DNA of 64,000 nucleotides, taken from assembly GCA_002070505.1 (NCBI GenBank), contig MWDJ01000010.1, positions 1 through 64,000 on the forward strand. Reading direction: 5' to 3'. This document shows, in pieces, positions 1-64,000 of the stretch. Numbering within the stretch: the stretch's first letter is position 1; each line of letters opens with the position of its first letter. The notes under the pieces were generated by a model, which saw only the letters and a list, made by a program, of their open reading frames with translations, made no database searches and was not told where the DNA came from. A program made the translations under genes and the position numbers. This stretch comes from Bacteroidetes bacterium ADurb.Bin145. Lineage in GTDB: Bacteria > Bacteroidota > Bacteroidia > Bacteroidales > VadinHA17.

Positions 1-397
1 GGAATTTATTTTGGTCCCGGTAAATATCCAATCCTACAGAATAAACAAAAAATCGATTTAATAAGGATCAACTAATCTAATATTTTAAAGGGAAAATATT
101 ACACATCATATCTTCTTTCTAACTGGAATCAAAAAACAGCAATAGGAATGCCCATTCTGTCTTTGGCACTAGGAATTTCCTAGGCATTTGTCTCAGAAAA
201 TCAAAAAATTCTGGAAATTTTTATTAAGATACTCTGAGACCATGTATATAACAGATATTCAATGTATTATGAGAAAAGATACGGGGCCCTACCTACGGGC
301 GGCCCCTCCAGGGAGGGAGGAAGGTACATTCATAGAAAATTTAAAACTCAAACTGCAATACAGGATGCATTTGGATGAACCGATATATCAGAACGTT
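1..397. other. Non-coding flank inside the mobile region
   Basis: No convincing gene is seen here. The frame at 188-508 (+) runs antisense into the resolvase gene and has no recognisable features. Two structures stand out. An interrupted palindrome, CTAGGAA-T-TTCCTAG, lies at 169-183. A GC-rich hairpin at 283-306 has arms GGGGCC and GGCCCC around a 12-base loop, and on the minus strand it is followed within a few bases by CTTTTCT, so it may end the resolvase transcript. The surrounding DNA is AT-rich, so the GC-rich patch at 283-320 is conspicuous. Confidence 0.5.
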
Positions 398-1012
398 TCA
401 GCTAAGAACGCCATGCTTTGCTGCAATCTTTTTGACTTTCATTACGGTACGAGTAGAGACGCCATTGACTTTGCTTGTTTCCCTTACCGTAAGACCCTTT
501 TTAATTGATTTAATCACACTCTGGCTCATCCCTTTCTTGAGAAATTCCGATTCAGGTTGATGTGAACCCTTTGGTCTGCCCAACAATCCGCCTTTCTGAA
601 CATATACCTGACGCCCAACCATTGTTCTCTCCTTGATGTTTTCAAGTTCAAGCTCATACATGCTGGACATTACAGCCGACATAAGTTTCCATATCGGGTT
701 TTTATTCCCATTTGGTCGGGACTGGATTCCAAGGTTTCTTACGACTACATTTACATTCTTTCCTTCCAACCACTCCAAGGTTTTAAGACAGTCCCCAGTA
801 TTCCGTCCCAATCTTGAGAACTCTTCTATTATTAATTCTGTTACTTTACCCTCTTCAACCAGCTTTGTTAGTTCTTGACCACTTGGTCTGTCCTTAAAAG
901 AAATGGTTCCTGATACCTTATCCATTAATACAAGGTCGTAATTATCGGTATCAATACTAAATCTGTCACCACTCTGCTGCAGGGTAGATACTCTATTGTA
1001 TTTTATTCTCAT
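398..1012 (-). CDS. Small serine recombinase (resolvase/invertase family)
   Basis: Site-specific DNA recombinase of the resolvase/invertase type, 204 residues, close to the usual family length. The N-terminus holds the signature Y5-N-R7-V-S9-T with the probable catalytic serine S9, and residues 64-73 contain the conserved arginine motif EFSRLGRN. Residues about 165-200 (KGLTVRETSKVNGVSTRTV) look like the Hin-type helix-turn-helix that binds recombination half-sites. The enzyme would cut both strands through a 5'-phosphoserine and either resolve cointegrates or invert a segment. No clear pair of inverted target sites was found beside it. It stands alone on the minus strand within an apparent mobile element, so it may be the element's resolvase or a separate passenger. 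Family assignment is firm; the biological target is unknown. Confidence 0.9.
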   Translation of the reverse strand: MRIKYNRVSTLQQSGDRFSIDTDNYDLVLMDKVSGTISFKDRPSGQELTKLVEEGKVTELIIEEFSRLGRNTGDCLKTLEWLEGKNVNVVVRNLGIQSRPNGNKNPIWKLMSAVMSSMYELELENIKERTMVGRQVYVQKGGLLGRPKGSHQPESEFLKKGMSQSVIKSIKKGLTVRETSKVNGVSTRTVMKVKKIAAKHGVLS

Positions 1013-1115
1013 TTATGTGCTATTTTATATCGCACATTAAAAATAAGACAAAAACAGGTTTCTGCCTAACATTTTGACCATTTTTTCTTTAATTTTTCGG
1101 CTTACTTTCTATTAA

Positions 1116-1298
1116 GATATAAAGTACCACAACGGAGACTTCTGGCATGCGCTGATCACGATCTATGAATCAGAAGTCAATCGGCAAAGAACATCCAATC
1201 CTAATTTTCAAACCGTTGTCACCCCATTCTTGGACATGGGAGACCTGAATATCAAACGGCAGAAGAAATATACCTTATGCTGCCGATTGATTTTTTGA
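1116..1298 (+). pseudogene. Possible gene remnant without a start codon
   Basis: An open frame of 60 codons runs between stops and has no upstream ATG. Its translation includes a stretch with natural protein composition (FQTVVTPFLDMGDLNIKRQK, ending in CCRLIF). It could be the 3' end of a gene lost during rearrangement of the mobile region. It overlaps the tail of the 89-residue minus-strand gene only at its last codons. No family was recognised and the evidence is weak: this could also be chance. Confidence 0.2.
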
Positions 1299-1544
1299 AA
1301 CCGTTTCCTGGTTGATTTTCGTCTGCTGAGTCCATGTTTGATAATCGGTGATGATATCTAATATAAGATACCCCAGAGTTTGGACATCAAATGATGTACG
1401 TATCAGGGTGTCTTCCTCAGGGTCAAAACCAAGTTTATTGATGTACACTCTTGCAGCTTCGAGAGAAGCTGTGTCATAGACTTGTCTCTTTTTTATAAAA
1501 CTCTTCAGGTCCATGTAACAGATTTCGTCGTATTCTTTCTCCAT
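1275..1544 (-). CDS. Hypothetical 89-residue protein, second gene of a two-gene unit
   Basis: Not recognised. The product is short, acidic and soluble, with no signal peptide or membrane helix. The middle (about residues 24-36, LEAARVYINKLGF) and residues 55-75 (TLGYLILDIITDY) look helical. Its ATG lies 5 bases after the stop of the upstream 54-residue ribbon-helix-helix-like gene, so the two are probably translated from one message. Such pairs occur as toxin-antitoxin, partition or mobilisation accessory genes in mobile elements, but nothing in this protein picks one of these. It ends with a Q/N/S-rich tail. The location between a resolvase and a large recombinase suggests it is element cargo. 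Confidence 0.6.
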   Translation of the reverse strand: MEKEYDEICYMDLKSFIKKRQVYDTASLEAARVYINKLGFDPEEDTLIRTSFDVQTLGYLILDIITDYQTWTQQTKINQETVSKNQSAA

Positions 1545-1549
1545 GTTTA

Positions 1550-1714
1550 TTACTTATTTAATTTATTATTAGAACCATCGACCGTACCTGATTCTTCAAT
1601 GAGCTGCCGCATTATTTGTGACAGGCTCATCTTCTTTCTTACCATTTTTCTGGTCAGGATATTGAATTGATGTTCACTAATTCTGATTCGGAGTTGTCTT
1701 TTCAGCTTTGTCAT
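1550..1714 (-). CDS. Small ribbon-helix-helix-like DNA-binding protein (54 residues)
   Basis: A 54-residue basic protein starting at the ATG whose complement is at 1712-1714. Residues 5-14 (KRQLRIRISE) resemble the short beta strand of MetJ/Arc ribbon-helix-helix proteins. They are followed by a helix (about 15-25), a basic turn (residues 22-28, RKMVRKK) and a second helix beginning MSLSQIMRQLIEE, where S30-S32 would cap helix two. This layout fits RHH repressors or mobilisation accessory proteins, which bind operators as dimers. The gene is followed after 5 bases by the 89-residue gene, suggesting an autoregulated pair. The size and pattern support the fold, but the call rests on pattern reading only. 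Confidence 0.6.
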   Translation of the reverse strand: MTKLKRQLRIRISEHQFNILTRKMVRKKMSLSQIMRQLIEESGTVDGSNNKLNK

Positions 1715-2547
1715 ACATATAAATATCCAATAACACTGAATTGTATCACAATCGGTAAAAATTTTTCTTCTGGTGTTCTTTTTAATTTTTGTCTGAATTT
1801 GTCACAAGCTATAGATTTTCCAGAGATGCTTCTGACGAAGGATTTCAACCTGCAGTCGGGTTTAAACATGGATTCCGAAGCATGTACCGAAAAAGTCCCT
1901 AAATCCTACACTAAAATGGTTTCAGACCATACTTTAAACCTTTACGACTAAATACTTCCTTTTGGAGCCTTATTTAGAACCAGCATAAATAGATAAATTT
2001 TTAAGTATGGGATACATTTTTCTAATGAAGGGAATATTTATAACTGACAGGGGGTTTCGACACAGTTCCACCCGTGGTGATTATATCGACCATAAAAAAA
2101 GCAGAGGTTCTTTTAAACAGCTTAAGTAACGAATGAGGATAACGTGAATATGGGGTTATTATTAATAGTGTCAGCTCTGCCTAACCGACAACTGGCGACA
2201 TCAAGTTTAATTCCAGGCTGGCCCGAATGAAAACTATTAGTATGGGTCTATACTAATATACCTAAATGGTGATGGATATTCGGAAAATGATGTTATAAAT
2301 ACATCTGGCAAAAAGAACAGCGGATGGTTTACATCCTGAACTCCAGAGGTCTTGATGGATAAAAGGTATCCTGTGCTTTCTCCTGAAAGTATCCTGTCTC
2401 CGACAGGGTCCCAAATGATCTAGAAATACTGGGCCGAAATCAAATAAATTTCATCACAGGCCTTTTTTTTCTTCAGAAAAAATGCTATATTTTAATTATG
2501 ACAGCTTCGCGGCTCGATTATAAAGCATAAGAATAAATCTTAAAAAA
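1715..2547. other. 833-bp region without a clear gene
   Basis: No supported coding region. The plus frame at 1667-1951 overlaps the RHH gene antisense and looks like chance. A perfect inverted repeat lies at 2235-2258 (arms TATTAGTAT and ATACTAATA, spacer GGGTCT), which could be an operator or a recombinase half-site pair. A weak terminator-like stretch (GGCC...GGCC followed by a run of T) lies at about 2429-2472. The segment 2048-2100 has a phrase reminiscent of a tmRNA 5' end but lacks the matching 3' end. The region probably contains the promoter of the 181-residue gene near its right edge, but no consensus -7 box was found. Confidence 0.5.
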
Positions 2548-3093
2548 ATGAGTAAAAAAACAAAAAACTCAGAAAATGAATTTGAAAAGTTTAGAGCTGA
2601 AATTTTGGATCTAATGCTGAAGGATGAAATTCCTAAAGGTAAGGATGATCAGTACCCATATGGGTATATTGAGCATCTTGGAATAAAGACGGGGTATACA
2701 TTTGAACAGGCGAAAGCAATGTTTGAAAATGAAGCAGTATTAACTGCGGATTTGATGTATCGTGAAGGAATGGAAATAAATCACAGATTACGTGATAAGT
2801 TTCCTAACTCCTTTTTCTATCAAATCTGTTATGATGATGCTATTTGTGGAGTAAATCCCATAACACAATCAATTATCTATGATTGTATGCGATTTGGCCA
2901 ATTGAAAATAATGTTCTGTGAATGGAGTTATCCCGATTATGGCGATGTAATGTCTGGAGCGACGGATATTATAAGATGGGTCAAAGAGATCACGCCTGGA
3001 AAACTGCAGGGTAAAGTGCCTCCAACACTCATACTAATTGATGATAATTTTTTTATGAAGTATTGGGATGATTTACAGTATCCATTGTGGTAA
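2548..3093 (+). CDS. Hypothetical soluble protein, 181 residues
   Basis: Not recognised. It starts at ATG 2548 in an AT-rich context. The N-terminus is charged and helical (residues 1-30, rich in K and E), without signal peptide or membrane segment. The rest is a mixed fold with many aromatic residues (for example YGYIEHLGIKTGYTF near 36-50 and FCEWSYPDYGD near 131-141). The only cysteines are a few scattered ones that form no metal motif. It is followed by a strong hairpin terminator at 3115-3144, so it is a single-gene transcript. It lies between the resolvase and the large serine recombinase, so it is probably cargo of the mobile element. No function can be given. Confidence 0.65.
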   Translation: MSKKTKNSENEFEKFRAEILDLMLKDEIPKGKDDQYPYGYIEHLGIKTGYTFEQAKAMFENEAVLTADLMYREGMEINHRLRDKFPNSFFYQICYDDAICGVNPITQSIIYDCMRFGQLKIMFCEWSYPDYGDVMSGATDIIRWVKEITPGKLQGKVPPTLILIDDNFFMKYWDDLQYPLW

Positions 3094-3114
3094 CTGATGC
3101 CGCCGACAACAAAA

Positions 3115-3144
3115 AGCCCTGCCAGACATTGACAGGGTTTTTTA
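3115..3144 (+). terminator. Intrinsic terminator after the 181-residue gene
   Basis: The hairpin arms CCCTG and CAGGG (extended inward by a CA/TG pair) are followed directly by TTTTTT. Five A bases precede the stem, so it could also work on the other strand. Confidence 0.75.
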
Positions 3145-3349
3145 TAGTTGTCTCAGGACTACCTGCATTACCTTTATCTATGATTTGCAGGATAGGCTCT
3201 CTTTAAGTACTCAAAATACTTTAAGAGTACAGCCTCGCATTTAGAATCCGCATCAATTGAGGTCTTCAGGTTAAAGAAAAATCTATCTTGGCCCCTTTTC
3301 ACTTTTTTTTATCGTTTTTTTTCTGTATATTTTATTAAAACCATCTCAT

Positions 3350-3611
3350 TTGGAAGAAAATAGCACATACAAAGCTTTATCGGGTACAACTTACTTTGTG
3401 CCGACACCTGAGAATACCTCCTGCACAGGTGGGACGGTTACTGATATTTCCATTACGGTATCAGATGAAAATAACGGGTCAGTACAATATGTTATGACCT
3501 TGAAGGAGCTAAGATCCTGCAGTGGCTTTGAGATTATATCGCAGGAGCAGGCAGAAGAAATAATTCAGGCACTTGCCCAGTTAAGTGCTTTATGTTATCA
3601 AGCTATTTTAA

Positions 3612-3619
<8 letters not shown>
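3350..3619 (+). CDS. Small acidic protein translationally coupled to the large serine recombinase
   Basis: Not recognised, 89 residues. The only usable in-frame start is TTG at 3350; there is no in-frame ATG upstream before a long T-rich stretch. The first half is rich in T, S, G and beta-type residues, and the second half is helical (EQAEEIIQALAQLSALCYQA). Its stop overlaps the start of the recombinase by eight bases, so the two are almost certainly co-translated. A small acidic partner joined to a large serine integrase could be a recombination directionality factor or a regulator, but this is an inference from position only; the protein has no recognised motif. Confidence 0.6.
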
Positions 3620-5295
<1,676 letters not shown>

Positions 5296-5355
5296 ATATG
5301 GGTGCAAATTTACAACTTATAGCGCAAATACCAAAATATAATTGTTTTTTTTGGC

Positions 5356-5500
5356 TGGAAGTCGGAAGACCGAAGTCCGGAGACCGAAGTCCGGAGACCG
5401 GAGACCGAAGTTGCTCCCTGCACCCAGCACCATGCACCCAGCACCATGCAACATGCACCCTCTTTCTTCCGACTTCGGACTTCCGACTTCGGACTTTCTT
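5356..5500. repeat. Cluster of 14-bp tandem repeats with inverted flanks
   Basis: Three tandem blocks share a 14-bp period. The left block has CCGAAGTCCGGAGA at 5370-5383, repeated at 5384-5397 and partly after. The middle block has CACCCAGCACCATG at 5421-5434 and 5435-5448. The right block has TTCCGACTTCGGAC at 5467-5480 and 5481-5494, exact copies. Left and right blocks are near-complementary over about 20 bases (5358-5377 against 5467-5494), so the transcript could fold into a long hairpin with the middle block in the loop. The cluster sits between tRNA-fMet and the superoxide reductase promoter. Confidence 0.85.
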
Positions 5501-5510
5501 AATAATTTAG

Positions 5511-5518
5511 TAATTTTG
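5511..5518 (+). promoter_or_regulatory. -7 box for the superoxide reductase gene
   Basis: TAATTTTG matches the Bacteroidetes -7 consensus TAnnTTTG and lies 15 bases before the chosen ATG at 5534. No clear -33 TTTG is seen, because the repeat cluster occupies that position. Confidence 0.5.
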
Positions 5519-5533
5519 CCTAAAACTACACCC

Positions 5534-5917
5534 ATGCCCCGAGTATTTAAAGCAATCGAAATAGAGAAAGAGGAAAAAGAGATAAAACGTGATTATCTCG
5601 ACCGTCATATGCCCCATGTGATATGCCCCGATGAAGTGAAAAGAGGTGAGAAGTTCGCTGTCAAGGTGAAACTTGGCGATGAATATCCTCACCCCGATGA
5701 TCATGATCATTACATCAGCTTAATCCAGCTGTGGAACAGGGAGACACTGCTGGCAGAAGCCAGATATACTGCAGGTGTTTATGGTACTCTTCCCTCACAT
5801 GTTGAGATCGATTTTTATATCGTGGCTCCTGATGTATCAATGAACCTGTCGGCAATGTCCGTCTGTACAAAACACGGCTTATGGCAAAGTGAGGATAGAG
5901 CTGTCAAAGTGATCTGA
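5534..5917 (+). CDS. Class II superoxide reductase (neelaredoxin-type)
   Basis: Reduces superoxide to hydrogen peroxide at a non-haem iron site in the cytoplasm, a typical defence of anaerobes. The 127-residue protein matches the single-domain (class II) length and lacks the desulforedoxin iron domain. Probable iron ligands are histidines at the N-terminal HMPH and the mid-protein EYPHPDDHDHY region, plus C and H of the C-terminal motif CTKHGLW, which is the hallmark of the SOR catalytic centre. A lysine near VKVKLGDE precedes the histidine cluster. The ATG at 5534 is chosen because a longer frame to 5342 would be translated from the repeat cluster, and because a -7 box lies 15 bases upstream. 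The electron donor is probably a rubredoxin encoded elsewhere. Confidence 0.88.
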   Translation: MPRVFKAIEIEKEEKEIKRDYLDRHMPHVICPDEVKRGEKFAVKVKLGDEYPHPDDHDHYISLIQLWNRETLLAEARYTAGVYGTLPSHVEIDFYIVAPDVSMNLSAMSVCTKHGLWQSEDRAVKVI

Positions 5918-5994
5918 ATTTATATTCCGATCCTGGTTTTATGAAAGGCGAAGAAACCTTCTTCCTTTTGCCTTCAGCCTTTAGTCTTTTTTAT

Positions 5995-6002
5995 TATCTT
6001 TG
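5995..6002 (+). promoter_or_regulatory. -7 box for the M23 peptidase-dxr-rseP unit
   Basis: TATCTTTG fits TAnnTTTG and lies 21 bases before the ATG at 6024. The nearest upstream TTTG (5967-5970) is 24 bases away, longer than the usual 19-20, so the -33 element is uncertain. Confidence 0.5.
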
Positions 6003-6023
6003 CAGGCCGATTATTTTATTGAA

Positions 6024-6887
6024 ATGGCAAAGAACGACAAGAAAAAAAGAAACTGGCGCGATAAATACCGGTTCTCAATAGTCAATGACACTACTTTTGA
6101 AGAGGTATGGCGGGTGAGGCTTACCCAATACAATGCCTTCCTGCTCATCACCGGATTAGTCCTGTTCATTATAGGAGCCACTGTTTCCCTTATTGCGTTT
6201 ACAAATCTGAGAGAGTTCATCCCGGGTTATCCGGATGTGACGATGCGGCGTAATATCCTGATGAGCGCAATTCGCCTGGATTCGCTCGATAAAGAACTTG
6301 AGATGAGGGATAAGTATTTTGCCAATATGAATGCAATAATCTCAGGAAAGGAACCGGCTGATTTTTACTCTGTCCAGGACACTACAGGAAATTACAGGTC
6401 GATCGTCTTTAAAAATACTCCCGAAGATTCAGCACTCAGGGCAAGGGTGGAGAATGAAGAAAAATATAATCTAACCCTGGGCCCTTCTTCACTGGAATCT
6501 GTTGTAAGCCTTGCAGGTCTTCATTTCTTCCCTCCTGTTAAGGGTATCATTTCGGGCAGGTTCGATGAGCGCACAAAACACTTCGGAACAGATATAGTTG
6601 CAAAACCGAAATCGTCTGTTTCAGCTGTTCTTGACGGTACTGTAATATTCACCGGATGGACAATGGAAACAGGTTTTGTGATCCAGATTCAGCATACAAA
6701 TAATATAGTCTCCATATATAAGCATAATGCAAGTCTGCTTAAAGAGACAGGTGACCTTGTAAAAGCCGGCGAGCCAATCTCTATAATTGGCAATTCAGGC
6801 GAACTATACACTTCAGGGCCCCATCTCCATTTTGAGATATGGTATAAAGGAAGCCCTCTCGACCCTGAAAAGCATATATTATTCTGA
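6024..6887 (+). CDS. Membrane-anchored M23 family metallopeptidase
   Basis: A peptidoglycan endopeptidase or regulator of such enzymes, 287 residues. A short basic cytoplasmic tail is followed by one membrane helix at about residues 38-62 (LLITGLVLFIIGATVSLIAF), which anchors the protein in the inner membrane. A periplasmic linker of about 100 residues leads to the LytM/M23 domain. The zinc ligands are visible: H-x3-D in the motif HFGTDIV and HxH in GPHLHFEIW. All expected residues are present, so it is probably active and not a pseudo-LytM activator. ATG 6024 is preferred over a TTG at 6000, since the -7 box overlaps that TTG. It lies 16 bases before dxr and probably shares its transcript. 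Confidence 0.9.
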   Translation: MAKNDKKKRNWRDKYRFSIVNDTTFEEVWRVRLTQYNAFLLITGLVLFIIGATVSLIAFTNLREFIPGYPDVTMRRNILMSAIRLDSLDKELEMRDKYFANMNAIISGKEPADFYSVQDTTGNYRSIVFKNTPEDSALRARVENEEKYNLTLGPSSLESVVSLAGLHFFPPVKGIISGRFDERTKHFGTDIVAKPKSSVSAVLDGTVIFTGWTMETGFVIQIQHTNNIVSIYKHNASLLKETGDLVKAGEPISIIGNSGELYTSGPHLHFEIWYKGSPLDPEKHILF

Positions 6888-6903
6888 TACATAAATTCCC
6901 GGC

Positions 6904-8073
6904 ATGCCTGAGAGAATAGCACTATTAGGATCAACAGGTTCTATAGGAACACAAACCCTGGATGTTGTCTCAAGATATCCTGAAGAGTTTAAAATCGATA
7001 TTCTGACAGCAGCAAGCAACATAAACCTGCTGACAGCCCAGGCAAGAAAGTTTCTTCCCGACTCGGTCATCATAAGTGAGAAAAAGCATTATAAACAACT
7101 TATTGATAATCTTGCCGGTACTGGGATAAAAGTATATGCCGGAAATGAAGCGATGGAAGAAGTCATAAGTCTTTCTTCGGCTAATGTAGTCCTCACCGCT
7201 ATTGTTGGCTATTCCGGTCTGCGTCCTGCAATTGCTGCAATTAAGGCAGGGAAGAAGATAGCCCTGGCCAATAAGGAAACCCTTGTCGTTGCAGGAGAGA
7301 TAATCAGTAAACTCGCCTCCGTTTCAGGAGCTGACATAGTACCTGTCGATTCCGAACATTCAGCTATTTTTCAGTGCCTGGCCGGCGAAGAGCACGGATC
7401 TGTCGAGAAGATAACACTCACTGCTTCCGGAGGGCCATTTCTGAATATCCCGCTTGAGAAACTGAAAGATGTTGGCCCGGGTGATGCACTAAAGCATCCA
7501 AACTGGAACATGGGTGATAAGGTAACTATTGATTCAGCTTCAATGATGAACAAAGGACTGGAGGTAATTGAAGCGAAGTGGCTTTTTGATCTTGCTCCGG
7601 AACAAATCGACGTTGTAATCCACCCGCAGTCAATTATACATTCCTTTGTTCATTTTACTGACGGATCCGTGAAAGCTCAACTGGGATTGCCTGACATGCG
7701 TCTGCCTATACTTTATGCGCTTGGCTTTCCACGCAGATTACGGTCAGAACTGCCGCGCCTTGATTTTAAAGATCATTTTTCATTCACCTTCCAGAAACCA
7801 GATCTGGTCAAGTTCCGGAACCTCTCCCTTGCTTACAGGGCTTTATCTGAAGGAGGCAATATGCCATGCATACTGAATGCCGCCAATGAAATAGCAGTAA
7901 GGGCTTTCCTTTCAGGCAGGATTAGATTCCTCGATATGCCGGATGTTGTCGAACACACTCTCGGAAATAATGTATATATTGCCTCGCCTGACCTGGCCTC
8001 ACTTGAGTTGACAGACAAAGAAGCAAGGGAGACAGCAGATAATTTTATTAAGAAAATCCAGACCCCCAAATGA
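6904..8073 (+). CDS. dxr: 1-deoxy-D-xylulose 5-phosphate reductoisomerase
   Basis: Second enzyme of the MEP isoprenoid pathway: converts DXP to 2-C-methyl-D-erythritol 4-phosphate with NADPH and a divalent metal, in the cytoplasm. The 389-residue length is typical. The N-terminal Rossmann motif LGSTGSIGTQTLDV is at residues 6-19. The catalytic region has the substrate-loop segment HPNWNMGDKVTIDSASMMNK and the metal-binding acidic residues in PVDSEH and LEVIEA. The gene follows the M23 peptidase after 16 bases, and its stop overlaps the rseP start by four bases (ATGA). The pairing dxr-rseP is common in bacteria. Confidence 0.97.
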   Translation: MPERIALLGSTGSIGTQTLDVVSRYPEEFKIDILTAASNINLLTAQARKFLPDSVIISEKKHYKQLIDNLAGTGIKVYAGNEAMEEVISLSSANVVLTAIVGYSGLRPAIAAIKAGKKIALANKETLVVAGEIISKLASVSGADIVPVDSEHSAIFQCLAGEEHGSVEKITLTASGGPFLNIPLEKLKDVGPGDALKHPNWNMGDKVTIDSASMMNKGLEVIEAKWLFDLAPEQIDVVIHPQSIIHSFVHFTDGSVKAQLGLPDMRLPILYALGFPRRLRSELPRLDFKDHFSFTFQKPDLVKFRNLSLAYRALSEGGNMPCILNAANEIAVRAFLSGRIRFLDMPDVVEHTLGNNVYIASPDLASLELTDKEARETADNFIKKIQTPK

Positions 8074-9401
8074 CAATACTTATCAGGATACTGCAATTCA
8101 TATTAAGCCTTTCAATTCTTGTAATTATACATGAATTGGGCCATTTCGTAATGGCAAAGTATTTTAAAACAAGAGTTGAGAAATTCTTTCTGTTCTTTGA
8201 CCCCTGGTTCTCTGTCTTTAAGTTCAGGAAGGGGGAGACAGAATATGGTGTCGGCTGGCTGCCCCTCGGCGGTTATGTTAAGATCTCGGGAATGATTGAT
8301 GAATCGCTTGACAAGGAACAACTGAAACAGCCGGTTCAGCCATATGAATTCCGGGCTAAAAAAGCCTGGCAGCGTCTTATGATAATGACAGGAGGTGTTT
8401 TCTTCAATTTCATCTTAGCACTTCTTATCTATGTACTGGTGCTTTATGCCTGGGGTGAAACCTATCTTCCGACAGCAAATGTTAAATATGGTATTGAAAC
8501 AGACTCAACCGGACACGCAATGGGGCTCAGGAATGGAGATAAAATCCTGTCAGTCGATAACCAGTATATCGAGAATTTCATGCAGATCACTCCCGATATA
8601 ATTCTTAACAACCGAAAAAGTATACAGGTTGAAAGAAACGGAGAGATCCTAAATATACCGATACCAGCTGAGTATGTTCCAAAACTTTTAAAGGGTAAGG
8701 GACAAATAGATGCAAGGACACCTTTCAGCCCCTTTGTAATTTCGAAATTCGGAAAGGAATCGCCTGCAGAAACTGCAGGAGTGAAGGAAGGGGATGAACT
8801 TAAAGGGTTGGATGACAGAACTTTCGAGTATTATGATGAGTTTCAGGAATACCTGGCGCAAAACAGGAATAAAACGGTAATCCTGAATATCGTAAGAAAT
8901 AACGAAAAACTAAGCATCCCGGTGCTGACGACTGCTGCCGGTATTCTCGGGGTTGTAAGTAACAGGTCGTACAGCCAGTTTTTTGAACTTAAAACAATAA
9001 GGTATGGTATCCTGCAATCAATACCTGCAGGTATTTCAAAGGGTTTCAAAACAATAGGAGACTACCTTAAACAGTTCAAACTGATCTTTTCAAAACATAC
9101 AAAAGCCTATGAATCACTTGGAGGATTCATTACTATCGGAAGTATTTTCCCGGGTGTCTGGGACTGGCAGGTTTTCTGGAACCTGACTGCTTTCCTTTCC
9201 ATAATCCTTGCCGTAATGAATATACTCCCTATCCCGGCCCTTGACGGAGGACATGTTATGTTCTTACTTTTCGAGGTGATAACAGGGAAAAAACCAAGCG
9301 ATAAATTCCTGGAATATGCTCAGATTGCAGGGATGATAATATTGTTCTCTCTGCTTATCTTCGCTAACGGGAATGACATCCTCAGGTTGCTGAGAAAGTA
9401 G
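8070..9401 (+). CDS. rseP: Site-2 zinc metalloprotease RseP
   Basis: An intramembrane protease of the S2P family, 443 residues, that cleaves membrane-bound regulators such as anti-sigma factors and remnant signal peptides. The first membrane helix carries the zinc motif H21-E22-L-G-H25. The third zinc ligand, an aspartate, is in the C-terminal motif NILPIPALDGGH within a later helix. Two PDZ-like segments lie between the membrane parts (about residues 130-200 and 215-290, the second with the phrase AGVKEGDELKGLD). The last helix is near 420-440. It overlaps dxr by four bases, so translation is coupled. Its substrate in this organism is unknown. Confidence 0.95.
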   Translation: MTILIRILQFILSLSILVIIHELGHFVMAKYFKTRVEKFFLFFDPWFSVFKFRKGETEYGVGWLPLGGYVKISGMIDESLDKEQLKQPVQPYEFRAKKAWQRLMIMTGGVFFNFILALLIYVLVLYAWGETYLPTANVKYGIETDSTGHAMGLRNGDKILSVDNQYIENFMQITPDIILNNRKSIQVERNGEILNIPIPAEYVPKLLKGKGQIDARTPFSPFVISKFGKESPAETAGVKEGDELKGLDDRTFEYYDEFQEYLAQNRNKTVILNIVRNNEKLSIPVLTTAAGILGVVSNRSYSQFFELKTIRYGILQSIPAGISKGFKTIGDYLKQFKLIFSKHTKAYESLGGFITIGSIFPGVWDWQVFWNLTAFLSIILAVMNILPIPALDGGHVMFLLFEVITGKKPSDKFLEYAQIAGMIILFSLLIFANGNDILRLLRK

Positions 9402-9415
9402 CTCTTTATTTACTT

Positions 9416-9446
9416 TTTGATTTTACATAAAGTATTATTAACTTTG
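9416..9446 (+). promoter_or_regulatory. Promoter of tatA
   Basis: TTTG at 9416-9419 and TAACTTTG at 9439-9446, 19 bases apart, fit the Bacteroidetes -33/-7 promoter. The ATG of tatA is 22 bases after the -7 box. Confidence 0.8.
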
Positions 9447-9468
9447 CAGTAATTAAATATCTAAGAAA

Positions 9469-9642
9469 ATGGGAAAAATAGGATTGACCGAAATAATACT
9501 GATCTTACTTGTAGTCGTTCTTCTTTTCGGCGGACGTAAGATACCTGAATTAATGAAGGGAATAGGACAGGGGATGAAGGAATTCAAAAAGGCCTCGAAA
9601 CTAAATCCTGATGAGGATAAGGAAAAAGAGAAAATGCAATAG
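9469..9642 (+). CDS. tatA: Twin-arginine translocase subunit TatA/TatE family
   Basis: A 57-residue protein with the TatA layout: a single N-terminal membrane helix (residues about 6-20, [14 protein letters not shown]), the hinge FGGRKIPEL, an amphipathic helix ([16 protein letters not shown]), and a short acidic tail ([10 protein letters not shown]). TatA oligomerises to form the pore that exports folded proteins with twin-arginine signals. It is shorter than the E. coli protein but within the range of Bacteroidetes homologues. It has its own promoter and is followed 22 bases later by a strong terminator, so it is monocistronic although it lies behind rseP. Confidence 0.93.
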
Positions 9643-9664
9643 TAACTTTTTCGAAAATCATTCG

Positions 9665-9704
9665 AAGGTGTCTCAAAAAGACACCTTTTTCTTTTTTTTG
9701 GTAT
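9665..9704 (+). terminator. Intrinsic terminator of tatA
   Basis: Perfect 9-bp arms AAGGTGTCT and AGACACCTT around the loop CAAAA, followed by TTTTTCTTTTTTTT. Confidence 0.92.
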
Positions 9705-9710
9705 TGTTCA

Positions 9711-9844
9711 TTTCTTTTTGTTCGTCCAAAAAGAAACGAACCAAAGAAAAAGGGCGCCGGAAAAGACAACCGGGTCTGTTTTTCGCCAATTGCGCAATGC
9801 CATTTCCCCCTCCAAAAAACAAAACCCGGTTCGCGCCTTTTCCG
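9711..9844. repeat. Double hairpin intergenic repeat
   Basis: The first hairpin pairs TTTCTTTTTGTTCGT (from 9711) with ACGAACCAAAGAAA (to about 9748). The second pairs GCGCCGGAAAAG..ACCGGGT (9754-9775) with ACCCGGT..GCGCCTTTTCCGG (9824-9844), extended inward by T-rich and A-rich strands. The style is that of a mobile or dispersed intergenic element and not of a single terminator. Confidence 0.7.
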
Positions 9845-9887
9845 GGTTAGCACTCGCGCACTCTAAAGATTTAGAATTACTGTAACG

Positions 9888-9923
9888 AGAAAAAAAGTCG
9901 TTTCAATAACGTATTGAGACGGC
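9888..9923 (-). terminator. Intrinsic terminator on the minus strand
   Basis: On the minus strand GCCGTCTCAAT and ATTGAAACGAC pair over 11 positions (two G:U) around a five-base loop and are followed by TTTTTTT. It could end the mqnC transcript 600 bases downstream or a separate small RNA. Confidence 0.65.
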
Positions 9924-10197
9924 CTCTCTTCAATACCTGGTTATTGTATGGACATACCCTATTCTAACCTTCCACTATGCTTTGAGTGAACGGTAATTAA
10001 CCCTGATACAAAGACCTGATAAGGGCTTAACGAAGCAGTCATGAAATGACTGAATATGAATAACCTCCGGTGTCAACCCTAATCTTTATACATATCTTTC
10101 TTAATTTTCTTCCCAAAGAAATTCTTAAGTACACTGTTTTCTGTTGAGGAGATCCCTCACTCGTTAATCCTTCGCAAACTCAGGATTTACTCGTTCG

Positions 10198-10331
10198 GGA
10201 TGACACGGTCTCCATGGGGATAAGGGGGAATGAGGCGAGGCGTTTTGATTCAAATTCAATTTCTTGTAACGACTTTCCAACAAAACGCCCCGCCTCATTC
10301 CCCCTATTCACCAAAAACACCGTGTCATTCC
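10198..10331. repeat. Long inverted repeat with about 50-base arms
   Basis: The left arm (10198-10247) and right arm (10281-10331) match in the outer 12 bases (around TGACACGGT) and in the inner 24 bases (AGGGGGAATGAGGCG then GGCGTTTTG, one difference), with a less conserved part between. The loop is 33 bases and AT-rich. GC content of the arms is far above that of the flanks. Confidence 0.85.
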
Positions 10332-10547
10332 GATCCCGATTCATCGGGAGAGGAACCCATCCCGACTTGTCGGGAAAGCTCACCGAAGGTAATCTTCAGC
10401 CTGTTACAGAAGTGAATTAACAGATGTGTATAAAGAGTAGGGGTATATATATTGATTTTTGAAGTCAAAGGTGATGCCCTGGATTTAAAGGTACCGGCTA
10501 CCTGAAGGTGAACAGGATGTCCTTCCCAATGATCTGTCGATGAAAAA

Positions 10548-11636
10548 TTAAACAGGTTCGTATTTCTGATTCCTTCTTACCGGAATAAAACCGGCTTCCC
10601 TGATCAACGCCTGCAGCTCATTGGCATCGAATCTGTTCTGTGAACCGGCAGCACTCACAACATTCTCTTCAATCATCACCGACCCTACATCATTCGCCCC
10701 TGAATGGAGCGACAGCATTCCAATTTCCTTCCCGACGGTAAGCACTGACGACTGAATATTATTTATGTTGTTGAGGATGATACGGCTGACGGCTATCAAT
10801 CTGAGGTAATCAGGTCCGCTGAAGCTGCTTTTAATATTGTGTTTTTCGCGCAATACAGTACCCTTATCCTGGAATGGCCAGGGTATAAAGGTTATGAATC
10901 CGTAATGCCCCTGAGGTCTTTCGTTCTGGATATCTCTTATCTTTATTAGATGTTCAATTCTTTCCTTCACGGTTTCTATATGCCCGTACATCATTGTGGC
11001 AGATGTAGGCAGATTTAGCTTGTGGGCGGTTCTCATCACTTCGGACCATTCATCGGCTGTTGCTTTTGCCGGTGAAAGGATGCGTCTTACACGGTCGGAA
11101 AGTATTTCGGCTCCGGCACCAGGCAAAGAATCCAGACCAGCAGATATAAGACTTGTAAGAATGTCGTGGTATGATTTATTTTCTTTTTTTGCAAGGAATA
11201 CTATCTCGGGAGGTCCCAGGGCATGAAGCTTCAGTGAGGGAAATAATTCCTTGAGAGTTTTAAAAAGTGTCATGTAAAAACCGAGATCAAGATCAGGGTT
11301 CATGCCACCCTGTAAAAGAAGCTGATCGCCTCCAAGTGAATATAACTCCCTGATTTTCCTGCTGTATTCTTCAAACGAGGTTATATACGCATCAGGTGAT
11401 CCTTTCTTCCTGCAAAAGTTGCAGAAGCTGCATTGTGAAAAACACACGTTTGTAATATTTACATTCCTGTCAATGATCCAGCCCACATTATTACCTGGCC
11501 GGTGTATCTGCCTGATCCTGTCAGCCAGGAATATCAGCTCAGCCAGGGGTGCATTGTTATACAGGTACTCACCCTCTTCAGTTTCAATCGGAAGCAGGTT
11601 ATAGGCTTTTTCAAATATTTGAGAAGGTATAGCCAT
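10548..11636 (-). CDS. mqnC: Cyclic dehypoxanthinyl futalosine synthase-like radical SAM protein
   Basis: A 362-residue radical SAM enzyme of the futalosine route to menaquinone. MqnC cyclises dehypoxanthine futalosine. The iron-sulfur motif CxxxCxxC is seen as CFSQCSFC near residues 66-73, after the family phrase NVNITNV. Further family-like segments are LLQGGMNPDL, GAGAEILSDRVRRI, TSATMMYGHIET and FIPWPFQ. These favour MqnC over the related MqnE (aminofutalosine synthase), although the two share much sequence, so the exact step is less certain than the pathway. The gene is divergent from pepA with 126 bases between the starts, and its 3' side faces the repeat-rich region. Confidence 0.85.
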   Translation of the reverse strand: MAIPSQIFEKAYNLLPIETEEGEYLYNNAPLAELIFLADRIRQIHRPGNNVGWIIDRNVNITNVCFSQCSFCNFCRKKGSPDAYITSFEEYSRKIRELYSLGGDQLLLQGGMNPDLDLGFYMTLFKTLKELFPSLKLHALGPPEIVFLAKKENKSYHDILTSLISAGLDSLPGAGAEILSDRVRRILSPAKATADEWSEVMRTAHKLNLPTSATMMYGHIETVKERIEHLIKIRDIQNERPQGHYGFITFIPWPFQDKGTVLREKHNIKSSFSGPDYLRLIAVSRIILNNINNIQSSVLTVGKEIGMLSLHSGANDVGSVMIEENVVSAAGSQNRFDANELQALIREAGFIPVRRNQKYEPV

Positions 11637-11762
11637 GCAAATATCAATAAATCAGGAATATATAAATAGAAATGTTTTGAGCACCATGTGTGTAAAGGTA
11701 ATGCTTTGAAGGAAAATCAATAAATAATTTGATTAACTTTGATGACTTAATTTCATTTTATA

Positions 11763-13226
11763 ATGATGAAACCTGAAATACTTAAAATAACTCAGATATC
11801 TCCTGACCAGTCGGTAGTGTGTATAATCGGTAAGGCGGAGATCCCTGAAATGCTGAAGCTCACAAAAACTGAAAAGGAATATGCTTTAGGCCAGCTTAAA
11901 GCTGACGAGGAATATGTTTTCATCAATTCATATTTCAAATGCACGTATATAGTAAAGGTAAAAGATGAAAAAAGCCATTTCAGAACACGTGAAGAATTGA
12001 GAAAAACGGCTTCAGGACTTAAAAAACTGATAAAGTCAAATAATCATTCAGAGCTCGTCATTACCTCATATAAAGCCTATAAAGAAGCAGTTGAGGATTT
12101 TACAGAAGGGTTGATACTGGGGATGTACGTTTTTGATAAATACAAAACAAAAACTGATAAGGCCGATGAGAAAAAATCTTATCCTTCAAAGTTACTGCTT
12201 CTAGATGGAATTACTAAGGCTGAGGTCAAATGGCTTACTGATCTTACCGATGCCGTATATTTTACCCGTGACCTGATAAATGAGCCGGTAAATGTTCTGA
12301 ATGCCGGGGCTCTTGCTTCTGAAGTTGAGAAAATAGGGAGGAAAGGCGGATTTAAAGTAGATGTTCTCAGAAAAGGTAAGATAGAAGCACTTAAGATGGG
12401 CGGGTTGCTGGCTGTGAATAAAGGAAGCGTTGATCCACCGGTATTCTGCATTCTTGAGTGGAACCCGGCGAACAAGCTTAATAAAAAGCCAATTGTGCTG
12501 GTTGGTAAAGGAATTGTTTATGATACAGGCGGGCTAAATATTAAGACCGACAATTATATGGCCCTGATGAAAGGTGATATGGCCGGAGCTGCTGCAGTGA
12601 CCGGAGTATTCTATACTGCAGCAAAAAACAAGATCCCCTTGCATATTATGGGATTTCTGCCGGTTACCGATAATCGCCCCGGCGGAAATGCTTACACCCA
12701 GGGTGACATTTTAACAATGCATAACGGGATGACCGTTGAAATAGGGAATACAGATGCTGAAGGCCGCCTCATTCTGGCAGATGCAATCAGTTATGCTTCA
12801 AGGTACAAGCCGGAATTAATAATCAATATAGCCACATTAACCGGCTCAGCAGCTTCAACTTTCAGTAATCAGGCAATTGCAATGATGACAAATGCCGACA
12901 GGAAGTATATTTCTCTTCTTGAAGAATGTGGGCACAATGTCCATGAAAGAGTTGCTGAATTACCTTTCTGGGATGATTATGCCGAAATGATCAAATCGGA
13001 ATTTGCTGATGTCAGGAATATTGGAGGTCGCGAAGCCGGTGCCATTACAGCCGGTAAATTCCTGGAAAAATTTACAGCTTTCCCTCTTATCCACCTTGAT
13101 ATAGCAGGGACGGGGCTGCTTAAAAAGGATGATCATTACCGTCTGAAGGACGGTCCCGCATCAGGGCTGAGGCTCCTGGCAGCTTTTCTTAAGAAATATG
13201 CAGAAAATTATAATAAATTGAATTAA
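11763..13226 (+). CDS. pepA: Leucyl aminopeptidase (M17 family)
   Basis: A cytoplasmic zinc or manganese aminopeptidase that removes N-terminal residues from peptides, 487 residues. The C-terminal catalytic domain (about residues 170-480) shows the metal-binding lysine and aspartate in VGKGIVYDTGGLNIK, the second aspartate in MKGDMAGAA, and the family signature NTDAEGRL. The N-terminal domain is divergent, as usual. Two adjacent ATG codons (11763 and 11766) could start it. A possible -7 box TAACTTTG lies at 11734-11741. It is followed by pdxA after 7 bases, so pepA-pdxA-ruvA-sprA may form one transcript. Confidence 0.95.
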   Translation: MMKPEILKITQISPDQSVVCIIGKAEIPEMLKLTKTEKEYALGQLKADEEYVFINSYFKCTYIVKVKDEKSHFRTREELRKTASGLKKLIKSNNHSELVITSYKAYKEAVEDFTEGLILGMYVFDKYKTKTDKADEKKSYPSKLLLLDGITKAEVKWLTDLTDAVYFTRDLINEPVNVLNAGALASEVEKIGRKGGFKVDVLRKGKIEALKMGGLLAVNKGSVDPPVFCILEWNPANKLNKKPIVLVGKGIVYDTGGLNIKTDNYMALMKGDMAGAAAVTGVFYTAAKNKIPLHIMGFLPVTDNRPGGNAYTQGDILTMHNGMTVEIGNTDAEGRLILADAISYASRYKPELIINIATLTGSAASTFSNQAIAMMTNADRKYISLLEECGHNVHERVAELPFWDDYAEMIKSEFADVRNIGGREAGAITAGKFLEKFTAFPLIHLDIAGTGLLKKDDHYRLKDGPASGLRLLAAFLKKYAENYNKLN

Positions 13227-13233
13227 TAAAAAT

Positions 13234-14340
13234 ATGGATAGGAAACCGATATTAGCCGGCATATCACAAGGTGATATCAATGGGATTGGTTATGAGGTAA
13301 TTCTTAAAGCTCTTAATGATCCTTTGATGAATGATATCTGTGTACCTGTAGTATACGGTTCACCAAAGGTTGCAGCTTACCATCGGAAAGCTCTGAATAT
13401 CAACAATTTCAGTTTCAATAACATAAGGACAGCTGATGAAGCCAACATTAGAAAGGCAAATATGATAAACTGTCTGGATGATAATGTAAGAGTTGAACTG
13501 GGAAAGTCCACGCCTCAGGGAGGAGAAGCTGCTTTCATTTCCCTTGAGAGAGCTCTGGAAGATCTCCGGGCAGGTAAGATCAATGTACTGATAACTGCTC
13601 CGATCGATAAGAAGAATATTCAATCGGAAAAATTCAATTTCAGAGGGCACACCGATTATCTTAAAGTCAAAACCGGAGTGGATGAAGTACTTATGTTCAT
13701 GATAAGTGAGAATATGAGGATAGGTTTCGTGACCGATCATGTTCCTTTAAGGAAAGTTCCGGAATTAATTACAATTGATTCGCTTCTTAAAAAAATAAGA
13801 CTGATGAACCAGTCTCTAATAATTGATTTCGGGATCCGCAAGCCGCAGATAGCAGTACTTGGTCTGAATCCTCATGCAGGAGAAGAAACTCTGCTTGGGG
13901 CTGAGGAAACTGAAGTGATAATCCCTGCAATAAGTAAGGCTGAGAAGGAGGGGATCATGGTCTTCGGTCCTTTCCCTTCCGATGGTTTTTTTGGTGCAGG
14001 TTCATTTACAAAATTTGACGGCATTATTTCAATGTATCACGATCAGGGGCTTGCACCGTTTAAAGCACTATCTTTTGATTCGGGAGTAAATTTCACTGCC
14101 GGATTACCTTTTGTGAGAACGTCACCAGTTCATGGTACTGCGTTCTCAATAGCCGGGAAAGGTGAAGCATCTGAAAACTCATTCCGACAGGCAATATACC
14201 TGGCCTGCAGTATTTACAGGAACAGACTGTTGCATGCCGAAATAATGAAAAATCCTCTTAAACATCAGGATATTGAAATTCATTCGGACAAAATCGATGA
14301 ACTACCCCCTGACATGGGAAATACTGAACAACATTTATGA
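13234..14340 (+). CDS. pdxA: 4-hydroxythreonine-4-phosphate dehydrogenase
   Basis: Oxidises 4-phosphohydroxy-L-threonine with NAD in the DXP-dependent route to pyridoxal 5'-phosphate. The 368-residue protein has the N-terminal motif GDINGIGYEVILKAL, a metal-binding histidine in the segment FRGHTDYL, and the C-terminal signature MYHDQGLAPFK followed by GLPFVRTSPVHGTAFSIAGK, with metal and substrate ligands. It lies 7 bases after pepA, and its stop overlaps the ruvA start by four bases. The C-terminal tail after residue 350 is variable. Confidence 0.96.
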   Translation: MDRKPILAGISQGDINGIGYEVILKALNDPLMNDICVPVVYGSPKVAAYHRKALNINNFSFNNIRTADEANIRKANMINCLDDNVRVELGKSTPQGGEAAFISLERALEDLRAGKINVLITAPIDKKNIQSEKFNFRGHTDYLKVKTGVDEVLMFMISENMRIGFVTDHVPLRKVPELITIDSLLKKIRLMNQSLIIDFGIRKPQIAVLGLNPHAGEETLLGAEETEVIIPAISKAEKEGIMVFGPFPSDGFFGAGSFTKFDGIISMYHDQGLAPFKALSFDSGVNFTAGLPFVRTSPVHGTAFSIAGKGEASENSFRQAIYLACSIYRNRLLHAEIMKNPLKHQDIEIHSDKIDELPPDMGNTEQHL

Positions 14341-14918
14341 TTGATTATATTAAGGGCACAATTACACAGATTACTCCGGCATTTATAATTATTGAAACCG
14401 GAAATGTGGGATATTTTATCAATATTTCCCTGAATACTTTCGCAAAACTTGATGGAAAGGCAGAGTATAAGGTTCTTGTACATGAGGTAATAAGGGAGGA
14501 CAGTCATCAGCTTTTCGGTTTTGCTGACAAAGAGGAAAGAGAGATATTCAGATCGCTACTTTCAGTCTCAGGAATTGGAGCAAGTACTGCAAGGATGATG
14601 CTTTCTTCTCTCACACCTTCTGAAATTGAACAGGCAATAATCAGGGCAGATGTCAATATTCTGAAAAGTGTGAAGGGGATAGGTTTAAAAAGTGCACAAA
14701 GGATAATAGTTGATCTCAAAGACAAGTTGGGCAAACAGGCCGGAACCGGTGAAATATTTGCATTTTCAGACAATACAAACCGCGACGAGGCGTTATCAGC
14801 ATTAGTGATGCTTGGGTTTGCTAAAAGCGCTGTCATGAAAGTCCTTGACAAAATTATCAGGGAGGAAAAAAACCTGACCGTTGAGGAAATGATCAGGAGA
14901 GCGCTTAAGAACTTGTAA
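14337..14918 (+). CDS. ruvA: Holliday junction branch migration protein RuvA
   Basis: Binds four-way junctions and loads the RuvB motor for branch migration in recombination repair. The 193-residue protein has the usual three domains: an N-terminal OB fold (about 1-62), tandem helix-hairpin-helix motifs (ISGIGASTARMML near 78-90 and VKGIGLKSAQRI near 113-124), and a small C-terminal domain (about 145-193) that contacts RuvB. It overlaps pdxA by four bases (ATGA) and is followed by sprA after 18 bases; ruvA-sprA-gcvH adjacency is a recognised Bacteroidetes arrangement. Confidence 0.96.
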   Translation: MIDYIKGTITQITPAFIIIETGNVGYFINISLNTFAKLDGKAEYKVLVHEVIREDSHQLFGFADKEEREIFRSLLSVSGIGASTARMMLSSLTPSEIEQAIIRADVNILKSVKGIGLKSAQRIIVDLKDKLGKQAGTGEIFAFSDNTNRDEALSALVMLGFAKSAVMKVLDKIIREEKNLTVEEMIRRALKNL

Positions 14919-14936
14919 TACAGAATATAAGCCGGA

Positions 14937-17900
14937 TTGGGATCAGAGAAATCAAATAGAAGTTTTCTGGTAATTCTTATTTTTACACTTTGCATTTCCT
15001 TATTAATAATTCCCGGAGAAGCAAGAGGACAGGTCCCTGCTAAATCTTCTAACGACACAACCCAGAAATCCATATTAAAATTACAGGATGTCTCAGGAAA
15101 TCCATGGATGACAACTCCAAAAGCTCCATTGTTCCTTAATAATCCCTCCAATATCAAGTATTCTGCTGTTTATGATGCTCAAAAGAACGAATATATCATT
15201 TATCAGAAAGTAGGGCCATTTGATTACCGGACTCCTGTGCATATGAGCCCCGAGGAATTCCGTAAATATGAATACAGGAGGGCAATGGACGAATACTGGC
15301 AGTCAAGGTTAGCAGGTAAGGAATCCAGTTTCAGATCGACTCTGATCCCTCAGATAGAAATAGGCGGTGAGACATTCGATAAAATCTTTGGCAGCAATAT
15401 TATCAATATCATACCCCAGGGTTCGGCCGAACTCATATTTGGCATAAATATCTCAAGGACAGAAAACCCGACTCTGTCAGAGAAACTGAGGACAATCCCT
15501 ACTTTCGATTTTAAGGAAAAGATACAGATGAATGTCACCGGTACAATCGGTGATAAAATGGAACTGGGCATTAATTACAACACCGATGCCATGTTTGAAT
15601 TTGAAAACAGAACAAAGCTTCAATATTCGGGAAAAGAGGATGAGATTCTTAAGAAAGTTGAAGCCGGTGATGTAACCCTTCCTCTGACCGGGACACTGAT
15701 AACGGGCAGTTACAGCCTTTTCGGGCTTAAGACCGAAATGCAGTTCGGAAAGCTGACAGTCACATCAGTGCTCTCACAACAAAAAGGCGAGACTTCAGTG
15801 ATCAATACCTCTGGAGGAGCTCAGCAGACTGAATTTGAGATTTATGCAGATGATTACGAAGCTAACAGGCACTTTTTCCTTTCCCAGTTTTTCAGGGACA
15901 TTTATGACGGGTCACTAAAAAATCTCCCGACTATCAGCTCTGGTGTGAACATTGAAAGGATCGAAATCTGGATTACAAATAAAACCAGCAGTTACGAGCA
16001 GGCCAGGAATATTGTTGCATTCACCGATCTGGCTGAAAACAGTAGTCATATATTCAATACTATTCCTGAGTTCCAGCCAGCTCCGGGTGCTGTAAGATAT
16101 CCTGATAATAACACTAACAAGCTTTACGGGCAAGTCCTGTCAACGTATTCAGCAATGAGGAATGTCGATCAGGTGACAAATGTTTTCAATCCGTTGTATC
16201 CTTCCTTCCAGATAGGCCGGGATTATGAGAAGATCGAAAATGCAAGAAAACTCAATGAACGTGAATACACTGTCAACAGGCAGCTGGGCTATATTTCACT
16301 GAACACAGCACTTAACACGGATGAAGTTCTGGCTGTTGCCTATGAGTATACCCTTAATGGTCAGGTCTATAAAGTGGGAGAATTTTCTTCTGATGGTATC
16401 GATGCTCCGCAAACCCTGGTTCTCAAGCTTCTGAAAGGCACTACCCTCAGTCCGAAATTCCCCACTTGGGACCTGATGATGAAAAACATATACTCGCTCG
16501 GATCAGGAAAACTTGAAAGCAACAATTTCCAGCTGAATATACTTTATGAGGATGATAAAACCGGTAATTCAATCAATTACATCCCGGAAGGTAAACTGGC
16601 TGACAAAATCCTTCTCCAGGTAACGGGGCTGGATAATCTGAATTCACAAAGAGATTGGGTTTCAGATGGTTATTTTGATTTTATAGAGGGAGTTACAGTT
16701 AACATGGACAGGGGGAAGATTATCTTCCCTGTCATAGAGCCTTTTGGAAATCATTTGCGTAAGCAGATCGGGAATGACCTGATAGCAGACAAGTATGTTT
16801 TTCAGGAGCTCTACGACTCGACCCGGACAGTAGCACGACAAATGGCTGAAAAAAACAAGTTCAAAATGTCCGGACAGTATTCCTCCAAAGCGAGTTCGGA
16901 GATCAGACTTAACGCTGCTAATATCCCTGCAGGATCCGTTAAGGTTACTGCAGGAGGGGTTACTCTTACCGAAAATGTCGATTATACTGTTGATTACAAT
17001 CTTGGAACAGTAACAATAATCAATTCATCATTACTTGAATCCGAAACAGCCATTCAGGTATCACTGGAAAGCAATCAGTATTTCGGATTTCAGACAAAAA
17101 CACTTCTTGGCACACATCTCGATTACAAGTTCTCCAACAATTTTAATATAGGAGGTACGATATTACATCTTAATGAACGACCTTATACTCAAAAGGTCAA
17201 TTACGGGGAAGAACCGATCTCAAATACAATATGGGGGCTTAACACATCTTACAAGACCCAGTCGCAGGTTCTCACCAATATCATTGATAAAATTCCGCTT
17301 CTTGAGACAAAAACCCCTTCAGCGATATCATTTTTCGGCGAATTCGCCCAGCTTGTTCCGGGACATTCAAAAGCTATTTCCAATTCAGGGAACTCGTATA
17401 TCGATGACTTTGAGTCAAGTGAGATCCCTCTTGATCTGAAATCATTTAACTCCTGGACACTTTCAAGTATTCCCCGCGGCCAGGATATGTTATTCCCTGA
17501 AGCCAATTTAAATAATAACATTACAAGCGGTTTTAACAGGGCAAAGCTGGCATGGTACGTCATCGACCCGCTATTCCTGAGGAACGGAGCCTCAACTCCT
17601 GAGCACATCAAGGCAAATCCCAATGAACAGTCAAGCCATTTTGTCAGGGAAGTATATGAGAATGAGATCTTCCCGAATAAAGAGAGTACGACCGGAATTC
17701 CTACAACCATATCAGTACTCAACCTGGCATATTATCCTGATGAAAAAGGTCCTTACAATTATGATACTGATCCGGGGCCATATTCAAGAGGGATGAATTC
17801 AGACGGAAAACTGAATGATCCTGAATCAAGGTGGGGAGGTTTTATGAGGGAGGTACTGACAAGTGATTTTGAGACAGCCAATGTACAGTACATAGAATTC

Positions 17901-20900
17901 TGGATGATGGACCCGTTTGTTGAGAAACCGGGGCATAAGGGGGGAGATCTGTATTTTAATCTCGGTAATGTATCTGAAGACATTTTAAAGGATTCAAGAA
18001 AAAGTTTTGAGAACGGGCTTCCAGGATCTGCAAATGTTATTAACGTTGATACAACAGCCTGGGGAAGGGTGCCAACTGTCCAGAGTGTTGTAAATGCATT
18101 TGACAATGCTTCAGAATCAAGAAAATACCAGGATGTCGGTCTCGATGGCCTTGGGAACGTAGACGAACAATCATTTTTCAATAACTACCTCCAGCGTTCA
18201 CTTCTTTTAACAAGTAATGAAGCCTATCAGAATATTCTGAAAGATCCCTCAAGTGATGATTTTCATTACTCAAGAGGTTCAGATTACGATTTTGAGCAAA
18301 AAAGTATTCTTGAGAGATACAAGAAATATAACGGTCCGGATGGCAACTCCCCAACTTCGGAAATGTCGCAGGAATCATACCCCACTTCAGGGTCTACGAT
18401 ACCGGATATGGAAGATGTGAACCGTGACAATACACTTAATGAAACCGAAAGTTATTATCAGTACAGAGTAAGTCTAAGGCCTTCAGACATGAAGGTCGGA
18501 TCAAATTATATTGTTGATGAAATTGAGCATGAAGTGACATTTCCCAACGATGTAACCTCAAAAGTGAAATGGTTCCAGTTCAAGATCCCGATAACTGAGT
18601 ACGAGAAAACCGTAGGTACAATAAGTGATTTTAAATCAATACGTTTCATGAGGGTTTTCCTTAAAAATTTCAATGAGCCGGTAATAATGCGTTTTGCAGA
18701 GCTTAACCTGGTGAGAGCAGAATGGAGGAAATACAACATTGCCTTTATGGAGGGGGGAGAAAGGATTACAATCCCGGAAGTAAATGATGGCACATTCGAA
18801 ATTAGTTCAGTAAGCATTGAGGAAAATGCAGGTAAAATTCCTGTCAATTACGTTCTTCCTCCCGGATTTAACAGGATAGTCGATCCTTCCAACCCTCAGC
18901 TCAGACAGCTGAACGAACAGTCGATGGTTATGAAGATTCAGGACCTTGAAGACGGAGATGCCAGGGCTGCCTATAAGAATGTAAATCTTGACATGCGTCA
19001 GTACAGGCGCCTCAGAATGGAAGTCCATGCCGAAGCATTGATAGGAGAGCCTCTTTACAATGATGAACTTACAGCGTTCATCAGGATAGGTACAGATTAT
19101 AAAAGCAATTTCTATGAATATGAGGTGCCTTTAAAGCTTACCGCTCCCGGTGAGTATGATAACAACTCTGAGGAATCCCGTACTCTTGTCTGGCCTGAAG
19201 AGAACCAGTTCAATATAGATCTTACGATACTCCAGGAGGCCAAGAAAGAAAGAAACCGCAGAATGCAGGAAGAAGGTTCCTCGCTGAGTCCGACTGATGT
19301 TTTTGCATTTTCTGACGGAACCAACAAGGTCTATATATCAGGTAATCCCAATCTGAGCAACGTCAAGGTCATTATGGTAGGGGTACGTAATCCTATCAAG
19401 ACCCGGGATCCGGGAAAGGATGACGGTTTCCCCAAATCTGGTGAAGTATGGGTCAATGAACTCAGGTTAAGTGATTTTATTGAAGATGGAGGATGGGCAG
19501 CAAATGCTCATTTACAGGCAAGGCTGGCAGATCTTGGCAGTATCGATCTTGTAGGCCAGGCAAGTACTCCCGGGTGGGGGAGCATTGAGAAAAGTGTCAA
19601 TGAAAGGAGTAAAGAGCAATTCACTCAATATGACCTGTCATCAACTCTTGAACTTGGTAAGTTCTTCCCTGAAAAGACAGGAGTGAGACTTCCGGTCTAT
19701 CTTGGTTTTTCTGAATCCAGAATAAAGCCGCAATATAATCCTCTTGATCCCGACATACTTCTTTCTGATGCACTTGACGAAGCCGCAACAAATGCAGAAA
19801 AGGATTCAATAAAATCAATTGCAGAAGATTATACACGAAGGAAAACAGTAACGGTAAGCAATGCAGGACTTACAAAAAAGGGAGAAAAGTCACATCCCTG
19901 GGACGTGTCAAATTTAAGTGTCAACTATGCATATAATGAAGTAACACACAGTAATACAAAAACTGAAATTGATGTTGAAAAAAACCATAAGGCGAGCCTA
20001 AACTATAATTATAACGGTACTCCTGCAAATATTGCCCCGTTTAAAAATGTAAAGTTCCTCAATGCTCCGGTCTTCAGGATAATTAAGGATTTCAACTTCT
20101 ATATCTTTCCAAAAAGCATCACTATCAGGAATGACCTGTCACGCTATTATAATGAGATCAAAACGCGTAACATCAATAATCCGAATCTCAGAATAATGCC
20201 GACCTTCAAGAAGGATTTTGAATGGAGCCGGATCTTTGATGTGAAATATGACCTGACAAGGCAGTTGAAAATAGATTTTACAGCAACAAATATTGCTCGT
20301 ATTGATGAGCCTGAAGGAGGCGTAGACAGGGACCGGTATAAAAGTGAGTTTGAGACATGGCGGGATTCTGTTCTGACAAACCTGAGGAACTTCGGGCGTA
20401 CAACAAGTTATAATCATTTCATTAATGTAAACTATAATCTGCCGATAAATAAGCTTCCCCTTCTCTCATGGCTCAGCTCAACAGCTAGATATGGCGCAGA
20501 TTATACCTGGCTGGCCGGAGCAATTTACCCTGACAGTATGAATATCAACCTGGGGAATTCGATTCGGAATCACAGTGAACTTTCTCTGACTGCCATGGCA
20601 AATCTATCGGCTATTTATTCAAAATCGAAATTCCTTAAGAAAATTGAAAATAATACAAGGCCGGATGCGACACAAAGAATGAAACCGGAGTTACGGACAG
20701 TCACTTATACCCGGGAGAATGTTAATTTAAGGCCCGATGTCGTGAGATCAGTTGTACATAACCTGCGGACAAAAGATGTCAAAATCAGGGTTACAAAAAA
20801 ATCAGGAGAGGAGGTGAAAGGTAAACTGGATATAATAAGTGAGAACAGGGTCAATTTCATACCATCAGAACAGGTTGACGGGACCACAATAATTATAGAG

Positions 20901-22364
20901 GGAAGAGTGCCGGTCAGGCGAAGTCCTGTAACAATAACCGGTGAATATTTTCTGAGGGCTTTAATGGGAGTAAGGTCTGTAAGCCTGAGCTATACCTCTT
21001 CGCAGGGACAGTTCCTGCCCGGTTATCTGCCGGGAACCAAATATCTGGGAATGTCGAGTGAAAATGATATGATGGCACCCGGATGGCCGTTTGTACTTGG
21101 TTATAGCGATAAGAATTTCTTTGACAAGGCAATGAGAAATGGATGGATCACAAAAGACACGATGCTTAATACTCCGGCGTCATATAATAACAGGTTTGAT
21201 ATCTCAGCCAGAGCCACTGTGGAACCTTTCCCGGGAATGAGAATAGATGTAAGTGCCGACAGGCGCTTCCAGGAAACAGCCAGCATGTATTACATAGCCG
21301 ACCGCAACGGTAATTTCCCTGACAGCACGCGAAACAAAAACATTTACGGGACATTTTCGATATCTGTGATCTCATGGGGGACAGCCTTTGAAAAAATATC
21401 GAAGAACAATGATTATGTTTCTCAAACATTTGAAGCATTCAAAAAGAATCTGACTGTCATATCTGCGCGGCGGGCAGCGGAACGGGTAATAAAAGATCCC
21501 GGGTATGATCCAAATGTTGATCCCTCTACAGGGGAGCAGATAGGAGGTGAATATAAAAGTGGCTATGGGCAGACTTCCCGGGAAGTTATGATACCTGCTT
21601 TTATTGCCGCCTATACAAAAACTGATCCGAATAAAGTTTCACTTGAGACTTTCCCTTCAGCACTCAGGATGTTGCCTAACTGGAGACTTACTTTTGACGG
21701 ACTGTCAAAGTTTGAATTTATCCAGAGAGTGTTCAGATCGATTAATATCACCCATCAGTACAGGAGTACCTATCAGATCGGATCATATACAACAAACCTT
21801 GGATTTGCTGCAGATATTAACGGATTAAGCAACGTCCGGGACCTTCAGAAGAATTTTATCCAGCAATTTGAAATAAACACTGTGATGATAAATGAACAGT
21901 TCAGCCCGTTGATAAATATTGACATGAACTGGAAGAACAGTCTTACTACAAGGATAGAATGGAGGAAGTCACGCACAATTGCGCTTAATTTTTCAAATAA
22001 TCAGATCTCAGATGCAAGGATTAACGAACTTGTTGTCGGAGCAGGTTACCGGTTCGATGATGTCCAGATCATTTTAAAGACCGGGGGAAGGCAGAGAACT
22101 CTCAAGAGTGATCTGAACCTGCGATTTGACCTTTCTGTCAGGGATAACAAAACCCTTACAAGAAAGCTGATAGAGAATGTAAACCAGCCCGTCGCCGGAC
22201 AAAGGATACTGACAGCAGGATTAACGGCCGATTATGTATTAAGTGACAGATTCAATCTTCAGCTCTATGCTGATCATTCGATGACAGATCCTTTTGTTGC
22301 AAATACATACCCTACATCAAATACCAATATAGGTTTCAGCCTGAAATTTACTCTGGTCCAATAA
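14937..22364 (+). CDS. sprA: Giant outer membrane translocon protein SprA (type IX secretion)
   Basis: The 2475-residue SprA forms the very large outer membrane beta-barrel through which type IX secretion system cargo leaves the cell; in gliding relatives it is needed for motility. The N-terminus has a positively charged start and a hydrophobic signal segment (about residues 8-30, FLVILIFTLCISLLIIPGEA). The rest is rich in aromatic, N, T and S residues in alternating patterns typical of barrels, and ends with LKFTLVQ, a usual outer membrane strand end. The length matches the family. The frame starts at TTG 14937, 18 bases after ruvA; no in-frame ATG precedes the signal segment. Its presence implies other T9SS genes elsewhere in the genome. 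Confidence 0.95.
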   Translation: MGSEKSNRSFLVILIFTLCISLLIIPGEARGQVPAKSSNDTTQKSILKLQDVSGNPWMTTPKAPLFLNNPSNIKYSAVYDAQKNEYIIYQKVGPFDYRTPVHMSPEEFRKYEYRRAMDEYWQSRLAGKESSFRSTLIPQIEIGGETFDKIFGSNIINIIPQGSAELIFGINISRTENPTLSEKLRTIPTFDFKEKIQMNVTGTIGDKMELGINYNTDAMFEFENRTKLQYSGKEDEILKKVEAGDVTLPLTGTLITGSYSLFGLKTEMQFGKLTVTSVLSQQKGETSVINTSGGAQQTEFEIYADDYEANRHFFLSQFFRDIYDGSLKNLPTISSGVNIERIEIWITNKTSSYEQARNIVAFTDLAENSSHIFNTIPEFQPAPGAVRYPDNNTNKLYGQVLSTYSAMRNVDQVTNVFNPLYPSFQIGRDYEKIENARKLNEREYTVNRQLGYISLNTALNTDEVLAVAYEYTLNGQVYKVGEFSSDGIDAPQTLVLKLLKGTTLSPKFPTWDLMMKNIYSLGSGKLESNNFQLNILYEDDKTGNSINYIPEGKLADKILLQVTGLDNLNSQRDWVSDGYFDFIEGVTVNMDRGKIIFPVIEPFGNHLRKQIGNDLIADKYVFQELYDSTRTVARQMAEKNKFKMSGQYSSKASSEIRLNAANIPAGSVKVTAGGVTLTENVDYTVDYNLGTVTIINSSLLESETAIQVSLESNQYFGFQTKTLLGTHLDYKFSNNFNIGGTILHLNERPYTQKVNYGEEPISNTIWGLNTSYKTQSQVLTNIIDKIPLLETKTPSAISFFGEFAQLVPGHSKAISNSGNSYIDDFESSEIPLDLKSFNSWTLSSIPRGQDMLFPEANLNNNITSGFNRAKLAWYVIDPLFLRNGASTPEHIKANPNEQSSHFVREVYENEIFPNKESTTGIPTTISVLNLAYYPDEKGPYNYDTDPGPYSRGMNSDGKLNDPESRWGGFMREVLTSDFETANVQYIEFWMMDPFVEKPGHKGGDLYFNLGNVSEDILKDSRKSFENGLPGSANVINVDTTAWGRVPTVQSVVNAFDNASESRKYQDVGLDGLGNVDEQSFFNNYLQRSLLLTSNEAYQNILKDPSSDDFHYSRGSDYDFEQKSILERYKKYNGPDGNSPTSEMSQESYPTSGSTIPDMEDVNRDNTLNETESYYQYRVSLRPSDMKVGSNYIVDEIEHEVTFPNDVTSKVKWFQFKIPITEYEKTVGTISDFKSIRFMRVFLKNFNEPVIMRFAELNLVRAEWRKYNIAFMEGGERITIPEVNDGTFEISSVSIEENAGKIPVNYVLPPGFNRIVDPSNPQLRQLNEQSMVMKIQDLEDGDARAAYKNVNLDMRQYRRLRMEVHAEALIGEPLYNDELTAFIRIGTDYKSNFYEYEVPLKLTAPGEYDNNSEESRTLVWPEENQFNIDLTILQEAKKERNRRMQEEGSSLSPTDVFAFSDGTNKVYISGNPNLSNVKVIMVGVRNPIKTRDPGKDDGFPKSGEVWVNELRLSDFIEDGGWAANAHLQARLADLGSIDLVGQASTPGWGSIEKSVNERSKEQFTQYDLSSTLELGKFFPEKTGVRLPVYLGFSESRIKPQYNPLDPDILLSDALDEAATNAEKDSIKSIAEDYTRRKTVTVSNAGLTKKGEKSHPWDVSNLSVNYAYNEVTHSNTKTEIDVEKNHKASLNYNYNGTPANIAPFKNVKFLNAPVFRIIKDFNFYIFPKSITIRNDLSRYYNEIKTRNINNPNLRIMPTFKKDFEWSRIFDVKYDLTRQLKIDFTATNIARIDEPEGGVDRDRYKSEFETWRDSVLTNLRNFGRTTSYNHFINVNYNLPINKLPLLSWLSSTARYGADYTWLAGAIYPDSMNINLGNSIRNHSELSLTAMANLSAIYSKSKFLKKIENNTRPDATQRMKPELRTVTYTRENVNLRPDVVRSVVHNLRTKDVKIRVTKKSGEEVKGKLDIISENRVNFIPSEQVDGTTIIIEGRVPVRRSPVTITGEYFLRALMGVRSVSLSYTSSQGQFLPGYLPGTKYLGMSSENDMMAPGWPFVLGYSDKNFFDKAMRNGWITKDTMLNTPASYNNRFDISARATVEPFPGMRIDVSADRRFQETASMYYIADRNGNFPDSTRNKNIYGTFSISVISWGTAFEKISKNNDYVSQTFEAFKKNLTVISARRAAERVIKDPGYDPNVDPSTGEQIGGEYKSGYGQTSREVMIPAFIAAYTKTDPNKVSLETFPSALRMLPNWRLTFDGLSKFEFIQRVFRSINITHQYRSTYQIGSYTTNLGFAADINGLSNVRDLQKNFIQQFEINTVMINEQFSPLINIDMNWKNSLTTRIEWRKSRTIALNFSNNQISDARINELVVGAGYRFDDVQIILKTGGRQRTLKSDLNLRFDLSVRDNKTLTRKLIENVNQPVAGQRILTAGLTADYVLSDRFNLQLYADHSMTDPFVANTYPTSNTNIGFSLKFTLVQ

Positions 22365-22479
22365 CCAGGGAAAAAGTAGTGTGTTTAGAAAAATTTTGTT
22401 TTCTTTAATAAATAAAAAAATCCCTACTTTTGGCTGACAGATAAAGAAATCTAAATAAACTACAATAAATTAAAAAGAT

Positions 22480-22860
22480 ATGAATATTCCGGACAATCTA
22501 AAGTACACCAAAGATCATGAATGGATCAGGATTGATGGAGAATTTGGTTATATAGGCATAACCGATTTCGCCCAGGGCGAGTTGGGAGATATTGTTTTTA
22601 TTGAGATAGAAACAGCAGGAGAAACCCTTAAGAAAGGGGAGGTCTTTGGTACCATTGAGGCGGTAAAAACTGTTTCGGATCTGTTCATGCCGGTTTCCGG
22701 TGAGGTTCTTGAGGTCAATGCTGATCTTGAAAGTTCTCCGGACCAGGTAAATAAGGATCCATATGGAAAAGGATGGATGGTTAGGATCAGGATCGTTGAT
22801 ATTTCTGAAGCAGATTCACTTCTTACGCCTGAGCAATATAAAGCTCTTATCGGAGCCTGA
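22480..22860 (+). CDS. gcvH: Glycine cleavage system H protein
   Basis: The 126-residue lipoyl carrier that shuttles the aminomethyl group among the P, T and L proteins of glycine cleavage. K63 in [12 protein letters not shown] is the lipoylation site. The flanking phrases (YTKDHEWI at residues 9-16 and the C-terminal GWMVRI) are family hallmarks. It has its own upstream region of 115 bases with a -7-like TACTTTTG at 22425-22432 but no well-placed -33 box. It is convergent with infB. The gene follows sprA, as in many Bacteroidetes, though the functional link is unclear. Confidence 0.96.
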
Positions 22861-22926
22861 TTAATGAGAGTAATTTCCTGAACAACTGATTGATTTTCAA
22901 AGCTTACTGGTGCCCGGGACAGGGGA

Positions 22927-25857
22927 TCAAAGTGTTTTCTTGACCTCTACTTCCTGGTAAGCTTCAATTATATCGGCAATCTTTATATCGTTGAAGTTCT
23001 GAATGTTAAGTCCGCATTCATAACCGCCCACAACTTCCTTGACATCATCCTTGAAGCGCTTAAGGGACCCAAGTTCCCCGGTATATATGACAATACCATC
23101 CCTTATTACCCGGACCTTCGAGTTCCTTGTTATTTTCCCTTCTTTGACATAACAGCCAGCTACGGTTCCAACTTTGGTAACCTTGAAAATTTCGCGTATC
23201 TCGAGAGTAGCTACTATCTCTTCCTTTACTTCAGGTGAGAGCATACCCTCCATTGCTGATTTTATTTCTTCAATAGCATCATAAATAATTGAATACAGGC
23301 GTATATCTATCTCTTCTTTTTCAGCAAGCTTACGGGCATTTAATGAAGGACGGACCTGGAATCCGACAATAATTGCATTGGATGCAGCTGCCAGAAGAAT
23401 ATCTGACTCTGAAATCTGACCAACGGCTTTATGGATGACGTTAAGCTGGATTTCTGGGGTCGAGAGTTTGATAAGAGAATCGCTGAGAGCCTCTATAGAG
23501 CCATCCACATCGCCTTTAACGATGATATTAAGTTCCTGGAAATTGCCGATTGCTATTCTGCGGCCTATTTCGTCGAGGGTTATATGTTTCTGAGTACGCA
23601 AACCCTGTTCCCTCTGAAGCTGGGCTCTTTTATTAGCAATATCCTTGGCTTCCCTGTCACTTTCCATCACATTGAACTTATCTCCCGCCTGCGGAGCTCC
23701 GTTCAGGCCAAGTACCAGAGCCGGAGCTGCCGGTAACGCTTCAGTTATTTTATGGCCTCTTTCATTATACATGGCCTTTATATGACCGTAACAACTGCCG
23801 GCAAGCATTATATCTCCCACCCTTAAAGTTCCGGCTTTAACCAAAATGGTCGCAGTATAACCTCTTCCTTTATCGAGAGATGATTCAATAACTGTACCTA
23901 TAGCGGGTTTTTCAGGATTAGCCTTAAGATCCAGCATCTCAGCTTCCAGCAATACTTTATCAAGCAGAAGATCAATATTCAATCCGGTTTTAGCCGATAT
24001 TTCCTGTGACTGGTATTTACCGCCCCAGTCTTCGACAAGATAATTCATATTGGCAAGAGCTTCTTTTATCTTGTCAGGATTTGCAGTGGGTTTATCTATC
24101 TTGTTTATGGCAAATACAATAGGGACTCCGGCAGCTGAGGCATGGTTAATGGCTTCAACTGTCTGGGGCATCACTCCGTCATCAGCAGCTACGACGATGA
24201 TAGCGATATCTGTTATCTGAGCCCCGCGGGCCCTCATGGCAGTAAATGCCTCATGACCGGGAGTGTCAAGAAAGGTAATCTGGCGTCCGTCGTCCAGTCT
24301 TACTCCGTATGCACCTATGTGCTGGGTTATACCACCGGCTTCCCCGGCAATCACATTGGTTCTTCTTATATAGTCAAGCAGTTTTGTTTTACCATGATCA
24401 ACATGTCCCATTACAGTAACAATCGGAGGACGAGGCTGAAGCTTTTCTTCCTCATCATCTTCCTCTTTCACAGCTTCCTGTAATTCGGCGCTGACAAATT
24501 CGACCTTGTAACCGAATTCATCTGCAAGAACTGCCATTGTTTCGGCATCGAGCCTCTGATTAATTGAGACAAACAATCCAAGATTCATACAGGTCGAAAT
24601 AATTTCAGTGACCGGCACATTCATCATTATAGCAAGCTCATTTGCTGAAACGAATTCTGTCACTTTCAGGATGTTCCTGCTCTGTTCGAGCTGATCCTCC
24701 GCCTCTTTATGTTTCTGGCTTATCGCATCTCTTTTTTCCCGGCGGTACCTTGATCCTTTGGATTTTCCTTTTGTTGTAAGCCTTGCAAGAGTCTCTTTTA
24801 TCTGTTTCTGGACCTCTTCTTCATCAACTTCTGTTCTTACCGGTCTTTTCTTTAATACCCGCTTCCCGCCTTTCTCCCTTTCTTTTGTAAGGTCAGGTTT
24901 AACGACTGAGATCTGATCCTTATCTTTTGTTATCCTTTTCCTTCTTTTCTTTCTTCTGAAGTCGGAATCAGGATCTATTTTAACCGGTTGATTTGAAGCT
25001 TGTTTCTTCTTTTCCTCAACCGGGAGGTCAATCTTTCCAATTACAGTAGGACCTGACAGCTTCTTGAAATCAGGCCGGAACAATTCTATTATTTCTTCTT
25101 CCGGTTCAATAGAAGGACCGGCAATAATTTCATCAGTCAAAACTTCTTCATCAGTAAGAGGGGCAACTGGTTCCTCTATCGGCTCTCTTTTCTTCTGCCC
25201 TTTCTCAACGATCTCTTCCTTTTGTTCAACTGCTTTTTCTATAGGGTGTTTAGTCAATTCTTCTTCAGCAGCAGGCTTCCCTTCTTTTGCTATCGTACCC
25301 AGATCAATTTTGCCCACTATATGAAGGTCAATTGGAACCTTTTTCTCTTCTTTTTTTGGTGTGGTTTTCTCTTTTTCAGGTCCAACCGGTTTCGGAGCAG
25401 GTTTTTCTTCCTGGACTTCCTTTTGCGAAGCCGGTTTTTCTGTTTTGGGCCGGGTTGCCTTATCCAGGTCTATTTTTCCAACAAGCTTGATGTCAGGCTT
25501 GGAGATCTCGGTTTTTATATCAACACCCTTCTTGATCACTGAAGAGTCCTTTACAAGAACTTCTTCATCCCGCTCAATATCTTCAGAAGGACTTTTTTCA
25601 GAGAAATCATCTATAGAGACAGATTCTTTTTTTCTGTGAAGGTCTTTGAGAATGAGTTTTTCAGACTCCTTTTTAGCACTTATATCTGTGCTGTATTCTT
25701 TGACGAGCAAAAGGTAAGCCTCATGCGGGAGTTTTGTATTTGGATTCGGATCAAGCACAAACCCTTTCTTATGAAGGAATTCCACAATAGTGGATATCCC
25801 CACATTGAATTCGCGGGCAGCTTTGCTTAATCTCGTTGCCTTTACATCTTCTGTCAT
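22927..25857 (-). CDS. infB: Translation initiation factor IF-2
   Basis: A GTPase that places initiator tRNA-fMet on the small ribosomal subunit and promotes subunit joining. At 976 residues it is long because of an extended charged N-terminal region (about residues 55-390, rich in K, E and P, with repeated phrases such as VGKIDL at several places). The N-terminal start has an IF2-N-like helical motif ([19 protein letters not shown]). The G domain starts near 475 with GHVDHGKT (G1), DTPGHEAF (G3) and NKID (G4). Beta-barrel and C-terminal domains follow. It is the last gene of rimP-nusA-infB, 53 bases after nusA. Confidence 0.97.
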
Positions 25858-25910
25858 AAATGATACTCTGACTTAATAAATCCTTATAAAGAAATTTCCA
25901 ATTTCAATTA

Positions 25911-27149
25911 TTATTCAAATTCAGCTTTAAGGATGTTCACCACTTCTTTTACTGTTTCCTCTTCAAGGTCAGTTCTCTTTACGAGGTCACTTATAGAGAG
26001 GTTTAGGACACTTCTTGCAGTATCACATCCAATAGCCTTTAATTCCTCGATTATCCATTCTTCAATTTCATCGCTGAATTCCTCAAGGTTAACATCTTCT
26101 TCGTCTTCGCCTCCCGGTTCCCTGTAAACATCAATCTCATATCCGGTCAACTGGCTTGCAAGCTTAATATTCAGACCGCCTTTCCCAATTGCCAGCGATA
26201 CTTCGTTGGGCTTAAGGTAAATCTCAGCCCGCTTTGTTTCTTCTACAAGCTTGATTGAAGTTATCTTTGCGGGGCTCAAAGCCCTCTGGATGAACAGCTG
26301 GTTATTTGATGTATAATTAATAACATCGATGTTCTCATTTCTCAGTTCCCTGACAATTCCGTGTATTCTTGATCCTTTCATTCCCACGCATGCACCTACA
26401 GGATCGATCCTTTCATCATACGATTCCACTGCAACCTTTGCCCTTTCGCCGGGGACCCTGACGATCTTTTTAATTGTTATCAATCCGTCAAAAATCTCGG
26501 GGACTTCAAGTTCAAAGAGTCTTTCAAGGAATACCGGTGAAGTACGGCTCAGTATTATGAAGGGGGTATTATTCCTCATTTCGACTTTTATCACAACAGC
26601 CCTTATAGTATCACCTTTACGGAAGTGATCGGAAGGTATTTGTTCGCTTTTTGGAAGAATAAGCTCATTGCCATCGTCATCGAGTACCAGGATCTCTCTT
26701 TTCCAGACCTGATAAACCTCTCCGGTTACAATCTCACCGATCCTGTCCTTGTATTTCACATAAATATTGTTCTTCTCAAGATCAAGGATACGCGCTGTAA
26801 GGTTTTGTCTCAGCGACAGAATGGCTCTTCTTCCGAAATCAAGAAATTTAACTTCATCTGATACTTCTTCTCCGACTTCATAATCCTCGTCTATCTCTTT
26901 CGCCTGCGAAAGCGGTATCTGTGTTATGGGGTCTGTAAGCTGGTCATCTTCTACCACAACCCTGTTCCTCCAAATTTCGAAATCACCTTTATCAATGTTG
27001 ACAATTATGTCAAAATTATCAGCTGATCCGTACTTCTTTGCGAGCATTCCCCTGAAAACATCCTCAAGAACGCTCATCATTGTAGGCCGGTCAATGTTCT
27101 TCAGCTCTTTAAATTCTGAAAAGGTGTCGATCAAATTAACATTTTCCAT
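25911..27149 (-). CDS. nusA: Transcription termination/antitermination factor NusA
   Basis: Binds RNA polymerase and nascent RNA to control pausing, termination and antitermination. The 412-residue protein has an N-terminal polymerase-binding domain (about 1-125), an S1 domain (about 130-200, starting KDRIGEIVTGEV), and two KH domains (about 205-345) with the signature GACVGMKGSRI and a second AIGKGGLNIKLA. A short acidic C-terminal helix-hairpin-helix part (about 360-412) replaces the longer repeats of E. coli NusA, as in most Bacteroidetes. It lies 16 bases after rimP in the minus-strand operon. Confidence 0.96.
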   Translation of the reverse strand: MENVNLIDTFSEFKELKNIDRPTMMSVLEDVFRGMLAKKYGSADNFDIIVNIDKGDFEIWRNRVVVEDDQLTDPITQIPLSQAKEIDEDYEVGEEVSDEVKFLDFGRRAILSLRQNLTARILDLEKNNIYVKYKDRIGEIVTGEVYQVWKREILVLDDDGNELILPKSEQIPSDHFRKGDTIRAVVIKVEMRNNTPFIILSRTSPVFLERLFELEVPEIFDGLITIKKIVRVPGERAKVAVESYDERIDPVGACVGMKGSRIHGIVRELRNENIDVINYTSNNQLFIQRALSPAKITSIKLVEETKRAEIYLKPNEVSLAIGKGGLNIKLASQLTGYEIDVYREPGGEDEEDVNLEEFSDEIEEWIIEELKAIGCDTARSVLNLSISDLVKRTDLEEETVKEVVNILKAEFE

Positions 27150-27165
27150 CTGGCTTAAATCCCTT

Positions 27166-27621
27166 TTATGTTTTTATACTATAAAATTCCTTCGTTGATT
27201 TCACCTGGTCAAAATTAAAGGAAATGTCATGCTTTTCGGGTTTCTTTCCTTTAATTCGGATTTCAGTTTCCAGTTCAAAACCTCCCCTGGTAACATTTTT
27301 CAAAATACCGGTGAATTTTTCTCCTTCAAGGTTTATGACCTCAACTTTTTTCCCTTCGTTTTTCCTGTACTGCTCAATTACAACAAACTGAGCGTCAAGG
27401 CCCGGGGATGAAACCTGCAATTCAAAATCCTCAGAATTCCGGTCAAGGCTGGCCTCAATACTGCGGTGAAGATCCACACACTGATCCAAAGAGATACCGG
27501 CTGCTGTATCGACAGTCACAAATATCCGGTCTGGACCGCCTGTCTTAACAGAGACCAGAAATATATCAGTTCCCTTAATACACTCACTGACAATATTTTC
27601 TATTCTACTTTTCTCTATCAT
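27166..27621 (-). CDS. rimP: Ribosome maturation factor RimP
   Basis: Helps 30S subunit maturation. The 151-residue length is typical. The N-terminal domain contains a phrase with family flavour, SLDQCVDLHRSIEASLD, followed by FELQVSSPGLDAQF, the most conserved RimP motif (SSPGLD). The C-terminal SH3-like part (about 85-150) is basic and variable. It is the first gene of rimP-nusA-infB. Its leader contains a hairpin followed by T bases that may attenuate transcription. Confidence 0.95.
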   Translation of the reverse strand: MIEKSRIENIVSECIKGTDIFLVSVKTGGPDRIFVTVDTAAGISLDQCVDLHRSIEASLDRNSEDFELQVSSPGLDAQFVVIEQYRKNEGKKVEVINLEGEKFTGILKNVTRGGFELETEIRIKGKKPEKHDISFNFDQVKSTKEFYSIKT

Positions 27622-27642
27622 TCTGAATTAAGGATAACAAAA

Positions 27643-27662
27643 TAGGGGACTCTGGTCCCCTA
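27643..27662 (-). promoter_or_regulatory. Leader hairpin of the rimP operon, attenuator candidate
   Basis: Perfect 8-bp arms TAGGGGAC and GTCCCCTA around a four-base loop. On the minus strand the stem is followed by TTTTG, then 17 further bases to the rimP ATG. It lies between the predicted start site and rimP, so it can act only on this operon. Confidence 0.6.
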
Positions 27663-27687
27663 GGCTCAATTCCCCTCTTTTCGGATG

Positions 27688-27718
27688 CAAAGATAATCAA
27701 GGTTTTGGAAATAGCAAG
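27688..27718 (-). promoter_or_regulatory. Promoter of rimP-nusA-infB
   Basis: On the minus strand CTTG (27715-27718) and TATCTTTG (27688-27695) are 19 bases apart, fitting the Bacteroidetes -33/-7 spacing. The predicted start falls near 27680, giving a leader of about 60 bases. Confidence 0.65.
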
Positions 27719-27761
27719 CATTCAGGTAAATAATAATATTATTTTGCGACCTTTGTGGCTT

Positions 27762-28697
27762 ATGATGAGGGAAATATATACAAAAAAGGAAATTGAACAG
27801 TTGTCGGATTGTACTCTCTGTCCAAGAGAATGCGGTGTCGACAGGTTTTCCGGTGGTAAAGGTTATTGTGGGGCGGATGCAGGGCTTAATATAGCATCAA
27901 TATGTATACACCGGGGAGAAGAGCCTCCGATAAGCGGGCCTGATGGTATTTGCAATATCTTTTTCTCAGGTTGTAATCTCAGGTGCATTTATTGCCAGAA
28001 TTTCGAGATCAGCCGGCCCGGGATTTCTTCAGAAAACTATACATTTGAAGCAGCCCTGGATAAAATCACATCTATTCTTGAAGGCGGTATCAAAGCAGTC
28101 GGTTTTGTTTCTCCATCCCATGTGATACCTCAGGTGAGAGCGTTAGTAAGAGAGATTAGAAAAAGAGGACTCAGGCCTGTAACAGTATATAATACAAACA
28201 GCTATGACAAACCTGAAGTGATCAGTGAAAATGAAGAACTGATAGACGTTTATCTCCCCGATCTTAAATATGTCACCCCTGAAATTGCACAGGAATATTC
28301 AGATGCAGCCGCTTACCCTGAAGTCGCCCTGGCTGCTCTCAGGGAAATGTATTATCAGAAAGGCTCTGTGCTTCATACCGATGATAAAGGAAGGGCAGAG
28401 AAGGGGATACTGATTCGCCATCTCGTCCTTCCCGGTCATGCTGAGGAGAGCAAAAGGGTATTGAAAAGGATAGCTGAAGAACTTTCGCCCGGGGTAAGTT
28501 TATCACTTATGTCACAGTATTATCCTATACCCGAAATTAAAGATCACACAATACTTAATCGTACTTTATATAAAGCAGAATATGAATCAGTTATCGAGGT
28601 AATGAAAAGTCTTGGCTTCCGCAACGGATGGATACAGGATTTAAACAGCAACCTCAATTACAGGCCGGATTTTAAAAATACTCATCCGTTTGAATAG
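27762..28697 (+). CDS. Radical SAM protein of the PflX/COG1313 type
   Basis: A 311-residue radical SAM protein related to pyruvate formate-lyase activating enzymes; its substrate is unknown. The N-terminus has a cysteine motif CTLCPREC (CxxCxxxC) near residues 17-24 and CGA shortly after, perhaps an extra iron-sulfur site or structural zinc site. The SAM-cluster motif CxxxCxxC appears as CNLRCIYC near 71-78, followed by QNFEIS. The remainder fits a partial TIM barrel. ATG 27762 (MMREIY) is chosen; the frame extends to an ATG at 27705, but that stretch contains the divergent rimP promoter. It is followed by a beta-propeller lipoprotein gene with no evident functional link. Confidence 0.85.
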   Translation: MMREIYTKKEIEQLSDCTLCPRECGVDRFSGGKGYCGADAGLNIASICIHRGEEPPISGPDGICNIFFSGCNLRCIYCQNFEISRPGISSENYTFEAALDKITSILEGGIKAVGFVSPSHVIPQVRALVREIRKRGLRPVTVYNTNSYDKPEVISENEELIDVYLPDLKYVTPEIAQEYSDAAAYPEVALAALREMYYQKGSVLHTDDKGRAEKGILIRHLVLPGHAEESKRVLKRIAEELSPGVSLSLMSQYYPIPEIKDHTILNRTLYKAEYESVIEVMKSLGFRNGWIQDLNSNLNYRPDFKNTHPFE

Positions 28698-28770
28698 CAG
28701 GTTTCTTATGAAACATAAAAGAATTCGAGAGATTTTGTTAGATTTACGCATATTAAAAAGTCTCTCAATC

Positions 28771-29664
28771 ATGAAAAGATCTATCCTGATTGTTATCATT
28801 TTAAGCCTTGTCGCATTTTCATGCAGAACGGGTACCAGGAAAGCCGAAGGGAATGTTTCAGATCATTTGAAACAATTCAGAATTACCGAATTATGGAGGA
28901 CTGATACTCTTCTGTTGACTCCGGAATCGGTGATATTTGACAGATCACGTGATGTGATTTATGTTTCTAACATGAATCTTGAACCAAGACTGAAGGATGG
29001 GAATGGCTTCATTTCGCGTTTGGATATGAACGGGAAAATACTTGATCTTCATTGGATAGACGGGTTGAGTTCACCAAAAGGGCTCGCAATACTCGGAGAT
29101 ACCCTTTTTGCAGCAGACGTGGATGAGATAGTAGCGATGGATATCAATGCGGGGAAAATAATTACAAAGATCTCTATTCCGGGAGCGAAAATGATCAACG
29201 ATATAACATCTGCTCCGGACGGGACTCTTTACATCTCCGATACTGATGCAAATAAAATATATCATTACTCAGGGGGCAAGGTCAGAGATTGGCTGACTGA
29301 GGGATTGAGTGGTCCGAACGGGCTTCTGTTCGATGGCGTGAGAATGCTGATCGCTTCACAGGGGAGTAATGATTATGCATCTGCTGATATGACAACAAAA
29401 GGTAAAATTATCCTGACAGAAAATATAAATCATGCAGACGGTATTGCTTTTACGGGGATTACAGGATATTATTTCGTTTCAGACTGGAATGGCATAATAT
29501 ACATGATAAATCCGGATTATTCAAAAGTATCTCTTCTAAGTACGATTGATAAGGGTATCAATACGGCAGATCTGGCATATGATCCGGAGCTTAATATGCT
29601 TATTGTTCCGACATTTTATAAAAATTGTGTTGTAGCTTATAAGCTGGAAGAACCGGGGCAGTAG
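28771..29664 (+). CDS. Lipoprotein with SMP-30/gluconolactonase-like beta-propeller
   Basis: A 297-residue predicted lipoprotein. The start at 28771 gives a compact signal peptide (KRSILIVIILSLVAFSC) with lipobox AFSC and cysteine at about residue 18. The mature part has repeated strands with motifs such as LSSPKGLAILGDTLFAAD, TSAPDGTLYISDTD and LSGPNGLLFDG, typical of six-bladed SMP-30/NHL-like propellers, which bind ligands or hydrolyse lactones with a metal. The substrate is unknown. The longer frame from 28690 would overlap the preceding gene and lacks a sensible signal sequence. It is probably anchored in the periplasm or on the outer membrane. Confidence 0.8.
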   Translation: MKRSILIVIILSLVAFSCRTGTRKAEGNVSDHLKQFRITELWRTDTLLLTPESVIFDRSRDVIYVSNMNLEPRLKDGNGFISRLDMNGKILDLHWIDGLSSPKGLAILGDTLFAADVDEIVAMDINAGKIITKISIPGAKMINDITSAPDGTLYISDTDANKIYHYSGGKVRDWLTEGLSGPNGLLFDGVRMLIASQGSNDYASADMTTKGKIILTENINHADGIAFTGITGYYFVSDWNGIIYMINPDYSKVSLLSTIDKGINTADLAYDPELNMLIVPTFYKNCVVAYKLEEPGQ

Positions 29665-29718
29665 ACAGGACGTTGAATATAGAAGTCATTCTGACTCCGG
29701 AGATACATATTTACGCCA

Positions 29719-30123
29719 ATGTTGTATCACCTGCTTGATATATTCTTTGTTATTTTCCATACTTTTCTTTTGTTGTTTAATCTCTCAGGCTGGATATGGA
29801 GAAAAACACGAAAGATAAACCTGGCCATACTGATTCTCACCGGTGCTTCCTGGTCTTTACTGGGCTGGATCGTTGGAGTTCCAGGTTACTGTCCCCTCAC
29901 CGACTGGCATTTTAATATACTTGAGAGACTCGGGAGGACTAATCTCCCGTCTTCATATGTTAAGTATCTCGCTGACAGGATTACGGGAGCAGATTTCAGT
30001 CAGGGATTCATTGATAAGTTTACACTTTATTCGTTTCTGGCAGCTCTGGCAATATCTATATTTTTAAATATAAAGGATTTAACGGTAAAAATCAGGAAGA
30101 AGCAAAAAGAAAATGAGCGGTGA
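29719..30123 (+). CDS. DUF2784 family membrane protein
   Basis: A 134-residue inner membrane protein. Three to four hydrophobic segments are seen at about residues 4-24, 35-54 and 105-125. The family signature includes the N-terminal HTFLLLFNLSGW and the central GYCPLTDWHF with a conserved C-P-L-T-x-W-H pattern, which supports DUF2784. Function is unknown. Its stop codon lies in the left arm of the terminator that follows. It is 54 bases after the propeller lipoprotein gene and may be co-transcribed with it. Confidence 0.8.
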   Translation: MLYHLLDIFFVIFHTFLLLFNLSGWIWRKTRKINLAILILTGASWSLLGWIVGVPGYCPLTDWHFNILERLGRTNLPSSYVKYLADRITGADFSQGFIDKFTLYSFLAALAISIFLNIKDLTVKIRKKQKENER

Positions 30124-30141
30124 AATTAAATCACCGCTCAT
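30113..30141. terminator. Bidirectional terminator between convergent genes
   Basis: Perfect 11-bp arms ATGAGCGGTGA and TCACCGCTCAT around a seven-base loop. The right side is followed by TTTCTC on the plus strand and the left side by TTTCTTTTTG on the minus strand, so it serves both converging genes. Confidence 0.85.
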
Positions 30142-30165
30142 TTCTCAATTCAGGTAAAAACCCTT

Positions 30166-31581
30166 TTATCTTCTTCTGGAATTATTTGAGTTATTTGATT
30201 CTTTGTTCTTTTCGGCCTTTTTAGATTCGGTATTGCTTTTACTGTTTTCTTTTGCACTTTGTCTGGTGGCAGCTCTTTCAGTGCGTGTGGATTGCCTTGA
30301 GGCTTTTGGAGTTTCCTTACTGCTGCTTCTTTCAGGTTTAGCAACTGTTGTCGACCTTGTTGAAGTCCTTGCCTGCCCGGCTGATGTTCCCCTGTTGCGT
30401 TCAACAGTAGTTGTGGTTGATCTGTTTGCGTTTCCCTGATTCTGACCATTAGCCTGGTCCTTTGTCCGTTCAGTAGTGGTTGTCGTTGTCCTGGTTGTTG
30501 TTCCTGGATTCTGACCTGTGGTTCTTTCTTTTGAACGTTCTCTTACAGTAGATGTAGTTCTTGTGGAAGTACCCGTATTCTGGTCAGTTGTTCTCTCCCT
30601 GGTTCTTTCAGTAGTTCTTGACTGGACAGGAGCACCCTGTCGGGTAGCCTCGCTATTCCGGTCCCTGCTTGATCTTGATACACTACTTCTGTTATTGACT
30701 GCAGGAGTATTTTCAGCAGTTCTTCTGGGCTGATCGGGATGCAGTTTTGTAAAGAGAGCTTCACCTTCCCTTCTCTGTTCTGGACGAGCGTATGTTTCTC
30801 TGTAATTTCCTTCTTTAATCCTTGCATAGACTCTTGGGGACTGAGCGCGTATACCTCTGTAATAGTATTCATTATATCTCGTGTATCTTGGGCGGTCCCA
30901 CAGGCGATAGTGAACGTAGTAATGATGGTAGAAGTTATAATGGTATCCGTAGTAGTAGTGCCAGTAGAATGGTCTCCAGGGTCTCCAGGCCGGAGGGTAA
31001 TAACCCCAGTACCATGAAGAGCGCCATACAACGTAGTTTGGCATGTATATGAACCTTACCACAGGCCATGCAGCTACCTCGTAAGGTGTGGTTCTTATAA
31101 TTGTAACATTTGTTACATTTCTCCTGTTGCCGATATAGCCTGGATTGGGTGTTTCATCATATATAGGTTCAATGATGTAATTTCTGCCATATAATGCTTC
31201 ATCACCTATAAGCTGGATCTCTACAGAGCCGTTACGCAGCTTTTCTACTGTAAAGACAGCCACATCCTGACTCTCATTCCGGTCAAGAGCAACCCTTAAT
31301 ACTATTGTATGAACATTTCCGTCGACATAATCACTAACCGTTATATAATCTATAAGGTTATCTCCGTTCAGATCAAGGTTATTGATCCTGTTGTTTTCGT
31401 CATTAAGGCCTCTTTCGAAACCCTCAAGGGTCTCTGATTCCTGGAACAGTTTCATAACTGCATACAGGTTCAGGTTGTCTCCGGGCAGTCCCAGGTATTC
31501 ATCAGGATAATCCTGTGCAAAAACTGTGGTCGCAAATGTGACCAGGACTGCGAGAATCGATGTGGTTATTAACTTTTTCAT
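30166..31581 (-). CDS. Secreted W/Y-rich protein with a T/R-rich low-complexity tail
   Basis: A 471-residue exported protein of unknown function. The signal peptide is residues 1-22 (LITTSILAVLVTFATTVFAQ). Residues about 25-150 form a globular part with the calcium-loop-like phrase LDLNGDNLIDYI. Residues about 180-235 are extremely rich in W, Y and H (for example WYWGYYPPAWRPWRPFYWHY). From about 265 to the end the sequence is T, R, S, N and Q rich with repeated RTTERTRERTT-like phrases and no aromatic residues. The tail is very basic and probably disordered; it might bind a polyanion, but nothing proves this. The gene ends at a bidirectional terminator. Confidence 0.75.
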   Translation of the reverse strand: MKKLITTSILAVLVTFATTVFAQDYPDEYLGLPGDNLNLYAVMKLFQESETLEGFERGLNDENNRINNLDLNGDNLIDYITVSDYVDGNVHTIVLRVALDRNESQDVAVFTVEKLRNGSVEIQLIGDEALYGRNYIIEPIYDETPNPGYIGNRRNVTNVTIIRTTPYEVAAWPVVRFIYMPNYVVWRSSWYWGYYPPAWRPWRPFYWHYYYGYHYNFYHHYYVHYRLWDRPRYTRYNEYYYRGIRAQSPRVYARIKEGNYRETYARPEQRREGEALFTKLHPDQPRRTAENTPAVNNRSSVSRSSRDRNSEATRQGAPVQSRTTERTRERTTDQNTGTSTRTTSTVRERSKERTTGQNPGTTTRTTTTTTERTKDQANGQNQGNANRSTTTTVERNRGTSAGQARTSTRSTTVAKPERSSSKETPKASRQSTRTERAATRQSAKENSKSNTESKKAEKNKESNNSNNSRRR

Positions 31582-31709
31582 TTCTTTAAGTATTAGAAGA
31601 ATCAGCTCTTCATCTTATCAATATCAAATGGTGTACCAATTTTTATTTATTATTTCAAAATGTTGTTTATCAAATATTTACGCTGCAGTGAATTTCAAAG
31701 GATTGGATA

Positions 31710-33005
31710 TTATTTACGGAAATTCGCAACTACTCTGCCTTCCTGCTTTGTCAAATCCACTTCTTTTGAGACACCATTGACAGTAATTCTGTATTTCCCA
31801 TAAAAAGCCGGTACGGAGAACAATCCTTTCTTGCCGGCTGTTCCTGATTCTTTCGTCCACCATTCCTTAAACACAAGGTTTTTGTAAGCTTCCAGGGCAG
31901 GAGTGGGTGACCAGTCAAGCTTGTATAAGGAAGAAGAAGGGATCCAGTTGGCACCTTCCCAGAAACCCCACATAAGGATTCCCTCGACTGCCGGGTGGGC
32001 AAAGCATATTCTGTAATAATCTTCGATTTCTTTTGCTTTTAATTTCTCCTGTTCAGGAGTCAGTTGAGACCGGCGGAATTCCGAACGCATTCCCGGCAGG
32101 TTGAACTCTGTAACACGAATCGGGAGTTTAAAAGTTGCCAGTGAATCAAGTGCATTCCTGAGTACCTGGCGATCAAAAGTTTCCAGGTGGCTGTGTCCTT
32201 GTGCCCCGATTCCGGCTATAGGTATTCCCTGTTTAAGTAATTTGCGGATATGGGCCATATATTCCGGCAGCCCGATATCGAGGGGAGAATCTGTAATAAG
32301 AACATCATAATCATTTACATAGAGTTTTGCATCAGGATCACCTTTAAGTGCCCATTCTGCCATCTGTTTTGTTATTTCAGGACCAAGCCTGTCTTCAAAA
32401 TAATTCCCGTGTATCATCTCATTATTGAGGTCGTATTCAGCAAACCGGCCCTTGTATCTTTTTGTTATCCTTTCAGCCCGGCTCTGTATCCTCTGCCTTA
32501 ATTCGTTGTCATCCATTTCAGTAACCCATGATTGTATGTAGGTCTGACCAGTGTTGGGCGATTTTAAGATTCCCCAGAATAGATTATGTCCCCTTAGAGG
32601 GATATTGTTTTTCTCTGTAAAACTTAATATTGAGTCTATTACTGCATAATTTTCCTGATCTTTCCGGGGCTCCATTACGGCCCATTTCAAAGCATTTTCA
32701 GTTACAGCTGAATTAAAATTCTCAAGGAATTTTTCCTTGAATTTCTTAAGGTCATCAGGTTTCATACCTCCGGCCAGACTGTTTGGTATTGCACATCCAA
32801 ACCAGAATTCATGGCTCAGCTGCTCAACGATAACCTTCTGGCCTTTTTTTGCTTTGACAACCAGTTCGCCTTTCCGGTATCTGGCAATAGACTCACTCAG
32901 GCTTAAAGGCGCTTGGCTTCTTGCTGCAATATTGAAAAGAGAAATGATCATACTGCAGAAAATGATCTTTTTGAGGCAAAGCTGTATTTTTTCCATGTTG
33001 ATCAT
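31710..33005 (-). CDS. Endo-1,4-beta-xylanase (glycoside hydrolase family 10)
   Basis: Hydrolyses internal beta-1,4 bonds of xylan. The 431-residue protein has a signal peptide (about residues 10-30) and one GH10 barrel. Visible landmarks are LKWAVMEP (substrate-binding region), RGHNLFWG, the acid/base glutamate in DLNNEMIHG near residue 195, and the nucleophile glutamate in RVTEFNLPG near 299. The C-terminal 60 residues may be a small accessory strand domain. There is no carbohydrate-binding module or T9SS tail visible, and no SusC/SusD pair in the neighbourhood, so it is not in a classical polysaccharide utilisation locus. ATG 33005 or the ATG three codons later may be the start. Confidence 0.9.
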   Translation of the reverse strand: MINMEKIQLCLKKIIFCSMIISLFNIAARSQAPLSLSESIARYRKGELVVKAKKGQKVIVEQLSHEFWFGCAIPNSLAGGMKPDDLKKFKEKFLENFNSAVTENALKWAVMEPRKDQENYAVIDSILSFTEKNNIPLRGHNLFWGILKSPNTGQTYIQSWVTEMDDNELRQRIQSRAERITKRYKGRFAEYDLNNEMIHGNYFEDRLGPEITKQMAEWALKGDPDAKLYVNDYDVLITDSPLDIGLPEYMAHIRKLLKQGIPIAGIGAQGHSHLETFDRQVLRNALDSLATFKLPIRVTEFNLPGMRSEFRRSQLTPEQEKLKAKEIEDYYRICFAHPAVEGILMWGFWEGANWIPSSSLYKLDWSPTPALEAYKNLVFKEWWTKESGTAGKKGLFSVPAFYGKYRITVNGVSKEVDLTKQEGRVVANFRK

Positions 33006-33022
33006 TTTGAAATATTAAACGA

Positions 33023-33244
33023 TCAGAAAAACTTTTTATAAATCCATATGATCAGTGTAAATAATACACTTAATAAAATCATCGTAGTAATCGGGAAATA
33101 GAATTTTACATTTTCTTTTTCGATCCTTATATCTCCCGGGAGATTGCCTATCCAATGCATCTTATTACCTGCAAAGCAGATAATTAATCCTGTAATAATA
33201 AGAATTATGCCAATAGTTATTAATATTTTACCGAGTTGAGGCAT
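33023..33244 (-). CDS. DUF2905 family small membrane protein
   Basis: A 73-residue protein with two membrane helices (about residues 7-27 and 52-70) and the conserved central stretch WIGNLPGDIRIEKENVKFYFP, in which GDIRIE and the Y-F-P end are family hallmarks. The function of DUF2905 is unknown. It sits 17 bases upstream of the xylanase on the same strand and could share its promoter. Confidence 0.88.
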   Translation of the reverse strand: MPQLGKILITIGIILIITGLIICFAGNKMHWIGNLPGDIRIEKENVKFYFPITTMILLSVLFTLIIWIYKKFF

Positions 33245-33360
33245 GTTAACAAAGGTCTCAGTAAAGTTATTATAAAATGAAAAGATAACCCATTGATGAA
33301 TTAAGTACTATGAAAATTTTTTAAACATGAAATATTTACCTGAGTTATCTGTTAATGTCT

Positions 33361-33392
33361 TTTGAGATCCTTAAAAAATTACGTTACTTTAG
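33361..33392 (+). promoter_or_regulatory. Promoter of the 170-residue lipoprotein gene
   Basis: TTTG at 33361-33364 and TACTTTAG at 33385-33392 (one change from TAnnTTTG), 20 bases apart. The ATG at 33461 is 68 bases downstream. Confidence 0.55.
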
Positions 33393-33460
33393 CAGCATCT
33401 TTTTGGACAGCTTACTGAGAAACCCTCCGGAAGATCAGATTTTTAATCAATTCATTCAAA

Positions 33461-33973
33461 ATGACAAGAGCCTTTTACGTTTTTATTCTATCAGTTTTAC
33501 TTATCATCCTGAATACCACAGCATGTAAAAAAGATGATAAAGATGTGCTTAACATAATTTCTGTAGAAGGAAATTCGATGACAGAATACAATAAGGATTA
33601 TATCCCTGAACAAGGGATATTTATACCATCGACCCTCTGGCAATGCGAAGGTACAATGTACAGGACATTTATTCAACTTGCACTTCAGCCGTCAGCCGGT
33701 TTAATGTTTGAGATATTCACATCCAGTAATACAGAACAGATACCTGTCGGGACATTTTCTCTGGGTTCTCCATGTGCTGAAGGATTTACAGCTGCTTTCT
33801 ATCCTTATTCAGGAAGTAAAACTACCGGGCTTTGTTTTTCAGCCGGGGCTATTACAATTGAAAAGGATGGGGATAAATATGATATTGAAATGAATCTGAC
33901 TATTGGTGATGAATGTGGCGGAGGAACAATGATAGGGAATTTTAACGGGACCCTTACCGAATCTCAGGATTAG
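33461..33973 (+). CDS. Hypothetical lipoprotein, 170 residues
   Basis: Not assigned to a family. The signal peptide FYVFILSVLLIILNTTAC has a lipobox NTTAC (cysteine at residue 22), and the charged KKDDKD directly after the cysteine fits surface or outer membrane lipoproteins of Bacteroidetes. The mature domain has a regular beta pattern (TFIQLALQ, LMFEIFT, YDIEMNLTIG), paired cysteines (WQCEG, SPCAEG, GLCFS, DECGGG), and a conserved-looking end GNFNGTL, giving an all-beta sandwich guess. It has its own promoter and no obvious partner genes. Confidence 0.65.
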   Translation: MTRAFYVFILSVLLIILNTTACKKDDKDVLNIISVEGNSMTEYNKDYIPEQGIFIPSTLWQCEGTMYRTFIQLALQPSAGLMFEIFTSSNTEQIPVGTFSLGSPCAEGFTAAFYPYSGSKTTGLCFSAGAITIEKDGDKYDIEMNLTIGDECGGGTMIGNFNGTLTESQD

Positions 33974-34045
33974 TCTTACTATCGTTATTAATATTTTTTC
34001 ACCTTTTTCCTTCGGGGAATATGCAGCTTACTTAATTTTAGTTCC

Positions 34046-34414
34046 TTAGCAGAGCTCCTGAAAAGATTTTCTGAATTCAAGAGGATGGGCGATATTATGA
34101 AAAGTCTCCCTGGTTCCGCCGGATCCGATAATTGTTATAGAGCCATAATTCAAAATCCGTCCCATTATTGACTGTTCAACATTTACACTTTCGATCTTTG
34201 ACAGATTCATTTCGAATGTGTTCCTGGCTATAAAACCTGTTTTAATAATTATTCTCCGGTTTGTGATCACATATTCAGACAGCCATCTTTCGAGCCATGC
34301 GTAGATAGTCAGTGTAAAAACTGATTTCAGGGAAAAGAATATAACCCAGTGCAGTTTTGTTTCAAAAACTACATTTTCATTGCTTATCAGATGTTTGTTT
34401 ACATAACTTCCCAT
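34046..34414 (-). CDS. Bacterial PH-domain membrane protein (DUF304-like)
   Basis: A 122-residue protein with one hydrophobic segment at about residues 22-42 (WVIFFSLKSVFTLTIYAWL) followed by a bacterial pleckstrin-homology-like domain. The phrase YVITNRRIIIKTGFIARN is the usual DUF304 core, followed by EMNLSKIESVNVEQS and YGSITIIGSGG. Such proteins are membrane-associated and of unclear function. The next gene on the same strand is an FMN reductase that ends 25 bases before this start, so the two may be co-transcribed. Confidence 0.8.
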   Translation of the reverse strand: MGSYVNKHLISNENVVFETKLHWVIFFSLKSVFTLTIYAWLERWLSEYVITNRRIIIKTGFIARNTFEMNLSKIESVNVEQSIMGRILNYGSITIIGSGGTRETFHNIAHPLEFRKSFQELC

Positions 34415-34439
34415 AAGAAAACATTTAAGGCAAAGGAAG

Positions 34440-34991
34440 TTATTTTTTATTTTCCCCGATGCACCTGAGGAGTTCTTTTATAAACACAAATGCCCGTTTG
34501 TCTGTTGCTTCCTTATCTGATGGCTGCCCGTTTTCATTAAAGTTCTTCCTCACGTTTGGAACAAGAAATCTCTCAGTTATAACATGGGCTTTCATCTTCC
34601 AGAGAACAAACTGTAGAGATGTTATTACCTGTGATCCCCCAAAAATTCCGTCTGAAACTGTAGCTATCCCCACAGGTTTCATATACCATTCCTTATAGAG
34701 CAGATCAACAACATTTTTTAAACTGGCAGGATATCCGCCATTGTACTCCGGAGTGACAATTATAATACCATCTGATCTTTCAATCCTGCCTGCAAATTCC
34801 AGTATCTCAGCGGGAGGATCCTTAAGATGACTCAAACGTTCAGTGAACAAGGGGAAATTATATTCTTTCAGATCGAGGATCTGCGCTTCAGCCATTTTAT
34901 TTTCCTCAATATAGTGCCTGAAGTACAATGCAACAGCATGGCTGTTTCGCTGAGTCCGTATACTGGCGGAGATAATTGCTATATTGAACAT
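34440..34991 (-). CDS. NADPH-dependent FMN reductase family protein
   Basis: A 183-residue flavodoxin-like reductase that uses NAD(P)H and FMN to reduce quinones, metals or azo dyes; the true substrate is unknown. The N-terminal phosphate-binding loop is IISASIRTQRNS, and the second FMN contact is TPEYNGGYPASLKNVVDLL, the family signature. ATG 34991 (MFNI) is preferred to a TTG six bases upstream. It is located between the PH-domain gene and the divergent MATE pump. There is no signal peptide, so it is cytoplasmic. Confidence 0.88.
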   Translation of the reverse strand: MFNIAIISASIRTQRNSHAVALYFRHYIEENKMAEAQILDLKEYNFPLFTERLSHLKDPPAEILEFAGRIERSDGIIIVTPEYNGGYPASLKNVVDLLYKEWYMKPVGIATVSDGIFGGSQVITSLQFVLWKMKAHVITERFLVPNVRKNFNENGQPSDKEATDKRAFVFIKELLRCIGENKK

Positions 34992-35223
34992 TTCCAATTT
35001 GTATAGTTTATAAGTTCAAAGATCATATCATTTATCTGTAAATATATAAAATAGGGATTAATATTTGTCAGGCCTGTAACATAAGGGTATAATTAATCTG
35101 ATATTGCTTGATTTATACACGGATACAAAAGAGATTCTCGTTATCAAAAACAAAAAGAAAAAAATAAGTTCATGCAAATGATATTTATACTTCTTTTGCA
35201 AATTATTCTGAAATGCAGCAATC

Positions 35224-36576
35224 ATGCAGGGGAGAGCAGAAAGTCTCAGGGCTGAGAAATTGGGGAAACTACTTGTAAGTTATTCGCTTCCTGCCATTAT
35301 AGCCACATCTGCAGCTTCTCTTTATAACATTACCGACAGGATCTTTATCGGGCAGGGAGTAGGGCCTCTTGCTATTTCAGGGCTTGCCCTGACCTTCCCC
35401 CTGATGAATATTACAGCGGCTTTCGGGGCAATGGTTGGCGTCGGTGCCAGTGCGATGGTATCTATCCGCCTTGGGCAACACGACAGAAAAGGCGCAACCC
35501 AGATACTTGGCAATGCTGTAATGCTTAATATTATTCTTGGGATTGTTATAGGGGCACTTGCTTTTATCTTTCTGGAACCGATATTGTTCGCTCTCGGTGC
35601 CAGCAAGGAGACATTTCCCTTCGCAAAAGAATATATGCAAATAATTCTGTTGGGGAATGTATTCACTCATCTCTACCTTGGGATGAACAATATAATGCGG
35701 GCGTCAGGTTATCCGTCAAAAGCAATGGTAACAACATTAATCACGGTTGTGGTCAACCTGATACTTGACCCTTTATTCATATTTGTTTTCAAGTGGGGCA
35801 TACAGGGAGCTGCAATTGCTACAGTACTTTCGCAAATTGCAGGTATGATAACTACTGTCATTCATTTTGCCAAAAGCAAGAGTTTTGTTCATTTTCTCCC
35901 GGGATATATGAAGCTTAAGAAAGTGATAATAAATGGTATTATCTCGATCGGCATGTCCAACTTCCTGATGCTTATCACCGGCAGTGTGGTTATATCCCTG
36001 ATAAATCTAAATCTCGGCAGGTATGGTGGTGACCTTGCTGTCGGGGCTTTTGGCATAATTTACAGTATAGCAAATCTTGCAGGAATGGTTGTTGTTGGAT
36101 TAAACCAGGGGATGCAGCCTATAGTCGGGTATAATTTCGGAGCAAGAAATACTGACCGCGTTATTAAGGCTTTTAAGCTTACTGTGTTTGCTGCGACAGC
36201 GGTAACATCGGTGATGTTTCTGTTTGCCGAAATGCTTCCGGGGCTTATTGCACGTGCCTTTACAAGAAGCCCGGAGCTCATCAGCCTGACTATAAGCGGA
36301 ATGAGATTATTCCTGCTGGTCTTCCCTATAGTCGGATTTCAAATGGTAACTTCAAGTTTTTTCCAGTCAATAGGCAAAGCCAGGATATCAATTTTTCTTT
36401 CCCTGACCCGTCAGGTCCTGTTCTTAATCCCTGCCCTTCTTATTTTACCCCGATTAATCGGGCTGCCCGGAGTGTGGCTTGCGGGATCTGTATCTGATTT
36501 CATCTCGTCGCTTGTGACATTTATTGTTCTCAGATGGCAGTTAGGAAAGCTCAGGAAAAATGCCGGCATTACATGA
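35224..36576 (+). CDS. MATE family efflux transporter
   Basis: A multidrug or toxin extruder driven by sodium or proton gradients, 450 residues, with about 12 predicted membrane helices. Family marks include the N-terminal RIFIGQGVGPLAISGLALTF and the mid-protein GMNNIMRASGYPSKAM, plus NQGMQPIVGYNFGARN near residues 298-313, which is typical of the NorM/DinF branch. Its last 8 bases overlap the end of the convergent ABC-2 permease gene at 36569. No substrate can be named. Confidence 0.9.
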   Translation: MQGRAESLRAEKLGKLLVSYSLPAIIATSAASLYNITDRIFIGQGVGPLAISGLALTFPLMNITAAFGAMVGVGASAMVSIRLGQHDRKGATQILGNAVMLNIILGIVIGALAFIFLEPILFALGASKETFPFAKEYMQIILLGNVFTHLYLGMNNIMRASGYPSKAMVTTLITVVVNLILDPLFIFVFKWGIQGAAIATVLSQIAGMITTVIHFAKSKSFVHFLPGYMKLKKVIINGIISIGMSNFLMLITGSVVISLINLNLGRYGGDLAVGAFGIIYSIANLAGMVVVGLNQGMQPIVGYNFGARNTDRVIKAFKLTVFAATAVTSVMFLFAEMLPGLIARAFTRSPELISLTISGMRLFLLVFPIVGFQMVTSSFFQSIGKARISIFLSLTRQVLFLIPALLILPRLIGLPGVWLAGSVSDFISSLVTFIVLRWQLGKLRKNAGIT

Positions 36577-37285
36577 ATTTTTCCCTTTTCTGCAGGTTAA
36601 GTAATGCGGCCAGCAGGAATATTACAGATCCTGTGATTAGAATGATCCTGTTCTTCAGGGTTATGATAGCCCAGGTTGTTTCGCTTACATCATAAGCAGG
36701 TGAAAAGGGATTCAGGAACACATTCCACTGGCTTTTTCGGAGAGGATCCTGAAGAATAAGGAAGAATATTCCAAAGATGATCATCACGACAGCAGTTCCA
36801 TTCCCGTTCCTGATGAAAGTAGAAAGCATGAATGCCATCATTCCAAGAAAGATCACGGGTATCATTACCTGTGATGTTACCTTTAAAAATTGAAATCTGA
36901 CTATGAGTACAGAGGAGAGAAAAGTAAAGAGGATCATCATCATGTAAGCGATTGTGAATATCAGGATAATTCTGATCAGCCAGACCTTGTACCTGTAATT
37001 CGGGATGCCGAATAGGATCTCTATAGTCCTTGAATCCTGATCATTCTGGATCCCGAATACAGCAGGATAAAAGACAAGAAGTATCCCTGAAAAGATAAAT
37101 ACGCCATAAAGATCAGACATCCTTGAGATATCGTTCGTAAAAACATACAGGACTGAAAGGCCCAGATAGAACCCTATCGATCCTGCAAGAAACCATATGA
37201 ACTTGTTCGCAAAGATGATCCTCAGGTTATAGATTATCATCTTCCGGAAAAGTATGAAATAATTACGCAATGTTATTGTGTCCAT
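36569..37285 (-). CDS. ABC-2 type permease, last gene of the hybrid RND-ABC operon
   Basis: A 238-residue membrane protein with six hydrophobic segments (about residues 28-50, 60-80, 102-128, 138-158, 165-182 and 212-230), the pattern of an ABC-2 permease. Segments such as NDQDSRTIEILFGIPNYRYKVW match the cytoplasmic coupling region of these permeases. Its start lies inside the last codons of the RND-ABC fusion gene (23-base overlap), so it is translated with that gene and is the likely partner of the fused ATPase domain. The transported substrate is unknown. Confidence 0.82.
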   Translation of the reverse strand: MDTITLRNYFILFRKMIIYNLRIIFANKFIWFLAGSIGFYLGLSVLYVFTNDISRMSDLYGVFIFSGILLVFYPAVFGIQNDQDSRTIEILFGIPNYRYKVWLIRIILIFTIAYMMMILFTFLSSVLIVRFQFLKVTSQVMIPVIFLGMMAFMLSTFIRNGNGTAVVMIIFGIFFLILQDPLRKSQWNVFLNPFSPAYDVSETTWAIITLKNRIILITGSVIFLLAALLNLQKREKFM

Positions 37286-40200
37286 TGTTCAATTTTCTTC
37301 TTAGCAGCCATAAATAAGCATCTTCAAGATTCGGGGTCACTGAAACAGCGTTTTCCCATGGTTTGGTATCTGAGATAACACGAACCCTGATTTTATCTCC
37401 TTCTGACATATGATGCACTACAAGATTCTCATTCACTATTCTTTCAAAATCATCTGAAGCAATCATGAATTGCCATACATGTCCCTCTGCCTCTTTTGTC
37501 ATGTCTATTGGTTTTCCCAGGTACCTGAGTTTCCCTTTATCGAGAACAGCGACCTTATTACAGGAGCTTGAGATATCTTCAATGATGTGAGTGGAAAAGA
37601 TAACGACCCGTTCACGGCTAAGTTCTACAAGAAGGTTCCTGAAACGTATTCTTTCCCGTGGATCAAGGCCTGCAGTCGGTTCATCAACAACCAGTATCCT
37701 GGGCAGATGCAGAAGGATCAGTGCAATACCCATTCTCTGTTTCATTCCTCCGGAATAAGAACTGATCTTTTCATGTCTCCTTTCCTCCATATGAACAGCC
37801 TTAAGAACATAAGTCACCCTTTCCTGCCTTGTTTTTGAGTCGGTAATGTTTTTCAGTATTGCCTGATAATCAAGGTATTCATCAGCAGTCATATTTTCAT
37901 AGCTTCCGAATTCCTGAGGAAGATATCCTATCAGACCCTGCAGCTCCTCGCGTTTTTTCTGGGTATCAAGACCATTTATCCAGACCTTCCCGTAACTTTG
38001 TTCAAGAATCCCGCAGATGACCCTCATCAGCGTTGTTTTCCCGGCACCATTCGGTCCCAGCAAACCAAACATTCCATTACCTATATCAAGCGAGACACAA
38101 CTTAAAGCTTTGAATGGTTTCTTCTTCTTGCCTATAACCGGGACAACAGATACTAATTTATAGACAGCTTTCCGGATGCCTTTAAATCTGCCTTCAAGCC
38201 TGTAGATATCTGTATTTTCCCTTGTAAGTTTTAAACCTGTTTTATAAATGAAGAGAGCTGTGAACCAGATGAATCCGAGGATAATTACGGTTGGCAGGTT
38301 TTTCCATCTGATCTGAAAGAAAATGAGATTCAAAAGCGGGACAATCCAGAAAACTATCAGATCAATAGTTTTAATTAAAAATGAGATCAGTTTCTTTTGT
38401 TTTCCCGCGTTGAGGTTTTTTAGCAGTTGACTGACAGAACTCCATATTGATGAGAGGAAAAACCATACAATAATGCTGAGTACAAAGATCCAGAATCCTT
38501 TCTTAAGATAAAAGTAAGTGAAATAGACAAGGAAACTGAAAACAGGAAGTTGCCATAGCTTGTCAGACAGATCTTTCCATGTGGTAAATGGCTTTTCATA
38601 ACCAAGACGCTTTCTGATCTTCTTCCCTGCATCCCATTCCCTGAGCCATCTGCTTTTCCTGTCATATATTTTTACCAGGCTCTGAATTTTAATATTTATA
38701 TTCTCTTCACTTGGAATGACGGATTCTTTTGCTTTCCTCAGGCTGTTCATAACAAACCAGGTACCTGCCGGGACAATTATCAGCGCCAGAATTGTAGTGA
38801 TCAGCTGCCAGAGAAATTTATCAATGTTACGGAAAATTATTAAAAGCAATGAAGCGAAGATGATTGCCTGAATGATTTTATTTTTCCAAGAAAGCGACTT
38901 TATCCAGTTTAGACTATTTTCCAGTCCTGAGTAAAATGTTGGTATGAATACAAGTGTCAGCAAGGTGCTCATTGTAAGACCGCCTATTACGGTTATGGCA
39001 AAAGAGGCTCCTATGACTGAAACATATTCTGCTTTACCCATTGCCAGCGGGATCATAGCCACAACTGTTGTGGATGCGGTTATAAGGACCGGTCTGAGCC
39101 TTGCCACGCCTGCTGTCATAAGTGCCCTTGTCCTCCTGTAACCTCTTTTTCTTAAAATATTTGTATAATCGATAAGTATTATGCCATTGTTCACTACAAT
39201 ACCGAGAAGAATCAGAAATCCTGTCAGAGTGTTCAGATTAAGGAGTGAATTACCTGTAAGGATCAGTGCAATAATCGAACCGAGTCCGGCAAGAGGTATA
39301 CTGAAAAGAAGCACAAAGGGGATCCAGAGAGATTCAAATACTGCAGCAAGTATCATCAGGATCAGAACGAAAGCAATACCTAAGGGCTGGTAGAAATCTT
39401 TAAGCGCATTTTCTTCATGGATGACTTCCACAGCAATCCCGGGCGATAAATTAAGAGCAGCAACAAGGTTTTCAATTTCCAGCCGGGCTCCTTCAAGCAA
39501 ATCTTTTGAATCATTTATTTCGTCGGTGAAACTGTAACTGACAGTTATAAGTTTTTCCTGGTTTTCACGGTGGATATTTCCCATTCCATAGGAAAATACT
39601 ATGTCAGCAAGCTCACTGATATTCATTATTGTTCCTTCTGACGAACTGACTTCCAAATCCTTTAAGTCATCAATTGTCTTGTCAGTGATCTCCTCAGTTT
39701 CGCCTTGTTCGTCAGTGTACTTCAGAATTATGGAGTAGTACTCCGTCCCCTGTCTGAATGTAGCCCCGGATGAATATTCCCGTCCGAAAGTTGCAAGAGC
39801 TGACGAGATATTACCTAAGGAGAATCCATTCCTGTTAATAAAATCCATGTCAAAATTCAGTTTTACTTCCGGAGTGCCTGACTGAACATTAACACTTACG
39901 TTTTCAATTGTTGTCAGTTCGTCAATATATGTTTTAATATCATCGGCAAGATTTCTCATTTCTTCAAAATCCTGGCCTTTTATTATCACACTTTCATTCT
40001 GCGATCCCAGTCCCAGAAGGTTTAGCAGATTTCCTCCTGTTCCCGCACTGCCGCCTCCCAGGGCTCCTGATGATTCAAATCCTCCGCTGGCAGATATTTC
40101 ATCCATGCTTATTTCTGCATTTGAGATATTCCTGGTCCTTTCTTCAATATCATTCTTAATTTCAGGAAGATCACGGTCGCTCTTTTTATCCCAGTCTTTT

Positions 40201-42023
40201 GCCAGGTTAATTGTTACAGTTGCCTGGTCCTCCTCAATTCTGCTTATAACATCTTCTTTTTCGGGTACATTTGCAAGCCGTTTTTCTATTTCACTAACTA
40301 CAGCATCAGTTTTTTCAAGGGTGGAGCCAGCAGGCATTGTAACCGACAATCTGAAACTGGCTGATTCAATTTCCTGGGTGGAATTAATGCTTAAAGTGAG
40401 ACTAATGAGCAGGGCTGCAAAGAATGCCACAAGGCTTCCGATAATCGTAAGAACGGGCTTTCTCATGCTGGCTTTAAGAACAAGATTATATGCCTGGATG
40501 ACCCTGTTATGAATTGAAAGTTTCTTATAGATGGCCGATTCCCCTTTCTGAGACCGCGTAAGTAAAAAATATGTTGCCATGGGAATGACCATTAATGCAA
40601 CAGCCAGCGAAGCAAGAAGTGTTGTTACAATTGATACTCCGATATTCCTGATCACGAGCCTTATCAGGAAATTTGATGAAAAAACGAAGGGAAGGAATAC
40701 TATAATTGTCGTCAGGGTTGAAGCAAAGATCGATCGCCACACTTCTGTAGTTCCCTGTTTTACTGAATCCTCATTACTTCTGCCTGACCCTGCCAGGCGA
40801 TATACATTTTCCAGTACGACCACGGAATTATCAACGAGCATACCTATGGCCAGAGCTAGGCCGACAAGCGTGAGACTGTTGATAGTGATGCCGGATGCAT
40901 AGAAAAAATTGAAAGCAGTGTACACAGATACCGGAATCGAAATTGCGATTATGCCAATGAGCCTGATGTTACGAAGGAAAAACCAAAGTATAAGCACAGC
41001 GAGAAGACCTCCTGTAAAGGCCAGGTTGATTATCTGAGAAATGTTCTTCTCCATTATCTCCGCACTGTTGTTCTGCACAACAATCTCTGCATTTAATCTC
41101 TTCAGGCTTTCGTTAATTTTATTTATCTGGTCAAGCACCCTGTGGGACAAATCAATGATATTGGCCTGATTGTCATTAGTAAGCGTTATTGTGACTGCAT
41201 CAAGGCCATTAACACGGCTATATGATTCCTGTTCCTTTACACCGAAAAATATCTGGGCAATATCACGCAACAGAACCGGGCCATTCTTGCTTACTGTTAT
41301 GTTACCGATATCTTTTATATCGGTATATTCCGATCTTATGTTCACAAAAAGCCTTTTATCACCATCATGAACTTCTCCGACAAAAGTCTTATCAGCTCCG
41401 TTGTTGCTGAGGAGGTTGCTTACCTGGCTCATAGTAATTCCATAAGCCTTGCAGGCTTTCCTGTTAAGCCTTATTTCAATTGAATTCTCCTGTCCGCCAA
41501 AAACTTCCACACCTGCTATACCATCAATATTTTCAAGTTCCGTTACTATCTCCCTGTCAGCTATGTTTCTTATCCTGTCTATACCTCCTTCTCCCCGCAC
41601 CTGAAGTTCCATGAACTGATTAGTGAGTTGCTCGAGATCAATTTTCAGAACATTGATCTGAAATTCATCGGGGATGGAACTTTTTACCAGATCAATTTTC
41701 TCCTGAAGCTTCAGGTTAGCATATTTCATGTTCGCCCCCTGATTGTAAAATACTGATATCGTACCATACCTTGATGTAACTGTACTTTCAAGCTTCTCAA
41801 TGCCTTCCAGTGTTCCTATAGCACCTTCGATAGGTATAATAGCCTGGTTTTCTATGTAAGAAGGATCCATTTCCAGCATAGTACCTACCTGCACAAAAAT
41901 TGCAGGTAATTCTGCATTCGGGATAAGCTCAACAGAAAGTTTCTTATAGGAGACATAACCGAGCATTGTAAGCGCGGCAAATATCATAATTATCAGAATT
42001 CTTCTTTTCAGGATAAAGTTCAT
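37263..42023 (-). CDS. RND efflux pump fused to six extra membrane helices and an ABC ATPase domain
   Basis: A 1586-residue single frame, against about 1040 for a normal RND pump. Residues 1 to about 1025 are a complete HAE-1 RND permease: first membrane helix near 8-25, porter domains, the TM4 motif GMLVDNS, and VNNGIILID near TM10. A Gly-rich loop (SSGALGGGSAG) lies near 660. Residues about 1040-1280 add roughly six hydrophobic helices. Residues about 1295-1500 are an intact ABC ATPase: Walker A GPNGAGKTT near 1321, signature SGGMKQR near 1422, Walker B VVDEPTAGLDP near 1442, H-loop STHI near 1477. A C-terminal tail resembles that of the standalone ATPase at 51338. Start ATG 42023 is used; the frame also opens 36 codons earlier inside the previous gene. 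Confidence 0.88.
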   Translation of the reverse strand: MNFILKRRILIIMIFAALTMLGYVSYKKLSVELIPNAELPAIFVQVGTMLEMDPSYIENQAIIPIEGAIGTLEGIEKLESTVTSRYGTISVFYNQGANMKYANLKLQEKIDLVKSSIPDEFQINVLKIDLEQLTNQFMELQVRGEGGIDRIRNIADREIVTELENIDGIAGVEVFGGQENSIEIRLNRKACKAYGITMSQVSNLLSNNGADKTFVGEVHDGDKRLFVNIRSEYTDIKDIGNITVSKNGPVLLRDIAQIFFGVKEQESYSRVNGLDAVTITLTNDNQANIIDLSHRVLDQINKINESLKRLNAEIVVQNNSAEIMEKNISQIINLAFTGGLLAVLILWFFLRNIRLIGIIAISIPVSVYTAFNFFYASGITINSLTLVGLALAIGMLVDNSVVVLENVYRLAGSGRSNEDSVKQGTTEVWRSIFASTLTTIIVFLPFVFSSNFLIRLVIRNIGVSIVTTLLASLAVALMVIPMATYFLLTRSQKGESAIYKKLSIHNRVIQAYNLVLKASMRKPVLTIIGSLVAFFAALLISLTLSINSTQEIESASFRLSVTMPAGSTLEKTDAVVSEIEKRLANVPEKEDVISRIEEDQATVTINLAKDWDKKSDRDLPEIKNDIEERTRNISNAEISMDEISASGGFESSGALGGGSAGTGGNLLNLLGLGSQNESVIIKGQDFEEMRNLADDIKTYIDELTTIENVSVNVQSGTPEVKLNFDMDFINRNGFSLGNISSALATFGREYSSGATFRQGTEYYSIILKYTDEQGETEEITDKTIDDLKDLEVSSSEGTIMNISELADIVFSYGMGNIHRENQEKLITVSYSFTDEINDSKDLLEGARLEIENLVAALNLSPGIAVEVIHEENALKDFYQPLGIAFVLILMILAAVFESLWIPFVLLFSIPLAGLGSIIALILTGNSLLNLNTLTGFLILLGIVVNNGIILIDYTNILRKRGYRRTRALMTAGVARLRPVLITASTTVVAMIPLAMGKAEYVSVIGASFAITVIGGLTMSTLLTLVFIPTFYSGLENSLNWIKSLSWKNKIIQAIIFASLLLIIFRNIDKFLWQLITTILALIIVPAGTWFVMNSLRKAKESVIPSEENINIKIQSLVKIYDRKSRWLREWDAGKKIRKRLGYEKPFTTWKDLSDKLWQLPVFSFLVYFTYFYLKKGFWIFVLSIIVWFFLSSIWSSVSQLLKNLNAGKQKKLISFLIKTIDLIVFWIVPLLNLIFFQIRWKNLPTVIILGFIWFTALFIYKTGLKLTRENTDIYRLEGRFKGIRKAVYKLVSVVPVIGKKKKPFKALSCVSLDIGNGMFGLLGPNGAGKTTLMRVICGILEQSYGKVWINGLDTQKKREELQGLIGYLPQEFGSYENMTADEYLDYQAILKNITDSKTRQERVTYVLKAVHMEERRHEKISSYSGGMKQRMGIALILLHLPRILVVDEPTAGLDPRERIRFRNLLVELSRERVVIFSTHIIEDISSSCNKVAVLDKGKLRYLGKPIDMTKEAEGHVWQFMIASDDFERIVNENLVVHHMSEGDKIRVRVISDTKPWENAVSVTPNLEDAYLWLLRRKLNNGHNNIA

Positions 42024-42042
42024 AGTACGCCCTTGTAAGAAG

Positions 42043-45000
42043 TTATAATTTAGCAGCTTCCGTTTGTGATCTGCCTGTGATCCATTTGCTGAAACTATCC
42101 AGGAACCAGTACACGCATGGAATAACGACAAGTGTCAGCATTGTCGAAGAAACGAGGCCTCCTATTACCGCAAGAGCCATAGGGGATCTCAGGGAGGCAC
42201 TCTCTCCGAATCCGATAGTAAGCGGGAGCAGGGCAAGAATGGTAGTCAGGCTCGTCATAAGTATCGGTCTTATCCTTTGTGAGCCGGCAGCTATTATTGC
42301 CGCCTTCTTGCCGAATCCGTCCTCTCGGAGCTGATTAATCCTGTCAATGAGTATAATAGCATTATTGACAGCGATGCCACCAAGCATAATAATACCTATA
42401 TAGGCCATCATATTTAAAGTTTTACCCAGAAGGAAAAAAATGAGTATTGTTCCCACACCGGCAAGAGGTACTGTAAGCATTATTATGAATGGCTGTATAA
42501 TTGATTCAAATTGAGCAGCGAGGACCATGAACACAAGAATAAGTGACAGGATCAGTGCAAACGACAGATTTGACATTGATTGCTTTCTCTGGAGTTCCTC
42601 CCCTGTGAATTCCATCTTGTAATCTACAGGCATCGTTACCGGCCGGAGAGCCATCTGCGCCTCCTTAATGACTTTATCGAAAGCATATTTTTTATCAACA
42701 TTAGCATACAGATAGCTGGTCCTTGCCTGGTTCCTCCTTGTTATTTCACGCGGTGAGACAACAGTGTTTATCCTGGCAAGTTCACTTAACGGAACTTTCA
42801 GGCTTCCTGCAGTGATCATAATATCTTTTAGCTGGCTGATTGAGACATCCTCCAGCTTTACAGTAATATCCTTAATCTCACCATTCTCTTCAAAAGTTCC
42901 TGCTGAGGAACCTTCCAGATAATTCCTGATCTGATTTGTTATATTCTCAACAGGTACATTATAAAAACTCGATTTGAAACGGTCTATCTCAATTTCCACT
43001 TCAGGAGTACCTTCGTCCATTGAAGTTGTTATGTTGAAGAGAGCCTGGTTATTCTTCAATATTTCTTTTGACTGGTCCAGGATTTTTTCCAGTTCATTGT
43101 AATCATCACCGGATATTTCAAGAATGAAAGGGAATTCTGTGGTCCCGAGAGTAGTTTGCAATGCGCTCTCCTCACGGGTATAACTGGTTTCCATATCTGT
43201 TATGCCGGCAAGATAACTGTCGATGAGATCAATGGCATTTTCAGATATAGAAGAGAATTCCTTTTTAAGTCTGATTTTAAGCGATGCGAAATTTTCTCCT
43301 TGGCTTTCATTCGAAGCAGCGAATGAGGATGTCTGTTGTTTCCCTGCCTGACAGTAGATCAGATCAATTTTTTCTCCAAGTAATTCCCTGACAATGTTTT
43401 CAACTTTCCTTGCAGTGCTGAAGGTCCGGTCAAGACTTGTTCCCTCGGGAAGAGAAAGGTTAATCGTGAATTCAGCCGATTCAGATCCGGGCATAAATTC
43501 ACTGCCAATACGAGGTATGAGCAGAGCTGAACCAGATATCAGTATTGCCGAAAAGATTATCACCAGACCTCTTCGTTCGATTATTCTTTCCAGCAGCTTT
43601 GGATATCCTGGAAAATGAAGGGGCTCCGGATGGAAGGTTTTTTTGTTTTTATCTGAGGACAGGGTTGATACCATCATCGGGATTACCAGCAATGCTATTA
43701 GCAGGGATGATATAAGCGCAAAAGCTACGGTCCAGGCCTGATCCCTGAACATCTCTCCTGATGAGCCATGGAGGTATACTATTGGCAGAAATACAACTAT
43801 GGTTGTTACTGTTGAGGCTGTAATTGCTCCTCCCACCTGGCCGGTGCCATTTATAACAGCATCTTTGAGAGGCATGCCTTCCTCCCTGAGACGCGTTATA
43901 TTCTCGAGGACAACAATTGCATTGTCAACCAGCATGCCGGCTCCCAGAGCCAGGCCTCCCAAAGTCATTATATTAAGGGTCAGGTGACTGAAATACATCA
44001 GGTTAAATGTTGCTATTATAGAAATCGGAATAGCCACGCTTATTACCAGGGTCGTACCGATCCTGCGAAGGAATATATAAAGAACAAAGACAGCCAGCAG
44101 AATCCCCAGAATAAGGGTATTCTTGACTTCACTTATCGCGTTATGGATGTAGTTGCCCTGATCCTGAATTTTAATGAATTCATATCCGGGCAAAGCCTTT
44201 TCGAGAATTGTAAACTCTTTCTCAAGGCTCTTTACTGCATCAACCGTGTTGTACTTTGGCTCTTTATAAACAGATAATCCCACACATCGTTCACCATTAA
44301 TAGTCACAATATTCTCGGGGTCCTTATTGCCGGTTTTGATGGTTGCCACGTCTCTGAGATAGACGGGAACCCTGGAAGAGGCTGAAGAGGTTGAAGAAGT
44401 TGAAGAGGTAGAAGAGGTTGAAGAAGTTGAAGCGGATGGTTGTTTAAATCCAACAATTATATTCTCAAGGTCATTTATATCTTCAAGTACAGTAACTCCC
44501 TTTACCGTGTATTTGGTACCCATTTCCACAATTGATCCGCCTGATACATTCCTGTTATAGGCGCTTATCTGGGATGCGATAACATCAGAAGTTATTCCAA
44601 ACGACTGGAGAAGATAATTATTTGTTTCAATAATTATTTCACCCTCCTCGTCTCCTGTGAGTTTTACATCTGCTATTCCCTCAATTCTCACAAGTTCGTT
44701 CCGGATATAGTTCTCAGCTATTCTCCGGAGGTCGTCCATATTTGTTATTTTATCATTCCTGAAACCCACAACCATTACTGGTGAGGCATTTGGATCATAC
44801 TGGGAGATTGAAAAATCTTCAAGGTCGGAATTCTGAGCAAAGGAATTCAGTTCTTTCTGGAGGTCAAGAAAGGCTTCATCCATGTCCTTGTTCCAATCGT
44901 ATTCGACTGTAATCAGCGCATTTCCGGCTTTTACTACTGAAGAGACCTGAACTACATCTGCCTGGCGCATCGCAAGAGATTCAATCTGCTCGACATAATT

Positions 45001-45186
45001 TTTTTCTATCTCCTCCGGCGGTTTTTCACCGGCTGACAGTTCTATATATATTTTTGGATTATTCAGATTGGGGAAAAGATCTGTTCCGAGCTTGCCAAAG
45101 GAAATAAAACCAAGGAGCACAATACCCAGTACCAACATCAATATTGTTACAGGGTATCTAACAGCAAATTGGGCAATCTTATTCAT
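42043..45186 (-). CDS. RND efflux transporter permease subunit (HAE-1 type)
   Basis: A 1047-residue inner membrane pump powered by the proton gradient, part of a tripartite exporter. Twelve membrane helices are expected: one near the N-terminus, six around residues 345-545 and five near 870-1030. The TM4 motif is GMLVDNA and TM10 has VNNAIILIDRI, a pattern of HAE-1 pumps that differs from AcrB at one aspartate and at the lysine. A low-complexity S/T linker (SASTSSTSSTSSTSSTSSAS) near 250-270 is encoded by a 9-base repeat. It follows the adaptor gene after 4 bases and precedes the RND-ABC fusion by 19 bases. Two RND genes in tandem suggest a heteromeric pump, as in MdtBC. Confidence 0.93.
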   Translation of the reverse strand: MNKIAQFAVRYPVTILMLVLGIVLLGFISFGKLGTDLFPNLNNPKIYIELSAGEKPPEEIEKNYVEQIESLAMRQADVVQVSSVVKAGNALITVEYDWNKDMDEAFLDLQKELNSFAQNSDLEDFSISQYDPNASPVMVVGFRNDKITNMDDLRRIAENYIRNELVRIEGIADVKLTGDEEGEIIIETNNYLLQSFGITSDVIASQISAYNRNVSGGSIVEMGTKYTVKGVTVLEDINDLENIIVGFKQPSASTSSTSSTSSTSSTSSASSRVPVYLRDVATIKTGNKDPENIVTINGERCVGLSVYKEPKYNTVDAVKSLEKEFTILEKALPGYEFIKIQDQGNYIHNAISEVKNTLILGILLAVFVLYIFLRRIGTTLVISVAIPISIIATFNLMYFSHLTLNIMTLGGLALGAGMLVDNAIVVLENITRLREEGMPLKDAVINGTGQVGGAITASTVTTIVVFLPIVYLHGSSGEMFRDQAWTVAFALISSLLIALLVIPMMVSTLSSDKNKKTFHPEPLHFPGYPKLLERIIERRGLVIIFSAILISGSALLIPRIGSEFMPGSESAEFTINLSLPEGTSLDRTFSTARKVENIVRELLGEKIDLIYCQAGKQQTSSFAASNESQGENFASLKIRLKKEFSSISENAIDLIDSYLAGITDMETSYTREESALQTTLGTTEFPFILEISGDDYNELEKILDQSKEILKNNQALFNITTSMDEGTPEVEIEIDRFKSSFYNVPVENITNQIRNYLEGSSAGTFEENGEIKDITVKLEDVSISQLKDIMITAGSLKVPLSELARINTVVSPREITRRNQARTSYLYANVDKKYAFDKVIKEAQMALRPVTMPVDYKMEFTGEELQRKQSMSNLSFALILSLILVFMVLAAQFESIIQPFIIMLTVPLAGVGTILIFFLLGKTLNMMAYIGIIMLGGIAVNNAIILIDRINQLREDGFGKKAAIIAAGSQRIRPILMTSLTTILALLPLTIGFGESASLRSPMALAVIGGLVSSTMLTLVVIPCVYWFLDSFSKWITGRSQTEAAKL

Positions 45187-45190
45187 CGGG

Positions 45191-46240
45191 TTACATAACT
45201 ATTTTTACCTTGGATCTGTTGCTCAGGGTTTCATATCCGCTTATAACGACCCTGTCATTTTTCATAAGGCCCCTTGTGACTTCGACATCTGTCAGGTTTT
45301 CAAGTCCGGTTTCAATGATCCTTTCCTCAGCCAGGCCTCTCTGAACAATAAATACTGTTTTTCCCCTCTGGCGGGAGAGGATTATATTTTTGGGGATCAC
45401 AATAACAGAGTCCTTGCGGTTTGTAACTATATCAGCCTTGACAAACATTCCGGGCCTCAGAAGGTAATTTGTATTAGAGATCTCTACATTGCCTTTAAAA
45501 GTCCGGGAGTCGGCATCAATTGCCGGTGATAATTGTGTCACATGACCCATTACGGTATCTTCCGGGATTGTATAGTTTGTGAGCCGCACATCCTGTCCGG
45601 GTTTAATTACTGAGATGTATTTCTCAGGAAGCTGGACTTCCATGTACATTGTCTGGTAATCCATAATTTTTGCAATAGAAGATCCGGTTTCGATTTGGGT
45701 TCCCGGAGTATAATAAGGGAGGTCAACGATAACCCCGTTAATTGGTGAGATAATCCTTGTCTTTGCCATTTGCAGCTTTGCACTCTCCAGGTTTGTTTTA
45801 GCATTTTCATATTCTATGCTTGCGGTCTTCAGCTCTTTGAGTGTAACACCTCCTTTTTCGTAGAGTGATTCCTGTTTTTTCAGTTCACTTTCAGCAAGCT
45901 CAAGGTTCAGCTGAGTAGTCTCGAGCTTCACGCCAATAACATACTCTCTGTCTTCAAGCCTTGCTATCAGATCACCGGTTCGGACCTTATCTCCCATTTT
46001 CCATGGTTTTCCGGTCTGGGGATTTATTTCAAGATAATAGTTCGCCGATATCTTTGATTTTAATTCTATCTGGCCCTTTGGGAAGGCTGTCCCGGTAGTA
46101 TTAATGAATTCTTCGATCGGTTTCAGGCTTATATCCTGAACGGAGACAGGTATCTCCACATCGGCGGTCAGGTTCTGGTCCTGGTTTCTGCAGGAAGCTA
46201 ATGCAAGAGCTAAAACGACGGCAAGTACAAGATTTTTCAT
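45191..46240 (-). CDS. RND periplasmic adaptor (membrane fusion) lipoprotein
   Basis: A 349-residue HlyD/AcrA-type adaptor that links the inner membrane pump to the outer membrane channel. The signal peptide NLVLAVVLALALASC gives a lipoprotein with cysteine at about residue 17. The order is: barrel-sandwich half (KSKISANYYLEIN), a short coiled-coil hairpin (about residues 100-145), the second lipoyl half (ISPINGVIVDLPYYTPG), then a beta barrel domain and C-terminal end. It is 28 bases after the TolC-like gene and 4 bases before the first RND gene. Confidence 0.93.
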   Translation of the reverse strand: MKNLVLAVVLALALASCRNQDQNLTADVEIPVSVQDISLKPIEEFINTTGTAFPKGQIELKSKISANYYLEINPQTGKPWKMGDKVRTGDLIARLEDREYVIGVKLETTQLNLELAESELKKQESLYEKGGVTLKELKTASIEYENAKTNLESAKLQMAKTRIISPINGVIVDLPYYTPGTQIETGSSIAKIMDYQTMYMEVQLPEKYISVIKPGQDVRLTNYTIPEDTVMGHVTQLSPAIDADSRTFKGNVEISNTNYLLRPGMFVKADIVTNRKDSVIVIPKNIILSRQRGKTVFIVQRGLAEERIIETGLENLTDVEVTRGLMKNDRVVISGYETLSNRSKVKIVM

Positions 46241-46268
46241 TTAAGTACTATTTAATTTTCATTATTTG

Positions 46269-47768
46269 TTAAAGTGTTTTCACCGGAGTTACCGGTACGT
46301 TTTTTTCAAAATCGTAAAGAGTCTGAATTTTGAGATTAAGAAGTTCCAGCTTATATGATATAAGCGAATTGGTGTAAGATATCTGCTGTTGAGAGAGCTG
46401 GTTCTGATAAATGTTCAGATCCATACCGGTAAGATCCCCGTTACGGTATTTTTCCAGATTAAGATCATAGGTCAGCTGGGCATTGTTGACATTCTGGCGT
46501 GCTATTTCAATCTGATTTTTAAGATTGATAAGGTTCCTGCAAACCTGCCTTATATTGAGAATGATATCATTCTGCTCCTCTTCAAGGGATATCTTTGATG
46601 ATTCTATTGAAGCTTCAGAAGCCTTGATCCTTGATTTCCTTTCTCCCCAGTCCCACAGTGGGATTGTAAGTGACAGGGAAACGCTTTCATTATCAGTGGG
46701 ATTTTCATACAAGTTTCCTAAATTCTCATTATCACCAAACAAACCGACTGACAGGTCAAGCTGCCCTTTGAACTCATTCAGAGCTTTTGTTGTAATAAGG
46801 TCAAACTGAGAAGTTTCGAGATTTATCTGACTTTGTCTTATTTCCATCCGGTTTGCAAGGCCCTGGTCAATAGCAAAAGCAACATCTATACCGACTGTAT
46901 CAACTTCAATATTCGGCAATACTAAAAGATCGTCATAAAGACTTATTCCTATAAGTATCTTGAATTCATCCTTGGCATTTTCGAAAGAGACCTGGCTGTT
47001 CTCAAAAGATGATTTTGAAGATGCAAGGTTGAGTTCAGCCTGGAATATTTCTTCGCGGGCAGACAGGCCTGCATCAACTTTATTCTTTATGATCTCGTAG
47101 CTTTTCTGCATATTCTCATAAGCCTGACGATCTATTTCGAGACTTTGCTGTTTCTGGTAGACATTGTAAAAGGATATGGTCACCTGTCTTTCAAGAGAAA
47201 GCAATTGAATTGCGTAATTTAGCTGTGCATTTTCATGAGCCAGCTGGAGTTCCTTTAGCTGCAACCGGGTCCTGTTATAAGTGAAAATAGGTTGTGACAG
47301 GTTCAGCGACAGGCTGTTACTAAATCCTTTATTAGTGTTGTTAGAATATTCACTGTAGGAATCAACATAGCCGAATTTATTTAGAAGCGATACTCTTGCA
47401 TCAGTAAGGAGTATTGGCTGTGAGACAGTAAAAACCCCGTAACTCTCGGTTGTTTTTGTAGTATTCCAGGCCGAAATGAGGTCATTGAATGAACGATCCT
47501 GCCTGTAGGAGAGAGGATTGACTGACAGGGAGAAATTTGATTTCAGGGCGGCATTCTGTGCATTCAGGTTTTCCTGACTCCTGATCAGATTCAGCCTTGT
47601 TCGTTTCATCGCAGGGCTGTTATCCTCAGCAACCTTCAATGATTGTTCCAGTGTAAGCCCCCTTTGGGCGAATGCTGTTAAGCCATGTATAATTAACAGG
47701 AGAATTGCGAGATTAATTCTCTTTCCTGTTTTTACCTGCTTTTTCATTTTTGTTAAATTATAGTTCAT
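46269..47768 (-). CDS. TolC family outer membrane efflux protein
   Basis: A 499-residue outer membrane channel of tripartite exporters. The signal peptide is near residues 18-35 (LAILLLIIHGLTAFAQ). Two homologous halves of long alpha-helices follow (repeats with LNLASSKSSFENSQ and LQLAHENAQLNYA styles), with short strands forming the outer membrane barrel. The ATG at 47768 overlaps the stop codon of the upstream permease (TAATG), suggesting coupling; an ATG seven codons later (47747) is the other possible start. It would connect to the adaptor encoded next. Confidence 0.92.
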   Translation of the reverse strand: MNYNLTKMKKQVKTGKRINLAILLLIIHGLTAFAQRGLTLEQSLKVAEDNSPAMKRTRLNLIRSQENLNAQNAALKSNFSLSVNPLSYRQDRSFNDLISAWNTTKTTESYGVFTVSQPILLTDARVSLLNKFGYVDSYSEYSNNTNKGFSNSLSLNLSQPIFTYNRTRLQLKELQLAHENAQLNYAIQLLSLERQVTISFYNVYQKQQSLEIDRQAYENMQKSYEIIKNKVDAGLSAREEIFQAELNLASSKSSFENSQVSFENAKDEFKILIGISLYDDLLVLPNIEVDTVGIDVAFAIDQGLANRMEIRQSQINLETSQFDLITTKALNEFKGQLDLSVGLFGDNENLGNLYENPTDNESVSLSLTIPLWDWGERKSRIKASEASIESSKISLEEEQNDIILNIRQVCRNLINLKNQIEIARQNVNNAQLTYDLNLEKYRNGDLTGMDLNIYQNQLSQQQISYTNSLISYKLELLNLKIQTLYDFEKNVPVTPVKTL

Positions 47769-50700
47769 TACTGATTATCTTTTGCCCATTTAACTGCATC
47801 GGCGATTACCATCCTTCCTTCTGAAAGATTTGAGATCTTTACTTTAGCCGTATCTGCTGAGAGATAATATCTGCCAAGGTAATTCCAGCCTCCTTCAGCG
47901 TTCTGGTAATCAAAAGTCATCTCTTCCACACCCTGATCATGATATATTTTCAGATGGAGATCCTTTATTGGTGCCTCAGCTCCCGGGCCGCCCTGAAATG
48001 CACCCGGCCCACTTGCTCCGGGAACGTTTCCGGGAGGCATATCTCCCCGGGGCCTACCTCCTCCTGGTCCTCCTCCTGGTCCTCCTCCTCCCGGCCCGCC
48101 TCCTCCCGGCCCTCGTCCGCCGGGGCCCATCGCCCTGCCTCTTACCATTGTCCGCTCAACAGATTTACCCACGTAGAAATATATGTTATAATAACCAGGA
48201 TCTTTTATTATTGCATTCCATGTTGCCTCCTTATTGCCTGATCCTGCCCTTGTATATACCGCTGAAAGAATATATCTCCCGTAATATGATGATTGAACAA
48301 CCGGCTGCCAGTGTTCAGGAGCATACATATTGTTGATCTGCAAATATGTATTTCCCTGGTTGTTATTTATTTTAAGCAGCTTTTTTAAAGGGCTATTATC
48401 GATCTGCCTCGAAATATGGAATAGTGAGTCCTCATTATCAATGATTATTTCATCGGGATTACCATAATCAGGAATTGATGGAAGGAGTTCTTCTCCTGTA
48501 AAAGGTTTTGTTCCTTCTTTTATCCTCCCTATTTCATTGACTGGTATGATAAGCTGACCAGGAATATTCTTGGAAAAAATTGTGTTTATCATCATGGCCC
48601 TGGGTTCTGCGTCAAGTATTAAGCCTATTCTCTTAGCTTCACAACTGTCTATTGATACTATTTTTGATATATCAGCAGATTCCATTCCCCTTCCCTGTCG
48701 TGAAATAGCCATTATTCCCCTGCCTCCGCCGGGCATCATCAACGGTCCCCTGCCTCCCGGCCCTCCCTGCGGGCCTGCACCTCCCGTACGGAAAGAGATA
48801 TTGAACAGACCTGTAACAGGCTCCGGATTAGAAGCCACAAAAGTCACCTGATATCTTACCCGGTTTTCCACAACAATTTCTGATACCTGAAGATTACTGA
48901 TTATAAAACCGGGAAGCTCTTTACTCCCGAACCAGTTATCAAGGTATGGGTAAAAGCCAAAGCCAAATTTTTCAATCATGTCGTTGTTGAATTGCTCAAT
49001 ACCGACACTTCTGAACCTGTGGTCATCAAGGTATTTTTTGAACCAGTCGTTGAATTCCTCAATACCTGCTTTTGCCCTGAAAAGATTGAAAAGATAATCT
49101 CCCTTGACAGTCAGAACCTGCCTTATAGTGTCACTCGCAGGATTCTTCGAGAGAAGTTCCCTGAAACTGTACCTGCTGAGGATAAGATTAGCCTGGTCAT
49201 TATCTGTCATCACCCGGTCCATCCCCTGGTACCCTGAAGGTAATGGTGAAGCAACCTTTTGAAGGTGAGATTCAAAAGCTGCATTTATTCCAGGATAATC
49301 ATGTGAATAGAAATTGTTTTTAAAAAAGTAAAAGCTCGGACTCAGACGATACCGGACCGGCTCATTAACTGCATTCCCATTGACGAACCTGAAGTTCTCA
49401 CCACTGATGAAAGTATTCCTGATAAAGTCATTGAATAACCTTACCTCCAGCTCTTTATCAGTAATTACAGTGTTGCTTCTTGCCATCCTCCTCTTCTGTC
49501 TGGCTTTCTGTTTACGAAAACCGGCATTTCTGATCGTGGCCATTCTCTCAGGGAGAAGCACCAATGACGGCTGAATCTCTGCCCTTGTCTGAGTGCTCAT
49601 CCTCGGGTATGAATAAAACTGTACCGGAACCTCGACGAAACTCAGAGTATTAAATGGATATTCCGAAGAAAAATTTGTCTCCAGTTCAGTCATTATTCCC
49701 GATACCAGCAAAGAAAGGGTATCTTTCAGTTCACTGAACTCATTCCTGTAATAATCGTTACCAGGGAAATAATGAGTTATGTAATTAATAGAATCAACTG
49801 TTAAGGTATCAGAAAGATAATTGCCAATCGCCAGAGTTAAACCTGTGAGCGGGAATTCCGTCCTGAAGGTGTAAATTTCAGTTTCCTTTTTCATAATTCC
49901 CTGGGAAACTGGTACTAATCCGGGAGTGGTTTTTACCCTGAGATCGAAATTTGTAAAATCAATCTTCATTCTTGCAGGATTATCAGGATAATAGTTTAAT
50001 CCCGGAACCGGGTACCAGTGAGTTTCCGGAGTCAGTAAAACAAAATCCTTAGTCAGGAAAGCCTGTCGTTTATTTACCCGGAGCATCTCAATCATGTATG
50101 GATTATCCTTTATGTTTCCTGTGTAATTCGGATAGCAGAATGCTTCATGAATGCTCCCGGCGTAAGTAATTGTCAATGAATCCTTCTGTCCGGGTTGAAG
50201 CATCGCAGGCAACCCGACCAGAATGATATGATTCACTGTTTTGAAATCAATTTCCTGACCGCTATGGTAAACTTGCTTTACTTTCAGACCGGGATTCAGG
50301 GAAAAGAAGCATTCATTTATTCCGGTCTTATTTTCGTTAACGAAACATAAGGCAGCTTCAGCTTCGATTTCCCCGCCTGAATGTGAAATATCGATTTTTG
50401 CATCGGTCAGTGTTACGGCATCCTGGCTTTCAAATTGCCTGTTTGTCTCGATTATCAGCTTCCTTTCATTAAGATTTCTCTTATAAATTAAGAAAGTGTT
50501 TTTTGTACAAATAATTGTCCCTGCAAGAGAAAGGAAGAGAAGAACGTAACAAAGAGTAGTTTGTAATTTTGACTGGGGCAACCTCTTAAATGTTAAAATT
50601 GTTGCCATAACCAGGCAAAGTCCGAAAAGCAGGTACATCAGACGCTGGTTAACAATAAGCTGGTTATTGTCAAATCCGATGATTCCCGATTTAAAAACCG

Positions 50701-51328
50701 GAAGGCCGAAAGCCATATAATCAAATAAGGAACCCATCCTGTAATACAGCCAGAACATGTTAAGAGCAGCGAGACCAAGTAATAAAAGAAATGTAATAGC
50801 CTGATTACCTATAATTTGCATAAGCATAAAAGCAAGTCCAAGGCTGAAAATTATTGTCGGAACCGATATTATCAGAAGGTATTGCAGATAAGAGACCAGG
50901 TCCACACTCATGTCTTTTGAGATTATATTCATCAGCAGGGCGATGAAGAGAATTATGATATCCAGACCTATGAAAAGCTTCAGGATTCCCCATGTCTTAC
51001 CGGTTATATATTCAAAATTTGATACAGGTCTTGTATAAAGCACTTCATTTGTGTCGATTTTTTTATCCCTTTTCAGGAAATCGGCTGCCAGGAATATGAC
51101 CACTATTGATTGTACAATGTTCAGAATATAGAGGTTAATAAGAGGAACTGAGGACGGGATAGAAACAAGTTCCCATGATTCATCTCCAATGGGAGAAAAG
51201 AGCCCGATGTTCAGAAAGGTAAAAATCACGAACGAACCTATAGCAAAAAGCCTGAAGAACCAGCTTCTTCGAAGGGTCACAGCCTCATATCGGGCTACTG
51301 TTCTTATATTATGAAAAAATGTTATCAC
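47768..51328 (-). CDS. ABC permease fused to an M1 peptidase-like domain and a golvesin-like C-terminus
   Basis: A 1186-residue membrane protein. Residues 1 to about 300 have six or more hydrophobic helices like an ABC-2 permease. Residues about 310-830 resemble the M1 aminopeptidase-like part of known Bacteroidetes permease/M1 fusions, but no HEXXH zinc motif is present, so it is probably inactive as a peptidase. Two Gly-rich stretches (near 849-871 and 1068-1118, built from G, P and R) interrupt the protein. The last 150 residues (with GGWNYLGRYYLSAD and MVIADAVKW) resemble golvesin-type carbohydrate- or protein-binding C-terminal domains. The partner ATPase gene starts the operon 9 bases upstream. 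What it exports or binds is unknown. Confidence 0.82.
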   Translation of the reverse strand: MITFFHNIRTVARYEAVTLRRSWFFRLFAIGSFVIFTFLNIGLFSPIGDESWELVSIPSSVPLINLYILNIVQSIVVIFLAADFLKRDKKIDTNEVLYTRPVSNFEYITGKTWGILKLFIGLDIIILFIALLMNIISKDMSVDLVSYLQYLLIISVPTIIFSLGLAFMLMQIIGNQAITFLLLLGLAALNMFWLYYRMGSLFDYMAFGLPVFKSGIIGFDNNQLIVNQRLMYLLFGLCLVMATILTFKRLPQSKLQTTLCYVLLFLSLAGTIICTKNTFLIYKRNLNERKLIIETNRQFESQDAVTLTDAKIDISHSGGEIEAEAALCFVNENKTGINECFFSLNPGLKVKQVYHSGQEIDFKTVNHIILVGLPAMLQPGQKDSLTITYAGSIHEAFCYPNYTGNIKDNPYMIEMLRVNKRQAFLTKDFVLLTPETHWYPVPGLNYYPDNPARMKIDFTNFDLRVKTTPGLVPVSQGIMKKETEIYTFRTEFPLTGLTLAIGNYLSDTLTVDSINYITHYFPGNDYYRNEFSELKDTLSLLVSGIMTELETNFSSEYPFNTLSFVEVPVQFYSYPRMSTQTRAEIQPSLVLLPERMATIRNAGFRKQKARQKRRMARSNTVITDKELEVRLFNDFIRNTFISGENFRFVNGNAVNEPVRYRLSPSFYFFKNNFYSHDYPGINAAFESHLQKVASPLPSGYQGMDRVMTDNDQANLILSRYSFRELLSKNPASDTIRQVLTVKGDYLFNLFRAKAGIEEFNDWFKKYLDDHRFRSVGIEQFNNDMIEKFGFGFYPYLDNWFGSKELPGFIISNLQVSEIVVENRVRYQVTFVASNPEPVTGLFNISFRTGGAGPQGGPGGRGPLMMPGGGRGIMAISRQGRGMESADISKIVSIDSCEAKRIGLILDAEPRAMMINTIFSKNIPGQLIIPVNEIGRIKEGTKPFTGEELLPSIPDYGNPDEIIIDNEDSLFHISRQIDNSPLKKLLKINNNQGNTYLQINNMYAPEHWQPVVQSSYYGRYILSAVYTRAGSGNKEATWNAIIKDPGYYNIYFYVGKSVERTMVRGRAMGPGGRGPGGGGPGGGGPGGGPGGGRPRGDMPPGNVPGASGPGAFQGGPGAEAPIKDLHLKIYHDQGVEEMTFDYQNAEGGWNYLGRYYLSADTAKVKISNLSEGRMVIADAVKWAKDNQ

Positions 51329-51337
51329 ACTATAATT

Positions 51338-52231
51338 TTATTCAGCTATGTCTGCATGTAATTTATGTTCCATGAAATACACATATGCATGTTCGATGTT
51401 GGGGATGATTTCGGAGCAGGCAAATTCAGGTAAATCATCTGATACGATCTGCACTTCCCAGCCTGTTTCTACTGGTATTGTTGAAATGACATTATATTTT
51501 TCTTTTACATCTTCATATTCGGAAGGGGTCAGGTTTAATTTAAAAACGTGGTTTTCTGCATGTCTTATAAGCTCCGGTGGTGAACCTGAGAAGACCAGTT
51601 CTCCTTTGTTCAGCAAAGCCATTCCCTGGCAGGTAGATGATATGTCTCCAACAATATGGGTTGAAAGAATGATAGTGACATTATGCTGTGTGAGCTGGGA
51701 AAGGATGTTCCTGAATCTTATTCTCTCATCAGGATCAAGACCTGTCGTAGGTTCATCGACTACAATTATAGAAGGACTGCCAATAAGAGCCTGAGCTATT
51801 CCAAGACGCCTTTTCATCCCACCCGACAACCTGTTAGCCTGCCTGTCCCTCACTTCAAGCAAACCCACCTGGTCAAGCAGCCTGTCAACTTCGGCAAGCC
51901 TGGCCTTCCTGTTCTTCATACCGGCCAGAGCTCCGGAATAATCAAGGAATTCCCATGTTTTCAGGGAGGTAAAAAATCTGAAATCCTGAGGCAGATAGCC
52001 GAGCATGCTTCGTAATTCCTTCCGGTATTTCTGAATATCTTTTCCATCGATAAGCACCGAACCTGATGTGGGTTTCATCAGTGCAACTATGATCCTCATC
52101 AGGCTTGATTTACCGGCTCCGTTAGGTCCAAGAAGGCCGAACATCCCGGTCCCGAACTCGAGATTAATATCTTTTAATGCCTGATTACCGTTGGGATAAA
52201 TCTTATTCAGTCCCAGAATTTCCACTTTCAT
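51338..52231 (-). CDS. ABC transporter ATP-binding protein, first gene of the hybrid operon
   Basis: A 297-residue ATPase driving the permease encoded next. Walker A is GPNGAGKSS (near residues 36-44), Q-loop in GYLPQDF, signature SGGMKRR near 139, Walker B VVDEPTTGLDP near 159, and H-loop STHI. The C-terminal 80 residues form an extra domain seen in gliding-type or drug-type ABC-2 ATPases. It is strikingly similar to the ATPase domain at the end of the RND fusion, with shared phrases FGLLGPNGAGK and DERIRFRN or RERIRFRN, indicating a common origin. No clear promoter consensus was found in the 231 bases upstream. Confidence 0.93.
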   Translation of the reverse strand: MKVEILGLNKIYPNGNQALKDINLEFGTGMFGLLGPNGAGKSSLMRIIVALMKPTSGSVLIDGKDIQKYRKELRSMLGYLPQDFRFFTSLKTWEFLDYSGALAGMKNRKARLAEVDRLLDQVGLLEVRDRQANRLSGGMKRRLGIAQALIGSPSIIVVDEPTTGLDPDERIRFRNILSQLTQHNVTIILSTHIVGDISSTCQGMALLNKGELVFSGSPPELIRHAENHVFKLNLTPSEYEDVKEKYNVISTIPVETGWEVQIVSDDLPEFACSEIIPNIEHAYVYFMEHKLHADIAE

Positions 52232-52413
52232 AGAGGGTGATCATCGTTAGAAAGGTATATTTATTATATAGATGCAATAAAGACGTCTTTTATTCCGAAT
52301 GCTGCATTGGAGTATACATTTTATTGCATGAGAAATAAGAATCTGCTAAATAACAGCAAATTAGGAAAAATTAATGAAAGTAGTCAAACTATATTATTAG
52401 AGAATGGTAATTA

Positions 52414-52443
52414 GTTGTAATGCCAAACAAATTCATATTTTTG
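52414..52443 (+). promoter_or_regulatory. Promoter of the HD-hydrolase/lipid A unit
   Basis: TTG at 52415-52417 and TATTTTTG at 52436-52443, 18 bases apart, resemble the Bacteroidetes -33/-7 pair. The GTG start is 20 bases after the -7 box, giving a short leader. Confidence 0.5.
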
Positions 52444-52462
52444 TAAGCTAAGTTTTCTTTCT

Positions 52463-53716
52463 GTGGCTTACCGGACGAACAAACGAAAGATTATCAACGA
52501 CCCTGTTTATGGATTCATAAACATTCCGGGCGATCTTATTTTTGATCTCATTGAGAATCCGTGGTTCCAGCGATTGAGGAATATAAGGCAGCTTGGCCTG
52601 ACAAGCTTCGTCTACCCGGGAGCAAACCACAGCAGATTCCAGCATTGTTTAGGAGCCATGCACCTGATGGAGATGGCTATAAGTACACTTAGATCGAAAG
52701 GGACATATATCTCGCCTGAGGAAGAGGAAGCCGTTTTCTGTGCTATTCTCCTGCATGATTCGGGTCACGGACCTTTTTCTCATGCTCTTGAAAACTCAAT
52801 TATTTCAGGAATTACTCATGAAGATCTCTCATTACTGCTTATGAAGGAACTGAATGAGAGATTCGGGGGCAGACTTGAACTTGCAATTGAGATCTTCAAA
52901 GGCAACTATAAAAGAAGATTCCTGCATGATCTCATTGCGGGGCAGATAGATATGGACAGGCTTGATTACCTCCGGAGGGATTCGTTCTTCACAGGAGTAA
53001 TAGAAGGCTCTGTCGGCTCTGACAGGATCATCCGTATGCTTAATGTTGTGAATGATGAACTTGTTGTTGATGAAAAAGGGATATATTCACTTGAAAAATT
53101 TCTGATCGCCAGGAGACTTATGTACTGGCAGGTATATATGCATAAAACGGTGATCGCTTCAGAAACGCTGCTTGTAAATGTACTTAAACGTGCGAAGCAA
53201 CTTGCATCAGAGGGCAGAGATCTTTACGCAACACCGGCTCTGCGGTTTTTCCTATATAATAGCATCGGACCGGAAGATCTGCTTCAGGAAGGCACTTTTA
53301 CACCCGGGTTGATTGCTGCTAATTTCACAAGGCTTGATGACACAGATATCTATGTGGCTGCCAAATACTGGGCTGATGATTCTGATAAAATCCTTGCCGA
53401 ACTTGCAGGAAGGCTAATGCAACGAAACCTGTTTGCCGTTGAATTGCAGGACAAACCTTTTTCAGATGAAAGAATTGAAGAACTTAAAAGCTCCGCATTA
53501 AAGATCCTTGACATAATACCGGAACTGACGGACTATTATATTTTCACTGCCAGTATCTCTAACCTGGCGTACACTCTTGATGCCCCTGAAATAAAGATAC
53601 TTCTCAAATCAGGAAAAATTGCTGATATATCTGAGGTATCAGACATGTGCGACAACAGGTTCATCTCGGAGAAGAATACAAAATATTTTCTAAGTTATCC
53701 TAAAGAATGTCGATAA
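52463..53716 (+). CDS. HD-domain phosphohydrolase (COG1078 type)
   Basis: A 417-residue metal-dependent hydrolase related to dGTPases and SAMHD1-like enzymes; the substrate is unknown. The N-terminus RKIINDPVYGFINIP is the usual start of this family, followed by HSRFQHCLGAMHL and the HD pair in LLHDSGHGPFSHALE near residues 94-108. The downstream aspartate of the HD site is within QIDMDRLDYLRRDS. The start is GTG 52463; no ATG fits before the conserved N-terminus. It is 15 bases before lpxD and probably in the same operon. Confidence 0.87.
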   Translation: MAYRTNKRKIINDPVYGFINIPGDLIFDLIENPWFQRLRNIRQLGLTSFVYPGANHSRFQHCLGAMHLMEMAISTLRSKGTYISPEEEEAVFCAILLHDSGHGPFSHALENSIISGITHEDLSLLLMKELNERFGGRLELAIEIFKGNYKRRFLHDLIAGQIDMDRLDYLRRDSFFTGVIEGSVGSDRIIRMLNVVNDELVVDEKGIYSLEKFLIARRLMYWQVYMHKTVIASETLLVNVLKRAKQLASEGRDLYATPALRFFLYNSIGPEDLLQEGTFTPGLIAANFTRLDDTDIYVAAKYWADDSDKILAELAGRLMQRNLFAVELQDKPFSDERIEELKSSALKILDIIPELTDYYIFTASISNLAYTLDAPEIKILLKSGKIADISEVSDMCDNRFISEKNTKYFLSYPKECR

Positions 53717-53731
53717 ATAAAAAATCAGATC

Positions 53732-54769
53732 ATGGAATTTTCTGCTGCTACAATTGCCGGATTTCTTAAAGGAGAAATCGAAGGGGATCCTGAAACGGTT
53801 GTCCATACTATAGCAAAAATTGAAGAAGGTCATCAGGGAGCTCTCTCATTTCTGGCCAATCCAAAATATGAACATTTCATATACTCAACCAAATCTTCGA
53901 TCGTATTGGTTAATAAAAACTTTGTACCTTCTTCAAAAGTTGAAGCCACGCTTATCAGGGTGGAAAATGCCTACGAAGCATTTGCCTCTCTGCTGAGGCT
54001 TGTTGATCAGTCGCGTCCAAGGAAGAAGGGGATTCATCCGACAGCTGTAATTGAACAGACAGCATCAGTCGGGAAGGATGTTTATATTGGCCCTTATTCA
54101 TACATCGGTGAAAATTGCATTATCGGTGATAATTGTTCCATATATCCCCAGGTTTATATCGGCGACAATACTAAAATAGGTTCAGGATGTACTATTAATC
54201 CCGGAGTGAAGATTTACCATGATTGTATCCTTGGAGAAGGGTGTATCATTCATGCTGGAACTGTCATAGGAAGTGACGGATTTGGATTCGCACCGCAGTC
54301 CGAAACTGAATTCATGAAAATACCCCAGCTCGGGAATGTCGTTATTGAGGACCATGTTGAAATCGGTGCAAATGCAGCAATTGACAGGGCAACAATGGGA
54401 TCAACTATAATCCGTAAAGGTGTAAAGCTTGACAACCTTATACAAATCGGTCATAATGTCGAGGTTGGAGAGAACACGGTAATGGCTGCACAGACCGGGA
54501 TAGCCGGATCCAGCAAGGTCGGAAGGAATTGTATGTTTGCCGGACAGGTTGGAATTGCCGGGCACTTAACAATAGCCGACGGGACCAAGCTCGGAGCTCA
54601 GGCCGGAGTGGCAGGGAATATTAAAAATGAAAATTCAATATTTACCGGATATCCTGCAATTGATCACAGGAATTTCCTCAAGTCATCTGTAATTTTTAAA
54701 AATCTCCCTGAATTGAAAATGAAACTAGACGCCCTGGAGAAAACCATTGAATCTTTAAAAATCAAATGA
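53732..54769 (+). CDS. lpxD: UDP-3-O-acylglucosamine N-acyltransferase
   Basis: Adds the second (N-linked) 3-hydroxyacyl chain in lipid A synthesis. The 345-residue protein has an N-terminal domain (about 1-100, with [11 protein letters not shown]) and a left-handed beta-helix of hexapeptide repeats (about 105-315, with repeats such as [14 protein letters not shown]). The catalytic histidine lies in the segment [20 protein letters not shown] near residue 238. A C-terminal coiled helix ([17 protein letters not shown]) forms the trimer end. It follows the HD-domain gene by 15 bases and precedes lpxC-fabZ by 95 bases. Confidence 0.96.
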
Positions 54770-54864
54770 TCATGATCTCCTCTGAAATAAAAGTATGGGT
54801 GTTATTTCACTTGGAGAATAATTTTTATTTTTTTTGTACCTGAAAAAACAAATACCTCATTCTG

Positions 54865-56262
54865 ATGAGTGAAAAACAAAGAACCCTGGCAAAAGAAGTC
54901 ACTCTTAGCGGAAAGGGATTGCATAGCGGAGTCAATGTTACAATTACTTTTAAGCCTGCTCCTGCAAATCATGGATATAAATTCTGCAGGACTGATCTTC
55001 CTGACAAACCTGTAATAGACGCGCTGGCCGAGAATGTTTCAGATACTTCCAGAGGAACAACCCTTTTGCAGGGTAATGCTTCCGTTTCCACAGTAGAACA
55101 CGTGCTGGCTGCACTTCACGGGTTACAGGTTGATAATGCGCTGATTGAGCTCAACGGGCCTGAAGCCCCGATAATGGGTGGAGGTGCCTGGGCTTTTACA
55201 AAAGCCATCAAGGAAGCCGGATTCATTGAACATAAAGAGGAAAGAAATTATTTTGTTGTAAAGCAGAAAATAGCTTTTTCTGACGAAGAACATGGAGTCG
55301 ACCTGATCATTTACCCGGATGACCATTTAAGCATTAATGTCCTGATAGATTATAATTCAAGGATTCTTGGAAATCAGTATGCCATACTGGATTCTATTAA
55401 TGATTTTGAGGAAGAGATTGCAAGGAGCAGGACTTTTGTCTTTTTTCATGAGCTTGAGCCTCTTTACAATATGGGTCTTATAAGAGGTGGTGACCTTGAT
55501 AACGCCATAGTTATAATGGAAAAAGAAGTGGACCAGTCTGAAATAGACAGGATCGCTAAATTATTCAACAGGCCGGGTATTAACTCTCATAAGGCAGGAA
55601 TTCTGAATAACACCGAACTCCGTTATCCAAATGAACCGGCCAGGCATAAGCTTCTTGATATTATGGGCGACCTTGCACTTGTCGGTCATCCGATAAAAGG
55701 GAAGGTTGTTGCTACTCGTCCGGGTCATTATGCCAATACACGTCTTGCAAAGATCATGAGGCAGGAAATGAAAAAAGCATTGTCAAAAAGAAATATCCCT
55801 GCCTACGATCCTTCACAACCGCCGGTTTATACAATAGAGGATATCAAAAAACGACTGCCTCACAGACAGCCCTTTCTGCTGGTTGATAAAATAATCTCCC
55901 TTGATGAAAATACAGTGGTGGGGATAAAGAATGTAACCTACAATGAACCATTTTTTCAGGGACATTTCCCGAATGAACCGGTAATGCCCGGAGTACTCCT
56001 TGTCGAGGCTCTGGCTCAAACCGGAGGATTGCTGATATTAAGCAATGTAGAAGAGCCTGAAACATACTCCACGTATTTCCTTAAGATAGATAAGCTTAAG
56101 TTCAAGCAAAAAGTCGTTCCGGGTGATACAGTGATCCTCAAGATGGAACTTATAGAACCTCTGCGCCGGGGAATTGTCTCAATGTACGGACAGGCTTTTG
56201 TGGATAATAAGCTGGTAGTTGAAGGAGAAATGGTGGCACAGGTAATAAAGAAAAACAAATAA
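54865..56262 (+). CDS. lpxC/fabZ: LpxC-FabZ bifunctional enzyme
   Basis: A 465-residue fusion typical of Bacteroidetes. Residues 1 to about 310 are the zinc deacetylase LpxC, the committed step of lipid A synthesis, with zinc ligands in VSTVEHVLAALHG and in HKLLDIMGDLALVGHP. Residues about 318-465 are FabZ, the beta-hydroxyacyl-ACP dehydratase of fatty acid synthesis, with catalytic histidine in GHFPNEPVMPG and glutamate in LVEALAQTGG. The fusion links supply of hydroxyacyl chains and lipid A. A T-rich stretch precedes the start but contains no perfect -7 box. It lies 7 bases before lpxA. Confidence 0.97.
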   Translation: MSEKQRTLAKEVTLSGKGLHSGVNVTITFKPAPANHGYKFCRTDLPDKPVIDALAENVSDTSRGTTLLQGNASVSTVEHVLAALHGLQVDNALIELNGPEAPIMGGGAWAFTKAIKEAGFIEHKEERNYFVVKQKIAFSDEEHGVDLIIYPDDHLSINVLIDYNSRILGNQYAILDSINDFEEEIARSRTFVFFHELEPLYNMGLIRGGDLDNAIVIMEKEVDQSEIDRIAKLFNRPGINSHKAGILNNTELRYPNEPARHKLLDIMGDLALVGHPIKGKVVATRPGHYANTRLAKIMRQEMKKALSKRNIPAYDPSQPPVYTIEDIKKRLPHRQPFLLVDKIISLDENTVVGIKNVTYNEPFFQGHFPNEPVMPGVLLVEALAQTGGLLILSNVEEPETYSTYFLKIDKLKFKQKVVPGDTVILKMELIEPLRRGIVSMYGQAFVDNKLVVEGEMVAQVIKKNK

Positions 56263-56269
56263 AACGGAA

Positions 56270-57046
56270 ATGATCTCAAACTTAGCTTATGTGCATCCCG
56301 ATGCACAACTCGAAGGAAATGTGAACGTTGAACCATTCGCTTACATTGCAGGTAATGTTGTAATCGGAGAAGGTACATGGGTGGGCCCGAATGCAACAGT
56401 AATGAGCGGGGCCCGTATCGGAAAAAACTGCAGGATATTCCCGTCCGCAGTAATATCAGCAATACCTCAGGATCTTAAATTCAGGGGAGAAGAAACAACA
56501 GCTGAAATAGGCGACAGAACAACGATCAGGGAAGGGGCTACTGTAAACCGTGGAACGGCAGCTGTCGGGAAAACAGTTGTAGGGAACGACTGCCTGCTGA
56601 TGGCCTATTCACATACCGGCCATGACTGCAGGATCGGTAACAATTGTATAATTGGTAATAATAGCGGGCTGGCCGGCGAAGTAAAAGTCGACGACTGGGC
56701 TATTCTCAGTGCCGGTACACTGGTTCATCAGTTTACCAGGATCGGGGCCCATGTTATGATTGGTGGGGGAGCAAAGGTGAGAACTGATGTGCCACCTTAC
56801 ATCAAAGCCGACAGGGATCCGCTATGCTATCTTGGATTGAATACCGTTGGCCTTACAAGAAGAGGCTTTGAAAAAGAAAGGATTGATGAGATCCATGATA
56901 TCTACAGGGTCATTTACCAGAATAACATGAATTTTACCCAGGCTCTGGATTTCATTGAAAAGAACTTCAGACAATCCACTGACAGGGATTATATCATAGA
57001 ATTCATAAAGAATTCCGAAAGGGGAGTAATCAGAGGCCCCAGGTGA
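56270..57046 (+). CDS. lpxA: UDP-N-acetylglucosamine O-acyltransferase
   Basis: The first enzyme of lipid A synthesis, transferring 3-hydroxyacyl from ACP to UDP-GlcNAc. The 258-residue length matches the family. A left-handed beta-helix of hexapeptide repeats (residues about 1-190) contains the catalytic histidine in AYSHTGHDCRIGNN near 121 and the phrase GTLVHQFTRIG. The C-terminal helical part (about 195-258) contributes to trimer contacts. It ends the lipid A cluster with a convergent neighbour (YccF). Confidence 0.96.
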   Translation: MISNLAYVHPDAQLEGNVNVEPFAYIAGNVVIGEGTWVGPNATVMSGARIGKNCRIFPSAVISAIPQDLKFRGEETTAEIGDRTTIREGATVNRGTAAVGKTVVGNDCLLMAYSHTGHDCRIGNNCIIGNNSGLAGEVKVDDWAILSAGTLVHQFTRIGAHVMIGGGAKVRTDVPPYIKADRDPLCYLGLNTVGLTRRGFEKERIDEIHDIYRVIYQNNMNFTQALDFIEKNFRQSTDRDYIIEFIKNSERGVIRGPR

Positions 57047-57051
57047 TATAA

Positions 57052-57429
57052 TCATTTAATCCTTACAATATCCCGTCCGAAAGGACTGAGCGCAAGAGAT
57101 GTAAGCTTGAAATGCTGCAATCCGAAAGGTATCCCTATAATTGTGATATACAGGATCAATCCGATAATTGCATGAGTAAGGGCTATCCAGATACCTCCGA
57201 AAAGGAGCCAGATTACATTCATCAGGATATATAAGCAGCCCGATGACCTTGACTGAACCCGCGACTCACGGCCGAATGGCCATATAGCAAGCCACGACAT
57301 TTTAAAAGTCTGAAGACCGAATGGTATCCCGATAATTGTTATCATCAGGGCAAGGGTACCTATCATATACTCGACAGCAATGACAATACCTCCAAGAATC
57401 AGCCATAAAAGGTTTCCGATTATTTTCAT
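57052..57429 (-). CDS. YccF family membrane protein
   Basis: A 125-residue inner membrane protein with the family's internal repeat: two copies of an IIGIPFGLQ phrase (ITIIGIPFGLQTFKMSWLAIWPFGRE and ITIIGIPFGLQHFKLTSLALSPFGRD contain it) each after a pair of hydrophobic helices. The function of YccF is unknown. It lies 6 bases after the MuiA-like gene on the same strand and 5 bases from lpxA on the other, so it is probably co-transcribed with muiA. Confidence 0.9.
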   Translation of the reverse strand: MKIIGNLLWLILGGIVIAVEYMIGTLALMITIIGIPFGLQTFKMSWLAIWPFGRESRVQSRSSGCLYILMNVIWLLFGGIWIALTHAIIGLILYITIIGIPFGLQHFKLTSLALSPFGRDIVRIK

Positions 57430-57435
57430 TTCATT

Positions 57436-59058
57436 TTATTCAAGGATCACAGTCTTTTCTTTTGGATATCTGACAGAGTAGGTAAGAATGATTCTTTTTG
57501 TCTCCTGCGGTTTAATCTCCAGATCCCACTTGACGATCCCGGTCCTTGAATTTAATTGTCCTCCGGTGAGCTCAGTTGCATCAACAGTTATTCCGCTGTT
57601 TGATGATATAGGGATCTGATCATACAGGGCAATTTTGATAGGACCAGGTTTGTTGTTCCTTATTGTAGTAAGGAATGAGTATATTTCCGTTTTGTTCGAA
57701 CCAAGTACCTTTCTGCTTGTGAAATCCTTCTGTTTCTCTCTTTTCACAAGGATGCTGTTATCTGTTCCAAGCGAGATCTGAAGCGAATCAGTAAGCTGAT
57801 TCACGTTCAGGAAAGACTTGCCGACAAAGCTGTTTTCAAAATACAGGGTAGCTTCGCCGCTCATAAGGCTTTGTTCTGCCCAGTTGGTGATTTCACCAGT
57901 AAGATATGCCAGCGTGGACAGCTTTGGAATAGTAACATATTTATAGTCAGCAGGAGACGATGTACGCTGTATTTCAATGGTCTGTATCTTCCCATCTGAG
58001 GCTATTGAGTAAGGAATGGCAACGTCAAAAGTAACAGTTGTTTCTCCCACCTGCTTTCCGACGATCATTGGTGCAGCTTCAATTTGTTTAATTACTGAAC
58101 TTTCCCTGGCATCCATCTCCATCATTACAGGAGCCTCACTTTTTCTCACTCCGGAAACAGCTCCCCTCAGAACAATTCCCGGGGAGGGAGGCGTGTAATA
58201 ATCAATGAACCACGGATCCAGTTTGGGGACATCCCCTGAAATCCAGGGGGAGGCGTTCGAAAAACTTAGTTTAACATTTTTCCATTCAGTTCCCGTACTC
58301 TGAAATACATTAGCTTTATAAAGGATGTTGACAGGTTTGGTAATATCATCGACCCTGATATCATATGAGGGATACCATCCTGCATTGTTAACTACATAGC
58401 TGAAAGACAGCTTCCCTGCAACAGGTTTAGATGAAGTCGCTGTTACTGATATTTCTCCCGAAGGCAGTTGCTGCTTTCCGGTTCTGTCGGAAATCTGTTT
58501 CTGAAGTGCCGCAATCTGTTTCTCGTAATCTTTTATAAGCCTGTTCTTCTTCAGAACAGTTATTGTAACCTGTTCCATATTATTTGTATAAAGATCCATT
58601 ACATTCTTCAGCTGATCAGTACTGAATGCGGTCTCCTTGGCAACAAGAACAGCCCTGTTGGCTACGAGGAAAGCTTCTTTCTCTTTAAGGACGCTTATAG
58701 CGGCTTTCTCATCTTCAGCCTTAATCTGCAAGGCTTCAATCTGATTTCTGACCGACTTTATTTCCGGCAGTTCCTCGAGGTTCTCAAGATAATTATTCTG
58801 GTGGTTAACCCCCATTATTGTGAATTCCCCGTAACCTTTTACCTGGATGCTTTGCACATCAATATACGGAGACAAACCTCCGAGTTTGAACACGGTACTG
58901 CCGGAAGGGATGTCAATAGTAGCTTCGTGAAAGAGCTGTGCACGGTCGGGATATACAGTGACACGAGACAATGTTGCTTTTATATCTTTCTCATTATCAG
59001 CAGATGAATACTGTAAAAATGATATGAGAAAAGAAAGTGAAATAATAAATTCTTTCAT
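57436..59058 (-). CDS. MuiA/DUF4139 family protein
   Basis: A 540-residue exported protein of the mucoidy inhibitor A (DUF4139) family. The signal peptide is residues about 1-20 (FIISLSFLISFLQYSSA). An N-terminal DUF4140-like domain (about 28-125, with VTVYPDRAQLFHEATIDIPSG) is followed by a coiled coil (about 88-195) and the DUF4139 beta-rich domain (about 200-540, with SYVVNNAGWYPSYDIRVDD, the family signature). The molecular function is unknown; in some bacteria it affects envelope or capsule. An inverted repeat lies 45-75 bases upstream of its start. Confidence 0.88.
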   Translation of the reverse strand: MKEFIISLSFLISFLQYSSADNEKDIKATLSRVTVYPDRAQLFHEATIDIPSGSTVFKLGGLSPYIDVQSIQVKGYGEFTIMGVNHQNNYLENLEELPEIKSVRNQIEALQIKAEDEKAAISVLKEKEAFLVANRAVLVAKETAFSTDQLKNVMDLYTNNMEQVTITVLKKNRLIKDYEKQIAALQKQISDRTGKQQLPSGEISVTATSSKPVAGKLSFSYVVNNAGWYPSYDIRVDDITKPVNILYKANVFQSTGTEWKNVKLSFSNASPWISGDVPKLDPWFIDYYTPPSPGIVLRGAVSGVRKSEAPVMMEMDARESSVIKQIEAAPMIVGKQVGETTVTFDVAIPYSIASDGKIQTIEIQRTSSPADYKYVTIPKLSTLAYLTGEITNWAEQSLMSGEATLYFENSFVGKSFLNVNQLTDSLQISLGTDNSILVKREKQKDFTSRKVLGSNKTEIYSFLTTIRNNKPGPIKIALYDQIPISSNSGITVDATELTGGQLNSRTGIVKWDLEIKPQETKRIILTYSVRYPKEKTVILE

Positions 59059-59102
59059 AATACTTTATTAACTGATTGAATGATAAAGTTAAGATTTTTA
59101 TT

Positions 59103-59133
59103 CTATGTATCCATTTTAGAAATAGATACATAG
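59103..59133. promoter_or_regulatory. Inverted repeat upstream of the MuiA-like gene
   Basis: Perfect 9-bp arms CTATGTATC (59103-59111) and GATACATAG (59125-59133) with a 13-base spacer. The place suggests an operator or a weak terminator of the upstream DUF1646 gene; no T-run follows. Confidence 0.45.
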
Positions 59134-59201
59134 TTTATTCTCCCATAGGGGAAAACAGACAAGACCTGAACAATTTAAAAGATCAGCCTTTTCAGTCAGT
59201 A

Positions 59202-60275
59202 TTAAAAAACAAACAGGATAATGTAATAAACTACCAATAGGATCAAACCAAAGGGGGCAGCCAGTTTTGCCCATGCTTTGCTTCCGATCTTAAGCTTGCC
59301 TGCTGCAATTATGTTTGGAATATTTCCGGGGATCAGCATACCTCCGCTTATGAGGAGTCCCATCAGCATAGCCCTGATCTGGAGGATACCCATTTTTGGA
59401 GTTATCTCGGCTGCTGTCAGTGTTGCATTATCAAGAACCGCAGATATAGTATTTATCCAATAAAGTACTTGCGGACTTACCCTTGGCATAAGGTAATCGA
59501 CAACAGGTGAAAATCCTTTAGCCAGTAATTCAAGCGCCATAATGAAGAGAAAAACCTTTCCTGACCTTATCAAAACATCCTTATATGTTTCAGATTTTTC
59601 TGCTTCAAGAGTGTCACAAGTTGAAGGATTCCTTTTAGAATAATATGAACCAGTGAGTGCACAGAATAAGACACCGGGGATAACGTAAACTGCAAGATTC
59701 CTTATCAGGAAGAAAAAATCGGCGTTATAAGGCTCTCCTTTCAGTCTGCTGACAGCTATTGTTGAAAGAGGTTCACCGACAGGTGTAAGTACGGCACCCA
59801 AACCGATTGAAAAACAGGAAAAAATAACAATCGTCGTTTCTGTTTTTTTGTCGAGTCTGAGGGCAGAAATTATTTCCACAAGGACCAGTGCTGCAATGAT
59901 TGCAGTAATGACTGAAGATAAAAGACCAAGAAGAAAAACAAGCAGGAAAACGAACAATTTAAGTCCTAGTTTCTGTTCAAGGCTTCTCGTTACAGATTTT
60001 ATTTTCTGTGATAATAAAATGAAGAGTATTCCTGCAATCAAAACCACCTCAACAATGGGGTGCTTCGGACTAACAGGTGAAAGAGCGGCAGTCTTAATAA
60101 CTTCAAAACTCCAGAGTTGTGAAATTGTGACGGCAAGCACTCCCATCACAAACAGGAAAGCTTCCAGATTGTGTTCAATTTTTTTTATAAGAAATGGCAG
60201 CGTAAGAACGCACAGTAATATAAATCCTAATCCGGCAATAATGAACGTTCCAGGCAAGCTTACGGATGTTTCCAT
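59202..60275 (-). CDS. DUF1646 family putative cation transporter
   Basis: A 357-residue inner membrane protein with about 10-11 predicted helices. Family features include the phrase GVLAVTISQLW near the N-terminus, VEIISALRLDKKTE and GAVLTPVGEPLSTIA in the middle, and SAVLDNATLTAAEI plus PGNIPNIIAAGKLKIGSK near the C-terminus. The latter two parts resemble the ion-binding halves of NhaD/ArsB-type antiporters, which supports cation transport. No substrate is proved. It stands alone on the minus strand, 143 bases before the MuiA-like gene. Confidence 0.83.
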   Translation of the reverse strand: METSVSLPGTFIIAGLGFILLCVLTLPFLIKKIEHNLEAFLFVMGVLAVTISQLWSFEVIKTAALSPVSPKHPIVEVVLIAGILFILLSQKIKSVTRSLEQKLGLKLFVFLLVFLLGLLSSVITAIIAALVLVEIISALRLDKKTETTIVIFSCFSIGLGAVLTPVGEPLSTIAVSRLKGEPYNADFFFLIRNLAVYVIPGVLFCALTGSYYSKRNPSTCDTLEAEKSETYKDVLIRSGKVFLFIMALELLAKGFSPVVDYLMPRVSPQVLYWINTISAVLDNATLTAAEITPKMGILQIRAMLMGLLISGGMLIPGNIPNIIAAGKLKIGSKAWAKLAAPFGLILLVVYYIILFVF

Positions 60276-60419
60276 ATATAATATTTTTTAAAATCAGGAG
60301 CGCAATATATATAAAAATTATTATTTGGGATCAGACTTTTACTGTACGATCAATAAAAGTGTGATGGATCAGATCTACTTGTTCATTCTTCCCCCGTTTT
60401 TAATGATTGTATTTTTTTT

Positions 60420-60445
60420 TACTTTTGTAATCTTTATTTAGATTA
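60420..60445 (+). promoter_or_regulatory. Predicted suf promoter with overlapping palindrome
   Basis: The -7 box TACTTTTG at 60420-60427 matches TAnnTTTG; a TTTT at 60397-60400 is 19 bases upstream and could be a weak -33. A 6-bp inverted repeat TAATCT-N6-AGATTA at 60428-60445 begins directly after the -7 box and covers the expected start site, an ideal position for a repressor. The leader to sufB is about 80 bases. Confidence 0.55.
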
Positions 60446-60513
60446 AATTTAACCAACAAATCAGGCTGATTAATTGTTTATCCGGAAGGTTAAGCTATTT
60501 CTAGGTTATTTAA

Positions 60514-61962
60514 ATGGAAAAAGATCAAAACAAGATAATAGGCGAAGCTACTTCAGGGGAATATAAATACGGATTTTATTCTGATATTGAGGTTGATGCC
60601 ATACCTAAGGGGCTTAATGAAGACATCATCAGAACGATATCGCTGAAAAAAGGAGAACCTGACTGGCTCCTGGATTTCCGGCTTAAAGCATTCCGTCACT
60701 GGCAGACAATGAAGATGCCTGAGTGGGCGAATCTTAAAATATCACCGATTGATTATCAGGAAATTATCTATTATTCTGCTCCAAAAAAGATATCACCATC
60801 TGACGATCCGCAGGAGATTGATCCTGAACTGAAGAAAACTTTCGATAAGCTCGGGATCCCCCTCGAAGAACAGAAACATCTGGCAGGTTTTGCCGTGGAT
60901 GCTGTAATGGATTCAGTATCAGTTAAAACCACTTTCAGAGAGACTCTTGCGGAATCAGGCATTATCTTCTGTTCCTTCAGTGATGCAGTAAGAGAGTATC
61001 CTGATCTTGTGAAGCGATATCTCGGAACAGTAGTTCCCTATACTGACAATTTCTTTGCCTCACTCAATTCAGCTGTCTTCAGTGACGGTTCTTTCTGCTA
61101 TATACCGAAAGGTGTTCGCTGCCCTATGGAATTATCAACCTATTTCAGGATAAATGCAGCTAACACGGGGCAGTTTGAACGAACACTCCTTGTTGCTGAT
61201 GAGGAAGCCTATGTGAGTTACCTTGAAGGTTGTACAGCTCCGATGAGGGACGAGAACCAGCTTCATGCTGCTATTGTCGAGATCATCGCTGAAAACAATG
61301 CTGAAGTGAAATATTCCACGGTTCAGAACTGGTACCCTGGTGATAAGGATGGCCGGGGCGGGATATTCAACTTTGTCACTAAAAGAGGTATGTGCCGGGG
61401 AGAAAATTCAAAAATATCCTGGACACAGATTGAAACAGGGTCCGCCATTACGTGGAAGTATCCTTCATGCATACTGAGGGGAGATAATTCAACAGGGGAA
61501 TTTTATTCGGTTGCAGTGACTAATAATTTCCAGCAGGCTGATACCGGTACGAAGATGATTCATATAGGAAAGAATACTAAAAGTACAATAGTTTCAAAGG
61601 GTATCTCCGCCGGTTATGGTCAGAACAGCTACAGGGGACTTGTAAAAGTACTTAAAAATGCAACTGGTGCAAGGAACTTTTCCCAGTGTGATTCACTTCT
61701 TCTCGGTGATAAATGCGGTGCTCACACCTTCCCTTATATTGAGGTCGATAATCAGACCGCGATCGTGGAACATGAGGCCACAACATCAAAAATTGGTGAG
61801 GACCAGATCTTTTATTGTAACCAGAGGGGAATATCAACTGAGGATGCAATCGGACTTATAGTTAACGGCTATGCCCGTGAAGTAATAAATAAACTCCCTA
61901 TGGAATTTGCTGTTGAGGCTCAGAAGCTGTTGCAGATAAGCCTGGAAGGGAGTGTGGGGTGA
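60514..61962 (+). CDS. sufB: Fe-S cluster assembly protein SufB
   Basis: The 482-residue scaffold subunit of the SufBCD complex, on which iron-sulfur clusters form. The C-terminal part is a right-handed beta-helix, with the conserved SufB features [14 protein letters not shown] near residues 241-254 and [26 protein letters not shown] near 387-412 (cysteine near 405 is the expected cluster-linked residue). The whole length is typical. It is the first gene of sufBCD; 119 bases, including a degenerate simple repeat, separate it from sufC. Confidence 0.97.
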
Positions 61963-62081
61963 AAAGTTTGACTGGTTTTCATTCACCCTTTGAAGGGGGT
62001 TTGGGGGGATGTTCTCAGTGAAGTTATAGAGGTTGAATAGGTTGAAAGAGTTGAGAAAGTTTAAGAAGTTTTAAGAATAAT
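61963..62081. repeat. Simple-repeat spacer between sufB and sufC
   Basis: The spacer has a palindrome-like CCCTTTGAAGGG near 61986-61997 with G-rich tracts, and a degenerate GTTGAA/AGTT repeat at about 62017-62075 (pieces GAGGTTGAATAGGTTGAAAG and TTTAAGAAGTTTTAAGAA). The style resembles the 9-base repeat in the RND gene at 44382-44433 read on the same strand. No gene is seen. Confidence 0.6.
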
Positions 62082-62846
62082 ATGCTTGTAATAAAAGATT
62101 TAAAAGCCGCCATCAATGGCAAGATGATCCTGAAGGGGATATCGCTCGAGGTAAAAGCCGGAGAAACACATGCTATCATGGGGCCTAACGGATCGGGCAA
62201 GAGCACTCTTGCAGCTGTCCTTGCTGGACGGGAGTTTGCCAGGGTCATTGAAGGAAGTGTTCATTATATGGGGAAGAACCTGCTTGAAATGTCGCCGGAA
62301 GACAGAGCTAAAGAGGGCATCTTTCTTGGATTCCAGTATCCAATAGAGATCCCTGGTGTTAGTATGGTGAACTTCATGAAAACTGCCGTAAACGAACATC
62401 GCAAGCATAAAGGACTTGAACCGCTTTCAGCTTCGGATTTTCTGAAACTGATGAGGGAGAAGAAAGAACTGGTAGAGATAGATTCACGACTTGCCAACAG
62501 GTCGGTAAATGAAGGATTTTCTGGCGGCGAAAAGAAAAAAAATGAGATATTCCAGATGGCGATGCTCGAACCCAGGCTTGCCATCCTGGATGAAACTGAT
62601 TCCGGTCTTGATATTGACGCTCTCAGAATAGTTGCAAAAGGTGTGAATAAGCTTAAACGCCCTGATTATTCTGCAATTGTAATTACACATTACCAGCGAC
62701 TTCTTGATTACATAATCCCCGATGTCGTTCATGTTTTATATGACGGAAGGATTGTAAGAACAGCCGGGAAAGAATTGGCCCTGGAGCTTGAAGAGAAAGG
62801 CTACGACTGGATAAAAAAAGAGAATGATAATACAGAGATATCATGA
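62082..62846 (+). CDS. sufC: Fe-S cluster assembly ATPase SufC
   Basis: The 254-residue ABC-type ATPase of SufBCD. Walker A is GPNGSGKST near residues 34-42, the signature is SGGEKKKNE near 147, and Walker B is LAILDETDSGLDIDA near 168, all matching SufC and not a transporter ATPase. ATP hydrolysis drives conformational changes of SufB-SufD. The stop codon overlaps the sufD start by four bases (ATGA). Confidence 0.97.
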   Translation: MLVIKDLKAAINGKMILKGISLEVKAGETHAIMGPNGSGKSTLAAVLAGREFARVIEGSVHYMGKNLLEMSPEDRAKEGIFLGFQYPIEIPGVSMVNFMKTAVNEHRKHKGLEPLSASDFLKLMREKKELVEIDSRLANRSVNEGFSGGEKKKNEIFQMAMLEPRLAILDETDSGLDIDALRIVAKGVNKLKRPDYSAIVITHYQRLLDYIIPDVVHVLYDGRIVRTAGKELALELEEKGYDWIKKENDNTEIS

Positions 62847-64000
62847 ATAGTCAGCCGGATACAAGAAATAAATACTTCAATTTATATAAGGAGAATATAG
62901 GGAAGATCCTGCCCGACTCATCTCCTTTCATAAACTCATTCAGGGAACCTGCAATTGAAAAGTTCTTGGAACTGGGGATTCCCACAAGGAAACATGAAGC
63001 GTACAGGTACACTGAACTGAACACTTTCTTCAGCCTTGATTTTAAAAACTACTTTATTCCTGGAGAAAAGGATTTTATTAAAGCTGAAGAGTTCCGTTGC
63101 GATGTTGCTGACCTTGATACGCATGGACTAGTACTTTTAAATGGCTTTTATCCTACAATAAGTGATAAGCTTCGCCGTCTTCCGGGAGGGATCTGGATTG
63201 GGAGCCTGAATGAGGCCGCAAAAGAATTTCCGGATAAGATAAAGGATCATTATAACAGATATACAAACGGGAATAACGACGGACTGGTCCATCTGAATAC
63301 AGCCCTTGCATCAGATGGTGTTTTTATGTATGTCCCGGGCGGAGTGGTGCTTAGTAAACCGGTTCAGGTTGTGAACCTTGTTGAGGCCGACAGTGACATA
63401 TTCAATCAGCACAGAAATCTGATAATTGCTGAAGATAATACCGATACTACACTTATAATTTGCGACCATACTCTTTCCCCTCATAATTTCCTTACAAACG
63501 CTGTCACCGAGATCTATGTCGGTGAGAATGCCCGGTTTGATATAATAAGGGTGCAGAATGAGCATAACAATGCAGCCAAGATAACACATACATTTATTCA
63601 TCAGGGGAAAAACAGCAGGACATCCTCCAACAATATAACCCTTCACGGGGGGCTTGTCCGGAATAATACATATCACTTTCTGGAAGGAGAGGGCTCCGAA
63701 TGCAATTCTTACGGCCTTTACCTGACCGATAAGTTTCAGCATGTTGATAATTATGTGAGTGTCAACCATATGGCCCCCAACTGTTCAAGCAATCAGCTTT
63801 TTAAAGGTGTGCTTGATGACGTGGCAACGGGTGCGTTCAACGGTCGTATATACGTGAATAAGGATGCACAGGGTACATCAGCCTATCAGAAGAATAATAG
63901 CATCCTTCTTTCCGATGATGCAAAAATGGATACTAAACCACAGCTTGAGATCTATGCTGACGATGTGAAATGCAGTCATGGTGCCACTGTGGGACAACTG
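62843..64000 (+). CDS. sufD: Fe-S cluster assembly protein SufD, cut by the window end
   Basis: A SufB paralogue that partners SufB and SufC. The visible 386 codons are open from ATG 62843 to the window end with no stop. Features include the N-terminal helical part (IEKFLELGIPTRKHEAYRYT), GVFMYVPGGVVLSKPVQV near residues 154-171, and the conserved end KMDTKPQLEIYADDVKCSHGATVGQL, in which KCSHGATVG is the SufD family signature near residues 377-385. About 50-60 further residues are expected beyond the window. The start overlaps sufC by four bases, so SufC and SufD are made together. Confidence 0.96.
   Translation, partial: MNSQPDTRNKYFNLYKENIGKILPDSSPFINSFREPAIEKFLELGIPTRKHEAYRYTELNTFFSLDFKNYFIPGEKDFIKAEEFRCDVADLDTHGLVLLNGFYPTISDKLRRLPGGIWIGSLNEAAKEFPDKIKDHYNRYTNGNNDGLVHLNTALASDGVFMYVPGGVVLSKPVQVVNLVEADSDIFNQHRNLIIAEDNTDTTLIICDHTLSPHNFLTNAVTEIYVGENARFDIIRVQNEHNNAAKITHTFIHQGKNSRTSSNNITLHGGLVRNNTYHFLEGEGSECNSYGLYLTDKFQHVDNYVSVNHMAPNCSSNQLFKGVLDDVATGAFNGRIYVNKDAQGTSAYQKNNSILLSDDAKMDTKPQLEIYADDVKCSHGATVGQL

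What the first reader, a model, noticed from the sequence alone, without database searches (positions are those of the whole stretch)
36569..52231. Seven-gene hybrid RND-ABC export operon
Seven tightly packed minus-strand genes combine a full tripartite RND set (outer membrane channel, adaptor, two RND pumps) with two ABC systems (ATPase plus large permease; ATPase domain fused to an RND pump plus small permease). Spacings are 9, overlap, 28, 4, 19 bases and a 23-base overlap, so one message is likely. RND pumps use the proton gradient and ABC systems use ATP; joining both in one operon and partly in one polypeptide is unusual and may describe a single machine, perhaps for a lipid or peptide substrate.
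Basis: partly seen in the sequence, partly recalled or inferred. Interest (0 to 1): 0.87.

Follow-up and report, generated by a model that had tools for sequence, protein, structure and literature searches.

The report
Export pump fused to ATP engine
Seven neighbouring genes, kept in the same order in many Bacteroidota, appear to encode one export apparatus that joins two normally separate kinds of pump, one usually driven by protons and one by ATP, partly in a single protein chain; what it exports is unknown.

Summary
Seven minus-strand genes (36569-52231) encode an ABC ATPase (NBD1), an ABC-2-like permease with a degenerate M1-peptidase-like region and a Golvesin_C domain, a TolC-type channel, an adaptor, an RND pump, a second RND pump fused to an ABC ATPase (NBD2), and a small ABC-2-like permease. 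The fusion is conserved: 29 of 60 relatives match, 28 across the RND-ATPase junction; 6 of 395 phylum genomes, own included. Gene order is collinear in 20 of 20 and 80 of 80 fetched loci as far as each reaches (the sets overlap; 14 show all seven genes). ATPase motifs are intact in at least 76 of 77 fusions.

New: the fused ATPase appears split. Its first strand and A-loop tyrosine lie before a 181-residue insert carrying about four membrane helices; the rest follows.

Best reading: one trans-envelope exporter, a two-RND pump tethered to one heterodimeric ABC-2 transporter. Assembly, energy use and substrate are inferred. In the window both RND pumps keep one of two proton-relay aspartates and lack the lysine. 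Six literature searches aimed at an RND-ABC fusion found none. New variant of a known kind.

The parts
51338..52231 (-). ABC ATPase 1 (NBD1, P0007, 297 aa), first gene
   Evidence: ABC_tran E 1.3e-31; Walker A, LSGGMKRR, DEPTTGLDP and STHI invariant in 15 of 15 aligned rows
47768..51328 (-). ABC-2-like permease with degenerate M1-peptidase-like periplasmic region and Golvesin_C domain (P0006, 1186 aa)
   Evidence: at E up to 1, ABC2_membrane_2 in 9, Peptidase_M1 in 6 (best 4e-4), Golvesin_C in 16 of 16 rows; no HExxH in 15 of 16 rows, the one in L051 lies outside the M1-like stretch
46269..47768 (-). TolC-type outer membrane channel (P0005, 499 aa)
   Evidence: OEP E 1.9e-52
45191..46240 (-). 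periplasmic adaptor, probable lipoprotein (P0004, 349 aa)
   Evidence: RND_mfp above cutoff (190.2 vs 94.9 bits); lipobox-like LASC near the N terminus; a strict lipobox pattern is met in 14 of 20 rows, one of which is cut
42043..45186 (-). RND pump 1 (P0003, 1047 aa)
   Evidence: ACR_tran over residues 4-1029, E 5.7e-220; closest solved structure by sequence MdtB
37263..42023 (-). RND pump 2 fused to ABC ATPase (P0002 from its ATG; residues 37-1622 of the ORF)
38919..42023 (-). RND domain of the fusion (residues 37-1071)
   Evidence: ACR_tran 37-1068
38661..38918 (-). two added membrane helices and the presumed first strand with A-loop Tyr of the ATPase (residues 1072-1157, ending INIKIQSLVKIYD)
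38118..38660 (-). 181-residue insert with about four membrane helices that splits the ATPase domain (residues 1158-1338)
   Evidence: helices; length; no consistent Pfam family
37263..38117 (-). remainder of the ATPase domain (residues 1339-1622 and stop)
   Evidence: motifs; hhalign to NBD1, 41% identity
36569..37285 (-). small ABC-2-like permease (P0001, 238 aa)
   Evidence: six membrane peaks, helical model; best fold matches NosDFY and PmtCD chains, E about 0.01, none at E up to 0.001

Best explanation
The operon encodes one trans-envelope exporter. Shown by sequence: a TolC-type channel, an adaptor, two RND pumps, two ABC ATPases and two ABC-2-like permeases, together in every locus long enough to tell; the second RND pump and one ATPase are one polypeptide joined by a membrane linker of about six helices, the last four of which appear to sit inside the ATPase domain. 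Inferred: the two RND proteins form a mixed trimer, as MdtB2C does; NBD2, tethered to one protomer, pairs with NBD1 on the two permeases to make one heterodimeric ABC transporter held beside the trimer. The ABC part would use ATP to move an amphiphilic substrate across or out of the inner membrane, the M1-like and Golvesin_C domains of the large permease would hold it on the periplasmic side, and the RND trimer would pass it through adaptor and channel to the outside. Substrate type (peptide, lipid or lipopeptide) is a guess.
For: Matches in 29 of 60 relatives, 24 of 36 in the genus, own included, 19 of them end to end; 6 of 395 phylum genomes, own included. Gene order collinear in 20 of 20 and 80 of 80 loci (overlapping sets). 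NBD2 motifs: Walker A in 76 of 77, signature, Walker B and H-loop in 77 of 77. NBD1 is the closest ATPase to NBD2 in the genome (226 bits, next 141), yet NBD2 forms its own clade across taxa and NBD1 one side of a branch, weakly supported. In the 14 complete loci each part occurs once. The linker was found only inside fusions, in 6 of 395 and 5 of 395 genomes, own included. Foldseek puts chains of NosDFY entries at rank 3 for the linker-ATPase model and rank 1 for the small permease. Two-RND pumps can be B2C trimers (passages of PMC12802153 and PMC4338810), which would place one NBD2 per trimer.
Against: No assembly, transport or transcript data. Profile comparison does not detect similarity between the two permeases (probability 0.4%), and their ABC-2 assignment is weak by sequence, so the heterodimer is unproven. 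RND1 and RND2 are only 29% identical. Distance correlations are equally high for all three pairs tested (0.96), so they show joint inheritance, not contact. The canonical proton relay is incomplete in both RND proteins in most rows, so proton drive is not assured. Distribution is patchy.
Confidence: 0.58

Rival explanations
1. Two separate transporters work in series: the ABC parts carry the substrate from cytoplasm to periplasm and the RND tripartite pump carries it out; the fusion only keeps them close or co-expressed.
For: Parts for both steps are present in one tight gene row.
Against: The covalent fusion and the elaborate linker recur in all fetched homologues that reach the junction, apart from 4 of 80 named loci where the ORF is in pieces, and the linker was not found without an RND part; a mere tether would be expected to vary or be lost.
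Confidence: 0.2
2. The tethered ATPase does not transport but gates or recharges the RND pump, so that ATP helps to drive an RND cycle whose proton relay is incomplete.
For: TM4 has one Asp and mostly Asn in place of the second Asp, and no Lys is seen in TM10 in the rows shown; the ATPase motifs are intact.
Against: An RND protein elsewhere in this genome (L006) has the same DN pair without this fusion; a few rows keep DD (2 of 20 RND1 rows; 1 of 69 RND2 rows); the operon brings two ABC-2-like permeases, as for an ordinary ABC transporter.
Confidence: 0.12
3. Two homodimeric ABC transporters (NBD1 with the large permease; NBD2 with the small permease), sit in the same complex or operon.
For: Gene adjacency pairs NBD1 with the large and NBD2 with the small permease; the two permeases are not detectably similar.
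Against: NBD1 and NBD2 are nearest to each other in the genome, and two NBD2 per dimer would need two RND2 protomers per ABC unit.
Confidence: 0.08
4. Assembly or annotation artefact.
For: The window is from a draft genome of 218 contigs; the fusion ORF is in pieces in 4 of 80 named loci.
Against: Same fusion and order in other genomes, including five named strains of five genera.
Confidence: 0.01

Closest known systems
MdtABC / MuxABC two-RND tripartite pumps
   Same: Two RND genes in tandem with an adaptor; RND1's best solved relative is MdtB
   Different: No ABC part; MdtB and MdtC share about 50% identity (PMC4338810 passage) against 29% here; MdtB has the complete DD/K relay (PMC12802153 passage), the window's pumps do not
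NosDFY and other ABC-2 exporters (PmtCD; DrrAB type recalled)
   Same: NBD and six-helix permease folds rank highest or near it; which chain of the entry is NosF or NosY is inferred
   Different: Here one NBD is fused to an RND pump and appears split by a membrane insert; one permease has an M1-like region and a Golvesin_C domain
MacAB-TolC tripartite ABC exporter
   Same: ABC transporter encoded with an adaptor; the related VarACDEF also has a channel protein (PMC5595328 passages)
   Different: MacB has four membrane segments and a large periplasmic domain (same passages); here ABC-2-like permeases plus RND pumps
GldA of gliding motility
   Same: The GldA model matches both NBDs
   Different: Far below the curated cutoff (180.6 and 170.1 vs 402.6 bits)

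Membership tests
HAE-1 RND tripartite pumps | Full-length AcrB-type pump with adaptor and channel | tested here: met
   ACR_tran over profile positions 1-1020 and 2-1018 of 1021 in the two pumps; OEP and RND_mfp genes adjacent
HAE-1 RND tripartite pumps | Proton relay Asp-Asp in TM4 and Lys in TM10 | tested here: not met
   First Asp kept; second is Asn in 18 and Asp in 2 of 20 informative RND1 rows, and Asn in 19 and Thr in 2 of 21 RND2 rows; in the named set 1 of 69 informative RND2 rows has DD. No Lys in the TM10 rows shown (19 of 21 RND1, 21 of 21 RND2). Position of the Lys from the MdtB alignment
MdtABC-type heterotrimer | Two RND genes in one operon | tested here: met
   (adjacency; co-transcription not shown)
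MdtABC-type heterotrimer | B2C stoichiometry | not testable with these tools
   Only single chains could be modelled
ABC-2 exporter | Intact NBD motifs | tested here: met
ABC-2 exporter | Six-helix permease of the ABC-2 fold | tested here: met
   Small permease: model, and the first 25 Foldseek rows are NosDFY, PmtCD or ABCG-type structures, but none at E up to 0.001 (best 0.0096). Large permease: weak Pfam matches only, not modelled
MacAB-TolC | MacB-type permease | tested here: not met
   Permease orthologues match ABC-2 families, no MacB or FtsX family in the lists
M1 aminopeptidase | HExxH zinc motif | tested here: not met
   Absent in 15 of 16 rows; the one in L051 lies after the M1-like stretch
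GldA | NCBIfam curated cutoff | tested here: not met

The most novel reading that the evidence does not exclude
A dual-energised exporter in which an ABC engine is built into an RND pump: ATP binding by an ATPase domain that is physically split by a four-helix membrane insert, so that membrane movement and the nucleotide-binding A-loop are coupled in one chain, drives or gates an RND trimer whose own proton relay has been reduced.
Probability: 0.3. Interest if true: 0.88.

Novelty: new variant of a known kind. Interest (0 to 1): 0.72.

Why it matters
RND and ABC transporters are usually treated as separate families with separate energy sources. A conserved polypeptide that contains both, with an ATPase domain apparently interrupted by membrane helices, would be a natural system for asking how a tripartite pump can take energy from ATP and from protons, and how an inner-membrane flipping step is coupled to export through the outer membrane. 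Named strains carry it (Prolixibacter denitrificans, Mangrovibacterium marinum, Sunxiuqinia indica, Gaoshiqia sediminis, Maribellus sp.), so it can be tested.

Tried and rejected
Artefact fusion: rejected. Flanking lipid A genes (HD gene, lpxD, lpxC-fabZ, lpxA upstream) as a clue to the substrate: found in 4 of 4 same-genus upstream flanks read (G001, G003, G009, G016) but in 0 of 6 upstream flanks from other genera (3.5-7.5 kb each), so treated as chance neighbours. M1 peptidase activity: no HExxH at the site. Similarity of the two permeases: not detected. A Pfam family for the linker: apart from the RND end only weak matches in single members. Other large ABC proteins of the genome as RND fusions: four of those listed were read (L158-L161); they look like ABCG-type proteins with no RND part, by reading the translation only. 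Plasmid copies of the linker: none at E up to 0.001. Mirror-tree: a first value of 0.197 was wrong, because truncated loci contributed the wrong ORF; corrected to 0.963 on 15 rows, but NBD2-RND1 and NBD1-RND1 give 0.960 as well, so it is not used as evidence of contact. Promoter and terminator scan: 51 promoter-like sites against 37.7 (sd 6.3) expected and 15 terminator-like against 12.7 (sd 3.7); not informative. Whether the split strand packs in the NBD in three dimensions could not be read, because the tools gave no coordinates; Foldseek reports no aligned ranges. A structure of the large permease was not attempted: the loci allowed for that tool hold only about its last third.

Literature: ten searches of the open-licence PMC library. 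Of the six aimed at an RND-ABC fusion, searches returned no paper; two searches listed 13 and 11, none on such a fusion judging by titles and abstract beginnings. Beyond listings I saw only passages of PMC5595328, PMC8277102 (of which the library holds the first 300,000 of about 748,000 characters), PMC12802153 and PMC4338810. Most subscription papers and all bioRxiv preprints are outside that library.
Full report
OBSERVATION. One search gives the seven minus-strand ORFs at the stated coordinates, with spacings of 9, -1, 28, 4, 19 and -23 bases (the fifth when RND2 starts at the ATG at 42023). Family searches give ABC_tran (P0007), OEP (P0005), RND adaptor (P0004), ACR_tran over the full length of P0003, and ACR_tran plus ABC_tran in the single 1622-residue ORF P0002. 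The large permease P0006 has only Golvesin_C above the Pfam cutoff, and the small one P0001 has no match; both needed more work.

CONSERVATION. With P0002 as query, 29 of 60 relatives have a match at E up to 1e-120: 24 of 36 in the genus (the window's own included) and 5 of 24 elsewhere in the order. In 19 the match runs end to end; in the others it is in pieces or cut, mostly at contig ends, and in one (G049) the contig ends before the linker, so the RND-ATPase junction is seen in 28. In an even sample of the phylum it is 6 of 395, own included, at E up to 1e-150. Twenty loci read in wider context are collinear with the window in 20 of 20; 14 of them show all seven genes and the others end at contig or stretch ends (the count uses ORFs on the fusion's strand with a BLAST score above 45 bits). 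A scan of the species-level genome collection with an alignment of the linker region matched 583 stretches, of which 466 encode a relative and the best 80 were kept. In these, order is collinear in 80 of 80 as far as each locus reaches, never as far as the first gene because the flank ends inside the large permease. Some of the 80 are the same contigs as in the G genomes. The fusion ORF is in pieces in 4 of 80 (L073, L075, L085, L088); RND1 is in pieces in L076 and L085. By record title 75 of 80 are Bacteroidota, nearly all MAGs; five are named strains (Sunxiuqinia, Mangrovibacterium, Gaoshiqia, Prolixibacter, Maribellus). The other five records are labelled KSB1 (two), Calditrichota, Actinomycetota and 'bacterium'; they are MAGs and could be mis-binned. 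No plasmid record holds the linker.

ANATOMY OF THE FUSION. Residues 37-1071 are a complete RND pump. A linker follows with two predicted membrane helices, then the peptide INIKIQSLVKIYD (1145-1157), then 181 residues with about four membrane helices, then PFKALSCVSL and the rest of the ATPase (hydropathy peaks vary in number among orthologues). Profile alignment of NBD1 to the linker-ATPase alignment is continuous from NBD1 residue 15 onward. The stretch before it in NBD1, MKVEILGLNKIYP, which holds its first strand and its invariant Tyr12, has its best ungapped match anywhere in the fusion at a segment containing KIY in 63 of 77 sequences; in the other 14 some other segment scores at least as high. 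The Tyr is invariant in 61 of 61 rows of A2. The scan used LVKIY in one of its two patterns, so that set is biased; but the ten rows fetched by whole-protein match and aligned also keep V, K and Y. The model of residues 1062-1622 (mean pLDDT 82.8, pTM 0.65) puts a strand at 1147-1156, helices at 1194-1208, 1212-1244, 1247-1276 and 1279-1305, and a strand at 1340-1350. I conclude, by inference, that the ATPase domain is split by a membrane insert between its A-loop strand and its Walker A half. That 'A-loop' is the usual name of this site is recalled. The linker was found only inside fusions: the same 6 of 395 phylum genomes and 5 of 395 class genomes, own included, all in open frames of 1561-1640 residues. 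No consistent Pfam family covers it.

THE ABC PARTS. NBD2 keeps Walker A in 76 of 77 (one GRTT), and the Q-loop Gln, signature, Walker B and H-loop in 77 of 77. NBD1 is likewise intact in 15 of 15 rows. In the genome, NBD1 is the ATPase nearest to NBD2 (42%, 226 bits; next 141 bits). In a tree of 37 rows (15 NBD1, 12 NBD2, 10 other ATPases of the genome) NBD2 is one clade (98/97) and NBD1 one side of a branch with weak bootstrap (58/95); the other genomic ATPases are on long branches, so their relation is unsure. The small permease has ABC2-family matches in 2 of 12 orthologues (best 6e-5); its model (pLDDT 84.2) is all-helical with a short helix between the second and third long membrane-type pair; the best Foldseek rows are chains of NosDFY and PmtCD (E 0.0096 and 0.011, probability 1.00, TM about 0.5-0.6), with no match at E up to 0.001. 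A chain of a NosDFY entry is also third for the linker-ATPase model; that these chains are NosY and NosF is inferred. The large permease matches ABC2_membrane_2 in 9, Peptidase_M1 in 6 and Golvesin_C in 16 of 16 orthologues at E up to 1, and a profile of it finds M1 peptidases at E 6e-4 over about 80 residues. HExxH is absent in 15 of 16 rows; the one instance, in L051, lies after the M1-like stretch.

THE RND PARTS. RND1's best solved relative by sequence is MdtB, whose alignment shows VDD in MdtB against VDN here, and KKN against VNN. Across 20 informative RND1 rows TM4 has DN in 18 and DD in 2; of 21 RND2 rows 19 have DN and 2 DT. In the named set 1 of 69 informative RND2 rows has DD. So one acidic residue stays and the Lys is not seen in the rows shown. 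This is not unique to the operon: another RND protein of the genome has DN, and one has DD and K. Proton drive is therefore likely but not assured.

MECHANISM. Passages of PMC12802153 and PMC4338810 state that MdtB and MdtC act as a B2C trimer with divided roles. If RND1 and RND2 do the same, with RND2 as the single member, each pump would carry exactly one NBD2, which could pair with NBD1 on the two different permeases to make one heterodimeric ABC-2 transporter. That is the simplest way to use one copy of each part, and it is my best reading; everything in it beyond the sequence facts is inference. Substrate remains open; PmtCD exports amphipathic peptides (recalled), and the M1-like domain would fit a peptide, but neither is evidence.

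LITERATURE. Six searches of the open PMC library aimed at an RND-ABC fusion listed no paper on one, judged by titles and abstract beginnings, and a review of tripartite systems (PMC8277102, passages only; the library holds under half of its text) describes none in the passages seen. This is a limited search.

VERDICT. Whether it is one machine is the open and testable point.

Noticed in passing
window 14937-22364 (+): SprA (SprA_N, E 1.4e-207), 2475 aa; its role in type IX secretion is recalled.
   Followed up: no
window 52463-57046 (+): HD-domain gene, lpxD, lpxC-fabZ fusion and lpxA diverge from the operon; found next to it in 4 of 4 same-genus upstream flanks read and in 0 of 6 from other genera.
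   Followed up: yes
window 35224-36576 (+): MatE-family transporter convergent with the operon; its end overlaps the end of the small permease gene by 8 bases.
   Followed up: no
L073, L075, L085, L088: The fusion ORF is in two or more pieces; sequencing error or decay not decided.
   Followed up: no
L117, L118, L124, L131: Full-coverage linker matches in MAGs labelled Actinomycetota, KSB1 and Calditrichota; transfer or mis-binning not decided.
   Followed up: no
L158-L161 (own genome): Four open frames of 1026-1055 aa that read like ABCG-type ABC proteins with long extra regions.
   Followed up: partly
L122: A 656-aa ORF on the opposite strand matches the fusion at 27% identity; not identified.
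   Followed up: no
window 31710-33005 (-): Glycosyl hydrolase family 10 gene downstream of the operon.
   Followed up: no
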